Source of the DNA: Blepharisma japonicum
Lineage: Eukaryota; Ciliophora; Heterotrichea; Heterotrichida; Blepharismidae
DNA length: 64,000 bases
Direction of reading: 5' to 3'
Assembly: GCA_949751835.1 (NCBI GenBank)
Contig: CATKHK010000063.1
Location: forward strand, 186,001 to 250,000
Below the pieces are notes generated by a model. It was not told the DNA's origin. It searched no databases and was given only the letters and a program-made list of their open reading frames with translations. How positions within the stretch are numbered: the stretch's first letter is position 1; every line of letters starts with the position of its first letter. Made by a program: the position numbers and the translations under genes. This document shows positions 1 to 64,000 of the stretch, one piece after another.

Positions 1-2
1 CA

Positions 3-74
3 AAGGATGCAGATGGAATAATTAAGTTCATTGAAGAAAACACGTCTTTTAAAAGTGAAAAGGTAGATTTGTAG
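3..74 (+). CDS. 3' end of a PDI/thioredoxin-like protein (partial)
   Basis: Frame 3 is open from the window edge to TAG at 72-74 and encodes 23 residues. The stretch IIKFIEENTSF resembles the last helix of a thioredoxin fold as found near the end of protein disulfide isomerases, and the protein ends KVDL, which could be a divergent KDEL-type ER-retention signal. The match is short, so the family call is tentative; the rest of the gene lies to the left of the window. Confidence 0.4.
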   Translation, partial: KDADGIIKFIEENTSFKSEKVDL

Positions 75-498
75 TGGTCTTTGAAGATAAATATTTAACA
101 TTAGCTAGTTTAGGAGAATAAGAGCTTTGTCTTAAAGAATTTTTATTAAGAATTTTGGGATAATAAAATTCTAAAGAATGAAAGAGAGTGTATGGTAATT
201 TCTTTGAAATTATTTCAAAAATGTTTGAGATGAGGTAGACCGCCAAAATGACGGTACAAAAATCTCAGTTCCTATGGCGCAATTAAAAGAATGTCTGGAC
301 ATAATACCCTTTCATTTACCCTTGCGCCATTTTATTTTAATATTATAAGCTTATGTAAATTTAAGGAATAAATCTTTGATGAAATGAAGATAAAGAGCTC
401 AAATGTTTATTAAGCGAATAATAAATTTTTAAAATATTGAGAAAGCTAATAATTGCTAATCCAATAATCTCTGCTTAAATTTAATCAAATGAATTAAA
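75..498. other. Intergenic region, convergent 3' ends
   Basis: About 420 bp lie between the 3' end of the partial plus-strand gene and the 3' end of the minus-strand SDR gene. No convincing gene is seen. It holds an inverted repeat (274-330) and, at 242-254, a GCCAAAATGACGG motif that recurs in similar form near 8538 and 9350. Confidence 0.6.
274..330. repeat. Inverted repeat, 9-bp perfect arms
   Basis: ATGGCGCAA at 274-282 pairs perfectly with TTGCGCCAT at 322-330, leaving a 39-nt loop. The arms are much richer in GC than the surrounding DNA. The same nine bases recur inside the strong hairpin at 48046-48095. Confidence 0.5.
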
Positions 499-1236
499 TT
501 ATAGTCTCGCATGATATCCTCCAGCAATAACCACAGTTTCTCCATTAACATAAGATGCCTCATCACTACACAAAAACGCAGCAACACTTGCGCACTCTTC
601 TGGATTTCCCATCCTTCCCATTGGATTTCTTTTTACTTCTTCGCTTTCCCAAATTGCTTCCGAGAATCTCGTCTTTATTATTCCTGGTGCAATCCCATTT
701 ACCCTGATTCCAGCGCCAGCCAATTCAATTCCCAGCATTTTTGTCATCCCAATCAAAGCTGTTTTAGTCACTCCATAAATCCCAATTGCTGGCGAAGGAG
801 CATATCCCCCATAGCTCGAAACAAATAAAACTGAAGGGCTTTTGCTTTTTTTAAGCCAAGGCAGGGCTGTCTTCAATAAGAAAAATCCAGCCTTTATGTT
901 GATATCAAACATTCTATCATACGCCAACTCTGTGATATCCATTGTTGGCCCAAATGCAGTAGAGACTGCAGCATTATTGACGAGGACATCAATTCCTCCG
1001 AACTTATCTACAGCAAAATCTACTAATTTTTGTCTGTCTTTCCCGACATGACATACAACACCTTCAGCTATAATTCCTTCTTTTCTTAATTCATCAACAG
1101 CAGCTTGGACATGCTTTTCGTTTCTTGAGCTTATCACAATTTTCCCGCCTTCTTGTCCCATTCTTTTGGCGATGGCAAAGCCGATGCCAGTTGCAGATGC
1201 GGTTATCACACAGACCTTATTTTGATATCTCCCCAT
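499..1236 (-). CDS. DHRS4: DHRS4-type short-chain dehydrogenase/reductase, peroxisome-like C-terminus
   Basis: This 245-residue protein is a classical SDR: an NAD(P)H-dependent carbonyl reductase or alcohol dehydrogenase with a single Rossmann fold. The cofactor motif TASATGIG is at residues 12-19, NNAA at 87-90, the catalytic serine at 140/141 and YGVTK with Tyr154/Lys158. SSRN near residue 36-39 suggests NADP(H) use, and VTAS/CHVGK/LAPG-like segments follow vertebrate DHRS4 closely. DHRS4 acts on retinal and other carbonyls in peroxisomes and ends SRL; this protein ends ARL, an acceptable PTS1-like tripeptide, so peroxisomal location is inferred. Length matches the family, no in-frame TGA or intron is present, and the stop is TAA. 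The gene is tail to tail with the upstream fragment and 30 bp from the 3' end of the UBXN6 gene on the same strand. Confidence 0.9.
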   Translation of the reverse strand: MGRYQNKVCVITASATGIGFAIAKRMGQEGGKIVISSRNEKHVQAAVDELRKEGIIAEGVVCHVGKDRQKLVDFAVDKFGGIDVLVNNAAVSTAFGPTMDITELAYDRMFDINIKAGFFLLKTALPWLKKSKSPSVLFVSSYGGYAPSPAIGIYGVTKTALIGMTKMLGIELAGAGIRVNGIAPGIIKTRFSEAIWESEEVKRNPMGRMGNPEECASVAAFLCSDEASYVNGETVVIAGGYHARL

Positions 1237-1266
1237 AATAAAAAATATGATATATTTAATTGAATA

Positions 1267-2544
1267 TTAGCCTAAAGATTGACTTCTATTAAGACAGTCT
1301 TCGTTTAAGAATGGGCCATGCTCTGCAAGGGTTTCATTTACATCATTCCACGCGAAACTTAATAAAGTGGCTGGTGCGTAACTTTTAAGATCTTTTGTGG
1401 TAGCTTTGACTATTGTTTTTGGAGGTGAAAAGAAAAGGTGAAACTTTCTGCCTTGCTGAGCCAAAAAGCTTGCTACAAAAGCATAAACGTCTCTTTCTGT
1501 TTCTTTTACCGAAAAAGTGCCTTGCAAAAGCGTTCTGTCTGGGAATCGAATCCTTATTAAAGCTCTTGTATATATTTCTCTGCTTTGTAAAGCTTCAAGC
1601 TGTTTTTTCCTCTTATTTTGGAATTTTGATAACTCTTCTCTTTCTTTCATAACTCTCTGAATATTTCTTAAATTGATCTGCCTTTCTTCATCTTCCTGAT
1701 ACCTATTTTTTTCTTCTTCATTCAGTCTTGCCAAAGTCGCATTTAAATTTCCATCACTAATTCTATACACCACAGGATCTCTGCTGACAGAAGTTTGCCT
1801 CGCTAATTGATCATGATTTTCTTCAATTTTTTTAATAGCTTCAGTTATGGCTATAGGGTCATGCTCTCTTGAATTAATTTTTGGCACATCTGGGTTGGTC
1901 TTAGTAATCGCAGGTTTGTAAGGGTTAAACACTTCTGGGGTAATTTCAGTTCTTGGGACAAGTTTTGGAGCCAGCCCGATGTTTTCTGCAACTTCATTGA
2001 CTTCGTCCAATGCGCGGTTTATTTCTTCGAAATCTACTTGTGGCATATAATAATTTTCTCTTTCTTCTGTAAATCCTATTTTTTTGAGATACTCAATAGC
2101 AATATGATGTTGGCCTATTTTTGCATTGAATTTAGGGTTGGATTTTTTAAGCCTCCTGACTCGGTCATCTATAGGGTTTGTGATAGCTATATTGTAGATT
2201 ATGATTTGGAGGGTTTCGATAGTTTCCCTTAAATTTTGATGTCCATTATCACGAGAAAGGAAGTATTCTAAAAGCTTGTGTAGCATTGATGCTGTGGATT
2301 CGACCGTAGCTTGCTGATTTTGATTGGAGAGATCGTTAAGACGCTTTTTTATTAGTTCAGATACACGTGCAGGAACTCCTAATTGATTCCAATTCTCATC
2401 TGAAAGCTCTCTAAGAGATTCTGCTGAATCATATCATTCATTGGTGAGTTTTTCTATAATTGGTTCAATTCTTGATTGAGGGAATCCTTGCTCAGCAGCA
2501 AGTTGTGTTAAAAAATCTCTTGTTGTCAGAACGGATCCAGACAT
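1267..2544 (-). CDS. UBXN6: UBXN6-like p97/VCP cofactor (PUB + UBX domains)
   Basis: The 425-residue product has an N-terminal helical segment (about 1-80), a PUB/PUG domain (about 85-165), a charged coiled-coil linker (about 280-325) and a C-terminal UBX domain (about 328-410, beginning IRFPDRTLLQGTF). This order matches UBXN6/UBXD1, an adaptor that binds the AAA ATPase p97 through both domains and works in endolysosomal sorting and damaged-lysosome clearance; that role is taken from the family. Reading must pass through TGA at codon 37 (2434-2436), which falls in a coherent sequence (LTNEWYDSAE), to reach the ATG at 2544; stopping there would cut off the N-terminus. It faces away from the TPR/IQ gene, with a 288-bp divergent intergenic region between them. 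Confidence 0.88.
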
Positions 2545-2832
2545 ATTGATATAGAATTCTATTATTCTTTCTAAAAATATTTACTCTAAAAACACCAAAT
2601 AAATACGAAGAAAAAACTAATGAAGATTTATGTAGATTTAACTTGATAATTAGATGATATTTAGATTTTATATTACTTATAAAGTAATCTCTTACTTAAA
2701 TAAATAAAGATATATTAATTTAGCTTGCATAAATCAGAATATTGATAATTATTATTTTTAAGTAAATGCAGTATATTACTTTCACATGAATAAGCATCTG
2801 CAATTCATGTTTGAATAAATATCAAATTTGAA

Positions 2833-5800
2833 ATGGAAGAAAGTCATTTAGATGCAAGCAGAAAAAATGTTTTAGACAACACATCAATAGAGGTGTTTGA
2901 AAAAATTGAATTTGAAACAGACGAACTTCTTAAAGCAGGAAATTTCCAAGAAGTTTCAAGGTATTTAAAAAATATTTTAGCATTAAAAGAAAATTCATCC
3001 CATACCCCAGATGTACTCCTATCAGCATCCAGATTGGTTGACAAAATTTCCAAGAAAGCTCTTTCATACATCAATGACCCCCACACATCTCTCCTAATCT
3101 TACGAAGTGCCAAGGTAATTCTAAGTCAATATCCCAACATTTTAATTTCAGAGCGCTGCAATTTATTAAACAACTTGGCATGCACATATCGACGCTTAGG
3201 AAAACTTCATTCTGCAAAGAAATATTTAGATCAAGCATTAGAAATCTTAAAATATAACAGACAAGCAGAAATTGATAAAGCCTCAACACATCTTAACTGC
3301 TGTGCAGTTTTTTCTAATCTTAATCGGCATAGAGAAGCTTTAGATCATGCTATGGTAGCAGTTCAATATGCACAGGATGATATGATTAATATAATTAGTG
3401 AAGAGCCTGGTCCTGATATTATCCACAAAATTTCTGTTTTGTCAATTTCCTATTATAATATTGCTGTTGAAAATGAATATTTGAAAAGATATGATGAAGC
3501 TTGTGAATGATATATTAAAGCGATTAAATTTTTGCAAAAACATCAGGAAAATAAAAATCTGAAAGAAATTTTGGATACGTGCACGGAGAATTATAATGAA
3601 ATAAAAGATTTGTCGACGTCTAGAGTTTTGCAGAGGCCTTTCAGTACGAATGAAAATTCAAGGGTGAGGCCGGTTTCTGCAAAGTCTGCAACATCTTCTG
3701 CATCTAGAAAGATTGTTGCAAGAGAGCAAGCATATAAGCCACCCATAAAGCATCCTAAGCCTGTTGTAATAAAAACAACTCTGCAAACTGCTCCTTTTGA
3801 TGCAAGATTCCCTTTAGAAGGCAAACAAATTACATTTGATCAGCTTAAAGCTAAAATAGAACATGAAAAAAATTTCAAAATTCCTAATATAAATGATAAG
3901 AACCAAAAAAATTTGTTTGATAGCAAAACTGAGAAAAAAATAAAATCAATTTTTAATACTGATGAAAGCAAAAAAGCATTTAAAGATAGGCCCAAAAGTT
4001 CTAAGCCAAATACTAGAATTTTAAATAGTCCATATAGACCATCCATGATTAAAACAAATATGAGCTTTGAGAATAACCCTGTAAAATCACGAATATCATC
4101 AATAATAAATTCAACCCCTTCAAGAAATAAATCAAGCCCTTTAAAAGAAAACGAACCAAGGCACAGAATTGTAATTGAGGAACAAAAGAACGTCAGGGAG
4201 CAAATATCTCATCCAATTAAACATAATATTACTCTTGGCTTGGAATTTGAATCTTTTTCAAATATCACTTTAAATGATTCCCACAACACTGAAATTTCAT
4301 TACCAAAATCGTATTCACGAAGTGAAATAAATAAATTCGAGCTTTTAAAAAGATCAGTAGTAAAAATTCAAGCATTATTTCGAGGGAAAAGAGATCGATT
4401 ACTTGCGAAATTATATAAAAAAAGAGCTGAAAAATCAAAGTATATATATAAAACTGGCAGGAGGATTGGAGGAGAATATTATATGATTTTGATAATGAAA
4501 GCAGAATATGACTATAAATTGTCAGTCACAAAGATAGGAGAAATTGATAAAGTTTCAGAATTTCCAATCAGCAGCTCTCAGGCTGAAAACCCTGATGAGC
4601 TTATAAGTCATTTACAAGTGGATGAGTTTGGAAAATTGTATATTGGACTAAACACAAATAATTTTTTTGAGCATATGCATAGAACGGCTAAGAATGTCTC
4701 TGGAAAGGATCTTGTTATTGATTGCTATTCGAGCCGCGCTGGAGATTCAATGCTTTTAAAAGCTAAGGATATGAGGACTTCTAAGGATTTTTCCTTAAAG
4801 GTCGCAAAACAAACCCCAAGATCTCCATCAAAAATTATAAGACAGCTGAAGGAATCAATTATCCCAAATCTGATTATTCGTAAAGAAGATTTGGAATTTT
4901 ATGATGCTGCTTCTCTTCCTAAGCAAAATCATTTTAATCTACTTTTAGCTAGACCAGTTCTGCTCAACTCTGAAAAGCGTCAAATGACAATATTTACCTC
5001 TTCAAATCACTTGAAAATTATTTGTGAAAATAATGATAAGCAAGATGAAACAATTATAGAAAAAGATGAAATTGCAAAAATTTTAAATATTGAGAAAAAA
5101 GATATAGAAGCAAATGCAATAAAATTGTTGGAGATGATAGAAAAGAGCAATGACTTGAACTTTTTAACAACAAACACTGATCTAGAAACAAAAGCATCAG
5201 AAGAAAAGATTTCTCATCAATTTGAAGGATTCGTTTTAGAAGAAAAACCAATGGGCTTATCTGCTGTCCCAGAAAGTGTACCTACAAAATTCATAAAATC
5301 ATTATGGAGAAATTTAGAAGGAATTAATTACTTGTTAGAAGCAATACAAGAGGAAGAATTTATTTTACTAAAAGCGACTTATGTAAATGATAAATCAAAA
5401 TTAACGTCAAAACAATACCAAAAATCACAAATATATGAAAATTATGGCACTTCAGTTATGCTGGAAGAGCTGTTAAACACTCTCCAACTAAAAAATGGAG
5501 AAATCTATCTTAAGTTTGAAAATAATAGCCTGCAGCAGACTACTGATGTTCTCGTGTACCTTGCAACTCGATATATAGATGGCAAAGATTTTCTAATAAA
5601 AATAATATTAGAGAGACATTTAGAAAATCCTTCAGATTCTGATATGATAAGAATTGAATTATTTCAAAAAAATTCTCTTTTCAATAAATGCAATGTTGGA
5701 CTTAAAGAAGTATCTGATATATTATGCTTACCATATGAGAATTTAAAAGATATCGCTATATATATTGCGTGATCAATGATAAAAATAGATGGCCAAATGA

Positions 5801-6201
5801 TTCAAATAAATAAAGATGCACCTCATTACGACCTTGAACACTGTGCTACAATGATTCAATCTTTATTTAAAGGATATATAATAAGAAGTATTTTTAGTCC
5901 AATGCTAAAAAAAACTGGCAGCCCAGCAACTGTCAAAAAAAATATGATCATAACTGGTGATAATTTAAGTTATAGTGTAGAAATCATTCAGTATCCCAAA
6001 TTCATATTTATTCAGGCAACTAATAAGCAGTTAAGCTTGAAATTATTTTTGAAAATCGAAATTCTTAATGGGTATCCAGATGACTTTGGGCCAAAAGATA
6101 TAATTGAGCAACACATAATTCCAAGACTTCATATTAGTTTGAAAAATGGCAAAAAAGAGCTGCATGGTATCAAAGATTTTGAGATGATAATGTCTAAATA
6201 G
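2833..6201 (+). CDS. Large TPR + IQ-motif protein, probable calmodulin-binding scaffold
   Basis: One reading frame of 1122 residues continues through two TGA (Trp) codons at 3508-3510 and 5770-5772. The N-terminal part (about 30-240) is helical with TPR features (AKKYLDQALEILKYN; HREALDHAMVAVQYAQ). A basic, disordered linker follows (about 260-500). Two IQ-type motifs are visible: KIQALFRGKRDRLLAKLYKK near residue 515 and MIQSLFKGYIIRSIF near 1010. Each is followed by a similar beta-rich module of roughly 100-150 residues, and further copies without an obvious IQ lie between them, so the C-terminal half appears to be a repeat array. IQ motifs bind calmodulin or related EF-hand proteins, so a calcium-responsive, perhaps cytoskeletal or ciliary scaffold is plausible. 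I recognise no named orthologue. Confidence 0.75.
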
Positions 6202-6701
6202 ATTTTTCATAAAACTATGTTTAAAGTGTATTATGTTGCAATAATTTAGGTACATAATTAATAAAATCAACTGAGGTTACCTTTATTTATATTTACTAAA
6301 AGAATCAAAAGATATTCAATGAATTCATTTATTTTATAAGAGAGATTATTGAAAATTGGTAAATCTTTATTTCTGTGTTTAAAGGATAATAAAATTTTCT
6401 TCAGCATATTAGATATGCTGCATCTTCCCATAAATAATTTAATAATTTAATTATATGTAGAATATTTTGAATACTAATTTGCATTACATTTTGTCTCCTC
6501 TAAAGCTAAAAATAATTATAAGCATAAGCAGTTCCATATTATACCTTTCTGTTAGGTTGCTCAATTAGTGTTATCTAGCTTATAAATTTTACTGAAAAAA
6601 CTTTAAGCTGGTATTGGCACAAATATGTTTTAAAAATAGATTTTTAACTGTTTTATTTCAATATTTAATTATAGATTTTTACAAATTAAGACTTCATATA
6701 T
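6202..6701. other. Intergenic region, convergent 3' ends
   Basis: About 500 bp of AT-rich DNA between two convergent genes. The only structure seen is a small perfect hairpin at 6402-6420 (CAGCATAT, 3-nt loop, ATATGCTG). No gene is supported. Confidence 0.6.
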
Positions 6702-7706
6702 TTAATGCACGTCACTCAATAAAGGCTGGATTAATACTTCATCTGGACTAACCTCATATAGATTCTCTGGTAGAATTGGAATTCCAATAAAAAGTGAGAT
6801 TTTGTTTTCTAGTGCTGGATTTACTATCATTAAAGGACGACTCACTAAATTTTCTTTTATATTTTTAGAGTGATGTTGTGAAAGTCTAGCTTCATAAATT
6901 GGGAGAACTGAGCGATAATTTAGGCGGGTGTGAGTTTCTTGATTATAAAGCTCTCCTCTATTTTTTGATCTAAAAATAAAACAAATGAATACTATCGATA
7001 AAAATTCACATATTTCGCTGAATATTTTTGTACTCGTTTCATACGGCAATACATTAACCGCACCTTTGTAGCTTGAAAAAATCAAAAATGAGGGTATAAG
7101 GTGAGAGGCGAAATGAAAAGTCACAAATCCTATATAATTTCTAAGTATTTTTAATTTCTGAATTACAATAGATGCCAAATATCTCATATCAGAGATCTGT
7201 AAGAGTTCATATCTTAATTTCAGGCATTTTGTCGTGTAAAATGCAAATTTCAATACAAAATATCCACAAGTCGCTAGGAAAATAAAAAACAAAGGAAACA
7301 TCACAATTTTATCTAGTGAATATACACTAAATCAGGCGTAAATTATAACCATTATCAAGACTGTTACTGACAACTCTTTTTTACTGAGCGAGGTTTTATA
7401 TAGTCCAAATCCTTGACTAATCAAAAGGAAAACCGGGTATAAAATTGCGTTGAAGAGCACATAAGTCGATGTTTGGCAGAACCAAACATAATAAGTATTA
7501 TGAGGCTCTACAAATGCAGTGATTACTTGGAAAAGACAGTTTGCAGATTTAAACAAAATCATGAATGTCATTAACTTTTGCAAAAAAGTGCTGTGATATT
7601 TGTTTCAGAAATAGGTATTCAGGAATCAAATGAAAAGAAAGGAAAATCAAAGTGAGTTCAGCAAGATGCAAAAGTCAAGATCTCTAGGGTTCAGATCGAA
7701 AGCCAT
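6702..7706 (-). CDS. Multi-pass membrane protein, possibly 7TM GOST/lung-7TM-like
   Basis: The frame opens at ATG 7706 and runs to TAA at 6702-6704 through four TGA codons (7605, 7626, 7647 and 7332 on the plus scale), giving 334 residues. The first 230 residues contain several hydrophobic segments of 18-22 residues; the tail of about 90 residues is hydrophilic and probably cytosolic. The segment LLISQGFGLYKTSLSKKE resembles the loop between helices in the GOST/lung seven-transmembrane family (GPR107/TMEM87 type), which work in Golgi and secretory traffic. The usual large lumenal N-terminal domain is absent, so the family assignment is weak. A multi-pass membrane protein is certain; the function is not known. 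Confidence 0.6.
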
Positions 7707-7910
7707 ATTATTTATTTAAATGAAATTAATGCATTAAGTTTTTATTTTTGAAAATTTTTATTATTTTAAATTTTGTAATGACTTCTTTTTATTTATATAA
7801 AAGTCTCAGATAAATATGTTTATCTAAATCTATAAGCTATTAGGTTGGATTAGCAGTAGCAATATTAATTATCCAGTTCACTTAAGACTTCCTTTTTTAT
7901 TTTATTTCCT

Positions 7911-8384
7911 CTATCTCACCTCTTCCTTTTCTTTTTCCTCCTCTTCCTTTTTTTCTTTTTCTTTTTCTTTTTCTTTTTGTTTTTCTTCTTCTTCTTCTTC
8001 TTCTTCTTCTTCTTCTTCTTCTTCTTTGTCTTCGCTTTCCTCTTCAAGATCACTTATAAAACGATCTAGAGACTCAAAATTTTCTATAGCAATAGTATAT
8101 TTTCCAAAATCATCATCTTGATCTCCATAAATATAGATTTCCCCACATGTTTCACAGTCACAGCTGTTTACAGAAAATCCAGCTTGGTTATGTATTCACT
8201 CCAAAATTTTGGTTTCGTTTCTGTTAATCTTTTCTATATTTTAATTTTCATGCAATAAATCAACAAAAATTTCATCCAATTTTTTCTCGTCTATTGCTTC
8301 ACAAATGCATTTTAATCTTACCTTATGACTAGACTGTGAAGTACAGCAACAGTCGCTGATCTTAAATATAAATAAGGCTTTCAT
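7911..8384 (-). pseudogene. Broken paralogue of the acidic Cys-rich small protein
   Basis: From ATG 8384 to TAG 7911-7913 the frame has 158 codons and aligns along its length with the intact neighbour at 8772-9200: MKA start, CCC cluster, DEKKLDE, a Trp-containing WIHNQ segment (Trp from TGA), GFS, a Cys-rich patch and IYIYGD. Codon 48 (8241-8243) is TAA where the intact copy has Phe. The C-terminus is a run of about 15 Glu codons (a GAA trinucleotide run at 7984-8025), then a Lys/Glu tail. The frame is otherwise undamaged, so inactivation would be recent, or the TAA could be a sequencing error. No function is known for the family. Confidence 0.65.
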
Positions 8385-8771
8385 TTTATTATTTTCATCA
8401 TTTCATAAAATTCAAAATTTATTTAATTTGAGCAAATTGGATTATTCCTGATAGTTATCAGTCAGCTATATTTAATATAAATTCTAGTTAAGATCTCTAA
8501 AATCAAGTAAAATTACTGGGAGTAAGTATATTCAGTGCCAAAAAACGGTCATTTATATTAAAATGCAAAAATAAAGGATTATTTGTTGATACGAAAATAA
8601 TTTGTAGGACATATGGAGACTAAGTTTTATGAACATTTTTATTATTTTAAATATATTAGCAATTCCTCTTTTTATTTAAATAGCCAAGTCTTAAATAAAT
8701 ATGCTTTATTTGAATAGCAAAACTACTCAATTGGTTTTAATAGTACCATTATTAATTATTCTGCTCAACAC

Positions 8772-9200
8772 TTAAAATTTTCTTTTCTTCTTTATCTCCT
8801 CTTCCTCTTCCTCTTCCTCTTCCTTTTCCTTTTCCTCTTCGTCTTCATCTTCATCTTTGTCTTCGCTTTCCTCTTCAAGATTTTCTATAAACTCATTTAT
8901 TCGCTCAAATTTTTGTATTTTAAGCTCATATTCTCCAATTTCATCAGGATCTCCATAAATATAGATCCTTCCACAAATTCCACAACCTAAAGAAAAACCG
9001 TTTTGTGAATGAATTCAATCCAAAATTTCTTCTTTGTTTTTATCAATCTTATCCTCATCGAACTTTTCACACAATAAATAAATAAAATGATCATCTAGTT
9101 TCTTCTCATCTATTATTCACATTTTGTTTAGTCATAACTCATGGCGTTGCTGTGAGATGCAACAGCAATCATAAGTCTGAAATTCTATTATGGCTTTCAT
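8772..9200 (-). CDS. Small Cys-rich protein with acidic tail, unknown function
   Basis: The 142-residue product is open from ATG 9200 to TAA 8772-8774, reading three TGA codons as Trp. It begins MKAIIEF, has a CCC cluster near residue 12-14, a second pair in GCGICG near residue 81-86 followed by RIYIYGD, and ends with about 35 residues that are nearly all Glu, Asp and Lys (KKKRKF at the very end could be a nuclear localisation signal). The Cys pairs could bind metal. It was too interrupted by TGA to be seen under the standard code. The neighbour at 7911-8384 is its broken tandem copy; the divergent EF-hand gene starts 221 bp away. Confidence 0.6.
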
Positions 9201-9421
9201 TTTATTAGCATTTTTAAGAAATTTTAGCATTGCCTAATTTGAATTATTATTTATGGTTATTTATTAATGACTTTAATTATAAATTTTAGTGGATAATACA
9301 AGCTAAGAGCTCTAAAATTAAGAAAAAAATTTAGAGTCTTAAGTAGGTGCAATGCCAAAATAACGGACATTCTAAATTAAAATACAAAACATAAAGGATT
9401 ATTTATTGGTATGCAAATAAT

Positions 9422-9859
9422 ATGTCGGAGGAAGGTGTAGACTATTTTACTTTGTTTAAAGAAGTTTTTGATCCTAAAAATAGAGGATTCATAGTTCCAG
9501 CTGAAATTGAAGCTTCATTAATTGCCAATGGATACTTAGATGAGAAAAACTCAGTTATGGACTTGATAGGTTATCTAGATGCTGACGAAAATGGGCGAAT
9601 TGCTGTAGAAGAAGTTGAAGCTTTACTTCATCCAGACTTCGTCAAGCTAGAAGAGCCTAGTAATATTGAAGATGTGTTTGTTAACTTTGACAAAGACGAA
9701 GATCAGCTAATTTCAGTTGACGACTTGAGAACTACCAGTGAATCGCTCGGCTTTCCTTTAAGTTACCGTCAAGCAGTCCTCATGATCCAAGCATTCGACT
9801 CTGACAATGATGGAAAAGTCAGCCTAGAAGAATTTTCCTCAATATTCCAGACAGCTTAA
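9422..9859 (+). CDS. Four-EF-hand calcium-binding protein (calmodulin/centrin-like)
   Basis: The 145-residue protein is about the size of calmodulin and consists of two EF-hand pairs. The loops are DPKNRGFIVPAE (degenerate), DADENGRIAVEE, DKDEDQLISVDD and DSDNDGKVSLEE; the last is a canonical binding loop, the first probably does not bind calcium. Sequence similarity to calmodulin is only moderate, so it is best called a calmodulin-like protein rather than calmodulin. It would act as a calcium sensor, partner unknown. Its promoter lies in the duplicated intergenic block shared with the minus-strand gene at 8772-9200. The stop is TAA. Confidence 0.88.
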   Translation: MSEEGVDYFTLFKEVFDPKNRGFIVPAEIEASLIANGYLDEKNSVMDLIGYLDADENGRIAVEEVEALLHPDFVKLEEPSNIEDVFVNFDKDEDQLISVDDLRTTSESLGFPLSYRQAVLMIQAFDSDNDGKVSLEEFSSIFQTA

Positions 9860-9885
9860 TAAACCTTAAATTCAAATTATTATGA

Positions 9886-10792
9886 CTAATACTCATTAAT
9901 TCGATCTAAAGTAATTTTGCCTAGTTTTCCTTCTCTGAAGTGCTTTATTACAGCTTTGCATAAAGCTTGGTCATCCCAGTGGTATTTTTTTTGTAAATGT
10001 AAAAGTACTTCTTCTAAAACATCGGTAGGTCCTGGAAGATCATATTTTTTAACATAATCAAACATTCTGTGTTTATTTAAACAAAACAATAAGTAATCGC
10101 AGATCACGTCAGCTCCTACAACGTCATCTCTGATAGCGCCAATTAATGCAAGTCTTATAGCTTTTTCTGCATTGTCAAGCCTTGGGAGCATAATACCAGG
10201 GGTGTCAATTACATACAACAAAGGGTTCATGCTTACTTTAAACCCTTGGACACCTCTAGTAACGCATGGCTCAGGACCTGTAGTGGCTACTTCCTCTAAA
10301 TAAAAAATTACTTTTCGAATTAAAAGCTTTAGATCTTCTCCTCAATGAATTAATTATCGAGCTTTTGCCCACATTAGGGACACCTCCTATCATCATCCAG
10401 CTTCCTACAGTTTTAAATTTTGGAGGTACAATGCTCTTTACAGCGTCCAAAATAAGATTAATATTCTGATTTGTCGCTGCCGAAAAAAGCAGAACTTTAT
10501 CACATTCATCTTTGATTTTTTCAGCCAATTGATTTGTGTAGGTGACTGAGCAGAGATCCATTTTGTTTAAAATCACGATTTTCGGCTTCTCTATTGCGTT
10601 TTTTGATATAAAAGTGTTAGATGAGGAATATGGGACCTAATTTTAAATTACTCTGGCATCTCTTACTTCAATGAAAACGTCGCATTTTTTTATTTTTTTA
10701 AGCATTTCGTCTGTAGCTTTTTTCATGTGTCCAGGAAACCAATTGATTTTGGGGATAGGGAAATGACTTCTGAATTGGGAAGTCATTGACAT
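9886..10792 (-). CDS. MTG1: MTG1-like mitochondrial ribosome-assembly GTPase, three exons
   Basis: Three exons (10652-10792, 10312-10636, 9886-10295) separated by a 15-nt and a 16-nt intron give 291 residues. It is a circularly permuted GTPase of the YlqF/MTG1 group: the G4 motif NKMD (71-74) and the G5-like SAA (99-101) precede G1 GVPNVGKS (132-139) and G3 DTPG. N-terminal INWFPGHMKKA is diagnostic for the group. Both introns interrupt conserved sequence exactly: removing the first restores EVRDAR-VPYSSSN, the second restores the loop before VATTGPEPCVTRG. MTG1 assists late assembly of the mitochondrial large ribosomal subunit at the inner membrane. An alternative ATG lies at 10786. It converges with the EF-hand gene, 26 bp apart. 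Confidence 0.93.
10296..10311 (-). other. 16-nt intron 2 of MTG1
   Basis: On the minus strand it reads GTAATTTTTTATTTAG. It contains an in-frame stop and shifts the frame; removal joins two conserved MTG1 segments. Confidence 0.93.
10637..10651 (-). other. 15-nt intron 1 of MTG1
   Basis: On the minus strand it reads GTAATTTAAAATTAG. It contains in-frame TAA and TAG; removal joins EVRDAR to VPYSSSN, the conserved MTG1/YlqF sequence. Confidence 0.95.
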
Positions 10793-10821
10793 TTTAATTA
10801 TGAGAAAATTTAATAAATTTA

Positions 10822-12090
10822 CTATAACTCTATGTTGCAGTCTTTTGGAGCGGTTTGTTTAAGCATCATTTGGTCTTCGCCTTGGAAATTGTTATCAGTA
10901 AGATTTAGTGTTTTAAGCTTTTTGAGGCCAACTAAAATTGATGCTAAAGCTCTAGCACATTCTGTGCTTAAATTATTGGTAGATAGTCTTAATGAGTGTA
11001 GCTCTGTCATGCTCTTTATTGCTGCAGCTATAAACTTAGTTCCTTCGTTTCCTATTTTATTATTTGACAAATCAATATTTTTCAGTCCATTTATATCTTT
11101 TATCCCAGAAGCAATACTTTTGGCACCTTGTGCTCCAAGAGCATTTTTAGAAATACACAACTTTTGTAGATTTTTCAAGCTTGAAAGGCCTGATGCAATT
11201 TTTTTAGCCCCTTCAACTCCAAGTTCAGTATCTGTAAGTCTTAATGACTTTATTTTATTGTACTTTGGCAGCACAGCTGAAAGCTGTTTTGCACCATCCT
11301 GACCTAGGCTTATTTTAATCAATTTAATTTCATTAATCGTATGGTGTCTTTCTGCTAAAACATCGTCAAAAAGCTGTTTTATTTTTTCATTCATTCCTGC
11401 GCCATTTTCTCTTAAGAATTCCATAAGTTTTAGATTTGATCGTAAAGGCAACAATGTAATTTGAAAAGTTAGGGAGCCTTCTAGTGAAATATTTTTTTCT
11501 CTTACGGTACATTTGCTATTAACAAGATTCAATGCATCCAAATTAGGAGCATCAAGAACTTTTGCGAGGACTACATTTCCTCTTTCAATGTCTCCATTCG
11601 CAGGAGTTTTATCGCATTCAACTATGGCTTCTTGTATAGAGCTTTGTTTTGCTCCGCATTCTCGGCTTAAAATTTCTTTTGCTTTGTCGTGCTCTCCTAT
11701 AATGTGCTGAATAATTCTTGCGGCTTGATTTGATAATTGTGAAATTATACCTTCCTTGAAGTGCCGAAGCTTTCGAAGCTCTTCGTTCATTCGGTACTTA
11801 AGCGCTTCTTTTTCCTCAATTAACTTTTTTTCTTCTTCAGGAGTTCTTGTCAGCTTTTTTGGAGCTGCTGATTTCTTCTTGCCTCCCTTTTTAGTTCCTT
11901 TTAGCGCACGGCGAGTTTTGTTGAATTCTAACTGAATCTTCTCCAGATCTGGATCACCAATTAAGACTAGTTTGTGTGGGCCTGTCGTTTTTTTTTGGTG
12001 GTTAGGGATGCAAGCTTTACAAAGCTTTATATCTTGACAGAAACAGATAAACTCAGCCTTCTGTTGACAGTCTATACACACACTTTCCAT
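10822..12090 (-). CDS. B-box-like zinc finger + leucine-rich repeat protein
   Basis: The 422-residue protein starts with a B-box-type zinc motif (Cys5, Cys8, Cys16, Cys18, Cys24, Cys27, His31, His39), continues with a basic and then coiled-coil region (about 55-130), and ends with LRRs of the ribonuclease-inhibitor type (about 240-410; repeats such as LQKLCISKNALGAQGAKSIA and LKNIDLSNNKIGNEGTKFIA, period about 28). B-box and RI-type LRR are both protein-interaction modules, so an adaptor or regulator is likely. There is no RING, NACHT or kinase domain. The combination seems lineage-specific. No TGA or intron is needed; the stop is TAG. Confidence 0.8.
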   Translation of the reverse strand: MESVCIDCQQKAEFICFCQDIKLCKACIPNHQKKTTGPHKLVLIGDPDLEKIQLEFNKTRRALKGTKKGGKKKSAAPKKLTRTPEEEKKLIEEKEALKYRMNEELRKLRHFKEGIISQLSNQAARIIQHIIGEHDKAKEILSRECGAKQSSIQEAIVECDKTPANGDIERGNVVLAKVLDAPNLDALNLVNSKCTVREKNISLEGSLTFQITLLPLRSNLKLMEFLRENGAGMNEKIKQLFDDVLAERHHTINEIKLIKISLGQDGAKQLSAVLPKYNKIKSLRLTDTELGVEGAKKIASGLSSLKNLQKLCISKNALGAQGAKSIASGIKDINGLKNIDLSNNKIGNEGTKFIAAAIKSMTELHSLRLSTNNLSTECARALASILVGLKKLKTLNLTDNNFQGEDQMMLKQTAPKDCNIEL

Positions 12091-12443
12091 ATAATTAGAT
12101 TATTATTCAATTAATTATCTAATGAAGAAGAATCCACCATTTATTTTAAACCTTCTATTTAACTGAAGCACTGTTATTATGTGATCCATGCTTTTGCTTT
12201 AATTTGTGTATTCTCATTTTTTTCAATTTTGTGCGATTTCGTATTTATTTCAAAAAATTCAAATTTAAGCTTATCTGTAGCAAGCAAAAGGCTCTGAAGG
12301 CTCTGTTAACAAATTAATTTTAATTTATTGATTTTTGTATTTATGATGCTTTTAAAAATGGCAAAATAGCTCAAGATACCAGAATCTAAGCTTTGCTATC
12401 ATGGCTTGGCTTTCATTTTAATTCCATCATATACATAATTAAG
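12091..12443. other. Divergent intergenic region
   Basis: About 350 bp between the starts of the B-box/LRR gene and FAM136A; it must hold both promoters. I see no repeat or defined motif. An in-frame ORF extends 51 bp upstream of the FAM136A ATG but has no good start codon. Confidence 0.5.
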
Positions 12444-12836
12444 ATGGATGCTTTTCTAGGTGAAATTTCAGATAAGCTTCGTGGAGAAATTGAAGGAATC
12501 AGCACCGAAGTAGAGCCTGAATTAAAACAAGTCATCGTGAGAAGCTATACATGTATGGCAGACTGCTATAAATCCCCTGATCCACTTAGTCAATGCGGGA
12601 ATTGTGCAGACAGATGCAATTTACTAGTAAAAGAGCCTCAAGAAGAATTAGAAAAGCACATCCACTACGTACAAAATACTTTCCAAAACTGCATGCAAGG
12701 CTGCGGGCTTAAAATAAATAAATCAGATAACCAAGAAATCAAGACCTGCATTTTCAATTGTTCAAATGACGCTTTCAAACTACTCGGCGATGTCAAAAAA
12801 ACAGCCAAAGAAATAATAAGAAAATATCTTGATTAA
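12444..12836 (+). CDS. FAM136A: FAM136A-like mitochondrial twin-CX3C protein
   Basis: The 130-residue protein has four CX3C motifs (CMADC, CADRC, CMQGC, CIFNC) in helical hairpins, the pattern of FAM136A (DUF842), about 138 residues in humans. Such proteins are imported into the mitochondrial intermembrane space by the Mia40 disulfide relay; the role of FAM136A itself is poorly known. I chose ATG 12444 (MDAFLGEI) because it gives the family's length; the open frame upstream lacks an ATG. The stop is TAA, and POLE3 starts 16 bp later on the same strand. Confidence 0.85.
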   Translation: MDAFLGEISDKLRGEIEGISTEVEPELKQVIVRSYTCMADCYKSPDPLSQCGNCADRCNLLVKEPQEELEKHIHYVQNTFQNCMQGCGLKINKSDNQEIKTCIFNCSNDAFKLLGDVKKTAKEIIRKYLD

Positions 12837-12852
12837 AAACTTAATATAATTT

Positions 12853-13146
12853 ATGGCGGAACATACCCTTCCCAACGCATCTATCAATAAAATCCTCAAA
12901 AAAATCCTCCCAGAAGGAAACAAAGTTGCAAAGGACGCAAAAGATTCAATTAACCGAGCCAGCGTTGTATTTTTACTATATATCACTACAATTGCAAACG
13001 ATATTTCACTAGAAAATAAAGGGAAAAAGAAAAAGGCGCAAATTATGCCTGAGCATATAATTCAAGCTTTAGAAGAAATGGAGTTCAGAAATATAGCACA
13101 AACAGTCAAAGGGATGAGCTCTGCACCAATAAAAAGAAAAGCATAA
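12853..13146 (+). CDS. POLE3: POLE3/Dpb4-like histone-fold subunit
   Basis: The 97-residue protein is a histone-fold protein whose start (LPNASINKILKKILPEG) and core (AKDSINRASVVFLLYITTIAN; EEMEFRNIAQ) match POLE3/Dpb4/CHRAC17. POLE3 pairs with POLE4 as an accessory dimer of DNA polymerase epsilon and with CHRAC15 in the CHRAC remodelling complex; it handles H3-H4 at the replication fork. The human protein has 147 residues because of a long acidic tail, which is absent here; the ciliate protein ends IKRKA. It lies between FAM136A and the B-box/kelch gene, all on the plus strand with spacers of 16 and 26 bp. Confidence 0.92.
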   Translation: MAEHTLPNASINKILKKILPEGNKVAKDAKDSINRASVVFLLYITTIANDISLENKGKKKKAQIMPEHIIQALEEMEFRNIAQTVKGMSSAPIKRKA

Positions 13147-13172
13147 ATTAATATTGCTATAAACGATAATAA

Positions 13173-14630
13173 ATGGAAAACAGTGAAGATTGGGTTACCT
13201 GCTTTTTGTGTGACACAGCTCGAATTAACCTTCAAAATGATGGATATCATGAGTTTCAGTCTCACAAAATCTGCAACTCCTGCATGATAGCGCTCCAAGA
13301 AAGCGGCAGCGCTAAAGGCCAAGCAAATTTAAGCCCATCTGACTGTACGATTCCTCAAGACCCTGAAATCATTGATAAATCATTTCCAGTTTGTAATGAC
13401 CACAGCATCAAGTGTAAACTTTTTTGTTCTAAATGCATTGAAGGAATTTGTATTAGCTGTTTAAAGCAACACAAGTTTCATCTGATTGAAAGTTCAGCAG
13501 AACTTGCCAGAATCTTTCTAAAAGCACTCCACCAATTTGAATTTTGTGCATATTACTGTGAGGTAAACTCAATTGATGAAGAGTCCAACACTGCAGCTAA
13601 AGCCCTAAAACAAGAAGTTATCCACACTTATATGTCAGTAAAAGACCAAGCTGCAAATGCCATTGCAAAAGCGCTGTCCATTTCTTGCCAAAAATATGAT
13701 GAAGATTTAGAAGCGCTAAATCCAGATTTTATAGGTCTATCATTGGATGAAAAATATAAGTTTGTAAGAGAAGGAAGACAAGTTTATACGAATACTAACC
13801 TGTTGCATTGGATTGAGTGAAATGACAGGACTGTGCATATGCTAGACTTAGCCACTATGACGAGGTCAACGCATATGTTTGCTGATGATTTTATAGCACC
13901 TTATTATGTGAGGTCTGCGATGGTGTCCCCAACTAAAATTTTTATGTGTGGAGGAAGGCTTGAAGTAGAATCGTTTGGGTTAAAATCAGCTTGGATTGTG
14001 CATATTGATCAAAACTATAAGGTGGAGCAAATTTGTGATATGTTTATTGGAAGATCCAATCATTGGGTTCTTTATTATAATGATTTTATATATGTAATTG
14101 CTGGATGTGACTCAAAAAATGATTTTACTAATAAATGTGAAAGATTAAACCTCAGGACAAGGCAATGGGAAATGATAGCAAGTACCAATGAAATTAGAGA
14201 TACAAGCACAGCTGTTGTAAAAGACGATAGTATCTATGTTTTTGGAGGGAGGTGTGAAAACACAAAGTTAGCAAAAACTATTGAAAAATATATAATTGAA
14301 AAAAATTCATGGGTTGTCCTGAGCTTAACCTTACCATTTGAAACAAGTGTAGAAGGTGCTGTCTTACTCCCAGGAGAGAGCAAAGAAATTTTAATCTTTG
14401 CAGGACAAGATTCAACTGGGAAGCCGCTTAACAGAGTTGCAAAAGTTAATTTGGATAATGAGAGTGCATACGAGATGAATCCAATGCCATCAAAAGGTGG
14501 ATGTGTAGTTAATGAAGTCTTGGTATTTGGAAACAAGGTTTATTCTTATATATTTAAAGGCTATAACTCAAGAACATTAGAAAGCTGGGACCTCAGCACT
14601 CAGGAGTGGAAAACTGAAGCACAAAGCTAA
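13173..14630 (+). CDS. Zinc finger (RING-like + B-box) and kelch protein
   Basis: The 485-residue product reads one TGA as Trp (13818-13820, LLHWIEWNDRTVHM). Residues 1-35 hold a CFLC...CNSC zinc motif, and residues about 70-110 a B-box (VCNDHS...CKLFCSKC...CISCLKQHKFH). After a helical stretch come kelch-type blades (about 235-470; IYVFGGR, YVIAGCD, ILIFAGQ) that should form a beta-propeller. TRIM-like layouts with a kelch end usually recruit substrates, but no full RING is evident, so ligase activity is unproven. It is related in layout to, but clearly distinct from, the kelch array at 35.6-52.8 kb. Stop TAA; converges with the next gene, 9 bp apart. Confidence 0.8.
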
Positions 14631-14639
14631 TTAAAGAAT

Positions 14640-16863
14640 TTACAACTTTTTAAATTTAGTTGCGTATTTATTAAGTCTTTCCATTCTGGCATTTGACAGT
14701 TTTAGCCCTTTTTGAATTATTTTTTCTTCATTCCGTTTAGACACTTCTAATAGTTCTCCAGCTCTCTTCAAGGCTTTATTAGAAATTTTGTTTTGAGGTT
14801 TCAGCAAATTGCTTGGGGATAAATTTATTCCCTTTTTATCTGAGTCCATAGTTTCAATTATAGCTTGTGATGGAGTATTTTCCAATGGGTACTCTTTTTT
14901 CAAATACTCATCAGTACTGCTATCATCTTCAATTATTAAATTTTCATATTTAAATTCTTCTTCAATCCCCACCAGCTCATTCGGCTGCATATTTCCTAGC
15001 CCTTTCCATGTTATAGGGTCTGAATTTTTTCTTGCCATTTTTGCTTTATAAGTTTCTGGTGGGCTCGGGACCACTTTTCTAGCAAAAATTATCGCGTCTG
15101 AAGGGACGCTATGAGCTATCACATGTGTGGAGCTTTTTCGCTGCTTGAGATCCTGCTCACTTTGTTTTGTTTTCTTCCATTCTTGAACACTTTGCTTTAG
15201 TTTTTGCTTTTTCTTTAAATCAAATTTATTGGCGATGTCGTCTTCAGGAATCCTTGTTAACAAGTCAGGGCCAAAAGGCTGTGAAAACCCTTTGCATTTT
15301 TTTAGATAAATTTGTGGATCATGAAATCCTAAAATTTCATAAAATTTATGTTTTTTCTCAGTAGGCTCCTGGTCTTTGAAATCAGTCCCATTAATAGAAT
15401 CATATTCTGCATCTAAAAAGAGCTGGGCTATTGAGTCTAAAACATTTATAAAAATTTCCTCGTTCATCTCTCGGTGGTTAATTGCATTTTTAATGAAAAG
15501 TTGTTTAATTGCTTTTTTAGGGAGGGATTTTTTGTTAGAACTTTTTGAAATGTCTAGAATTGTGAAATCCTTGCAAAATATTGTAAATTTGGCTATATTA
15601 AGGGTTTCTGAATTCTTTTTAATTAGTTCAAAGTTTTGGTTGAGACCAAGGAGATTCTGTTGGCAAGCATAAAAATTAAATACTTCGTGAATTCCTGCTT
15701 TAAATCTCTCAATAAGAGGCTTTTCTTTAACAATCCTTTTTCTAGGATTTTTTTCTTGGAACTTCTTCAGCTGGGCTTTAAGGCTTTTTAATAAGGTATC
15801 AATTATTGATGTATCTTCATTATTTTGTGTCTTTTCATATTTTATTTGCTCATAATCAAAAATTGTTTTTTCAAGCTTAATTTGAAACTCATCAGGCTCT
15901 GCAAGAGGAAATTGTGAGTCTCCTGTAGCCCCAAAAGTTTGAACGCTTCCACCAAATGGTGAGGGGCTGGATTTAGAAACTAAGCTCGCTTCAGATGATT
16001 TTATAGCTAACCTTGGAGAACCGTTTAAGCTCATAAGATTTAAATGGTCTTTCTGAGCTATTTTTTTTTTATTCTGCTGAATTGGACTTGCTGAGTCTTG
16101 AGGAACTAATTCAGGCTTATTATTCAAAAACCAGTTATTTGCAATTGATTTGAATTCAGCTAAAGAAATTCTTATAGGTGTAACTTCAGTAGGCTGAGTT
16201 TGATCAATTTCTTCATCTCCAAATAATCCTCCACCAAATATGGATTTCGTAACATTTTTATCTTGTTTCCAAATTTCATAATCTTTGATGAAATTTTGTA
16301 TCTGACTTTCATCAGCTTTTATATTGCAATTGACTAAAAGATTCCTAAAGATATTTATCGGGTCATCTTTTTCAAGCGTTTCTTTTAGCCAGCTATCAAA
16401 TTTATCAAGCCTTTTCTGGAATTCTGTGGTCGCTTTGTCAGCTGTATCTTCTTTACTTTCATATGCTTCATCTAGGTTTTCTTCAGTATAAAATGGAAAA
16501 GCTTCATAAATATCTTTATTATTATTTCTTGATTGGTTTCTTCCCGACTTCTTATTTTCTATGAGCTTTTGTTTAATAAAAATTGTTAATTGGCTTATTG
16601 CAATATCGATATCGATATGTCTGTATTAAAATTACTCTGAATCTTTCGGTTTGCTGATTGCTAGATTAAGAAGCTGAAAAGGAATACCGTAATTTGTGCT
16701 TAACTTCTTAAGTATAGCTTGCCAGTTTTTAATATTGACAGATCCATATTGATCAAGCACTCTGTTATACTCGGTTTGGATCAGATCTACACTGGATCCC
16801 TCAATGTCTCTTAATAGAGCTTCTAATCTGAATTAGGAGTTACACTTGATTTTCAGATGACAT
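14640..16863 (-). CDS. Large hydrophilic protein of unknown function, three exons
   Basis: Three exons (16844-16863, 16636-16827, 14640-16620) split by a 16-nt and a 15-nt intron encode 730 residues. The N-terminus reads MSSENQV then LEALLRDIEG after the first splice. It is Lys/Glu/Ser-rich, with a more ordered part in the middle (about 390-510: FNFYACQQNLLGLNQNFELI, IKQLFIKNA, VLDSIAQLFLDA) that looks alpha-helical and somewhat EF-hand-like, and a coiled-coil C-terminus ending in KFKKL. I do not recognise a family; the ordered middle recalls cilium-associated proteins of ciliates, but that is only an impression. Without the introns the first 71 residues would be missed. Stop TAA. Confidence 0.7.
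16621..16635 (-). other. 15-nt intron 2 of the 730-residue protein gene
   Basis: On the minus strand it reads GTAATTTTAATACAG. It contains an in-frame TAA; removal keeps the long frame open. Confidence 0.85.
16828..16843 (-). other. 16-nt intron 1 of the 730-residue protein gene
   Basis: On the minus strand it reads GTAACTCCTAATTCAG. Removal links a 20-nt first exon with ATG at 16863 to the open frame. Confidence 0.8.
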
Positions 16864-18316
16864 GGTTAAATATAATAAAAAACTTTAATGTAATTCCATT
16901 ATGTAAATTAATAAAATACTGGCCTTATTTTAACTTCTTAACCTTTTACGCTTCTCTCATCATTCATAAAAATCAATTCTTAAAATGGACTACTCCTATG
17001 AATCTACTGATAAATGAATTAAAAAGGTCATTTATGTTAATAAATTAAAAGAGTAAAAATGAGCTGAGAGTTTTTCAAGGCTCGTTATTTAAAGAAAAAA
17101 AGTCCCATATGAGGAATATATATTTCAATTGGAATTTTAAAAACTCAGCCTTTTTAAATTTAACTTTAGTTTGCCAGGTATGTATTTGGCAAGCTGACGA
17201 ACATTTATCATATGCCAACTGATCATAAATATGATTGCCAGAAGTTTCATTTTATAAAAACTGGATAAAAATTATCTAAGACATGAAAGTTTCGATTTTA
17301 ATTTGCAAGTAAAGTGATAATACTAATTTTCAATATTAAATAATTAAAGAACAAAAGTTTTTATTTATTTGCAACTTTCCACAATATTCTCATAAATAAT
17401 CAAATCAAAAATGTGGAAAACTGAAACAGCTTTTAATTTAATGATAGTAAATAAGAAAGTTAATTTAGAAAAAGTAGGGATGTAAAATTTTTAGTAAAGA
17501 AGCGTTATTTTAATGCTTAATTTTCTTAAAATGTTTAAATAAATTTTAAAATTATTTTTCAGCAATTATTTATTATAGTTAAAATATGTAGGGGAGCAAC
17601 ATAATTGATGAGAATTTAGCCAATGTGTCAAGTATTAATATAAATCATTTATTACACACAACTCTCTTGATTATCTTGTTTTGCGATTATAAATTCCATT
17701 CTTGAAAATCTCACATCATAAATTAGCAACTCAAACAATAAACTTCACATGAATTGATATGTAAAAAATCTATTCTATGAATTTGCAAGTCAGACGAAGA
17801 ATTATTATCCATGAGGCTTAAAAGTTACATGGATCAAAATACAGTCTCATCCATCTAAAGCACAAAAAATCTCTTTTAAAATAAAAATTATCAAGTTGTC
17901 CATGTAATAATATAGAATGGCATAGAAACTGATGCTAATAAAATTTGCAGACTAATAAAAGAATATATATTGTGAATAAGATACTTACACACAGGAGAGC
18001 ACTACCTTCTATTTTTAGAAGTTGCTTAATCAATTTGCTCTAAAGCTAAATTTATAGATTCTTATCTTAAAATTTTCAAATTGATATTTTTTAAATTTCA
18101 AAAAGAGCAAGCATTTGTGATTGAGAATTTACAAGGTGATTTAAAACAAGGAAACATCACAAGTCTTTATCAATTTAATCAAACTCTATGAATTGTATCT
18201 GATGCAAAGAATTTATTCAAGCTTGCAAAACAAAATACTATTTAAAGTTGTATACTAAAATGGCAACTATATCTTAAATTAATCATAGAATTCCTAAATT
18301 TATAAATAAACTAACT
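16864..18316. other. Long gene-free region
   Basis: About 1.45 kb, the longest apparently gene-free stretch in the left half. It is very AT-rich with scattered short palindromes (for example around 17172-17192, TTGCCA..TGGCAA). A possible coding remnant is listed at 18033-18245. No complete gene is supported. Confidence 0.5.
18033..18245 (+). pseudogene. Possible coding remnant
   Basis: About 70 codons are open to TAA at 18243-18245, with one TGA as Trp and a protein-like composition (for example QAFVIENLQGDLKQGNI, then NQTLWIVSDAKNLFKLA). There is no ATG and a TAA lies just upstream. It could be a gene end, a missed exon or chance. Confidence 0.25.
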
Positions 18317-20137
18317 CTATTTATTCATATCTCTAATGCAAATATCATAAAGACACTGACTGCAGCTCAATGACCCTACCTTTGAATATATTTCTCCACA
18401 CACATTACAGCCATATGCACCTCCTGAGTAATTTTTCGAAGTTTTATTGTTCCAAAGCAATAAATGGTCGTTCTCACACTTCTTCGTATAAGGAGAAGAC
18501 AAAAAAAGAGCTAAGCTATCAGCGCACTCATTGCATAAATCAAAGCAGCACTTTCTGCAGTGGAAACATTCTTCAGCTTTAGTCATTTTGCAGCCATTAC
18601 ATACAAAGTTTTTTGGTTTCCCTATAGACTCATAATATGAAGCACTATCAGTATAATGCAAAATGTGATCTTCTGGACATAGAAATCCTGGATGAGGGCC
18701 AATAGGTGCGCTATAATAGTTAAAGCAGGAGTCACATAAGTCATAATCACATTCACTGCAGTGCTGGCAAGCATAATCTATTCCTGTCCTACATTCATCA
18801 CATCTTGGAGTGCATCCATATTTAGCCTCATATATCTCTACAATTTTATGCTCGATCGACAAATGATGGCCTTTTCGGCATGTTACATCGAATCTTGGGT
18901 ATTTATAACCTTTCTTAGTCCCACATTTTCTGCAAAGGTCGTAAAGACAAGTTCTGCAGTGCCAATGGGCATCTTCACCTGCTTGTTGGCACTCGTTGCA
19001 ACTATATGAGCGGGATCCATAATTTGCTATATAATATTGAACTACGTCACATTTCCATAACAACTCTTTTGATTCACTGCATAGCAGTTTAGGCGGAGTC
19101 ATATTTTTTGCTAACCCACATTCTTCACATACATCAAATTTGCAATCTCGACAATGCCAAGAGCCGTTTGAAAATTTTTTCCCACAGAAATCGCAAATTA
19201 TATTCCAAGATCCAGTGATTTCTTTATAATGAAATGGAACATCATTTGCCCAGGTTAAAGCATGTCCACTGTCACAGGTGAAAGGCTTATTAGGATCGAT
19301 GGGTTTTTCTGATGTTTGATCAGAGTTTAATAAAATTGCAGTATCTGCGATGTCAGGATCAGACTCTTCTTCTGCTGGTTTGTCTAAAATGGATTTTATT
19401 CTTGACTCAAAAATTTGAGCTGCGTTTTTAATGTCAAAAGGCCTGTATTGTTTGAGTAAAAATTGACGAATTTGATAAGGATCTAATAATGTTTTTAGCC
19501 CTGCAGGCAAACTTTTAGCTTTAGTTTTGAAGTCCTCCAAACTTATATTGCTCTCTCCCATTATTGTCGTTCTCTTAACTAATCCTAAGGCTAGCCACAA
19601 AGAAGCCACCAATTTTGTTTCATAAATCCTAAGCCTGCTTTTACTGATCGTATCTTCATCATTACCTTGAGCTACCCAAATCAACTTAATAGCAGTTGTA
19701 AAAACATCTCTTATCATTTGTTCAAACTTCACACTGTCCATTGCAGGAAGCTGAGAAGCCTCTACCTTATTCATTTCCTCAGCTATATAAATTTTGTAAA
19801 GCTGCGTGATTTTTTCCTCCTCCAATCCTAATCCAAGGAAAACACAAACAATTTTTAGCTTTTTGGCTTCAATTTGTTCACTGTTACCAATAGACCTATA
19901 AAATGAGTTGAATGGGTTGCAAGGATAGGAAAGAAAAGAGGAGTCGACTTTTAGGGATGCTAAAACTTCTTTTAGCCCTGCAATAGTGATAAAACCTTGG
20001 TTTTCTTTGGCTGCGAATTGACTTACGAGATTTACAGTTCTGGAGGTATGTAATCTCATCTCGAGCTGCTTGAGGAAGATTATCCTTTCGTCATCAGATG
20101 CAATTTCAATAGGAGCATGTGACCCACAACAGCCCAT
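18317..20137 (-). CDS. Membrane-anchored multi-zinc-finger protein (five ZZ/C1-like fingers)
   Basis: The 606-residue protein begins MGCCGSH, a strong signal for N-myristoylation (Gly2) and palmitoylation (Cys3/Cys4), so it probably sits on a membrane. Residues about 20-270 are helical, with EF-hand-like character. From about residue 285 to the end come five tandem Cys/His modules of about 60 residues, each starting CxxxHxLxW or similar (CDSGHAL, CSESKELLW, CRKGHHLS, CPEDHILHY, CENDHLLLW) and containing CxxC...WHCRxCxxDxCxxC. They resemble ZZ or DC1 fingers, which bind peptides or lipids. It is intronless with no TGA; the stop is TAG. No named orthologue is recognised. Confidence 0.78.
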   Translation of the reverse strand: MGCCGSHAPIEIASDDERIIFLKQLEMRLHTSRTVNLVSQFAAKENQGFITIAGLKEVLASLKVDSSFLSYPCNPFNSFYRSIGNSEQIEAKKLKIVCVFLGLGLEEEKITQLYKIYIAEEMNKVEASQLPAMDSVKFEQMIRDVFTTAIKLIWVAQGNDEDTISKSRLRIYETKLVASLWLALGLVKRTTIMGESNISLEDFKTKAKSLPAGLKTLLDPYQIRQFLLKQYRPFDIKNAAQIFESRIKSILDKPAEEESDPDIADTAILLNSDQTSEKPIDPNKPFTCDSGHALTWANDVPFHYKEITGSWNIICDFCGKKFSNGSWHCRDCKFDVCEECGLAKNMTPPKLLCSESKELLWKCDVVQYYIANYGSRSYSCNECQQAGEDAHWHCRTCLYDLCRKCGTKKGYKYPRFDVTCRKGHHLSIEHKIVEIYEAKYGCTPRCDECRTGIDYACQHCSECDYDLCDSCFNYYSAPIGPHPGFLCPEDHILHYTDSASYYESIGKPKNFVCNGCKMTKAEECFHCRKCCFDLCNECADSLALFLSSPYTKKCENDHLLLWNNKTSKNYSGGAYGCNVCGEIYSKVGSLSCSQCLYDICIRDMNK

Positions 20138-20588
20138 TTTTTATTTTATGTCTTTGCATAGCATGCTATTGATATAAGAAAAGCGAAATTTTTGAATTAT
20201 TACATAATTTAAGATAAGCAAAAAAATTAATAAGCATATTAAAACAAAAATATGGGCTTTTGGAAAAACATCTATCAAATTTTAACTTCTTTATTTTATT
20301 AAAATTATTCTACACTCATTCAAACTGCTAGACCTATTTTTCGCAAGAGTGATTCTCTATCAATCTTGAGGAAATATTTATCTTGCACCTAGTTTTTCAA
20401 ACAAATTCAATAGGTTCATATTAGATTGAATAATTTCAATATTTAATAATTTTTTAATGTAAATCTCTTCGTTTTAATCTTCTTCTATTCATTATATTTC
20501 TGCAAAGAAAATGCTCTGAATAATGTCATTATTCATTTATTAATTTTCATATCATAATGATTGTAAAAATTTTCATTTTAATATTAAA
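20138..20588. other. Divergent intergenic region
   Basis: About 450 bp between the starts of the zinc-finger and ankyrin genes; presumably both promoters. Nothing distinctive is seen. Confidence 0.5.
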
Positions 20589-21657
20589 ATGAAGGTGCCA
20601 TCTTTTACAGATTTGCTTGGGCCACTTCCAGGGATTATTTCAGGGATAAGAAGCTATAGACTTTTCAAAGCTATTGAGAACCCAAATAATGCCAAAGCTT
20701 TGAAGTTTTTAAAGAAAAAAAGAAACATTTTTAATCTAAAACAAGCAAACACAGGTCTGAATCCTCTGCATTTGATTACAATGAAAAATGATAACCAATT
20801 AATTGAAGCAATTACAAACAGACAGGACTGCCAAGCACACATAAATGACCAAGACAATGATCAGCAGTGGGCTGCTGTTCATTTTGCAGCGAAAAATGGC
20901 AACTTAGAAGCTTTAAAATATTTTCTCAAACTAGGAGCTAATCTTTCAATAAAAAACAAAGAAGGCTCAGGTCCAATCCACATAGCAGCTGGACACAATC
21001 ACAAAGAATTCATTCAAAAACTAATAGAAAGAAGCGTCCATATAGACGAAAGAGACACACACATGAGGACAGCCCTTCATTATTCCGCAGTCCAAAACTT
21101 CCAAGACCTCGCAGAATGGCTCATCTCAAAAGGAGCCTCCACATCTGCAGTAGACAATGTCGGAATGACCCCAATTTATGTAGCTGTCCATGCTGGGAGC
21201 TTTAACGTCACTGAATTTTTGCATAATTATAAAGACGGATATACAAAAATCCCAGGAAGCAAATGCAAGCTAATACATTTAGCTTGTAGGCACCAAGATA
21301 CAAAAATCCTTGAATTCTTGCATGCAAATGGGCATGATTTGTGGGATTTTGATAATGAGGTAATTGACAAGAAAGGTTGATAGAGAAAGCGTGTATCATT
21401 ATGCAGCACTGGATGGGGCTGTTAACTGCATAGACTATTTGATTAGTAAAAATATAGCAATTGATAGGCAAGACTCGAGAGGCTTGACAGCGCTACATAT
21501 TGCGGTCGGGGTGAAGAATCTTGCAGTTATAAAGAAGCTGTGTGAAGCAGGGGCGAGACTTGATATACCAAATATTGAAGGATTAAGTCCGCTGGAAATG
21601 GCTGAGAGTGTCCGTGATCATGCAACTTTAACTTTATTGAGGAGATTTAAGAGATAA
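20589..21657 (+). CDS. Ankyrin-repeat protein, two exons
   Basis: Exons 20589-21359 and 21376-21657, split by a 16-nt intron, encode 350 residues. At least eight ankyrin repeats are visible, from about residue 45 to the end (GLNPLHLIT, WAAVHFAAKNGNLEALKYFL, GSGPIHIAAGHNHKEFIQKLI, MRTALHYSAVQN, MTPIYVAVHAGS, CKLIHLACRHQD, SVYHYAALDGAVNCIDYLI, GLTALHIAVGVKN). The splice junction restores the seventh repeat (WDFDNE|VDRESVYHYAA). There is no other domain, so it is presumably a protein-interaction scaffold. Without the splice a stop falls in the middle of the array. Stop TAA. Confidence 0.85.
21360..21375 (+). other. 16-nt intron of the ankyrin gene
   Basis: It reads GTAATTGACAAGAAAG. Reading through it runs into TGA-TAG; removing it continues the ankyrin array in frame. 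Confidence 0.88.
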
Positions 21658-22430
21658 ATAATAATTAAGTGGGAGAATTTGGATTTTTAGAATGATAAAG
21701 CATTGAGATTTTATTATTAAGTTATGTTGTCGATATATCAAGCAAGCTTTGATGTAATAATTGATAGAGATACGAATTAAAATATATGAATTTTCAGAAT
21801 CAAGCGTAGCTATCAGAGATCAGGATAAAAATTCATCATATTAATAAATATTGTAAGCCATAATAAAAATTATTAAATTTGGTATGACTGATGGGAATAT
21901 AAATTAAAGATTGAAATTAAAGAAATATTATACTGTTTATATGAAATTTTTAGCTAATGATATTACAAATATAATAGGTTTATAACTAAAATAATAATGC
22001 GAATCCTATAAGAATAAGCATTTTAATTCTAAATAAATTTACAATAGATCAATCAGCAATCTCAGTTAAATAAAAAGGCTGCATAATAAAAATGATAAAA
22101 TTAAAAAGGTGAAAATAAATTTAAAATAGATAATATTAATTTAAAGCTTATTAATGTTTTAAGTCTTTTATTATAGCTATATAAAGTTTATTAAAAAATT
22201 AATAATCTCTCCATCGCATTTCCAATTAATATTAAAAACTTACTATAGCCTTTGCATATTAATAAATAATTAGCTTCCCTATCATCTTTATCATAATTTG
22301 CTAAGCAGATGATTTAAAATTAATAATTTTAGCCTCCTATTTCAAATAACATCGATATTTTATTTCCATTTTTGCCAACGAAAATTTGGTGTTTTCTAAT
22401 TTATCTTTTTAAGTCTCGATAATTATTATA
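21658..22430. other. Gene-free AT-rich region
   Basis: About 770 bp of roughly 20-25% GC DNA between two plus-strand genes. No gene, RNA or clear repeat is seen; it includes the promoter of the next gene. Confidence 0.5.
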
Positions 22431-23306
22431 ATGGGGAACTGTCAACAATCTTTCTTCACAAAAACGATAACATTTATCTTCGATCCTCGATTTTTCCCAG
22501 TCCCAAAGCGTACTCAAAAGGTCCCAGCCAATACAACAATAAAATCCCTTTGCCGAGAACTAAAATCCCTAATGTCCCCATCATATCCTAGACATGCCCA
22601 CTCTATAAATCTCCGATTTCGAGAAAAAACTTACTATCATAAAGACATCACCCTTCTTTCTGAGCTTTTCATTAAAAAAGGTGAAAAAATATTCGTGCAT
22701 GTCGTTCCCAAATCAAAAGATTTCCGATTGATAAATGTCAAGATCCACTGTTGTAAGCACTCAAATATATGCCTTTCAGTATCTAATGAGTCTACCATTT
22801 CTCAGCTAGAAGATTCAATTTCAGGCTTAAAAGGCTGCTGCTCTAATCACTCTTGCAAGTTATTATGCGATGACCTAGAACTTAGGTCAGATGAAAGCTG
22901 TGAGTTTCCTCCAGGGCATTCTTTGCATGCTCTTTATCAAGGACAGCATTTAGGATGTGCCCCAAGTCCTTGAAAAATTAAACAGCCAGGGCTGATCCAG
23001 GAAGGGATATGCATGAACCAGAACTGCCTTGCTTATAAGCAGTCTGTGTGCATTAATAAAGGACTGGGGAAATTCAATCTGGTTAATGAGAATGAAATTG
23101 GAGAGCACAGGTGTACAATGTGTGAACAAAATTTGTATAATACAAAAAGATTCGGATTTATTAATTGTTGGTATCAATATGTTGCGTATGGACGAGATGG
23201 AGGAACCCAGCAAGAAACTTGCACAGCCAGCTTCACATATTGTGAATTCGACCTCTTCAAAAACTTTGACTGGGAAAGGTTAGATGTTTTGGTTTCAAAA
23301 TTGTAA
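22431..23306 (+). CDS. Ubiquitin-like + Cys-rich domain protein
   Basis: The 291-residue product reads TGA at 22971-22973 as Trp (CAPSPWKIKQPG). Residues about 10-95 and 100-170 look like two ubiquitin-like beta-grasp modules (TITFIFDP..., INVKIHCC...; the second is rich in Cys). The C-terminal 120 residues follow a pattern PGL...GxCxNxxCxAYxxxVCINKGxGxFNL...CTMCEQ, which I remember from uncharacterised proteins of ciliates and other protists. The Cys pairs suggest zinc binding. I assign no function; the gene would be split in two under the standard code. Stop TAA. Confidence 0.65.
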
Positions 23307-23407
23307 GTTTAATTATTTATTAAATGCTATTCCTTATATTAATTTCCTATTACTACTAAAATATATTTAAATAGAAATATTTTTCCCTGATATAAAGTTA
23401 TAATAAA

Positions 23408-23647
23408 ATGATGGTGAAATCATTGCTCAGTTTTTGCTTATTTTTAGTGGCATTTGCAGAGGAAGCAGCAACAGATAACTCAACCATTGATGTAGGACTC
23501 GAACAAATCTGTATTTGGCTCCCAATCGTGTTAGTTCTTACAGTTGGGTCTGCAGTGTATGCTCTCTTTAATATGGATGTAGGAAGAGACTCATTACTAA
23601 ACGCAAAATTCTTAATTGCTGAGCCAAGCCATGAAAGACAACATTAA
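23408..23647 (+). CDS. ATP6AP2: Miniature ATP6AP2-like (V-ATPase-associated) membrane protein
   Basis: The 79-residue protein has an N-terminal signal peptide (about 1-18, ending AFAEEA), a short lumenal part and one transmembrane helix (about 33-54), followed by NMDVGRDSLLNAKF. That last motif matches the C-terminal end of ATP6AP2/(pro)renin receptor, NMDPGYDSIIYRM, which directly follows its transmembrane helix and is part of the membrane sector of the V-ATPase. In animals the protein has about 350 residues and is cleaved to leave an 8.9-kDa fragment; here the gene encodes only that fragment. A role in assembly of the proton pump is inferred. The C-terminal HERQH differs from the animal tail. 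Confidence 0.6.
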   Translation: MMVKSLLSFCLFLVAFAEEAATDNSTIDVGLEQICIWLPIVLVLTVGSAVYALFNMDVGRDSLLNAKFLIAEPSHERQH

Positions 23648-23887
23648 ATAATCAAAATTACTAAATAGAAATAGAAAGATTATTATTAAGGCAGCTTACA
23701 TTAGCTGAATTATTTATAAGTTGCCTATAAAAAGCTTCTGAGCTTAACGAAGTAATTTTCTTTACACATTTGATAATTATTACATAACCCAATTGAATTT
23801 TACTATAAATAATCTAGCATTTAAAGTTTATTTTAATTAAAACACTTTTCTTTATAATTTTGACTTAATTTAAATCTATTAAAATGC

Positions 23888-25267
23888 TTATGAGGTATTA
23901 ATGTCTTGAAGTGCGAAATATTGCGTGACTGCTTGATTGATTTGTCTCCTCATTTCTTGTTTCATTTGGCTTCTCGCTCTTAGTCTGTAATACAACAAAG
24001 CAAATATTAATATGCAGAAGAATCCAAGCAAAATCATTAGTAAAGTGGTCATAGAAACCATATACTGATTTTCTGGCCAATCACTCCCATACCCATTATC
24101 ATAGCAACTCTGTGGCGTTTTTTCAAAAGCTGAACAAATTGCATCAAGCACATCTTTGCTGTCCCAATTTCCCATATAAGTTTGGTTATTAATCACTATA
24201 GCAGGATAAAACTGCACTCCAGAGTGCTTCCACTTCCTCCTTTCTTGCCTTAAAATAATATTATCGTCCATAGTAATATTTTTGCCTCCTTCAGTTGAGT
24301 CTTTAATGCATTTATCGATGTCTTTGTAATCCACCCCAATCTCATTAATAATTTTTTTTGAGCATTCTTCTGAAAATGACGCTAAACATCTTTTCCTAAA
24401 TTGAGACATATATTTAAACCATACTTTGTGGGATCCTTTTGCCTCTGATGCCATCCATAAGCACTTTTGTCGTAAATCTTCTGCTACAATATGCTTTCCT
24501 GCAAGTGGTCCAAGACCGTCAGGGTCTGCTGCACAGTATCTTCCACCACTTAGGCAGTTATCTACTGGAGATGTAAAGTTATTGTCAGCACATACAGAGC
24601 ATCTCCAATGTACGTAATTTGGAGAAAATGTAACCAGGTTAAAGTCAACTTCATTTATTGTGTCATACAATTCAGAGACAAAATCCAAAATTTTTAAATT
24701 GTCGCTGGACATCCATAAACCTAATTCTATATGGTCATATGATTTTCTCATTGAAAACTCCAGGCCAATTTCCACATCATATCCTGAAATAATCTCATTA
24801 ATAATATCATGCCCATCACTCTTTGTAATAAGTACACTTGGGATATTTACTTCTGTACCTACCCCATCATCACTTAAAACATGCTGACTAATATCTCCAT
24901 CTACGCTATTTGCTATAATCACACAATTGACCCCAATTTCTTGGGCATGCTTTACTTTAAGTGTATTTGGACATCTGCCTATTTCAATTATAAGGAAAGA
25001 AGCTTGGAATTCTTCTGGCTGATGGACTGTTATGTTTGTGAAGGGCAGACAGCCAAGTCTTTCTCCTTCATTTGGCAAATAGACTTTTCCAATAATTTTT
25101 CTTCCATATGGCGGATTTCCAAAGTTTGCGATTGAGATTGGTATTGAATTTTTATTGTATCTTCCAAAGATAGTATCGTTTAGTGTTCTTGGGCGATAAA
25201 TTGTGATATCTGCTGAAATGAAAACGCTGAAGGTGATTAGTAGAGAAATGACTCTAAATAATACCAT
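23888..25267 (-). CDS. Vacuolar sorting receptor-like PA-domain protein
   Basis: I place the start at ATG 25267 (MVLFRVISLLITFSVFISA, a good signal peptide), giving 459 residues; an upstream in-frame ATG exists but precedes a non-signal sequence. A protease-associated (PA) domain spans about residues 50-160. The middle carries the plant VSR pattern (VxWRC near 230, GGRYCAADP, VAEDLRQKC, a Cys-rich region to about 390). One transmembrane helix (about 402-425) and a basic tail containing YFAL, a YxxPhi sorting signal as in plant VSRs (YMPL), follow. VSRs carry hydrolases from Golgi to vacuole or lysosome through clathrin adaptors; a similar role is inferred. The EGF-like domains of plant VSRs are absent. 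Stop TAA. Confidence 0.82.
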   Translation of the reverse strand: MVLFRVISLLITFSVFISADITIYRPRTLNDTIFGRYNKNSIPISIANFGNPPYGRKIIGKVYLPNEGERLGCLPFTNITVHQPEEFQASFLIIEIGRCPNTLKVKHAQEIGVNCVIIANSVDGDISQHVLSDDGVGTEVNIPSVLITKSDGHDIINEIISGYDVEIGLEFSMRKSYDHIELGLWMSSDNLKILDFVSELYDTINEVDFNLVTFSPNYVHWRCSVCADNNFTSPVDNCLSGGRYCAADPDGLGPLAGKHIVAEDLRQKCLWMASEAKGSHKVWFKYMSQFRKRCLASFSEECSKKIINEIGVDYKDIDKCIKDSTEGGKNITMDDNIILRQERRKWKHSGVQFYPAIVINNQTYMGNWDSKDVLDAICSAFEKTPQSCYDNGYGSDWPENQYMVSMTTLLMILLGFFCILIFALLYYRLRARSQMKQEMRRQINQAVTQYFALQDINTS

Positions 25268-25409
25268 TTTCTTATTTATTATTAAGGCTTGCAAAGACTT
25301 GATATATTTGAATATTGTAGATCTTTTGGAAATCTTTTTGAATTGCAACTATTTTTATTTTTAAAGACTAAAAATAAATATTTTTTAAAAGGAATATATT
25401 TTTTACACA

Positions 25410-27212
25410 CTAATATATAAAGACTCTATGAATGATCTTCACATTCTGTCTGCAGCATGGACATTCAATTAATGGGCAACCATCTTCTCTCTCTTTATCC
25501 ATTGGCAGACCTATATACTCGACACAGTAATGGCAATAAGAAGAATGCCCACAAGGCAAGAATAGTGTGTTTTTCTTTTCATTCATGCAATAAATGCACA
25601 GTTCTTTTTCTTCATTATATAGAAAATGAGGCGCTGTATAAGTTCTTTCCCTGACTCTAATTTCATCTCTTTCTCTAGTAATTGATGCTAGCTGTTCTTC
25701 CAATACTTTATATTTTTCTTGCAAATCCTCAATAGTTGCTTCATATTGGCTATTCTGTATAAATGATAGCTTTTTTTCTTCTTTTTTAATATGCCTTTTA
25801 ATCATCATTTCTCGATCAGCGTTTTCGTGCTTTAAATCATTAATTTCATTAATAAGAAGGTCTCTTTCTCTAATAATTACTTCGAAATCTCTTATGAATT
25901 GTCCTTCCATTGCTTCTTTTTGGTCAGTTATTTGGTTTTTAAGTTTCTTAATTTCTTCACTTTGAGCTATCATTGTTTCATTTAATAAATTTAGCTGTTC
26001 TATGTAATTTTCTTCAATCATTGCTACATCAGCTTTTAATTGTTCGATTTTTACTTTCTTTTTGTGGTTTTTAGCACTTTTTCTTGCTAGCTCTTTGTTT
26101 TCTGCTTTTAATATGTCAAGCTGTGCAAGGATTTCTTCATTTCTTTTTTGTAGCAGATTAAGATGCTCAATTTTTTCATTAAGCTCTTGTTTTAATTTTT
26201 CTTCGCTGCTCTTTAAGAATGAGATTTCTTCTTCTAAGCTTAGATCTTTAGTATTTTCACTCTCTAGAAAAGCATGCTTTCTGTCTTTAATGCTAAAATC
26301 TATACTTTGATCAAGACTGCTTGGCTGTAAACAATCTTCAAACCAATGACTATTAGATCTTTCTCTATGAGAAACATCTTTATCCTTGCAACCCTCTAAT
26401 ATATTTTCCCTACAAAAATCATCTTCAGCTTGATGAAAATCTTCAGTGCCTGCATCTACCAATTTTTGCTTGCGAAGATCAAGGGCAAAACAACTTAGAA
26501 GCTTTATAGAGAATAAAAACACTTCTTTATACATCATAATTGGCACATTCAAAACTCCTCGAGCACTTGAAGACTGTTTAGGATTAGAAGTCACCCTTCA
26601 TAAAAGTAAAATCATTATAATCTCATAAGATAAAATCGCACAGCAAACTGCAACTACCCATATGCTTTGCTTTAAATAAAACACCAATATCAGTGATTTT
26701 CCAATTGAAATACATGAAATAATAATCAAAGATTTCTTAAAAGAAAAACAGCCAGAAATATAGACTATTGTAGACAGCCAATAAAAAGCAAATACTTGAA
26801 AGCTGTAATGGATAACCGCTATTTCGCAGCTAAAGAAAAGAGAGAGCCCACTAAATAAAACTCCTTCTGATACCGCTAAAAGAGCTATTGTTGCAAAGCT
26901 GGAGCTTAGCTTTGGCTTTTTTGCTTTAAATTTTAATATTACGAATATTGTGACAAAATACGATACTATCCCGTATACCAAGGACATTGTAATTATCAAG
27001 TTGTTATTTGGGCTGATCATCATTGACAAAATATTGAATCCCATTGAGAACATAAAAGAAAGAATGGTTTTTGTTGCAAATATTGTGAGTACTAATGATA
27101 TAAGTTTATACTTCGGGAATGCTTTATATTTTATATTTTTGAAATCCCTTTCTATTTTTGATACATCATGTTGACTTGATAAAAGAGGAGAACTTAAATC
27201 GGAGCGATTCAT
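25410..27212 (-). CDS. Multi-TM (BI-1/TMBIM-like) + coiled coil + RING protein
   Basis: One frame of 600 residues continues through a TGA at 26598-26600 that separates two apparent ORFs. Residues about 35-240 contain six or seven hydrophobic helices, the last followed by MMYKEVFLFSIKLLSC, reminiscent of the end of BAX-inhibitor-1/TMBIM proteins. Residues about 300-500 form a long coiled coil (EEISFLKSSEEKLKQELNEK and onward). The end (about 540-590) is a RING/C3HC4-like finger: CIYC...LPCGHSSYCHYC...CPLIECPCC. The likely activity is a membrane-anchored E3 ubiquitin ligase, perhaps in the ER; the TMBIM relation is tentative. Under the standard code this would be read as two genes. Stop TAG. 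Confidence 0.7.
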
Positions 27213-27476
27213 TTTTATAAATTTATAACAAAAATCTATAAAGTTTTTAGAAAAAGCTCAGTAATTAATTTTGCTTCTGAAAAGCAAAATTGACATCTAA
27301 TAGAATGAAATAGAAGTAATATGAATAAGCCTTAACATTTTTAAAATCATTGATTATTCTTTTCTAGATAAAAATATTTTTATTCTTAGATTTCAAGCTT
27401 ATTTAATTGATATTATCTCAATTATCTCAAAGGACTTCTAATAATTCTTAATTTTGATATTATTTAGATAAAATAC

Positions 27477-28886
27477 ATGCTCAAAAGAAAACGCGGGAAA
27501 ACTACATCTCCTTTATCACCAAATAAAAGTACAATATCTATAAGAAATACCCCCAAAAAACCCAAGCTTAATAATCATCACAAAGGAGAGAACGGTTATG
27601 AACAAACAACGCTAAGCCAAACATTCTTAAAGAAACCACCAGCTCAATCCCCAAAACCTAATAAACAAATTCAGCCAAAAATAGTAGAGCAAAATTTCCC
27701 GCCACAAACTCTCCAAACTTATCGTTTATATCCCGAAATTGAAGGTATAATTCGATCATATCTTAAGGTATATATAAAAAAACTCAAAGATAAAAATTTT
27801 TTTGCCCTTGAAGAACCTCAAAAATCCATAATTATCGAAGGGCCAAGTGGCTGCGGGAAAACATTTCTAATTAAAAGCTTATGTGAAGAATTAGGCTTAA
27901 GGATCCTTGAACTTGGAGTATCTCATAATCGAAATAGCTCTCAAACAATAAAAATTTTATCTGAAGCTACACAAACCTATGCATTGACTTCTGGGGAAGT
28001 AAAAAATATCCAGGGAAGCATAATTCTCCTCGACGATGTTGACATAGTTTTAGAGCCTGATAAAGGTTTTCACAAAAGTGTTTCAGACTTATTAGGATCA
28101 AATCGGAATCCAATAATAATGACATGCCAATACTCCCCCAAAATTTTTAGATGTCATGATAACGTAAAAGTCTGCCGCATAGAAAGCGCTCCTAACAAAG
28201 TTTTTGGGTTTCTAAAATGAAAGCGAGACGAATTAAAATTAAAATTAAGCGACGAAGAATTAGAAGTTTTATGCGCCCACACAAAAGCAAATTTGCATGC
28301 ACTACTAAATGCAATGAAACTTATTGTAAGCTTTAGATAGAGACCTCTAGATTTAATTGGCTGAGACAATGCAAGACTAATCGCTCCTGGCTCTGTGGAG
28401 ATTGTAAAAGATTCAAAAGCTAATATGCTAGACAGCGAAATGTTGAATTTCATAGAAAATAACTCGACCAGTATTGACTTAGGAATTGATGAGTATGTGA
28501 ATTGGCTTGAAGGACTAGAAGAAATTGACATTTTGAACTCATTTAGCAAAAATATTCAAGAAAAAGAGAACCCGATTTTAAATGAATGCTCAATTTATAG
28601 TGGCACGATGGCCTATATGCAATATTTAAGCGACTATTTTATGAGGAACCAAGAAAGCACTTGCAGATGTAAGCTTCAAGAAATCGATGAAGAAAAATCT
28701 AATTTGACCATTGTTAGAGAACACTTGGCACATATGGGAGACCCAACTGATTATATTGGGTATTTTCAGGAAATCTCGAAGATGTCTTGTGATGTGGAGC
28801 CTTCTTATTATCTACGGACTAAACCAAAGCTGGCAAACCTGATGTCCATATTCTTACAGAGAAATCCGAACTTGTTTAGGACTTAA
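27477..28886 (+). CDS. ATAD5: ATAD5/Elg1-like AAA+ clamp-unloading ATPase, compact, two exons
   Basis: Exons 27477-28325 and 28341-28886 (15-nt intron) give 464 residues; TGA is Trp at 28218-28220 and 28362-28364. The Walker A motif GPSGCGKT is at residues 122-129 and Walker B LLDD at 184-187. The sequence between them (LGLRILELGVSHNRNSSQTI, LSEATQTY) and after (DIVLEPDKGFHKSV, PIIMTCQ) is that of ATAD5/Elg1 rather than Rfc1 or Ctf18. Elg1 forms an RFC-like complex with Rfc2-5 that removes PCNA from DNA. Human ATAD5 has over 1800 residues; this form has lost nearly all of the N-terminus. QTTLSQTF at 43-50 resembles a PCNA-interacting PIP box with one deviation. Stop TAA. Confidence 0.78.
28326..28340 (+). 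other. 15-nt intron of the ATAD5-like gene
   Basis: It reads GTAAGCTTTAGATAG. It contains an in-frame TAG, and its removal joins two open frames in phase. Confidence 0.88.
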
Positions 28887-29027
28887 TTTGTATTGCAGAT
28901 TTTATAAAAATAATATTTACTTGTTATCTTCTTACCTTAATTTGCCAATGAGCAAATATTGAGAAATTTTAAAAAATAAATAAAATCTTTTGATTTACGG
29001 AAGTGAAGAAATAATAAATCTGAAGAA

Positions 29028-31763
29028 ATGTCACAAAAAAGTTTAAGAATAAAGTTGACTTGAAAGATTATTGTTCCTTTAATGATAGGAATGATTCTTA
29101 TTTGCAGCGTTGCAATAATCCCATTGTATAACGAATACCCTATTTGAATAGACAACTATATTGATGATATTCATGACGACCAAGGAAAAGCAATGATAGA
29201 AGTATCACTATATCTCGTTAAAAGTGAGTCACTTAATATAATCCAGCACTCAGCAAATCTTATGATAATTGCAAGGACTTTAATGAATTCTTATTTTGGA
29301 AATTCATTAGACATAAAAACTCAAAATTATTCTCCTGGGCTTAACTATGTAAGCGGAATAGCCATAACTGAAAATAAAGCTAAGTTATCATGCTGGAATA
29401 ACATAACAAATACAAGCTACTGCCAAGCTCTCTGATTTACTTCTCCAAGCGATGACAATAGTGCTAACCTAAATAAAACTTCTCTTCTAAATCTGAATTC
29501 ATCTGCTGTCTTTGATAGTTTCTTAAGGCCTATAGCTGTAATTGGCTATAAACTGAATCCATTGTTTGGAGATGTGTTTATAGGTTTTGAAAATGATGGT
29601 CTTTACTATTTAAATCCTGCTGGAAATTACAGTTTTTTAACAAATACATCGAAGAACTCATTATGCAGCAACCCAACCTATCAATATGACCCAAGATGCA
29701 CACTGTGATTTGAGCAAACAAAAAGTAAATCTTTTGAAAGCAGAAATAGCGTAGTTTTAACAGACCTCAATTTAGATATAAATTCTCTAAGTCAATCAGC
29801 TTGTGTAGGAATCTGGAGTAATTCTGACGATTTTATATTGTCAAGCTGCTTAAAATTTTTTCTTAACTCGTTCAGAAAGCGATTGTGGGGGGTAAATGTA
29901 GGGAAAGGCTCTTATATATATGTACTGGATTCTAGTGGAGAAGTGATTGTGTATTCTAAATCAACGTGAAACTCAGCAAGTCCTCCATCAATTTTTGAGC
30001 TTGAATTTGGAAAAAATGCAGATTCTAGCTCAGATGAAGTAAGATATTACAGGGACCATATTTTACCTATTTTTCAGAAAAATAAGACAGAATTGGCATA
30101 TTATAATAAAAATGGTGATAAAATGTTGATATCGATTGCCCCTATTAAGATTCAGCTTGGCTTAAACTCTGAGCTAACTCCTTGGGCATCTGTAGGTATT
30201 GTAATAAAAGAATCTGATGTGACTAAAAAGTTGGACAAGTTAAAAGATGACTTTTATAGCTTAATGTATGGTGAAATTGCCGTTTTTGCATTTTTTATAA
30301 TCCTTTTTGGGATTTGATGCTATTTTTTAACAAAATTCCTTTCTAATGCAGTTACAAAACCTTTAGGAAAATTATCATGCATTTTAAAGCGATTATTTAA
30401 GAAAGATCTTGGAGTTGATATCATGGAAGAATATGCGCCAGGCCCTCCAGAAATTGACTCTTTATATGAAATTTTTGAGAAACTCCGAATTGTTCTTAAA
30501 ATGCATGATTCTATAAAATTCAAAGACGAAACAGCTAGCATGATCAACTACGCTCAAGCCCTAAATTTATTCAGAGACTTCAGGAATAAAAAAGCAATGG
30601 AGCTTTGCCACAGAGAGCTCGGGAACATTCATTTTCAGAATAAAAGATACCCAGAAGCTGCATTAAATTATTATAGCTCATATAGGCTTTCCAAAAATAT
30701 AGAAGGCATTTCTGAGCTAGAAAAAGCAAGGATTAAAATCCAAACAGCAAAATCTATGCTATTTGCAGGAACTAAAAAAGAAGAAGCGATTGAAATGTTT
30801 AATGAATCCATTGATTTCTATAAATCCCTACCACATAAAAATATAGAGATTATTCTCTGTTTACTGGAAAAAATAGAAAGTCTGTTCGCAATCAGCCAAA
30901 TCCCAGTCTCAGATTTAGACGAAGTGGAAAAGTTACTACAGGAGTGAATTCCATTAAGCCTGCAAGGCATTCTTCAGCAAAAATATTTATATTTTAGAGC
31001 TTTTCAATATGAAATGCAAGAAGATTTAAAAACCGCTTCAAGGCTGTATATGATATGTATCGAAGGGTTTATTGATTTCGATCCAAATATAAGGAAAAAA
31101 ACACTTGAAAGATTAATTGGGATTTTTGAAAAAAATAGCCTGCCTTGCAATGATTTAAAAATTTTATGAAAAAATTTAAATGAAAATAACAAAGATATTG
31201 CCTTAATTATTGATACAAAAATTTGCAACTTAGAGGTCCAGAACAATATTTTGTGGCTTATTGAAACCGTTTTTAATAAAAATGATAGATTATCTATAAT
31301 TGATTTTGATGAGGTCACACAAATTCATTTTAATTTGACCAAAAATATCCCCAAAAATATTCGTTTCTCTATTATTGATTTAATTAACCAATCAGGAAAA
31401 TCTGTGCTTTATGATGGGATTAATGCTGGAATTAACCAAATTTGTGCATTAGATACAAAAAATTCAGCACTTTTGCCCAGCCCAGATATCAAGCAGAAAT
31501 GGGTAATAGCTATTTGTGGTAGTGGAGATAAAGGAAGCGAAATTAAGCTGGATTCTCTTTCAAAAAAAGTTCATGAGCTGGGAATAAATTTGGTGATTGT
31601 TTATATCAACTATGATCCTAATCAAGCTAATGAATTAGGATCATTAATAAACTCCAGCCCACGAGGTGTAATAATTTCAGTCTATTCAGACGATGATATT
31701 AGATCAGCAATTCACAAAACTGCAGCATTTATGTGCCCCTCAAACTATGTATTTAACAATTAA
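29028..31763 (+). CDS. Cache-type receptor with TPR and vWA-like cytosolic domains (copy 1)
   Basis: The 911-residue protein is one frame from ATG 29028 to TAA 31761-31763, with about a dozen TGA-Trp codons that break it into fragments under the standard code. A first TM helix (about 13-33) and a second (about 409-436) flank an extracellular sensory region of the double-Cache type (SSAVFDSFLRPIA, FGDVFIGFENDG, YDPRCTLWFEQTK, WASVGIVI). After a HAMP-like linker (APGPPEIDSLYEIFEKLR) come TPR-like helices (about 500-690) and a vWA-like domain (about 720-905; IALIIDTK, KSVLYDGINAG). The metal-site DxSxS of vWA is not kept (DTKIC), so adhesion is probably metal-independent. It is likely a chemosensory or environmental sensor. 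Copy 2 follows 134 bp downstream. Confidence 0.75.
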
Positions 31764-31897
31764 TTTTATATAAAATTCATTATGATAATATATAAATTCG
31801 TTTCACCTATATTAAATTAATATTACCTCAGTGTATTTCTCACCAAATAATAATCCATTTTTGCAACATCTATACAAAAAATTATTCAACATCTCAA

Positions 31898-34639
31898 ATG
31901 TCAAATACCGGATTGACGAAAAAGCTAACCTGAGGTATTCTTGTGCCTTTAGTTGCAGGGATGGTTCTGATTACCATAATAGCATCAGTTCCCTTATATA
32001 TTCAATACCCAACATGAATTGATAATTATATCAATCACATGATCAACGATCAAGGAAATGCTATGCTCAACGTAAGCAGCTTTGTTGGTAAAACTGGGTC
32101 ATCGAATGTTGTACAATATGCAGCAAATTTAATGATAATTGCTAATATACTCATGGAAGAATATTTAGTTCAAGATATTCTATCGGTAAAAAGTGATTTC
32201 AATTATGAGGATAATTATGTAAGCGGGGTAGGCTTTGATGAAGGCAATATGACTGTGCCTGACTGAAGTTCAAAAACAAATATCAGCTACTATGCAGCAA
32301 TGTGGTATCTTGACCCCGAAATCAAAAACTCTTCTCTTTTGCCTCCTGAATCATATAGAAATTTAAAATCTTCAGCTGTATTTGACAGCTTTTTAAGGCC
32401 TATGGCACAGCTTGGAATTGGAACAAGCCCTTATTTTGGAGATGTGTATATAGGCTACGATATAGACGGGCTGTTTTATACAAATCCGACGTACTATAGA
32501 GGCTATTTTTTAAAAGATAATGATACTAACTGCAGCTATAACCTTGGAAGACAACCTCAATTCGACCCAAGATGCCGTCCTTGGTACACTCAAACCAAAG
32601 CCTCTACATCTCCTAATAACCCTAGTATTGTGTTAACAGAGCCTTATCAATCTGTCAGCAATTTCAATTTAGGACAATCAGCATGTACAGGACTATGATA
32701 CGGTAACCAAACTTATATTCTTACAGCTTGTATAGATTATTCTCTAACTTCTGCTGAAAACCATTTACTAGATGTAAGTGTTGGCGGCTCTACATATTCC
32801 TATGCATTAGCAGCTGATGGAAGAGTAATAATTCACCCAAAACTAAACAGAACCTCTAATGTCGTCCCCCCTATAACTGAGCTGGAATTTGGTGACAACC
32901 CAGACCAAGAAGAAGTTAACTATTACAACGAACATATTCTGCCTTATTTTAAACAAGTCAGGACTATAAAGACTTATTACTACAAAAATGGCGAAAAAAT
33001 GATGATCGCTATATCCCCAATCTTAATTAAGCAGGATATTGAAGAGCACCAAACCCACTGAGCTTCAATTGGAATTGTTATGAACCAAAAAGAGATGACA
33101 AAAGATGTGGAAGGGCTTAAAGAAGACTGTAATATATTGCTATATGTGGAGTATGGAATTTTTGGAAGCATTGAGCTGGTTATTGCAGTTCTATGCTATT
33201 ATTTAACTAAAAATATTGCCAGGACCATTGTGGCACCGATAGATAAATTATCAGAAATTTTAGATAAGCTTATTAAGCATGACTTAGGACTAGATATAAT
33301 GGAGCAATATGAGCCAGGCCCTCCAGAAATAAACGCACTATACGAGGTGTTTGACAAACTCAGAGTTGTGCTTAAACTTCATGACCCAAGCCAGTTTAAG
33401 CATGAAACAAATGCTATGATGAATTATGCTCAAGCCCTCAATCTTTTTAGTAAATTCAGAAATAAAAAAGCTATGGAGCTTTGCTATAGAGAGCTTGGAA
33501 ACATTCATTTTAGATCTGAGAGGTATCAAGATGCTGCTTTAAGCTATTATAATTCCTATAGAATAGCTAAGCAGATTGAAGGATTTCCAGAGCAGGAAAT
33601 GGTCAAAAGGAAAACCCAAACTGCCAAAGCAATGATGATAGCAGGAGTTAGAAGAGAAGAAGCCATGGAGATGTTCCATGAAGCCATTGATTTTTACCAA
33701 AATTCATCAAAAGATTCAGTTGACGTCATTTTATGTCTGCTAGAAAAAATTGAAGGACTTTTCGCTATCGGAGAAAACACAGAATTTGTGCTTGATGAAA
33801 CTGAAAAACTGCTTAAGGCTAGGTTTTCAGTAAGCTACCAAGATATTTTACAGCAGAGATACTTGTTTTTTAGAGCTCTGCAGTATGAGACACAAGAAGA
33901 TTACCAAACTGCCTGCAGACTTTATGTGCTGTGTTTAGAAAATTTTATGGAATTCGACCCTATGATAAGAAAAAAATCAATAGAAAGGCTAATAGATATT
34001 TTTGAGATGAAAAATCTGCCTACAAATGATCTTGTGGTGCTGAAAGAAGAAATGGAAAATAAAAGTAAAGATATTGCATTAGTTGTTGATACAAAATTTG
34101 ACGGAAAAGAGTTCCATCATCTTATATTGTGGCTAATAAGCAGTGTTGTTGATACTAAAGATAGACTTTCAATTATAAATTTTGATGAAGAATTCCATAT
34201 ATTGTTTAACTTAACAAAAAAGCCTGCAAAACAAATTGAGTTCCCGACTTTGGATCTAATGAATCAAGGAGGAAAATCAGTTCTTTATGACGGAATCAAT
34301 GCAGGACTTGAACAGCTCTATTCTTTCCGATCAGAAAACACTACATTTTTAGGACAAGAAGATATTCGTCACAAATGGATTATTGCTATTTGTAATAGTG
34401 ATGATGTTGGCAGCCAAATTTCTTTTGCTGAAATTTCTAAAAAAATTAGCGACTCTGGAGCCCGCTTAATTATTTTTTATATAAATTCTGACCCTTCCCC
34501 ACACTCTCAGCTTGAATCTTTGAAGAACTACAGTATTAGAGGAATATTTCTGTCTGCTTATTCACAAACTGAGATAAGGCGTGCATTTCAAAGGATTGCA
34601 GCAATAATTTGTCCATTCAAACTATTTTTGGTTAATTAA
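31898..34639 (+). CDS. Cache-type receptor with TPR and vWA-like cytosolic domains (copy 2)
   Basis: This 913-residue paralogue of the preceding gene has the same layout: TM helix about 13-35, extracellular Cache region (FDPRCRPWYTQTK is the clearest motif), TM helix about 412-438, linker GPPEINALYEVFDKLR, TPR-like helices (ALNLFSKFRNKKAMELCYR; AALSYYNSYRIAKQ) and a vWA-like domain (ALVVDTKF; KSVLYDGINAGLEQL). It uses fewer TGA codons than copy 1. The cytosolic halves are much more alike than the extracellular halves, consistent with divergence in the ligand bound. The frame from 32699 to 33079 has no TAA or TAG. Start ATG 31898 matches the start of copy 1 (MS..... LTKKLTW). Stop TAA. A Rab gene starts 29 bp downstream. 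Confidence 0.78.
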
Positions 34640-34668
34640 TTCTATTTCATAATTACAATAATATTGAA

Positions 34669-35325
34669 ATGGTGAGTACTGAAGGCGAAGTTAATTTTTC
34701 CTTCAAATTAGTTATCCTTGGCGATTCAGGAGTAGGTAAGACCAATCTTCTACAGCGCTTCACCAAAAATATATTTTCCTTAGCCACAAGAAGTTCAATG
34801 GGTTTCAATAATGATTACAAAACTCTAGATATCGAAGGAAAAGCAGTTAGGGCGGAAATATGAGACACGCCTGGACAAGATCGATATAGGGCTATGCTAA
34901 ACCCATTCTACCGCGGAGCAGTCGGCGCACTTCTCGTTTACGATCTCACTAATGCTGAAACCTTCACCAACCTTCAAAAGTGGATGAAGGAAATTAAAAA
35001 CTACGGGGAGTCCATAGAAACTGTTCTTCTAATTGGCAATAAAAGTGACAAAGACGATGAAAGGAACGTGAAGCAATCTGATGCGATGGCTTTTGCACAG
35101 AAAAACGGGATCGCGTATATTGAAACTTCAGCATTGAATGCAAATAATGTGGACAAAGCATTTGAGATTATTTTAACTAATTTAGTTAAAAATAAGACAA
35201 GCAATATCCCAGCTCCTGCTCCGCCAAGGCTAGATGTAGATGGGAAATCGAAGAAGATTGGGAATGAGGATCATAGACATGTAGATGACGCTGTAAGGAA
35301 GACCTGTAGTTGTAGCTTACTATAA
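34669..35325 (+). CDS. Rab11-like small GTPase
   Basis: The 218-residue protein has all G motifs: GDSGVGKT (18-25), WDTPGQ (65-70), NKSD (124-127) and ETSAL. Trp65 is encoded by TGA (34861-34863), a clear proof of the code. The sequence DRYRAMLNPFYRGAVGALLVYDLT is Rab11-like. The effector loop differs from typical Rab11 (MGFNNDYKTL in place of TIGVEF), so effector choice may have changed. The C-terminus CSCSLL offers a CXC pair and a CAAX-like end ending in Leu for geranylgeranylation. Rab11 proteins control recycling endosomes and, in ciliates, contractile vacuole and phagosome traffic; the role here is inferred. Stop TAA. Confidence 0.88.
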
Positions 35326-35631
35326 GATTTTAAGTGTAGAGAGGGTAGGAATATTTATAAACTTTTCAGATAAAACGATTTTGATTTTAAATTATGAAGG
35401 AATGAAATATATTGAGTGTGAGGGAGGAGGAAATGATAAGAAATATAGAAATTTAATGATTATAGATTCGAATAATCATTTTATGAGATTTTACTAGGGA
35501 GTTCTGATAGCAAACTATCAAAATTTAAAATCCTGCAAGTGCATACTTACATTTAAATCATTTTTAGAGTCAGTAATTATTATGGAGTTTTGATTTAAAT
35601 TTTAAAGTTAATTTTTTCAAATTAAATGCTT
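35326..35631. other. Intergenic region, convergent 3' ends
   Basis: About 300 bp between the Rab gene and the end of the kelch array. No gene or clear repeat is seen. Confidence 0.5.
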
Positions 35632-36885
35632 TTATTCAATGTTCCCTTGAATAATAATTATATTTTCAAGCTTTTTCTCTTTTAAATTGAATTTATAATA
35701 AGAATACTCTCATACACTTTCCATTTCAATAAAACTCAAATAGACATTTTCTCTGCATTTAATTCTATATGACTGTGCATGTATTAAAGGAAAATCAATT
35801 TTTCCGATTTTATTTCAAAAAAATTCATTATCAATTTCACTTTCTCAAACATTTTCTCAGCCTTCAATCAAATAAATTCTCGAATTCCCAGCAATTAATA
35901 ATTTATATGAATCTTCTCCACTCTTCATTTTAATTTCAGTAAAACTATCTAAATTTACATCATATTCAAAAATATTTTCTTCATTGCTAAGTCCTGCTAG
36001 CAAAATTCTTTGTTTAAAAGGTACTACTGAGCAGTTCATAGAATTTTCTGGGATTGAAAGCAAAGTTTCTCATCTATTTTTTGTCAAATCAAATCTTTGA
36101 ACAATTTTTGAAAAAGATAAATCAATTTCTACTCCTCCAAAAATATAAACACTTTGCTGGAAATATAAAATTCCTGCTTGAGAAATGTTTTTTCCAGATG
36201 GAAGAGTTTTCTTAATTGTATAAGAGTTTAAATCAATTATGAGTGTTATACCAGTAATAGGATTGTCTTTTCCATAGCAGAAAAGCTCATTGTTTGGAAG
36301 CCGGACTATGCAAGAAGCTGCAGTCAGCGCATTATAATCTTCAATATTGATTTTAGAATACTGAAAGTTTTTAATATCATAAAGTGATAGTTCAGTTTTA
36401 TTTTTAAGCTCAAGATTCTTGTTGATTAAATAAAGAGTCCTGCTGTCTTCATAGATATATGGAGAAAAATCATTTTGCACTAGGTTTACAATTTCAGAAT
36501 GAAGTGTTTTGGAGAGGCATTGATAAGCATAGATATAAGCTAAATAAAATTGCTTAATTATATCATTATTGCGCAATAAAAATCCTAATTTTTTGTTATT
36601 TTGATAATTATCAACTATATCTTCAAACTCAGTTTTTAATTTTTCTTTAATTGTTTCTAATTCTTCTATTTTAGAAGAATTGTCCTCGTAGAATTGAATT
36701 TTAAAGAACTCGATGGGCTTTTGTTTTAAGCGGCTTAATGTATTATTCCATAATGATATATGATTCATTTTCGTATTAAAGGCTTCAATCTCAGCTGATA
36801 GAAGTTCAATATAAGAAAAATTAAATTTAGACTCAAATTCTGTGCAATCTTTTTCGATATCTTGCATTTTATAGCCTGCTTCCAT
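35632..36885 (-). CDS. Coiled-coil + kelch array member KA
   Basis: From ATG 36885 to TAA 35632-35634, 417 residues, with TGA-Trp codons at 36070-36072, 35857-35859, 35845-35847, 35815-35817 and 35710-35712. The layout shared by the array is: a helical N-terminus (about 1-130) with the family signature QFYEDN..KIEELE; the transition FSPYIYEDSRTLY; then kelch-like blades (IVRLPNNELFCYG, GILYFQQSVYIFGG, AVPFKQRILLAGL, LIAGNSRIYLIEG) and an end block with WESEIDNEFFWNKIGKID and YYKFNLKEKKLE. A six-blade propeller for protein binding is likely. KA is one of the more divergent members; it has an intact C-terminal block. Confidence 0.8.
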
Positions 36886-36988
36886 TATTTTTATAAAATT
36901 AGCATATATTTATTAATTTTGATATATATTTTCTAAGAACAATTATCATAATAATATTTAATTTCTTCTAAAACAATGAAGAATATTT

Positions 36989-38273
36989 TTAAATTAAATA
37001 CTTTAAAGCTGGGATATCATTGGATTCTTTAAAATCCAAATTAAATTCAAATAAAGAAAATTTGCTAGAATAGAATTTATCTTCGAAAACTCCAAAATAA
37101 GCTTTTCTCCTTCTTATAATTCTATAAGGCTGGGAGCGAAATAAATCTATTTTAAAGTTGGCAATTTTATTGATTACCATATTTGCATTCCCATATATTT
37201 CCGGATGCTAATAAATAAACTCTTGAATTTCCTGTAATTAATAATTTTTCTTTTCTTTCTATATTGCCTAAACTAATGTCATATTCATAAATATATTCAT
37301 TAAGATCACGACCTGAAATTAAAATTTTATGTTTGTATGGCACCATAGAGCAGTTTTCCAGTATTTCTGAGAGAGTAGCTAATGAATTTCATTTATTTGA
37401 GATTAAATCAAATCTTTGATTAGTAATTTTTGTATTACTCATAGATATAGAAGAAATTATACCCATCCTTGTGCTTATACTCTGAGTAATATAGGGCGCT
37501 GCTCCTCCAAAAATAAAAATGCTCTGCTGGTAGTATAATACTCCTGCATTATAAGGATAACGTATGGATTGTAAAATTCGTTTTAATTTAAATGAATCTA
37601 AATCAACAATGCAAGCATGACAACTTTCATTATGAAAATTCTTTCCAATAATAAAAAGTTCATTGTTAGGGATTTGAATTGCGAATACTTCTCTTCTATC
37701 TATTTTCTCACAAAAATCAACATTAATTTCTACTTTTTGAGAGTTTTCTATATTATATTGAATAAGATGAGGCGGTTCTATTACATAATTGACAGAATAA
37801 AGAAGTTTAGAATCATCATAAGGGTATGGCGAAAAAGACTTAGAAATCAAATCTGCTATTTTTGATCTAAGTTCTCCATAATAATCATTATATATGCTAG
37901 CATAGCTTGAATAAGCAGTTTTTACTTCATCATCCGTTTGTATTAAACTTATAAATTTTTGATCTTCTAAATAAGTCGTTTTCATAATTTTAAACTCAGT
38001 TTTTAATTCTTCTTTAATTTTTTCTAATTCCTTTATTTTTATATCGTTATCCTCATAAAATTGAATCTTCAATGATTCAATTGTCTTTTGGCATAGATCT
38101 GCTAATGAAGTCTCTGATGATCGAATATAAGCAATTTTTGTTTGAAAGGATTTGATCAACTCTGATTTAAGCTGAGCATAAGAGCAATTAAATTTACTCT
38201 CAAATTCTCATTGAATAGCTTCCAGCTCAAGGTTATTAGTTCAATTACTCTCAAAATCCTGAAGAATTGACAT
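36989..38273 (-). CDS. Coiled-coil + kelch array member KB, frameshifted C-terminus
   Basis: ATG 38273 to TAA 37167-37169 encodes 368 residues of the array layout (QFYEDNDIKIKELEKIKEEL; FSPYPYDDSKLLYS; QIPNNELFIIG; GVLYYQQSIFIFGG; LITGNSRVYLL). TGA is Trp at 37389-37391 and within the first 30 codons. Right after WECKYGN, the point where relatives read NEYIWNKIGKID, about a dozen bases are missing and the frame shifts, so the last block (IDLFRSQPYRII...YFGVFED...) continues in another frame at 36989-37166. KB may be making a protein about 55 residues short of its relatives, or may be at an early stage of decay. All other conserved positions are intact. Confidence 0.65.
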
Positions 38274-38673
38274 ATTTATAAGAGAGCGGTGAAGAAATTA
38301 ATTTTGGATAGCTGATTAATTAAAGTCAGACCCTAATTTAAGTATACTCATAATTGAATTAATTTCGTTTTTTATATTAATAAATAAAGTTTTAGAATAG
38401 CATAGTATTCAGCCCCTAAGTCATCTAATATTTTTTCTTAACTTAATAATCATATATCTATACCAATTAAGTTATCATATTAGCACTTAAGGGCAGGCTC
38501 AGGTCTAGTGTGAATCTTTTTCGATAAATTTTATTGAAATTTTTTATAGCGCATATCTTCCCAAATATCAAAGTTTAATATATGCAACTCATGATAGGGA
38601 GCTATAAAGCTAATTTTAAGCATAATTGAAATTAATATACAATTAAATCTGATTCTCAGCAAATAAAGAATTA

Positions 38674-39966
38674 TTAATCATACTCATAATCGAAAGCTAA
38701 TTCAACTATTGGGCCTTCGAATTTTTGGATATCCTTTAATTCTTTTTCTTCCAGATTGAACTCGTAATATAAAAACTTGCTTGGTTTGGAATAGATGTCA
38801 TAAACTCCTAAGTATACTTTTTTATCACATATAAGTCTATATGACTGAGCAGTAAATAAGCTGCCATCAAATTTTCCAATATTTTTCCAAACGTATTCAT
38901 TATCATATTCGCTTTCTCATAAGCATATCCAAGACTCGATTAAATAGACTCTTGAATTTCCTGCAATTAAGAGCTTTTCTGTGGGTCCAGTATAAAATTC
39001 AAATTCGGTAAAGCTGCCAAGATTTATATCATATTCACATATATGCTCAAACTCAAGCGCTGAAAGTATAATCCTCTGCTTAAAAGGAACTGCTGAACTC
39101 GATGTACAAAGTTGACTTGGTAAAGGGGGTAATCGGGTCCATTTATTTTTGATTAAATCAAATTTTCGATTAAAACTTTCTTCTTCTATAAAATGGGGGA
39201 GGCCAAAATTTACACTAATCTTAGGAGGTCCCATTCCACCAAACATATAAACATTTTGCTGATAATAAAATATTCCTGATCTGTGAAGATAGGTAGTAGA
39301 TGGTAAAATTCGTTTTATTTCATATGAATTTAAATCAATTATGCAAGCATAACCAACATCTTCATCCTTATTTCCAATGCAAAACAACTCGTTGTTGGGG
39401 AGTTGAACTACGCTGACTTCATCACCAGTAAGTTTTTCATGTAGATCAATATTGATTTTGTTTTGTTGAGACTTTTCAATGTCATAAATAGCAAGTTCAG
39501 TTTTATTCATTTGACTACTCATAGAATAAAGAAATTTTGAGTCTTGATAGATATATGGAGAAAAAGACTCAGAAATTAGGGCTTCTATTGTCTCTTTAAT
39601 TATGATAGAAAAATTAGCATACACTTCAACATATCGTAAATAAGCATTCAGAACTTCATTATTTTTTTCTAATAAATTAACGAAGACTTGATCATTTTGA
39701 TAAGAAGAACTTATAATTATAAATTCAGTTTCCATTTCTCCCTTAATTTTCTCTAATTTCTCTATTATTGGATTTTTATCCTCATAAAATTGAAGTTTGA
39801 TACCATTTTGAGTTTTTTTGTTTAATTCATTTAATGCAACCTCAATTGATAAGATGTGATCAATTTGATTTGTTAATGATTCTATTGGGCTTATTTCCAG
39901 CTCGATATTTTTTGTTATAATATCTGAATGAACAGTTTGGTTATTGCTTGAGTCAAGGCTTTCCAT
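38674..39966 (-). CDS. Coiled-coil + kelch array member KC
   Basis: ATG 39966 to TAA 38674-38676, 430 residues, with TGA as Trp at 38917-38919. I chose ATG 39966 (MESLDSSNNQT) because it aligns with the starts of KD, KE and KF. KC, KD, KE and KF are the closely similar core of the array: LQFYEDKNPIIEKLEKIKGE, FSPYIYQDSKFLYSMSSQMN, VSVVQLPNNELFCIGN, GYACIIDLNSYEIKRILPS, GIFYYQQNVYMFGG, RKFDLIKNKWTRLPPLPSQL, and a complete end block (WESEYDNEYVWKNIGKFDGS ... FEGPIVELAFDYEYD). The N-terminal coiled coil would allow dimerisation and the propeller partner binding. The gene appears whole. Confidence 0.82.
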
Positions 39967-40644
39967 TATATTATGCAATAAATCAGAAATTAATTCATTT
40001 TTGTATTTTTAGATTTTTAGAAATTAAAATTCTTAAAATATAGATACTTTAATAATTGACTCGTTTACTTGTCAAAATGTTTCCATTTGTCAACTCTTCT
40101 ATCAAATCTACTTTTAATTCACCATTTTGGGCCGAAGCCATTTTGCTGCGAAATTCCACTTTTCAGGGAGTGTGTGAGAAAAACTGTTTTAATTGTAAAA
40201 TTACTCCTAAGCTTTATTTTGCAGAGTTTAATGCAAATTATTAAAATTATTTTTACATTTATTTAAAAATCAATTAAATAAAATTATATTAAACTAGCTT
40301 AAAGCCAATTTTATTATTTATATATGTAGTCTCTGATAATTAAATATGCTCGAGTCTTTTTTAAATATTTAATTCCTTTAACAAAAATTCGATTTAAGAG
40401 AAATCATATTTAGATAATTTCTAGGATAGTCTATATATTGCATATATCTATTATGATTGAAATTTACATATTTACCACAGAAAAGCTAATTAAAATGAAA
40501 TTACTATTATTTTATGTAAAAAAGACAAACATAATCTCTCTTAATTACTTGATTAAATTCAGATACTTATTAAATATATCCATTATTAAAATTAATTCTT
40601 AACAAAATCAAAAATTATTAATAAGTCAAAATGTAATTGAACTT
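39967..40644. other. Spacer between KC and KD
   Basis: About 680 bp. The part next to KC has the upstream block conserved in the array. A small ORF at 40077-40244 (55 codons, several Cys: CEKNCFNCK) is less AT-rich than its surroundings and might be a gene fragment; I do not call it a gene. Confidence 0.4.
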
Positions 40645-41925
40645 TTAGGCCTTTAAATTTTTGACTTCCTTAAATTCTTTTTCTTTCAAATTGAACTCAT
40701 AATATAAAAATTTGTGTGGATGGGAATAGATTTCATAAACCCTCAAATATATCTTTTTCTTACTTATAATTCTATATGGATGAGCACGAAATAATCTTCC
40801 ATCAAATTTTCCAATATTTTTCCAAATATATTCATTATCATATTCGCTTTCTCATAAGCATTTCAAAGACTCGATTAAATAAATTCTTGAGTTTCCTGCA
40901 ATTAAGAGCTTTTCTGTGTGTTCAGTATTAAATTCAAATTCAGTAAAGCTTTCAAGATTTATATCATATTCGCATATATGCTCAAACTCAAACGCTGAAA
41001 GTATAATTTTTTGCTTAAAAGGCACTGCTGAAATCGATGTACAAAATCGAGTTGGCAAAGTGGGCAATCGGGTCCATTTATTTTTGATTAAATCAAATTT
41101 TCGTTCAAAAATTGTTTTTTTACTCAAATTTGGGAAAGGCCAATTATGGATGATTGGATTAAACTTATCAGGCTTCCTTCCACCAAATATATAAATATTT
41201 TGCTGATGATAAAATATTCCTGATTTGTGGAGATAGGTAGTAGATGGTAAAATTCGTTTTATTTCATATGAATTTAAATCAATTATGCAAGCATAGCCAA
41301 CATCTTTATCTTTATTTCCAATACAAAATAGCTCGCTGTTGGGGAGTTGAACTATACTGACTTCATCATTAGTTAATTTTTCATGTAAATCAATATTTAT
41401 TTTTGATTGTTGAGAGTTTTCTATGTCATACACAATAAGCTCAGTTTTATTCATTTGACTACTTATAGAATAAAGGAATTTTGAATCTTGATAGATATAT
41501 GGAGAAAAAGCCTTAGATTTTAAAGCTTGTATTGTCTCTCTAATTCTGTTAGAAAAATTACCATACACTTCAATATATTTAAAATAAGTATTCTTAACTT
41601 CATTACCTTTTTCTAATAAATTTGTGAATTCTCGATGATTTTTATAGAAAGAACTTATATTTTTGAATTCAGTTTCCGCTTCTTCTTTAATTTTTTCTAA
41701 TTTCTCTATTATTGGATTATTATCCTCATAAAATTGAAGATTGATAGAGTTTTGGATTGTTTTGCTTACTTCTTTAAATGCAGCCTCAATTGATAAGATG
41801 CGATCAGTTTGATTTTTTAATAATTCTATTGCGTTTCGTTCTAGCTTTATATTTTTTGTTATAATATCTGAATGAATAGCTTGGTCATTACTTCGTTTTC
41901 TTTTAACTATCCCAAGGTTTCCCAT
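40645..41925 (-). CDS. Coiled-coil + kelch array member KD, frayed extreme C-terminus
   Basis: ATG 41925 to TAA 40645-40647, 426 residues; TGA is Trp at 40852-40854. The core sequence follows KC/KE/KF (LQFYEDNNPIIEKLEKIKEE; FSPYIYQDSKFLYSISSQ; GIFYHQQNIYIFGG), but it has an extra loop before the FERKFDLIKNKW blade (KFNPIIHNWPFPNLS). The end reads KEFKEVKNLKA then stop, where its relatives read about 15 residues more (KFEGP...YEYD); the DNA past the stop still resembles the lost part in a shifted frame. Loss of these few residues may be harmless. Note MGNLG at the start: Gly2 might be myristoylated, unlike the ME starts of the relatives. Confidence 0.75.
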
Positions 41926-43074
41926 TATAAAATAGAATGCAATAAAATCTGAAATTAATTAATTTTTGTACTTTTAGTACTCTAGAAATTAAGAAATTCT
42001 TAGCTCATAAAAAATTCCAATTTATTTTGTAAATTACCTCATTTATATTCTCAGAAGCATGTAGCATTAAGCATAGATATCACATAAGTGCAATGTATAA
42101 AAGTAGAAAATAAAAACAACTCACTAACTAACTAACTGAGGAAAAGAGTCAGAAATTATAGCTTCTATTGCTGCTTATAATTTAAGTATGAAATTTTTGA
42201 GAAAGAATACTAGCTCTCTTTTGACATAATTTGAAAGAATGAGGTTTGGCTTTGTCCCAAGAATTTAGTAAGGATTTAAGTGTTAAAGAATACATAAAAT
42301 TATAGATGGTCTAAGATAATACTTTTCACTGTAGGTTTCTTTATCTTCCGTTTGAATTGCTATTGGGGCCTTTGATGAACTTTCTGTTGGGGCTTATGTT
42401 GAGCTTTCTGTTTGAATATCTATGGAATTTCTCTTAGGGTTTTATCGGGATTTCTATTGGAGTTTCTGTCGCAATTTCTGTGGATAATGTTTGAGTTTCT
42501 GATAAGGTCTCGGCTAAAATATTTGTTTAGGTTTCTTTCTGAAATTTGATGGAGATTGGTTGTGATATTTGTTGGCTACTTAGTCAAAGATCCTTCTTTG
42601 ATCATAGGAATCATGCATTATTTTAAATTTTTTTTCAATTATTATTGGTTTTAATAATTATATAAAAAAATAGTACAATAAAGACAGTAAAAGTCTATTA
42701 AATCTTTAATATCTGGAAGAAAAGCCCTTTTTTTATTGAATTAGTTCATAGAGGAAGTTCTTTTCATAGTGCTCACTTCATGATATATAGGAATCTGTAA
42801 AGCTGTTACTTTTCGATAACTTGTGGCTTGATCTTCTGGGAGTATATTTTACCAATTAAAAAATTTAGTTAGTGAAAATAGTCTTAGTCTGTCGAGATAG
42901 AAAATTATGTATTATGATAAAAACTCATTGTTTTTTTAAGAGAAATTCTATGTAAATATAAGCTATTCTATATAACAAAGACAAGAATACTTTCTCATTA
43001 ATAATAACTGATTAAAACAGATATCACTTACATATATATCTTAATTTAATCCAATTCTAGCAAATAAAGAGCTA
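41926..43074. other. Spacer between KD and KE with decayed repeat-coding sequence
   Basis: About 1.15 kb. 41926-41965 is the conserved upstream block of KD. From about 42106 onward it is the left part of a 2.6-kb duplication, with its counterpart at about 44730-45665. Between 42340 and 42540 (minus strand) it carries a short-period repeat rich in ACAGAAACT-like units, a decayed Thr/Ser/Glu-rich coding sequence. Confidence 0.55.
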
Positions 43075-44382
43075 TTAATCATAAGTATAAAAGTATGATA
43101 ATTCGGCGCTTGGACCTTCAAAATTTTGGATTTTCTTTAATTCTTTTTCTTCCAAGTTGAACTCGTAATATAAAAACTGGCTTGGATGAGAATAGACGTC
43201 ATAAGTTCCCAAGTATATTTTTTTATCACTTATAAGTCTATATGGCTGAGCAGTAAATAAGCTTCCATCAAATTTTCCAATGTTTTTCCAAATGTATTCA
43301 TTATCATATTCGCTTTCTCATATACATATCCAAGACTCAATTAAATAAACTCTTGAATTTCCTGCAATTAAAAGCTTTTCTGTGGGTCCAGCATTAAATT
43401 TAAATACTGTAAAGCTTTCAAGATTTATATCATATTCACATAGATGCTCAAACTCAAGAGCTGAAAGTATAATTCTCTGCTTAAAAGGAACTGCTGAACT
43501 CGATGTACAAAGTTGACTTGGTAAAGGGGGTAATTGGGTCCATTTATTTTTGATTAAATCAAATTTTTGATTAAAAGTTTCTTCTTTAATAAAAAAAGAG
43601 CGAGCAAAACGTGGATTAATCTTAAGAGGTCCCAGTCCACCAAACATATAAACATTTTGCTGATAATAAAATATTCCTGATCTGTGAAGATAGGTAGTAA
43701 ATGGTAAAATTCGTTTTATTTCATATGAATTTAAATCAATTATGCAAGCATAGCCAACATCTTTATCCTGATTTCCAATGCAAAACAACTCGTTGTTGGG
43801 GAGTTGGACTACACTGACTTCATCACCAGTAAGTATTTCATATAAATCAATATTGATTTTGTTTTGTTGGGACTTTTCAATGTCATACACAACAAGTTCA
43901 GTTTTATTCATTTGACTACTCATAGAATAAAGGAATTTTGAGTCTTGATAGATGTATGGAGAAAAAGACTCAGAAATCAGACCTTCTATTGTCCCTCTAA
44001 TTCTGTTAGAAAAATTAGCATACACTTCAACATATCGTAAATAAGCATTCATAAATTCATTATCTTTTTCTAATAAGCTTATGAATACTTCATCATTTTG
44101 ATAGGAGGAGCTTATATTTTTAAATTCAGCTTCCATCTCTTCTTTAAATTTTTCTAATTTCTCTATTTTTTGATTTTTATCCTCATAAAACTGAAGATTG
44201 ATCAAATTTTGGGGTTTTTTGTTTACTACATTTAATGCAGCCTCAATTGATAAGATGTGATCAGTTTGATTTTTTAATGATTCTATTGGGTTTATTTCCT
44301 GCTTGATATTCGTCGTTGTAATATCTGAATGAATAGTTCGCTCGTTGCTTCTCTTTCTTTTAGCTGTATTAATGTTTTCCAT
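43075..44382 (-). CDS. Coiled-coil + kelch array member KE
   Basis: ATG 44382 to TAA 43075-43077, 435 residues, Trp from TGA at 43318-43320 among others. The start reads MENINTAKRKRSNERT, a short basic patch (KRKRS) that KF and KD share and that could be a nuclear localisation signal. The rest follows the core layout: coiled coil with LQFYEDKNQKIEKLEKFKEE, FSPYIYQDSKFLYSMSSQMN, kelch blades to FEHLCEYDINLESF and the end block. KE and KF are the most similar pair in the array and lie in the two units of the 2.6-kb duplication, so their split is recent. KE appears whole. Confidence 0.83.
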
Positions 44383-44425
44383 TATAAAATAGAATGTAAT
44401 AAAATCTGAAATTAATTCATTTTTT
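44383..44425 (-). promoter_or_regulatory. Upstream block conserved in the kelch array (KE; also KC, KD, KF)
   Basis: Directly before the ATG of KE, KF (46980-47022), KD (41926-41965) and, less well, KC (39967-40005) the minus strand has TTAATTTCAGATTTTATT followed by CATTCTATTTTATA. Being upstream of four genes and ending at the start codon, it is likely a shared 5' leader or core promoter. For KE and KF it lies within the duplicated unit; KD and KC lie outside it. Confidence 0.5.
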
Positions 44426-45665
44426 TTTTAATATTTTAAAAATTAAGAAATTTTAGTTTTTGCATTTAAATAAGCTCAGTTTTAGTTCATAAAAAATGCC
44501 CATATAAACTTTTATACTAATTTATTTTAAACTTCCTTAATGGAGTATTTTTGACTCAGTGAAATAATCTTTTTGAAACCTTAATTTGTTGTTGATGGAT
44601 GGTTTGCATTGCCTTGGGATGTTTTGCAGTAATTAAGCGTGGAGTTTCGAGTATTATGCTTTACTTATATCCTGTATAATTGTATGAATTTATGATTCGC
44701 AATTGTAGTTAAGGAATTATATGAGTATAAAAAAAACTCACTAACTGAGGAGAAGAGTCAGAAATTAGAGCTTCTATTGCTGCTTATAATTTAAATATGG
44801 AATTTTTGAGAAAGAATACTAGCTCTCTTTTGACATAATTTGAGAGAATGAGGTTTGGCTTTATCCCATATATTTAGTAAGGATTTAAGTGTTAAAGAAT
44901 ACATAAAATTGTAGATGGTCTTAAGATAATACTTTTCACTGTAGGTTTCTTTATCTTCTGTTTGAATTATTATTGGGGCCTTTGATGAGCTTTCTGTTCG
45001 GGCTTATGCTGAACTTTCTGTTTGAATATCTATAGAATTTTCATTGGTGTTCTATCGAGATTTCTATTGGAGTTTCTGTCGTGGTTTCTGTGGATACTGT
45101 TTGAGTTTCTGATGAGGTCTCGGCTAAAATATTTGTTTAAGTTTCTTTCTGAAATTTTATGGAGATTGGCTGTGATATTGCTGGTTTCTTAGTCAAGGAT
45201 CCTTCTTTGATCATAGGAATCATGCATTATTTTTTAATTTTTTTTCAATTATTATTGGATTTTAATAATTACATAAAAAATAGTACAATAAAGACAGTAA
45301 AGTCTATTAATTCTTTTATATCCAGAAGAAAAAGCCCTTTTATATTGAATTAGTTCATAGAGGAAGTTCTTTTCATAGTGCTCACTTCATGAGATATAGG
45401 AATCTGCACAGCTGTTACTTTTCAAGCTTGTGGCTTGATCTTCTGGGAGTATATTTTACCAATTAAAAAAAATTTAGTTAGGCTTAGTCTGTCAGGATAG
45501 AAAATTATGTATTATCATTATTTTTTTAAGTGAAATTCTATGCAAATATAAGCTATTCTATATAGCAAAGACAATAATACTTTCTCATTAATAACAACTA
45601 ATTAAAAACAGATAATGCTTAAATATATATCTTAATTTAATCCAATTCTAGCAAATAAAGAGTTA
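44383..45665. other. Spacer between KE and KF
   Basis: About 1.28 kb. 44383-44730 matches 46980-47328 and 44734-45665 matches 42106-43074, the signature of the tandem duplication. At 44960-45130 (minus strand) the same decayed Thr/Ser/Glu-rich repeat is better preserved (for example ETSSETQTVSTETTTETP), with stops and shifts around it. Confidence 0.6.
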
Positions 45666-47328
45666 TTAATCATAAGTATAAAAGAATGATAATTCGACTA
45701 TTGGGCCTTCAAAATTTTGGATTTTCTTTAATTCTTTTTCTTCCAAATTGAGCTCGTAATACAAAAACTTGCTTGGATGAGAATAGATGTCATAAGTTCC
45801 CAAGTATACTTTTTTATCACTTATAAGCCTATATGACTGAGCAGTAAATAAGTTTCCATCAAATTTTCCAATGTTTTTCCAAATGTATTCGTTATCATAT
45901 TCGCTTTCTCATAAGCATATTCAAGATTCGATTAAATAGACTCTTGAGTTTCCTGCAATTAAGAGCTTTTCTGTGGGTCCAGTATAAAATTCAAATTCAG
46001 TAAAGCTGCCAAGATTTATATCATACTCACATATATGCTCAAACTCAAGTGCTGATAGTATAATTCTCTGCTTAAAAGGAACTGCTGAACTCGATGTACA
46101 AAGTTGGCTTGGCAAAGGGGGTAATCGGGTCCATTTATTTTTGATTAAATCAAATTTTCGATTAAAAGTTTCTTCTTCTATAAAAGCAGGGAAGCCATTT
46201 CCGAAAGATGGATTAATCTTAAGAGGTCCCATTCCACCAAACATATAAACATTTTGCTGATAATAAAATATTCCTGATCTGTGAAGATAGGTAGTAGATG
46301 GTAAAATTCGTTTTATTTCGTGTGAATTTAAATCAATTATGCAAGCATAGCCAATATCTTCATTCTTATTTCCAATGCAAAACAACTCGTTGTTGGGGAG
46401 TTGAACTACGCTGACTTCATCACAAGTAAGTGTTTCATGTAAATCTATATTGATTTTGTTTTGTTGAGACTTTTCTATGTCATACACAACAAGTTCAGTT
46501 TTATTCATTTGACTGCTCATAGAATAAAGGAATTTTGAGTCTTGATAGATGTATGGAGAAAAAGACTCAGAAATCAGACCTTCTATTGTCTCTCTAATTC
46601 TGTTAGAAAAATTAGCATATACTTCAACATATCGTAAATAAGCATTCATAAATTCATTATCTTTTTCTAATAAGCTTATGAATACTTCATCATTTTGATA
46701 GGAGGAGCTTATATTTTTAAATTCAGCTTCCATCTCTTCTTTAAATTTTTCTAATTTCTCTATTTTTTGATTTTTATCCTCATAAAACTGAAGATTGATC
46801 AAATTTTGGGTTTCTTTGTTTACTTCATTTAATGCAGCCTCAATTGATAAGATGTGATCAGTTTGATTTTTTAATGATTCTATTGGGTTTATTTCCTGCT
46901 TGATATTCGTTGTTTTAATATCTGAATGAATAGTTTGCTCATTACTTCTCTTTCTTTTAGCTGTCTCAACGTTTTCCATTATAAAATAGAATGTAATAAA
47001 ATCTGAAATTAATTCATTTTTATTTTTAATATTTTAAGCTTTAAGAAATTTTAGTTTTTGCATTTAAATAAACTCAGTTTTAGTTCTTAAAAATACACTT
47101 ATAAACTTTTATACTAATTTATTTTAAACTTCCTTAATGGAATATTTTTGATTCAGTTAAATAATCTTTTTGAAACCTTAATTTGTTGTTGATGGATGGT
47201 TTGCATTGCCTTGAGATGTTTTGCAGTAATTAAGTACGGAGTTTCGAGTATTATACTTTGCTTATATCCTGTATAATTGTATGAATTTATGATTCGCGAT
47301 TGCAGTTAAGGAATTATATGAGTAAATT
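44734..47328. repeat. Segmental tandem duplication, right unit (about 2.6 kb)
   Basis: It is the second copy of 42106-44733, with KF in the place of KE. Differences seen by eye are single bases and short indels in the spacer (for example a shorter A run and fewer CTAA units), and few amino-acid changes in the genes. Confidence 0.85.
45666..46979 (-). CDS. Coiled-coil + kelch array member KF
   Basis: ATG 46979 to TAA 45666-45668, 437 residues, with TGA-Trp at 45921-45923 and shortly after. It begins MENVETAKRKRSNEQT, with the same basic patch as KE. Compared with KE it differs mainly in one surface loop between blades (FGNGFPAFIEEETF) and in scattered residues; its C-terminal part is closer to KC (CEYDINLGSFTEFEFYTG), which suggests past gene conversion or a shared ancestor with KC. 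The C-terminal block is complete (FEGPIVELSFFYTYD). The gene appears whole. Confidence 0.83.
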
Positions 47329-48197
47329 AGTGCTAATTGGGAATCAAAAATAGTGCTTGCATGCGCATGAAACACTCTCAAATCTATTTATTGCATCTAA
47401 AGATTAATTTAAAAAAATTATCAAAAATGAAAAACCTCACTGTAAAATAGTTCATGATGAAAAGCTTCTAATTATCACAACATTTCCCATCATTTAAAAC
47501 TGAATTAATTATTGTAAATCAAGAAACACAACAATTATCTATTTCTAAAGAGGAAGTAAAAGTAGCAATACATCATTTATAATAAATGAAAATATCTCCT
47601 CATTAATTTTTATTATATTTATTATAATTAATGGGGACATATGATAGAATGTTGAGATAACATCGGATAATATAAACGATGAAATTATTCAATATTTTGA
47701 AGAAGATTACTGTCAAGTAAATATAGAGTATGATAAACTCAGCCCAGCATGCTAATATACTCATATTGCTAACCATGAAATCCCCCAGCCCAAATTAACT
47801 GTGGATTTTAATTTTGCCATTTTTGAGTAAATCCAGCCCTCTATGATGGCATGTAGTACATATGCTAATTAAGCACATCAAACTCCTAAGTTGGTTCCTG
47901 GTAAATCACCAGCTATATGAATGTACGATCTGAATTTTTTGATTTTTGATAAATTTTTATGTTGAGAGTGGTACCAAGATTTAAAGCTGTAAAATTAAAA
48001 TTAGAAATTAGAGATTAATTGAATTTGCTCTTAATGAAATTAAATACAAATTGTCCGAGGATGGCGCAAGATAGAGCCATCCTCGGGCAATTTGTAGATA
48101 AGCTAACAATACATAATAATTTACATTAAAAATTCCAGCTGAATTTATTAGTTTTATCTTATACATTTAATTCAATGAAATATTAAATTAAACATTA
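46980..48197. other. Spacer between KF and KG
   Basis: About 1.2 kb. 46980-47328 is the end of the right duplication unit. 47329-48197 is unique and has no supported gene; it contains the strong hairpin at 48046-48095. Confidence 0.55.
48046..48095. repeat. Near-perfect 20-bp hairpin, 10-nt loop
   Basis: The arm at 48046-48065 pairs with 48076-48095 at all 20 positions, 19 by Watson-Crick pairs and one G-T pair (T54/G87). The core GAGGATGGC is far richer in GC than the surrounding DNA. The loop is GCAAGATAGA. It could be the fold of a small RNA, a minimal palindromic element or a cruciform; it lies 103 bp past the 3' side of KG. Confidence 0.85.
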
Positions 48198-49523
48198 TTA
48201 ATCATACTCATATTCAAAATGACTCCCTACGCTGGGGCCTTTGAAACTTTTGATTTCCTTGAGCTCCTTTTCTTTTAGATTGAACTCGTAATATAAATAC
48301 TTACTAGTAGTATGATAAATTTCAAAAACTCCAATATAAACCTTTGTACTTGTTACAACTCTATACGATTGCGCAGTAAATAATCTTTTTTCAAATTTGC
48401 TAACCCTATTCCAAATATACTCATTATCATACTCACTTTCTCATAAGCTTCCTCAAGCCTCTAATAAATAAAGTCTTGAGTTTCCAGCAATCAATAACTT
48501 TTCTGTCGGGTTCTGATGTAAATCTATTTTATGGAAACTTTCTAAGTTTATGTCGTATGAATAAATAAAATTCTCACACTCAACCCCTGTAAATAGAATT
48601 TTGTGCTTGTAAGGCACTGCTGAACACGAAGTAATTCTTCTTGGAAGTTTAGGTAATGAAACTCATTTATTTGAGATTAAATCAAATCTTTTATTGGTAC
48701 GATCTTCTTTTAATTCTAAAGGAAGAGGATTACTAGAGGAGCGTATAGGGAAAATTATAGACAGCAAACCACTAATAACGTAAACGCTTTGTTGGCAATA
48801 AATAATTCCTGATCTATTAGGATACCGTATAGATGGCAAAGTTCGCTTAATTTCATATGAATTCAAATCAATTATTCAGGCATTGCAGCTGTCTCGGTTG
48901 GATTTCCCAAAACAAAATAGCTCATTATTAGGAAGCTGAACTACGCTGACATCGTCATTAGTTAGTGGCTTAGGCAGATTAATATCGATTTTCATTTGCT
49001 GAGACTTTTCTATATCATACTGAATTAGTTTTATAGGATATATGTGGCTATTGACAGAGTAAAGAATTTTGGAATCTTCATAGAAATAAGGAGAAAAAGA
49101 TTTTTCTATTGTTCTTTTTATTGTTTTTCTAAGGGCAACAGAAAATTCATTGTAGGTTTCTGTATATTTCAAATAAATATTGCTTATTTCTTCATCTGAT
49201 TTTAATAACTGTTTGAAATTTTTATCACTTTGATAAGAAGCGTTTATATTTTGAAACTCAGTGTCTAAGGTTTCTTTGAGATTTTCTAATTCTTCGATTT
49301 TAGAATCTTTATCCTCATAAAAATTAAGCTTAATTGACCTGCTTGCTATTTCATCTTCATTTCCTAGTGTTAAATAGCATGATAAGATATGCTCGATTTT
49401 TGCATTGAGCAATTCCAATACATTTGATTTGAGCTGAGTATGCGTACTTTTATATTTTATTTGATCAAATGCAATAACTTGAGTATCGATGCTATTCTTT
49501 TCAATATTTTTTAGATTTTCCAT
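48198..49523 (-). CDS. Coiled-coil + kelch array member KG
   Basis: ATG 49523 to TAA 48198-48200, 441 residues. TGA is Trp at 48876-48878, 48663-48665 and 48447-48449 or nearby, which is why the gene falls into pieces in the standard code. Signatures: LNFYEDKDSKIEELENLKET, FSPYFYEDSKILYSVNSH, VSVVQLPNNELFCFG, IIDLNSYEIKRTLPSIRYPN, GIIYCQQSVYVISG, AVPYKHKILFTG, LIAGNSRLYLLEA and the end block (WESEYDNEYIWNRVSKFE, FKGPSVGSHFEYEYD). Compared with the KC-KF core it has Gly-Gly lost in one kelch turn (VISGL in place of MFGGL). It pairs most closely with the dead copy KH. Confidence 0.8.
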
Positions 49524-49732
49524 ATTGATTACACAGCAGAACTAATTGCATTAGCAATAAAGTCGAATAATCCATCACCAATAACTTTTTATTAATTTAA
49601 AGGCTATACAACTATATATTAGAAGCTAAAAATAATAGTAGTTTTATATGGCTAATATTAAAAACTGGTATAACTTGTTGATCTCATAAAATATACTTAG
49701 TTTTAAGAAGCAATATAAATTAAACGATATCA

Positions 49733-51468
49733 ATCATACTAATACTCATAATGTTACCCCACTTCAGGACCTTTAGTTCTTTGAATTTCCTTCATTTCCT
49801 TATATTTTAAATTGAACTCGTAATATCGAAACTTGCTCCAAGAATAAATGTCAAAAACTCTTATAAAACTTTTTTTCTTGATATAACCCTATATGGTTGA
49901 GCTCTAAAAAGCCCCCTTCCAAATCTATCAATCTGCCTCCAGGTATGCTCATTGCCATATTCGCTTTCTCGTAAGCCCCCTCAAGCCTCTATTAATTTAT
50001 ATCATACTCATAAAAGCCATCCTCACATTCAAATCCTACAATAAGAATTTTTATGCTTGAATGGCACTGCTGAACATGAAGCTAATATATCAGGCACTGG
50101 AAGTAATGAAACTCGTTTATTTGAGATTAAATCAAATTATTATTGGAATAAAATTTTATTTTCCTCTTTAAATAAAAAAGGTAAACTAGCTCTCAAAGAG
50201 GCAATAGAAATTCTTATAAGCCACCATCCATCAATGATGTAAATATTGTGTAGATAATAAAAAATTCCTGATTTTTGAGGTTATGTATAGATGGTAAAGT
50301 TCGCTTAATTTCATATGAATTTAAATCAATAATCAGGTGTTGCAGCTGTCTTCATTGGAGTTCCCAAAGCAAAATAATTCATTGTTAGGAAGTTGAATTA
50401 CAATGGCTTCGTCATTAGTTAATAGCAAAGATAGATTAATATTGATTTCGTTTGCAGACACTTTTCTATGTCATACTGAATTAATTCGGTAAAGAAGTTT
50501 AGAATCTTCATATAAATAAGGAGAAAATGATTCAGCTATTAAATTTTCGATTGTGTTCTCAGAGCTACAGAAAATTGATTGTAGGTCTCTGTATATATTA
50601 AAAAAGCATTTCTAATTTCTTCGTCTGTTTGTAGTAACCCTTTAAGCTGCTGCTCACTTTTACAAGAAGCATTTATACTTTGAAACTAACAAAATAGCAT
50701 TAATGTATATCGAGAAGTCCTCTGTAAGCCTTAGGCCACTATTATCCTCCTCCAATATCGCTTCATACTTTCTTGCTAGTCCGTATACAGCATGCACTGT
50801 GTATTTTACATGCAAAGGGCCTACACTTGTTTCTGTGGTGGGAGGATTTGAGTCACAAACTACACATCAGCGTAAGCTACCTTATAAAAAATTTGAAAAA
50901 ATTTATTCTGGTCGTTTATCAACTAAGATGGAAGCTCAAAGCTGAAGATTCCAATCCTGATATCGCGCTAAAGAATAACCTAAAACGTCTAGTGAATATC
51001 ATAAGAATAGCAGGGCTTCCCTATCTAGCTCAAAGTTTCATCTCTCTACAAGAAAAAAAACTGGCTGTGAGCAAGATATGCTGTCTACCAAATTGGCAAA
51101 AATTCAGAAGATATACAACATGAGCGCATTTTTCCCATTCTCAAGAACCCTGAATATCTTAAAATTTCTGCTAGGAGAATTGAAAAAAGGGCTGATTCGA
51201 ATTCAATTTTAAATGTATTTTGAAACTCAGCATCTAAGTTTTCTTTGAGATGCTCTAATTCTTCTATTTTAGAATTTTTATCCTCATAAGCTTAATTGAT
51301 TAATTTGCATTCCCATCCTCATTTCTTAACTATAGATGATAAGATATATTCAATTTTTGCTTTAAGTGATTCAATACATTTAATTTGAGATCAATATTTG
51401 CTTCTTTAAATTCTTTTTGATTAGCCAAAATATCAGCATTCTTATCAATTTCACTGTGATTTTTCATT
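49733..51468 (-). pseudogene. Kelch array member KH, dead copy with an insertion
   Basis: On the minus strand the family sequence can be followed from ATG 51468 (MKNHSEIDKNADILANQ) to near 49733, but in several frames. Small indels are scattered, a block of about 85 bp (the LLIAGNSR region) is missing near 49998, and 531 bp of unrelated DNA sit at 50688-51218 within the coiled-coil part. It is most like KG, its right-hand neighbour's sister. The amount of damage shows it has been without function for some time. Confidence 0.85.
50688..51218. other. 531-bp GC-richer insertion in KH, flanked by a 9-bp direct repeat
   Basis: TTTGAAACT occurs at both edges (50679-50687 and 51219-51227) and only once at the same place in the intact relative KG, as expected for a target-site duplication. 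GC is about 38-43% against less than 30% nearby. Both strands have moderately long open stretches (for example plus 50773-51123), but I recognise no protein and no terminal inverted repeats. It could be a fragment of a mobile element or of a gene. Confidence 0.65.
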
Positions 51469-51568
51469 TTTACTACAATAGAAATAACTGAATTAGCAAC
51501 AAAATCTCATAATTTATAATTTTAACAAAATTGTTAAAAATCAATAATTTATCTAAAATAATCAAGTT

Positions 51569-52804
51569 CTACCCCTCAGTTTGGGCTTTAAAACTTTGAA
51601 TTTCTTTAAATTTCTTTTTTACCAAATCGAATTCAAAATATGAAAATGTTTTATCATCATAATTATTAACGCATCCAAAATAGACTTTTCTCTTATTTTC
51701 AACTCTATAAAACTGTTCATTTGGCAATCCTATATATAGCCAATCTATTTTATTTCACACATATTCATTATCAGGCTGGCTTTCCCATATGCTCATTTGA
51801 ATTTCCAATAAATAAACTCTAGAATTTCCAGTTAGAAGTAAAATTCTGGTATGCTCTATATTGAAATCAATTTCTGAAAAACCATTTAAAGCTATATCGT
51901 ACTCATATATATAGTTTTTAGACTCATTTCCTGCGATTAGGACTTTGTTTTTAAAAGGCACTGCAGAGCATGAAGTCAATAGCTCTGGGAGTGGTGATAA
52001 ACTTACTCATTTTTCCAAGATTAAATCAAATCTTTTGTTGAGAGTCCTTAGTTTAGAAAAACTTTTGAAGGGTAATCTAAAATCATCATCATGATCACAT
52101 CTTCCTCCAATAATGTAAACATTTTTCTGGTAATAAAATATTCCTGATTTGTAGTTATAGTAAATTGAAGGTAAAATTCGTTTTATTGTATATGAATTTA
52201 AATCAATAATGCATGTGATAGGGGAATTTGAACAATATTTCGCTAAGAAAAATAATTCATTGTTTGGAAGGAGGACTGTCAAGATATCACTTATTCGTGA
52301 CCCAAAGAAATCAATATTGATTTTATTTTGCTGCGATTTTTCTATATCATATTGAAAAAGTTCGCAATCACTGGCCATATTATCAAATAAAAAAAGAAAT
52401 TTAGCATCCTCGTATATATAGGGAGAGCAAGACTCAGCTTTTAGGCTTTCTATTGTTTCTCTTATTTTCCTAGAATAATCATTATAAGTTTCAATATATT
52501 TTATGTAAATATCGCGAACTTCATGTTCTGTCTGAAGTAAATTTATCAAATTTTGATCACTTTGATAAGAAATTTTTATGTTTTGAAACATAGCTTCAGA
52601 GCTTATTTTAATTGCTTCTAATTTATCTATTTCTAGATCATTGCTCTCATAAAATTTAAGTTTAATTGATTCATTTGTCTTTTGGTTTATATTTGCCAAA
52701 GCACGCTTTCTTGATAAGATGTTATCAATTTTGATTTTAAAGGACCTAAGCTCCTTTAATTTTAGTTCGGCACAAGAGTACAAATTTTTTGATTCACTGA
52801 TCAT
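51569..52804 (-). CDS. Coiled-coil + kelch array member KI
   Basis: ATG 52804 (MISESKNLYS) to TAG 51569-51571, 411 residues; an open stretch continues upstream to 52873 but relatives start at the equivalent of 52804. TGA is Trp at 52007-52009 and 51755-51757. The layout is that of the array: LKFYESNDLEIDKLEAIK, SCSPYIYEDAKFLFL, VLLPNNELFFLA, CIIDLNSYTIKRILPS, GIFYYQKNVYIIGG, AVPFKNKVLIAGN, LLLTGNSRVYLLEI and an end block with VYFGCVNNYDD and FEFDLVKKKFKEIQSF. It is a divergent, intact member at the edge of the array, facing away from the GTPase gene GA with 263 bp between the two start codons. Confidence 0.8.
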
Positions 52805-53051
52805 TTTAGTATATTTTCCAATTAATATACTATAACTTTTATTCCCATTTAAGTGAAAATAATAAATTTTCAAGTAGTTAACTCAAAAGCCTTAAATCTA
52901 TTTAAAGAATTTTTATAAAATTCTTTTAAATAAAATCGCTGCATGCAAGTAAATATGAGAGTATAAAAATATAAAATTATTTATTATAAATAAAGTGTAG
53001 AAAATTTTTCATAGACTTTAATCATTTTTTAAGATTTATGGATGCTCACTG

Positions 53052-53067
53052 ATTATAATAATTTATT
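53052..53067 (+). promoter_or_regulatory. 5' leader shared by GA and GB
   Basis: ATTATAATAATTTATT precedes ATGAGATCTGG in both GA (53052-53067) and GB (55801-55816). Further upstream the two spacers differ, so this short block has either been kept by selection or marks the edge of the GA/GB duplication. Confidence 0.4.
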
Positions 53068-55476
53068 ATGAGATCTGGAAGATTTGATGCAGCGCAAAAA
53101 GTCCTTGGGATGCTTTTTCCCGAAAATTTCAGAGATCGCTTAGAAAGCCTAAAGCAAGATATCATAGCGCAATCAGGGATTTCTGAGATAAAAATTGAGG
53201 ACTCCAAATATTTACCTCACACTTTTGAATTCTTAATAACTGGCGATACCAATAATATTATCTCCGCGAGTAGCGTTATTTTTAGCAGTTTTATCCCAGA
53301 TCCATTAAGCAAAACAAGAATGGATGTACTTATTCCTGAACAAAGTGTAGGCACAGTTATAGGCACAAAAGGATCAAATATAAGCATGATTTGCCAAAAT
53401 ACAAAAACAAAAATAGGTATTAATAAGTATTCTCCAACATCACAAGTAGGCACTATTGATGGCACTTTCGAGGCAATTCTAAAAGCAATGGAACATATAA
53501 TTGAGTTTATTTATGAAAAACCTAGAAGAGCAAGTAGCGCAGCTAGGCCTATTGGTCATACAAGGCCTGGCTCATCAGCATCAAGACAACCTTCAGTAAC
53601 AAGGCCATATTATAATTATAATAACTTTGAACACAAAGTTGAGAGGGAAACAGTTGAAGAAATAACGAAAATGATAACAGTCCCTCAAAGTAAGGTATGA
53701 TTGATTTTAGAACAAGATATGGGTGGACTTAAAAGACTGAAAGATATGTCAGAATGTAATATTACCCTACATGATTCTGAAGGCGGAGATATGAAAATCT
53801 TTCAAGTAAAAGGGATGCCTTTAAAAGTCGAGATGGCTATTGAGCTGATAAAAGCAAAGACTAACCAGCTGAAGCCGAATGAGATTGATGAAAATTCTAA
53901 AACAAGGGGTAGAGAAAGCTGGAGAAATAGAGAAAACCCTTCTAGAGAGCCAGAAGAATATGAAGAAGAAAAAAAGATCCCACTTATAGAAGATTTTACA
54001 AGGCTTAATATCGCAAGAAACCAAAAAGCTGTTTCACTAGTTATTGGACAAACAGGATCTGGAAAATCCACATTTATCAACTATCTCACTAACTTTTTCA
54101 GAAAAGGGTCTCTCAATAATAGAAAAATCGCAATCCCAACTAAAGCTTTACCACAAACAGAAAGAGATTTTAACCACACAGAAAGGCTGATAAGCTCAGA
54201 ACATTCTCAAACAAATAATTGCTGCCCATATGAGTTTACCGACCTAGAAAGCTCAAGCACTTTTATTTTTATTGATACTCCTGGTATAGGTGATACCCGA
54301 GGAGTCGAGCAAGATGACGAAAATATTCAAAAAATAATACAAGAAGTTTTAAATTATAGAGAAATCAATGCAATTATAATTGTTCAAAATGGCAGTGAAG
54401 CTAGAAATACTGCAAGTATAAAATATTGCTTGACCAAACTCAGGAACTCTCTTCCAGCACTTGTAGAAACTAATATAATACTTATCCTTACAAATTGTCC
54501 AATTACTTCAAACTTTAATGCTGATTCTTTACAAATAGTTCCAAGAACAACAATTCTGATGGACAACAATGCGCTTAATATTATTAATCTACAAAGTCTT
54601 AACAAATTCCAGCTAAATCACTTGCAATTAAACTGAAATAACTCTATGCTAAAAATCAAAGAACTAGTCGAATTTATCTGTACAATGGATACTGTAGGCA
54701 CAGGAGTATTTCAAAAAATGATTGATGAGGTAAGTATCGCAAAGCAAAATTTCCTTGACGCACAATCTCAGCTTACTAACCTTTACAATTTAAGGGAAAA
54801 GTTAGAAGAAGTGAGAGGACTAAAACAATCAGCATTAAGCGGCGCTAGAGCATATGAGAATTATATAAAAACAGAAACAGTTTGGCAGACTGAATGAATT
54901 GAGAGTCCAGATGTTCACAAAGTTTGTCCAACTCATAGTTCATTAGGTCGTTCAAACGGTATAAAAAAAATTAGAAGAAAAAAACCCACAGTTAGGAGGA
55001 CAATCTATAAGACGAAAAGAGTTTTATGCAAAAGATGCGGTCTAAAAAAAACTGCCCATTATCATACTAGAAGAGTTCCAGTGAGAGTCCAAAGATCATT
55101 GCAAACTATCCTCAATGAGGTTAGGGCAAGAACTCCAGTACAGGTCCAAAAATCAGTCCAAAGAGTAGATTATGATGCTAAGGAAAAATATGACAAGCAT
55201 ACAGCACAAGCTAATATATTAAGAATACAAGAATCAAATTGTGAAAAAGACATAAAATTAGTAGAAAAATCAATAGAGGATACGAAAATGAAAATTAGGA
55301 CTGCTGTTAGGAATTTAAGGGCAATTGCTCCAAATTATAACATCGCTGAAGAAATTGATGGAATTCTCCAAGAGGCAAGAATGCAGCTGAAAATAGATAG
55401 TGCACCAAAAGAAAGGGCTAAAACAAGGATTGTTATAAGAGTGCTTGAAGAAATCTACAATAATCTTTTAGGATAA
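53068..55476 (+). CDS. KH-domain + AIG1/GIMAP-like GTPase GA
   Basis: One frame of 802 residues crosses TGA-Trp codons at 53698-53700, 54634-54636 and 54895-54897. Residues about 20-75 look like half a KH domain; residues about 86-155 are a canonical KH (IPEQSVGTVIGTKG, GxxG at 99-102); a third, degenerate KH (about 205-270) lacks GxxG. The G domain follows: P-loop GQTGSGKS (about 327-334), DTPGIGDTRG, and a long helical tail after WNNSMLKIKELVEFI. The C-terminal Cys/His module found in the relatives (TVC...CHxxC...HYHT) is eroded to CKRCGLKKTAHYHTRR. AIG1-like GTPases of this type occur in many eukaryotes and are often linked to immunity; KH suggests binding of RNA or ssDNA. The function is inferred. 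Stop TAA. Confidence 0.75.
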
Positions 55477-55816
55477 AAAATTCAATTTCTATAACTTTTG
55501 TTTAATGATTTGTAGTTTTTTAATAAAATTTTTATGAAAATTTCCTTTATAGTAGTTTTGTTGATACTTTAATCTCAATTTCCTTTCCTGCTATAAATTT
55601 ATGCTAAAATATTGAGTATTATTGGATAATTTTATCAAATGCATTTAAATTAACAGCAGAACTGATTATATAAAAATTTCATTATATAGAGTTTTGAACC
55701 ATTTTACAGATTTATAATTTTATTATGGCTTATTGACCATAAAAAGCAGGCGGGCCTATTCCAAGCCTATAAATTACTAGGAGGAATAAGACCTTTTATT
55801 ATTATAATAATTTATT
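55477..55816. other. Spacer between GA and GB
   Basis: About 340 bp. AT-rich except for a GC-rich patch at 55749-55795 (GGCGGGCCTATTCC, ACTAGGAGGAATAAG, parts of which are inverted copies of each other). No gene is seen. Confidence 0.5.
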
Positions 55817-58285
55817 ATGAGATCTGGGAGTCTTGATGAAATGGAGTTAAAAGTCCTTGGCATGCTTTTTCCCGAATTTTTTAAAAATCGGCTAGAAAGT
55901 TTAAATCAAGAAGTTATAGCACAATCTGGAATTTCTGAAATAAGAATCGATAGGTCCAAATATTTCTCTGACGCCATTGAAGTCTTTATAACTGGTGGTA
56001 ATAATGAAATTATTTCAGCATGCAACATTATTTTTGAAAACTTTATACTAGATCCATTAAGTAAAGCGCGTATAGATATACTTATTCCCGAACAAAATGC
56101 AGGCAAAATCATAGGCTTTAAAGGGAAAAATATAACTAAGCTTTGCAGAAATACCAGAGCAAGCATAAATATTAGCAAATATTCCCCTGCATTAAGAGTA
56201 GGCAATATTGAAGGGACGCTTGAGATGATTCTTAAAGCAGTAAAACAAATATTTTATTGAATTTATGATATCCCTGAAAATTCAGGAAATCTAGATGGAT
56301 CTTTTCACTCAACACAATCTAATCCAGGAGCCCCAAAGCCTCCATCACAAAAGTCCAAGAAGAAAAATTTCGAAAAAAGGGTTGAGAGGGAAACAGCTGT
56401 AGAAATAACGAAAATGATAACAGTTCCTCAAAATATGGTAGGATGGCTTCTGGGAAGATATATGGTAGGGCTTCAGAAGCTAAAAGAAATGTCTGAATGT
56501 GATATTACACTACTTGATTCTGCAGGGGTCGATATTAATGCAGAAGCGGAAGAAATGAGAATTTTTCAAGTAAAAGGAATGCCTAAGAAGGTAGATATTG
56601 CTATTGAACTAATAAAAGCAGAGACTAACAAATTGAAGCTAAAAGCGATTGAAAGGGAGTCAAAATTAAATAGTAAAAACCAAATAAAAAATAAAGAAAA
56701 TGCATCTAGCTGGCCAGAAGAAGATGAAGGGAATCAAAGGGAGACTGAGCAAGTCAGTGAGAAAAAATGGAAAAAGAAAAATAAAAGTAAAAATAAAATT
56801 GCTAAAAAAGAGATTGAGGAAGAAGAAAAAAAGATCCCACTTATAGAAGATTTTACAAGGCTTAATATCCCAAAGAACCAAAAAGCTGTTTCGCTAGTTA
56901 TTGGACAAACAGGATCAGGAAAATCCACATTTATCAACTATCTCACTAACTTTTTCAGAAAAGGGTCTCTCGAAAATAGAAAAATCGCAATCCCAACTAA
57001 AAATTTTAAATACCAAACAGAAAGAGATTTTAATCATACAGAAAGGCTGATAAGCTCCGATCAATCCCAAACAAACAATTGCTGCCCATATAATTTTATC
57101 GACCTTGAAAGCTCAAGCACTTTCACCTTTATTGATACTCCTGGCATAGGTGATACCCGAGGTGTTGACCAAGATGACGAAAATATTCAAAAAATAGTAA
57201 AAGAGGTTGTGAATTATCCAAATATAAATGCAATTATAATTGTTCAAAATGGTAGTGAAGCTAGAAATACCGCAAGTGTTAAATACACCTTAAACAAGCT
57301 CAGGAACTCTCTTCCATCACTTGTCGAAAAAAATGTAATTCTCATCCTTACAAATTCAGCAATTTCTTCAAATTTTAATGAAAGCTCTCTCCAAATCGTC
57401 CCAAGAAAAAAAATCACTATGGACAATAATGCATTTAACGTCGAAAATTTCCAAAACCTTGATGAATATCAGAAAAGCCATTTGCAGTTGAGCTGAAATA
57501 ATTCAATGAAAAAAATCAAAGAGTTAGTCGAATTTATCTGCACAATGGGAACAGTAGGTACAAAAGTATTCAAGGAAATGTGGAACGAAATAAATATCGC
57601 AAAACAAAATTTCCATTACGCAAAATTACAGTTAGCTAACCTTTACAATTTGATGGAAAAACTAGAAGATGTAAGAGGACAAAGAGAATTATCATTAAAT
57701 GAAGCTATAGCATATCAAAATTTCAAACAAACTGAAACAGTTGAGCAGACTGAATGAACTGATACTCCATACCATAATACAGTGTGCACAAATGATGATT
57801 CATTATGCCATGAAAGATGCAGACTACATTACACCCCAAATACAAATTCCTCAATTTTCACTGGATGTGCATGCATGGGAAGTTCACCTACTTGCACTGT
57901 ATGCAATTGTGGACATAATAGCCATTATCATACTAAAAAAATTCCAAGAAAAGTCCAAAAGACAGTGGAAAATATTCTCCATAATGTTAAGAGACAGCAT
58001 GATTGACATAAAGCAAGAGCTAATCAATTACAAATAGAAGAATCTAACTGTGAAAAAGATTTAAAAAATGTTCAAGAATCTATAGAAGACACAAAAAGAA
58101 AGATTAGAAAAGCAGTTCAGAATTTGAGGAGGGTGGCTCCGAATTATAATATTGCTGACGAAATTGATGGGGTTCTCCAGCAGGCAAGAATGCAGCTGAA
58201 AATTGAAAAACTGCCAAAGCAAAGAGCTAAAACAAGAGTAGTTATAAAAGTGCTTGAAGAAATTTATAATAATCTTTTAGGGTAA
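55817..58285 (+). CDS. KH-domain + AIG1/GIMAP-like GTPase GB
   Basis: This 822-residue paralogue of GA crosses TGA-Trp codons at 56258, 57494, 57755 and 58003. Its KH core (about 86-120) reads IPEQNAGKIIGFKGKN (GxxG = GFKG), and a further KH-like part (about 200-270) reads VPQNMVGWLLGRYMVGLQ. A Lys/Glu-rich linker (about 275-345) precedes the G domain: P-loop GQTGSGKS (about 363-370), DTPGIGDTRG, IVQNGSEARNT, LILTNS. After WNNSMKKIKELVEFI and a coiled coil comes a full Cys/His module (HNTVCTNDDSLCHERC ... CACM ... CTVCNCGHNSHYHTKK) and a second coiled coil to LEEIYNNLLG. The G domains of GA and GB are nearly identical, the N-termini less so. Zinc binding and GTP hydrolysis are inferred from motifs. 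Stop TAA. Confidence 0.78.
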
Positions 58286-58965
58286 ATATTTTCGAATATG
58301 ATTAACTCGTATAAAATTTTCCTAATAAGTTTTCCATTTAACTTAAAATCGTTTAAAATTTTAATTCCTTCTATAATTTTTATTATTTTTTTATAGGCTC
58401 AAAGTAAATTATAAGTTCAACCAAGCTTTATCGTTTATAATTTTATAGGCAAGAATAAATATTATTCATTATTAGGCAGTAAAAATCCTAAAATTCAATC
58501 TAATTACAATTCCTTTTATATTTTTAATATGGCCTTATGCTATTAAGAAGAGGAGAAAATGGCTTTCTTAAGAAGAAATCTCAGAGTTTTATTATTAGAT
58601 AAAAATAAGATGATAAAGTAGATGGAGTTATTAGAAATTCAAAGTAAATGGCTAAAAGCAATTTTAATTATAACTCAGCATTAAGTTCTTTGCCAAATTC
58701 AAGATGATGCTGGCTCTGTAACAAATTCAGACACAATTCATCAAAAGTTTATATTACTGATTACATGACATTGGAACTAAACTTTAGGCATGGTTTTTGA
58801 AGATAAGTTTTATTTTCATCTATTCGCGACCCTTTAGATTCATTATGTTCTTAATAGAAAGTTACTATAATTCTGAATATTTAAAACTTTATAATTGAAT
58901 TATGACCTTTTTTGAATTAAATTATCATATAATTCCTTTCATTTTAATTCTTCTATAATTTTTAA
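58286..58965. other. Spacer between GB and the kelch-like gene
   Basis: About 680 bp of AT-rich DNA without a supported gene. Its last 26 bases (58940-58965) match the leader of GC (60685-60710). Confidence 0.5.
58940..58965 (+). promoter_or_regulatory. 5' leader shared by the kelch-like gene and GC
   Basis: CATTTTA, then TTCTATAATTTTTAA, directly precedes the ATGG of both genes (here and at 60685-60710). The genes are not homologous in their coding parts, so the shared leader suggests common regulation or a duplicated promoter. Confidence 0.45.
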
Positions 58966-60336
58966 ATGGGATGTTTTGCAAGCAAATCAAAAAAAAAAAC
59001 AACAGAGCTCAAACCAAAGCCTAAAAAGCTTGTAGAATTTTATTACTTAGATAGAAAATCAATGAAAATCATTCACCATGACGCTAGCGGTATGTTTCAA
59101 ACTTTCAGAATTTGCAAAGAGGCCAATTTTTATACTGACTCAGCAGTTGGCATTATATCTAAAACACATATTATCATGGCTGGAGGCTCAAATAAGAATA
59201 GATACAGTAGAATGATATATGATGTGGACCTTGCTGCATCAGATTTCACAGCCCTGAAAAAATTACCAATCGCATCTAGATGAGGCTACATAATAAAACA
59301 TAGAAATATGGTTTATTTTATTGGTGGGATTACTAAATCTAATAAGGTAAAAAAGTCTGCTCCATTGATGGTTTTAAACTTAGAAAATTTGAAATGGAAG
59401 TTTCTAGTTAATGGCAATGGAAATCAAAATAATGATTTAGATCCTAGTTTCCCTATTGATAATTTGTGAATGCCTGGAGCATTTTTATGGAACAATAAAA
59501 TTTACATTGTCGGAGGCTATAAGTCTAAGGGGAATGGAAAAACTGAGCCAAATGAGGATGTTTACAGCTTGAGTTTAGAGGATAACTCTTTGAGAAAAGA
59601 AAAGTTTATTTTATCTATAGAAGGGGTACAGCCTCTCTGCAGTGTTAAAGATGATGAAGTCACTATTATAAGTCGATACGACCCAGAAAACAGAAAACCA
59701 AGTTTTCAGTGTTACTTGGTGAAAATGATAGAAAACGCACCAATGATAAAGAAATTAAGTCCACTTTGTTTAGAGCTTACTGAGTTTTACCCTGCATTTC
59801 ATGCTGAAAATGGTACTGTATATTTTTCTTACCCTTATTTTATATTAAAAAAATACGATTTATCTTCATGACAAACTTTCATGTTTGAGGAAATCATTGT
59901 AGCCAGATCGTTAAATCAAGCAAAAATTAATAGAATGGAAAATCAAATGTCTTATCTAGAATCAACAGGCCATACAAAAATATTTTCTGAATGAGATGAC
60001 CATCGGGATTCCCAATGGATAAGTTGTAAGTGGCATCCTAATAAAAGTATGGCAACTTTGTCTATATCTTTGGTTGAAATCGATTGCAAGGAATTTAATA
60101 AATTTAAAAAAAGAAAAAAGCAAAAGCAAAAAATAAGACAAGAAATTAACAATTTATTTAAAGAAAGAGCACCAGAGGCTAAGGAAGATTCAAGTCATAG
60201 CAGCTCAGATTCAGAGGAAAGTGGAAGTGAAAGTGGAAGTGGAAGTGAAAGTGAAAGTGGAAGTGGAAGTGGAAGTGGAAGTGGAAGTGAAGATGAAAGT
60301 AAACTCGATTGGTCAGCTATTTCCTTAGAAATTTAG
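58966..60336 (+). CDS. Membrane-anchored kelch-like protein with Ser/Gly/Glu tail
   Basis: The 456-residue product reads TGA as Trp at 59281, 59467, 59869 and 59992. It begins MGCFASKSKKK, a strong signal for N-myristoylation and palmitoylation with a basic stretch, so it is probably at a membrane. Kelch-like blades fill about residues 20-300 (IIMAGGSNKNRYS, MVYFIGGI, KIYIVGGYKSKGNGK). A basic helical part (KKRKKQKQKIRQEIN) is followed by a tail made of SG/SE repeats encoded by a GGAAGT hexamer array, then SKLDWSAISLEI. It differs from the KA-KI array: no coiled-coil start and no common end block. It sits between GB and GC and shares its leader with GC, suggesting it works with the GTPases. 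Confidence 0.72.
60215..60300 (+). repeat. GGAAGT/GAAAGT hexamer array in coding sequence
   Basis: About 13 near-perfect six-base units encode alternating Ser and Gly/Glu at the C-terminus of the kelch-like gene. Such arrays change length by slippage without losing frame. Confidence 0.85.
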
Positions 60337-60710
60337 ATTTATTAAAATAAAAATCATCTAACATGATTCATTTAAAGTTTTTTCAATAAATGGAATTTTT
60401 TTGCATAAACTTCATGATTTAAATGATAATAAATATCTAGAAATTAGCTGTAAATTCTTAAGTTTACACACTTTGGATTCGTATAAAGCCCAAAGGTTTA
60501 TTTGTTGCAATACTTATTAGTATTATTATTATTATTATCATTTTAACATTTTAACTCAAATTTATATTTTTCCATCAATGCTCATTTATAATTTCACTAG
60601 CTTTTGCAATGCTAAAACACTACCTTGAAGCTTATTAAGCACTTAAATACTTTAAAATGATGTCAATATTTAGATTTAGCCATCCATTTTATTCTTTCTA
60701 TAATTTTTAA
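60337..60710. other. Spacer between the kelch-like gene and GC
   Basis: About 370 bp, AT-rich, with an ATT run near 60520-60540 and the shared leader at 60685-60710. No gene is seen. Confidence 0.5.
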
Positions 60711-63110
60711 ATGGAGCCTTGGCCTGATCCTAAATTTGCTTATATGCAAACTTGTTCAAAAGATCAAATACTTGTTAACAATTATACCGGAACAAGTGAT
60801 GGCAATGAAACACGAACTCCAGCTGATACTTCCTACCCTAAATTTAATACTCCGGGCATGTTTCAATCGCAAGAGTTTGGCTTTTTTAACCAACCACAAT
60901 TTTTTCAAAACCCAGCCAATGAATACATAAGAAGACCGAACACTACAAAATATTCAGATTTAAATGATGGCTTTAATAACCAACCACAATTTTATAAATA
61001 CCAAGGCAATGAAGATTGAGAATCAAAAACACTGAGGACTGAAACAAGATATCAAAATTTAAATTATGAGAAAAAAGGAATGAAAGTTGCAGAATATTCA
61101 TCATCCTCCTCTCCTGTGTCTGAGGAGTCTAAAAATAGACACGGATCTGATAAAAGGCATCATAGTAAAAGGCATCATAACAAGAAATCAGAAAGATTGC
61201 AAGAAGACTCTCGTAGATTTGAGGATGTTAATGAAAGCCCAAAAAAACCTTATATAAGTCAGAAACGAAAAAAATCACCCCAATTCCCTTGTGAGTATCA
61301 AAATAATGGTCAGGAAGGTGTAAGAGTTGATCATGCTGGCAGGAGGCCCAAATATAATAAGAGAAATAAGTCTGATTCTTCAAGCTCTTCAAGATCCAGT
61401 TCAAGTGATCATAAAAAGCGAAAACATGAGCATAAGAGAAAGCATCATCACCATAAACATCATGATTCATCTTCAAAAAAAAAAATGAAAGAAATGGAAA
61501 AAATAATTGCACTGCTTGGAGCAAAACTTTTGGACGATAAAGAAGTTCCCAAAAAACCTAAAAATAAAAAGAATCCTGAGCCAGAAATATTTCCGTATTT
61601 TCCTGGAGATTTAAGGCCAGCGGATAAATTTGATGAAGAAAGACGGAGACTATCATTAGAAGAACAAAAAGACCACCTGCAGCCTGCCAGCAACAAAAAG
61701 CTCAATATTCCTCAGTTTCAAAGTGTAGTAGCCTTAGTTATTGGAGAAACAGGCTCAGGAAAGTCCACATTTATTAATGCACTTACTAATTTTTTCAAAG
61801 ACGGAAGTTTTGAAAATAAAAAATATGCCATAGGAATTAGTGATTATGGACAAACTGAGTCTGAATTTAAGCAAATTAAAGATGGAGCAAACCAAGGAGT
61901 CAGCCAAACACAAGATTGCTGTGGATATGAATTTACAGATTCTCAAAGTGCTAGTACTTTTACATTTATCGATACCCCTGGAGTAAGCGACACGAGAGGT
62001 GTAGATTATGATGATAAAAACTTAAAAAAAATTCTTGGGCAAATCAAAGAGTATGATGAAATCAATGCGATATTAATAGTCCAAAATGGAAGTCAAGCCA
62101 GATTGACACCAAATCTAACAAACGCACTTAATAGAATTTTAGGTATTCTTCCAAATGAAGTTAGTGACAATATAGTTTTAGTTCTTACAAATTCTCCTTT
62201 TAATACAAACTTTCCTGTTAATAGTCTTGAAATACGACCAAAGAAAGTATTTTTGATAGATAATTCAAGCTTTAAAAAACCTGGAGAATTTGATGATTTA
62301 AATGGTCTCAGAGACTCCTGAAACAAATCTATGGCGAGAATTAAAGAAATAGCAGAATTCATTAGCACAATGGGCTCTTTTAATGCAAAGTGCTTCAATG
62401 AGGTGGAAAAAAGAGTTGACGAAGCGAAACAAATCTTGCATGAAGCTAAAACAAAACTCTTTAACCTATATGATCTAAAGCAACAAATTGAAGAAATTAA
62501 AATGAATAAAGAATTAAAATTTGCTGATGCCCAAACTTATAAAGATTTTATGAAAACTAAAAAAATAGATCAGATAGAATGAGAAGATGTAGCTTACCAT
62601 AATACTGTTTGTGGCAATGATAGCTCTTTATGCCATGAACATTGCAGCCTAGAATTTACCAAAGATAAAAATGGATCAGTTTTTTCTAAATGTGCATGTA
62701 TGGGATCTGGTCTAAAATGCAAAGTTTGCGGATGTGGGGCTGATAGTCACTACCATACGAAGAAAATACCTACAAAAACGGAAAAACTCGTTGACGAAGT
62801 ATTACAAGATGTAAAGGATAAGTTCACCTCACTTAATGCTAAGGCAGAAGAATTAGGAGCTCAAGAAGAAGGACTTGAAGGTGATATCAAAAAGGTGGAA
62901 ATGTCTATAAACAAAGCAAAAAGTAAATTAAAGGCTGCTATCCTACAGGTAAAGAAAGTTGCTCCTCGCTATAATATATCTGGGGAAATTGATAATTCCA
63001 TCAAAGTTTTAGAATATGATCTGAAAAACACTGCAGACCCTAAGAAGAGAAAGTCAATTGCAGATTCCATTCGTACTCTTAGAGAATTTTACGAGAGTCT
63101 TAAATTTTAA
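60711..63110 (+). CDS. AIG1/GIMAP-like GTPase GC with Ser/His/Lys-rich N-terminus
   Basis: The 799-residue product crosses TGA-Trp codons at 61017, 62319 and 62580. The N-terminal 280 residues are disordered: a part with NQPQFF/NQPQFY repeats, then Ser-rich and His/Lys-rich runs (HHSKRHHNKKSER; HKRKHHHHKHHDSS) similar to nuclear-speckle targeting sequences. There is no KH domain. The G domain has P-loop GETGSGKS (about 345-352), DTPGVSDTRG, IVQNGSQARLT and LVLTNSPF. Then come WNKSMARIKEIAEFI, a coiled coil, the complete Cys/His module (TVCGNDSSLCHEHC ... CACM ... CKVCGCGADSHYHTKK) and a final coiled coil. It is clearly related to GA and GB through the C-terminal 510 residues, so the N-terminus was exchanged. 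Stop TAA. Confidence 0.77.
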
Positions 63111-64000
63111 GTAATATTCCAGTGTCGAAAGTATATTTTCATTATATAAGATTTAATCACTTAATTTTATTTTATCTTTTAAAGTGAAATTTTAGCAATG
63201 CTAAAATTGGCTTTAAATTAATTTATTGGCTTGGATTATATTTTTAAAATGAAATTATGTTTATCTAAATGAGTGTAGACATTCATAATCTGAAGCTGGC
63301 TTAATAAATGTAAAATGTTAAATATAAAAGTTTAGGCATAGCAAAGGTAACTTTAATTATAGTCAAGAATATTTATGATAAGCCTGAATGATGTTTAGTA
63401 TCTTCTTTAATTGTCTTCCTCCAACTTTAAAAAATTTCGTTAAAGGCAGATTAGGCTAGGCTAATTATAAGTTCCTACAGCAAATATTAAACCTTCATAG
63501 CCACTAAGATACTAGGCTTACGAGTGACCATTTAGGAAAAAAAAATTAAATAGAGTAATTAGGAATTTGAGAGGGATTAAATCAGCTTATAAGCAATGCA
63601 ACTTCTGTATATAATTTTATCAGAAATTATCAAATTCTCAAGATTCCTCATACCATGCGTATAGGTGGCCATATAAGAAAAAATCCAAAAAAGAGTAATT
63701 AGGAATTTGAGGGGTATTAAAGAGGCAAAGTAGCTTTTGTTTGTATATTATCAGAAATTATAAAATTCTCAAGACTCTTTCATTGTTTGCCATATGTTAG
63801 AAAATAGTGTGGTGTGCTTTGCTTAACAATTTAAGAATATTTATTATATTCTGGATGAATCGCTAACAAATATTATGGTATAAACCATAATTTTATGAAA
63901 AAGCAAAGAGCATAAAATTAGAATGATTTTTTTTAGTATATCTATTATAAATTTTTTTTCGCCAATACCAAAAGCTTGAATAAACAAGTAGTTAAATGAT
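63111..64000. other. Gene-free right end
   Basis: About 890 bp without a supported gene. It contains a 140-bp direct repeat (see 63535-63790). Confidence 0.5.
63535..63790. repeat. Direct repeat, period about 140 bp, with weak internal palindrome
   Basis: GAGTAATTAGGAATTTGAG occurs at 63553 and 63693; each is preceded by CCATNTA(A)GAAAAAA and followed 60-70 bp later by ATCAGAAATTAT.AAATTCTCAAGA. Within each unit GGAATTTGAGA and TCTCAAGATTCC-like ends are near-complements, so each unit could fold back. It may be a minisatellite or two copies of a small element. Confidence 0.65.

What the first reader, a model, noticed from the sequence alone, without database searches (positions are those of the whole stretch)
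53068..63110. KH domains fused to AIG1/GIMAP-like GTPases: a candidate nucleic-acid-responsive GTPase system
GA and GB combine canonical type-I KH motifs (GxxG at 99-102 of GA) with an AIG1-like GTPase (GQTGSGKS, DTPGIGDTRG), a coiled coil and a C-terminal Cys/His module. I know AIG1-like GTPases from immune contexts in plants and animals and similar proteins from protists and fungi, but not this KH fusion. GC keeps the GTPase part but has a Ser/His/Lys-rich, speckle-like N-terminus, so the GTPase appears to be matched with different 'sensor' ends. A role in sensing RNA or DNA is a hypothesis.
Basis: partly seen in the sequence, partly recalled or inferred. Interest (0 to 1): 0.8.

Follow-up and report, generated by a model that had tools for sequence, protein, structure and literature searches.

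The report
KH domains joined to GIMAP-like GTPases
Two neighbouring genes of a ciliate-like genome join RNA-binding KH domains to a GTPase predicted to be shaped like GIMAP/Toc GTPases, and sister genes carry the same GTPase with different front ends; the fusion looks real, but what it does is unknown.

Summary
The observation largely holds. GA (53068-55476) and GB (55817-58285) are intact frames (TGA=Trp) matching Pfam KH_1 twice each (E 2.4e-13, 3.1e-16) and a P-loop GTPase; GC (60711-63110) has the GTPase without KH. Pfam AIG1 stays below its cut-off in these proteins, but the predicted GTPase fold is nearest GIMAP7, Toc34 and GIMAP2. Corrections: only the middle KH keeps GxxG, and GA's Cys/His module is lost, replaced by a basic stretch. 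The model puts this module at the tip of a helical hairpin. Six GTPase paralogs were found with four kinds of N-terminus, plus one gene with the hairpin but no GTPase; KH was found only in GA and GB. KHb and KHc resemble KH units of a resident SR-rich KH protein. Most likely: a GTP-switched, dimerising scaffold tethered to single-stranded RNA; sensing or immunity is untested. No such fusion appeared in the paper, prokaryote and virus searches made; eukaryote genomes could not be searched. New variant of a known kind.

The parts
53068..55476 (+). GA: KHa-KHb-KHc + GIMAP-like GTPase + helical hairpin with degenerate, basic tip; 802 aa, 3 in-frame TGA
53095..53301 (+). GA KHa, probable degenerate KH without GxxG (aa 10-78)
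   Evidence: model b-a-b-b-a, block pLDDT 62-76 over aa 11-70; Pfam KH_1 reports two stretches, best at 86-145, so this one has no Pfam support that I could see
53317..53523 (+). GA KHb, canonical KH with VIGTKG (aa 84-152)
   Evidence: KH_1 best stretch 86-145; phmmer to IGF2BP3, IGF2BP1 and Nova-1 KH, E 2.5e-6 to 1.6e-5; not resolved in the model, low pLDDT
53659..53877 (+). GA KHc, KH fold without GxxG (aa 198-270)
   Evidence: model b-a-a-b-b-a, block pLDDT 65-84 over aa 201-270; single-domain Foldseek hits to FUBP1, hnRNP K, PCBP2, Nova KH (aligned ranges not printed)
54022..54702 (+). GA GTPase domain (G1 GQTGSGKS, SQTNNC, DTPG, QNGSEARNT, LTNC)
54919..55113 (+). GA hairpin tip: Cys/His ligands lost, net charge +21 against +3 in GB and GC
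55817..58285 (+). GB: KHa-KHb-KHc + GTPase + hairpin with intact Cys/His tip; 822 aa, 4 in-frame TGA
56069..56275 (+). GB KHb, canonical KH with IIGFKG
   Evidence: KH_1 best stretch 87-145
56402..56641 (+). GB KHc, GxxG altered to GRYM; nearest the last KH of a resident multi-KH protein
56879..57559 (+). GB GTPase domain
   Evidence: fold nearest GIMAP7, Toc34, GIMAP2
57563..57733 (+). GB hairpin, outgoing long helix (aa 583-639)
   Evidence: model helix 249-305
57737..57964 (+). GB Cys/His module between two strands at the hairpin tip (CHERC, CACM, CTVCNC, HYH)
   Evidence: block pLDDT 52-73 in this part of the model; metal binding not tested
57980..58135 (+). GB hairpin, return helix (aa 722-773)
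   Evidence: model helix 388-439
60711..63110 (+). GC: low-complexity N-terminus + GTPase + hairpin with intact Cys/His tip; 799 aa, no KH match
60711..61640 (+). GC N-terminus: N/T/Q/P/F/Y-rich 1-130, then S/K/H/R-rich 131-270
61719..62405 (+). GC GTPase domain
   Evidence: aligned

Best explanation
GA and GB are RNA-tethered members of a septin/GIMAP/Toc-like GTPase family. Shown: the domains are in one chain; two tandem copies exist; substitution rates differ by domain in the way expected of coding sequence under constraint. Predicted: the GTPase has a GIMAP-like fold, and a long antiparallel helical hairpin with a Cys/His tip follows it. Inferred: GTP-bound monomers pair through the G face, with the invariant Arg of QNGSxxRxT acting as the arginine finger; KHb, with its GxxG loop, binds a few bases of single-stranded RNA (or ssDNA), while KHa and KHc add framework or weak contacts; the hairpin tip links dimers or partners. 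The result would be a GTP-controlled scaffold on RNA. In the paralogs other N-termini (Ser/His/Lys-rich, Asn/Pro/Tyr-rich) would bring the same switch to other places. In GA the lost Cys/His tip has become strongly basic and may add a second nucleic-acid contact.
For: KH_1 above cut-off with GxxG; Foldseek KH matches for the N-terminus; GIMAP7 5.3e-7, then Toc34 and GIMAP2, as first fold matches of the GTPase model; best viral fold match a Pithovirus 'AIG1 family protein' at 2.3e-7; G1, SQTxxC, DTPG and QNGSxxRxT in 6 of 6 paralogs; the R-finger is described for TOC34/TOC159 and AIG1/GIMAP (PMC11238149, passage); GIMAP dimerisation and proposed scaffolds (PMC8201404, passages); GA/GB dN/dS 0.27 KHa, 0.57 KHb, 0.21 KHc, 0.23 GTPase against 0.80 and 1.04 in linkers; KHb and KHc nearest to two KH units of a resident SR-rich multi-KH protein.
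Against: No binding, GTPase or oligomer data. KHc and KHa lack GxxG. KHb is the least constrained of the three KH (0.57), has net charge 0 in GA (+6 in GB; KHa -4 and -4, KHc +1 and -2), and was not resolved in the model (two-row alignment, mean pLDDT 51.6). G4 is LTN[SC], without the Asp of the usual motif (recalled), so guanine specificity is unsure. Pfam AIG1 is below cut-off; in the own genome the only hit over it is an Era-like gene (by eye), and the same search rings in 12 of 14 control prokaryotes (8 over cut-off), so that model is not specific here. A profile of the 6 GTPase domains found no GIMAP by sequence among the 60 PDB hits shown of 71.
Confidence: 0.5

Rival explanations
1. A nucleic-acid sensor of cell defence: KH binds foreign RNA/DNA and triggers GTPase assembly, the varied N-termini being different sensors.
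For: AIG1/GIMAP genes are often tandem, expanded and joined to other domains such as DD-CARD in the snail B. glabrata (19 architectures; PMC7053062, passages); here too the genes are tandem with differing N-termini.
Against: No effector domain was recognised, no expression or infection data. Only 6 GTPase paralogs were found (a lower bound). KHb/KHc look like a module from a host KH protein, which suits self RNA.
Confidence: 0.15
2. The KH part is a passenger: shuffled in by duplication at an unstable tandem locus, now used for protein contacts or drifting.
For: GxxG lost in KHc and absent in KHa; KHb dN/dS 0.57 and no net positive charge in GA; paralogs GC and GD do without KH; GA's tip region has dN/dS 1.26.
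Against: By dN/dS, KHc and KHa are about as constrained as the GTPase (0.21, 0.27 against 0.23), and GxxG is kept in KHb of both copies.
Confidence: 0.25
3. An Era/EngA-type ribosome-assembly GTPase with a KH domain.
For: Era also joins a MMR_HSR1-type GTPase with KH (recalled); MMR_HSR1 is the best GTPase model here.
Against: Here KH lies N-terminal and KHc is type I by order of elements; Era has a C-terminal type II KH (recalled). Fold is nearest GIMAP/Toc34. A separate Era-like gene exists at C4 (L043, my reading).
Confidence: 0.04
4. Assembly or gene-model artefact joining two genes.
For: Six-frame reading only; no transcript available.
Against: Two tandem copies, 57% identical from end to end, share the junction, with frame and domain-wise constraint kept.
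Confidence: 0.03

Closest known systems
GIMAP/AIG1 and Toc34/Toc159 ('paraseptin') GTPases
   Same: Nearest folds; G1, SQTxxC, DTPG, and an invariant Arg between G3 and G4; helical C-terminal part; tandem genes
   Different: AIG1 below Pfam cut-off; G4 lacks Asp; long hairpin with Cys/His tip; N-terminal KH in two members
IGF2BP/PCBP/hnRNP K/Nova/FUBP type-I KH proteins
   Same: KH fold, GxxG in KHb; best PDB sequence hits IGF2BP3, IGF2BP1 and Nova-1; fold hits to IGF2BP tandems, FUBP1, hnRNP K, PCBP2, Nova
   Different: Those are KH arrays without a GTPase (recalled); here one of three KH keeps GxxG
Snail (Biomphalaria) AIG proteins with extra domains
   Same: AIG1-type GTPase joined to varied other domains, tandem arrays (PMC7053062, passages)
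   Different: The other domains named are DD-CARD, DD-Fas, Hint, ARM-type fold and kinase; 'KH domain' and 'RNA-binding' have 0 occurrences in the main text
Era/EngA GTPases
   Same: GTPase and KH in one chain (recalled)
   Different: KH type II and C-terminal to the GTPase there (recalled); another fold class is nearest here

Membership tests
Type I KH domain | Match to PF00013 above cut-off | tested here: met
   GA 50 bits, GB 59.3 bits, cut-off 21.5, two stretches each
Type I KH domain | Order b-a-a-b-b-a | tested here: met
   KHc in the GA model, block pLDDT 65-84; KHb not resolved in that model, KHa shows b-a-b-b-a
Type I KH domain | GxxG loop | tested here: met
   KHb only: GTKG, GFKG. 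Not met for KHa and KHc
AIG1/GIMAP | Pfam AIG1 above cut-off | tested here: not met
   Whole proteins: GA 14.3, GC 21.5, GD 15.7; GB GTPase domain alone 25.4; cut-off 27. All 6 domains match at E<=0.1, best E 9e-7, but bits are shown for GB's only. So not filed as AIG1 proper
AIG1/GIMAP | GIMAP-like GTPase fold | tested here: met
   First hits GIMAP7, Toc34, GIMAP2, Toc34; TM 0.49-0.58 by target in the top 12 rows, identity 12-15%; model pLDDT 77
AIG1/GIMAP | G1, G3 and an arginine-bearing stretch between G3 and G4 | tested here: met
   In 6 of 6 paralogs; equivalence with the GIMAP7 finger is recalled, not aligned here
AIG1/GIMAP | G4 with Asp (TRxD/TKxD, recalled) | tested here: not met
   LTN[SC] in 6 of 6
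AIG1/GIMAP | GTP-dependent dimerisation | not testable with these tools
   needs protein
Septin | Pfam Septin above cut-off | tested here: not met
   GB GTPase domain 19.8 against 26.2
Era | KH type II, C-terminal to the GTPase (recalled) | tested here: not met
   KH lies before the GTPase; order of elements type I in KHc

The most novel reading that the evidence does not exclude
A modular ciliate system in which one GIMAP-like GTPase with a Cys/His-tipped hairpin is paired with interchangeable N-terminal address tags (a KH array captured from a host SR-KH protein, Ser/His/Lys-rich and Asn/Pro/Tyr-rich tails), giving GTP-switched scaffolds on different RNP bodies, with GA having traded its Cys/His tip for a basic nucleic-acid-binding tip.
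Probability: 0.25. Interest if true: 0.75.

Novelty: new variant of a known kind. Interest (0 to 1): 0.5.

Why it matters
GIMAP-like GTPases are tied to immunity and cell survival in animals and plants, but what they respond to is poorly known. A natural fusion to an RNA-binding module, beside sister genes with other front ends, gives a direct test of whether such a GTPase can be switched or placed by RNA, and shows in one locus how the family changes its targeting end.

Tried and rejected
Relatives outside this genome: phages by tblastn with GB, no match; viral contigs twice, 2 and 150 candidate stretches, none confirmed; genome contigs twice, 50 and 595 candidate stretches, none confirmed. 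Two asks with alignment A3 gave an error for lack of conserved stretches. The plasmid, E. coli and metagenome collections were not searched. Eukaryote genomes are not held, so 'only in heterotrichs' is untested.

Papers: KH domain+GIMAP+AIG1, 0 papers; KH domain+AIG1, 1 paper, whose two AIG1 passages are gene lists; KH domain+GIMAP, 8 papers, passages read in 2 of the 8, neither a fusion, the other 6 seen only in the listing; a six-term search gave none. AIG1+ciliate gave 7 papers and GIMAP+protist+GTPase 16, seen as listings apart from passages of PMC11238149 and PMC7053062. Absence in print rests on these searches only. A search for zinc hook+coiled coil+GTPase gave 2 papers, seen only as listing.

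Subtelomeric family: many GTPase hits lie near contig ends, but in the 9 contig ends printed I saw no telomere repeat, and two pairs of contigs show the same end sequence, so I take the ends as assembly breaks at repeats; this was not tested further.

Era-type and fusion-artefact readings were disfavoured as stated. A local frameshift as cause of GA's lost Cys/His module was looked for by reading the other two frames there: no module seen. The VIA-align library was not available.
Full report
What was checked. The window lies at C63:186001-250000 of a 45.2-Mb, 224-contig genome. TGA reads as Trp in the long frames, and two multi-KH genes hold 15-base GT..AG stretches with an in-frame stop. Both traits are described for Blepharisma stoltei (15-16 bp introns, UGA as Trp, 41 Mbp; PMC9942806, passages). 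I infer a Blepharisma-like heterotrich; the species is not shown.

The genes. GA 53068-55476, GB 55817-58285 and GC 60711-63110 are open without introns. GA and GB are 57% identical over their length. Pfam gives KH_1 (two stretches each; 50 and 59.3 bits) and MMR_HSR1 (33.9 and 32.9 bits); GC gives MMR_HSR1 (30.2) and no KH. The best PDB sequence matches of GA are KH domains of IGF2BP3, IGF2BP1 and Nova-1.

KH part. The model of GA 1-288 (two-row alignment, mean pLDDT 51.6, pTM 0.33) shows a b-a-a-b-b-a unit at 199-266 and a b-a-b-b-a unit at 11-75; the middle KH, strongest by sequence, is not resolved. Foldseek gave 43 PDB matches at E<=0.001; of the 50 rows shown 49 are KH proteins, and many single-domain rows have TM 0.7-0.94 by target length, though the tandem rows fit badly (rmsd 14 and more) and the model as a whole is of low confidence. 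So there are probably three KH units: KHa (degenerate), KHb (GxxG kept in both copies), KHc (fold kept, GxxG lost in both).

Origin of the KH part. A genome-wide search with the GB KH region found, besides GB and GA, two loci, at E 0.0013 and 0.0014 (C49, C6); by my reading both encode SR-rich proteins with five KH units. Unit against unit, KHb fits their first GxxG-bearing KH best (hhalign probability 88.9%, next best 15.3%) and KHc their last KH (96.8%, next best 83.5%); KHa fits none (3.1% at most). Capture from such a host gene is the simplest reading, not proven.

GTPase and hairpin. GB 335-822 with 8 rows gave a better model (pLDDT 77, pTM 0.64): a GTPase core, a helix at 216-242, a 57-residue helix, a strand, the Cys/His module, a strand, a 52-residue helix and two shorter helices. 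The Cys/His module thus sits at the tip of a helical hairpin; its own part of the model is weaker (block pLDDT 52-73). PDB matches start with GIMAP7 (5.3e-7), Toc34, GIMAP2, Toc34; 11 of the top 12 rows are GIMAP or Toc34 and the twelfth is Toc33, with 237-266 aligned columns, TM 0.49-0.58 by target. This is about the length of the GTPase; longer rows further down (dynamin-like proteins, atlastin, RNF112) fit poorly. Ras and EF-Tu follow at E about 1e-4. The best viral match is an AIG1 family protein of Pithovirus LCPAC304. By sequence a profile of 6 domains found no GIMAP among the 60 PDB hits shown of 71. In 6 of 6 domains G1, SQTxxC, DTPG and QNGSxxRxT are kept and G4 is LTN[SC]. Arginine fingers are stated for TOC34/TOC159 and AIG1/GIMAP in PMC11238149 (passage); that the Arg here is that finger is my inference. 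Pfam AIG1 is a poor judge here: searched by family it rings in 12 of 14 control prokaryotes (8 over cut-off), and in this genome its only hit over cut-off is an Era-like gene by eye.

Paralogs. A search with GB found 22 matches, a lower bound. Eleven are of this family: GB; GA in three pieces; GC; GD at C63:252923 on, with an N/P/Y-rich N-terminus and an in-frame TAA inside the Cys/His module; two copies with about 40 residues before G1 (C102:144769, C63:294359), both interrupted inside the Cys/His module; two C-terminal pieces near the end of C63 (293613 and 296314); and C1:6263, which has no GTPase but a Cys-rich N-terminus (B-box-like by eye; no Pfam match) followed by 257 residues 71% identical to GC's hairpin. 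The other eleven matches belong to another, giant family. The tree joins GA+GB (83/85), GC+GD (86/88) and C102+C63 (100/100), with GC on a long branch; the first two supports are moderate.

Selection. GA/GB dN/dS (Nei-Gojobori, my script, no significance test): whole 0.38; KHa 0.27, KHb 0.57, KHc 0.21, GTPase 0.23, first helix part 0.48, return part 0.18; linkers 0.80 and 1.04; tip region 1.26. KHa, KHc and GTPase look constrained, KHb less so. The tip region is free or driven: GA has lost its Cys ligands and has net charge +21 there against +3 in GB and GC. Against RNA binding, KHb has net charge 0 in GA (+6 in GB), KHa -4 in both, KHc +1 and -2.

Mechanism. See Best explanation. Shown: domains, copies, constraint. 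Predicted: folds. Inferred: RNA tethering by KHb, GTP-dependent pairing with an arginine finger, the tip as a contact point. Immunity is only an analogy: in the snail, AIG genes are often tandem and show 19 architectures (PMC7053062, passages), and AIG-type GTPases are named as effector domains of prokaryotic conflict systems (PMC7159879, passage).

Novelty. No paper with this fusion was found by the searches named in Tried and rejected, and no relative in the phage, viral and prokaryote sets searched; eukaryotes were not searchable. By recall, many uncharacterised AIG1-type proteins with Cys/His-rich C-termini exist in protists, fungi and animals. I therefore rate it a new variant of a known kind, interest 0.5.

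Noticed in passing
L035 2-10000 (-), end of contig C140; similar GTPase-bearing frames in L032-L034, L036-L042: Giant frame (3333 aa, open at both ends) with an F-actin capping protein beta domain (PF01115, 7.9e-73, aa 962-1202), a P-loop GTPase stretch (aa 1396-1519; MMR_HSR1 21.8 bits, just under its cut-off 21.9) and a SecA_DEAD match at its cut-off (aa 3204-3260); weak GTPase similarity to GB and further copies on C14, C25, C98, C169, C208, in which the other domains were not looked for.
   Followed up: partly
window 35632-52891 (-): Row of eight frames of 368-441 aa that look like tandem paralogs, kelch-like by eye; the one at 51569 has no Pfam match at 0.01, the others were not scanned. 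It lies directly beside the GTPase genes.
   Followed up: partly
window 58966-60336 (+): Kelch gene between GB and GC (Kelch_6 28.9 bits, cut-off 25.3) with an MGCF start (a possible lipid anchor, recalled) and a Ser/Glu/Gly-rich tail; shares an exact 19-base sequence over its ATG with GC (58951 and 60696; 2 matches against 0.42 expected with up to 3 mismatches, 5 of 100 shuffles with as many).
   Followed up: partly
L029 6886-7338 (-); L030 8150-10000: The two short GTPase paralogs are broken at the same place of the Cys/His module, at a TA: about 450 bases in C63; in C102 an insert with frames that look like a transposase (not scanned), the rest of the gene not being found before the contig end. 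They recall the TA-bound eliminated sequences and the Bogo/BogoMITE elements of Blepharisma (PMC9942856, passages), so germline DNA may be in this assembly.
   Followed up: partly
L031 6260-7852 (-): Protein with a Cys-rich N-terminus and the C-terminal hairpin of GC (71% identity over 257 aa) but no GTPase match.
   Followed up: partly
L025 5631-5633: In-frame TAA in GD inside its Cys/His module, with the frame still similar downstream: a pseudogene, a truncated protein or a sequence error.
   Followed up: no
L047 385-1740; L048 1489-2877: Two SR-rich multi-KH genes, each with a 15-base GT..AG stretch ending in an in-frame TAG, as expected of a heterotrich micro-intron.
   Followed up: yes
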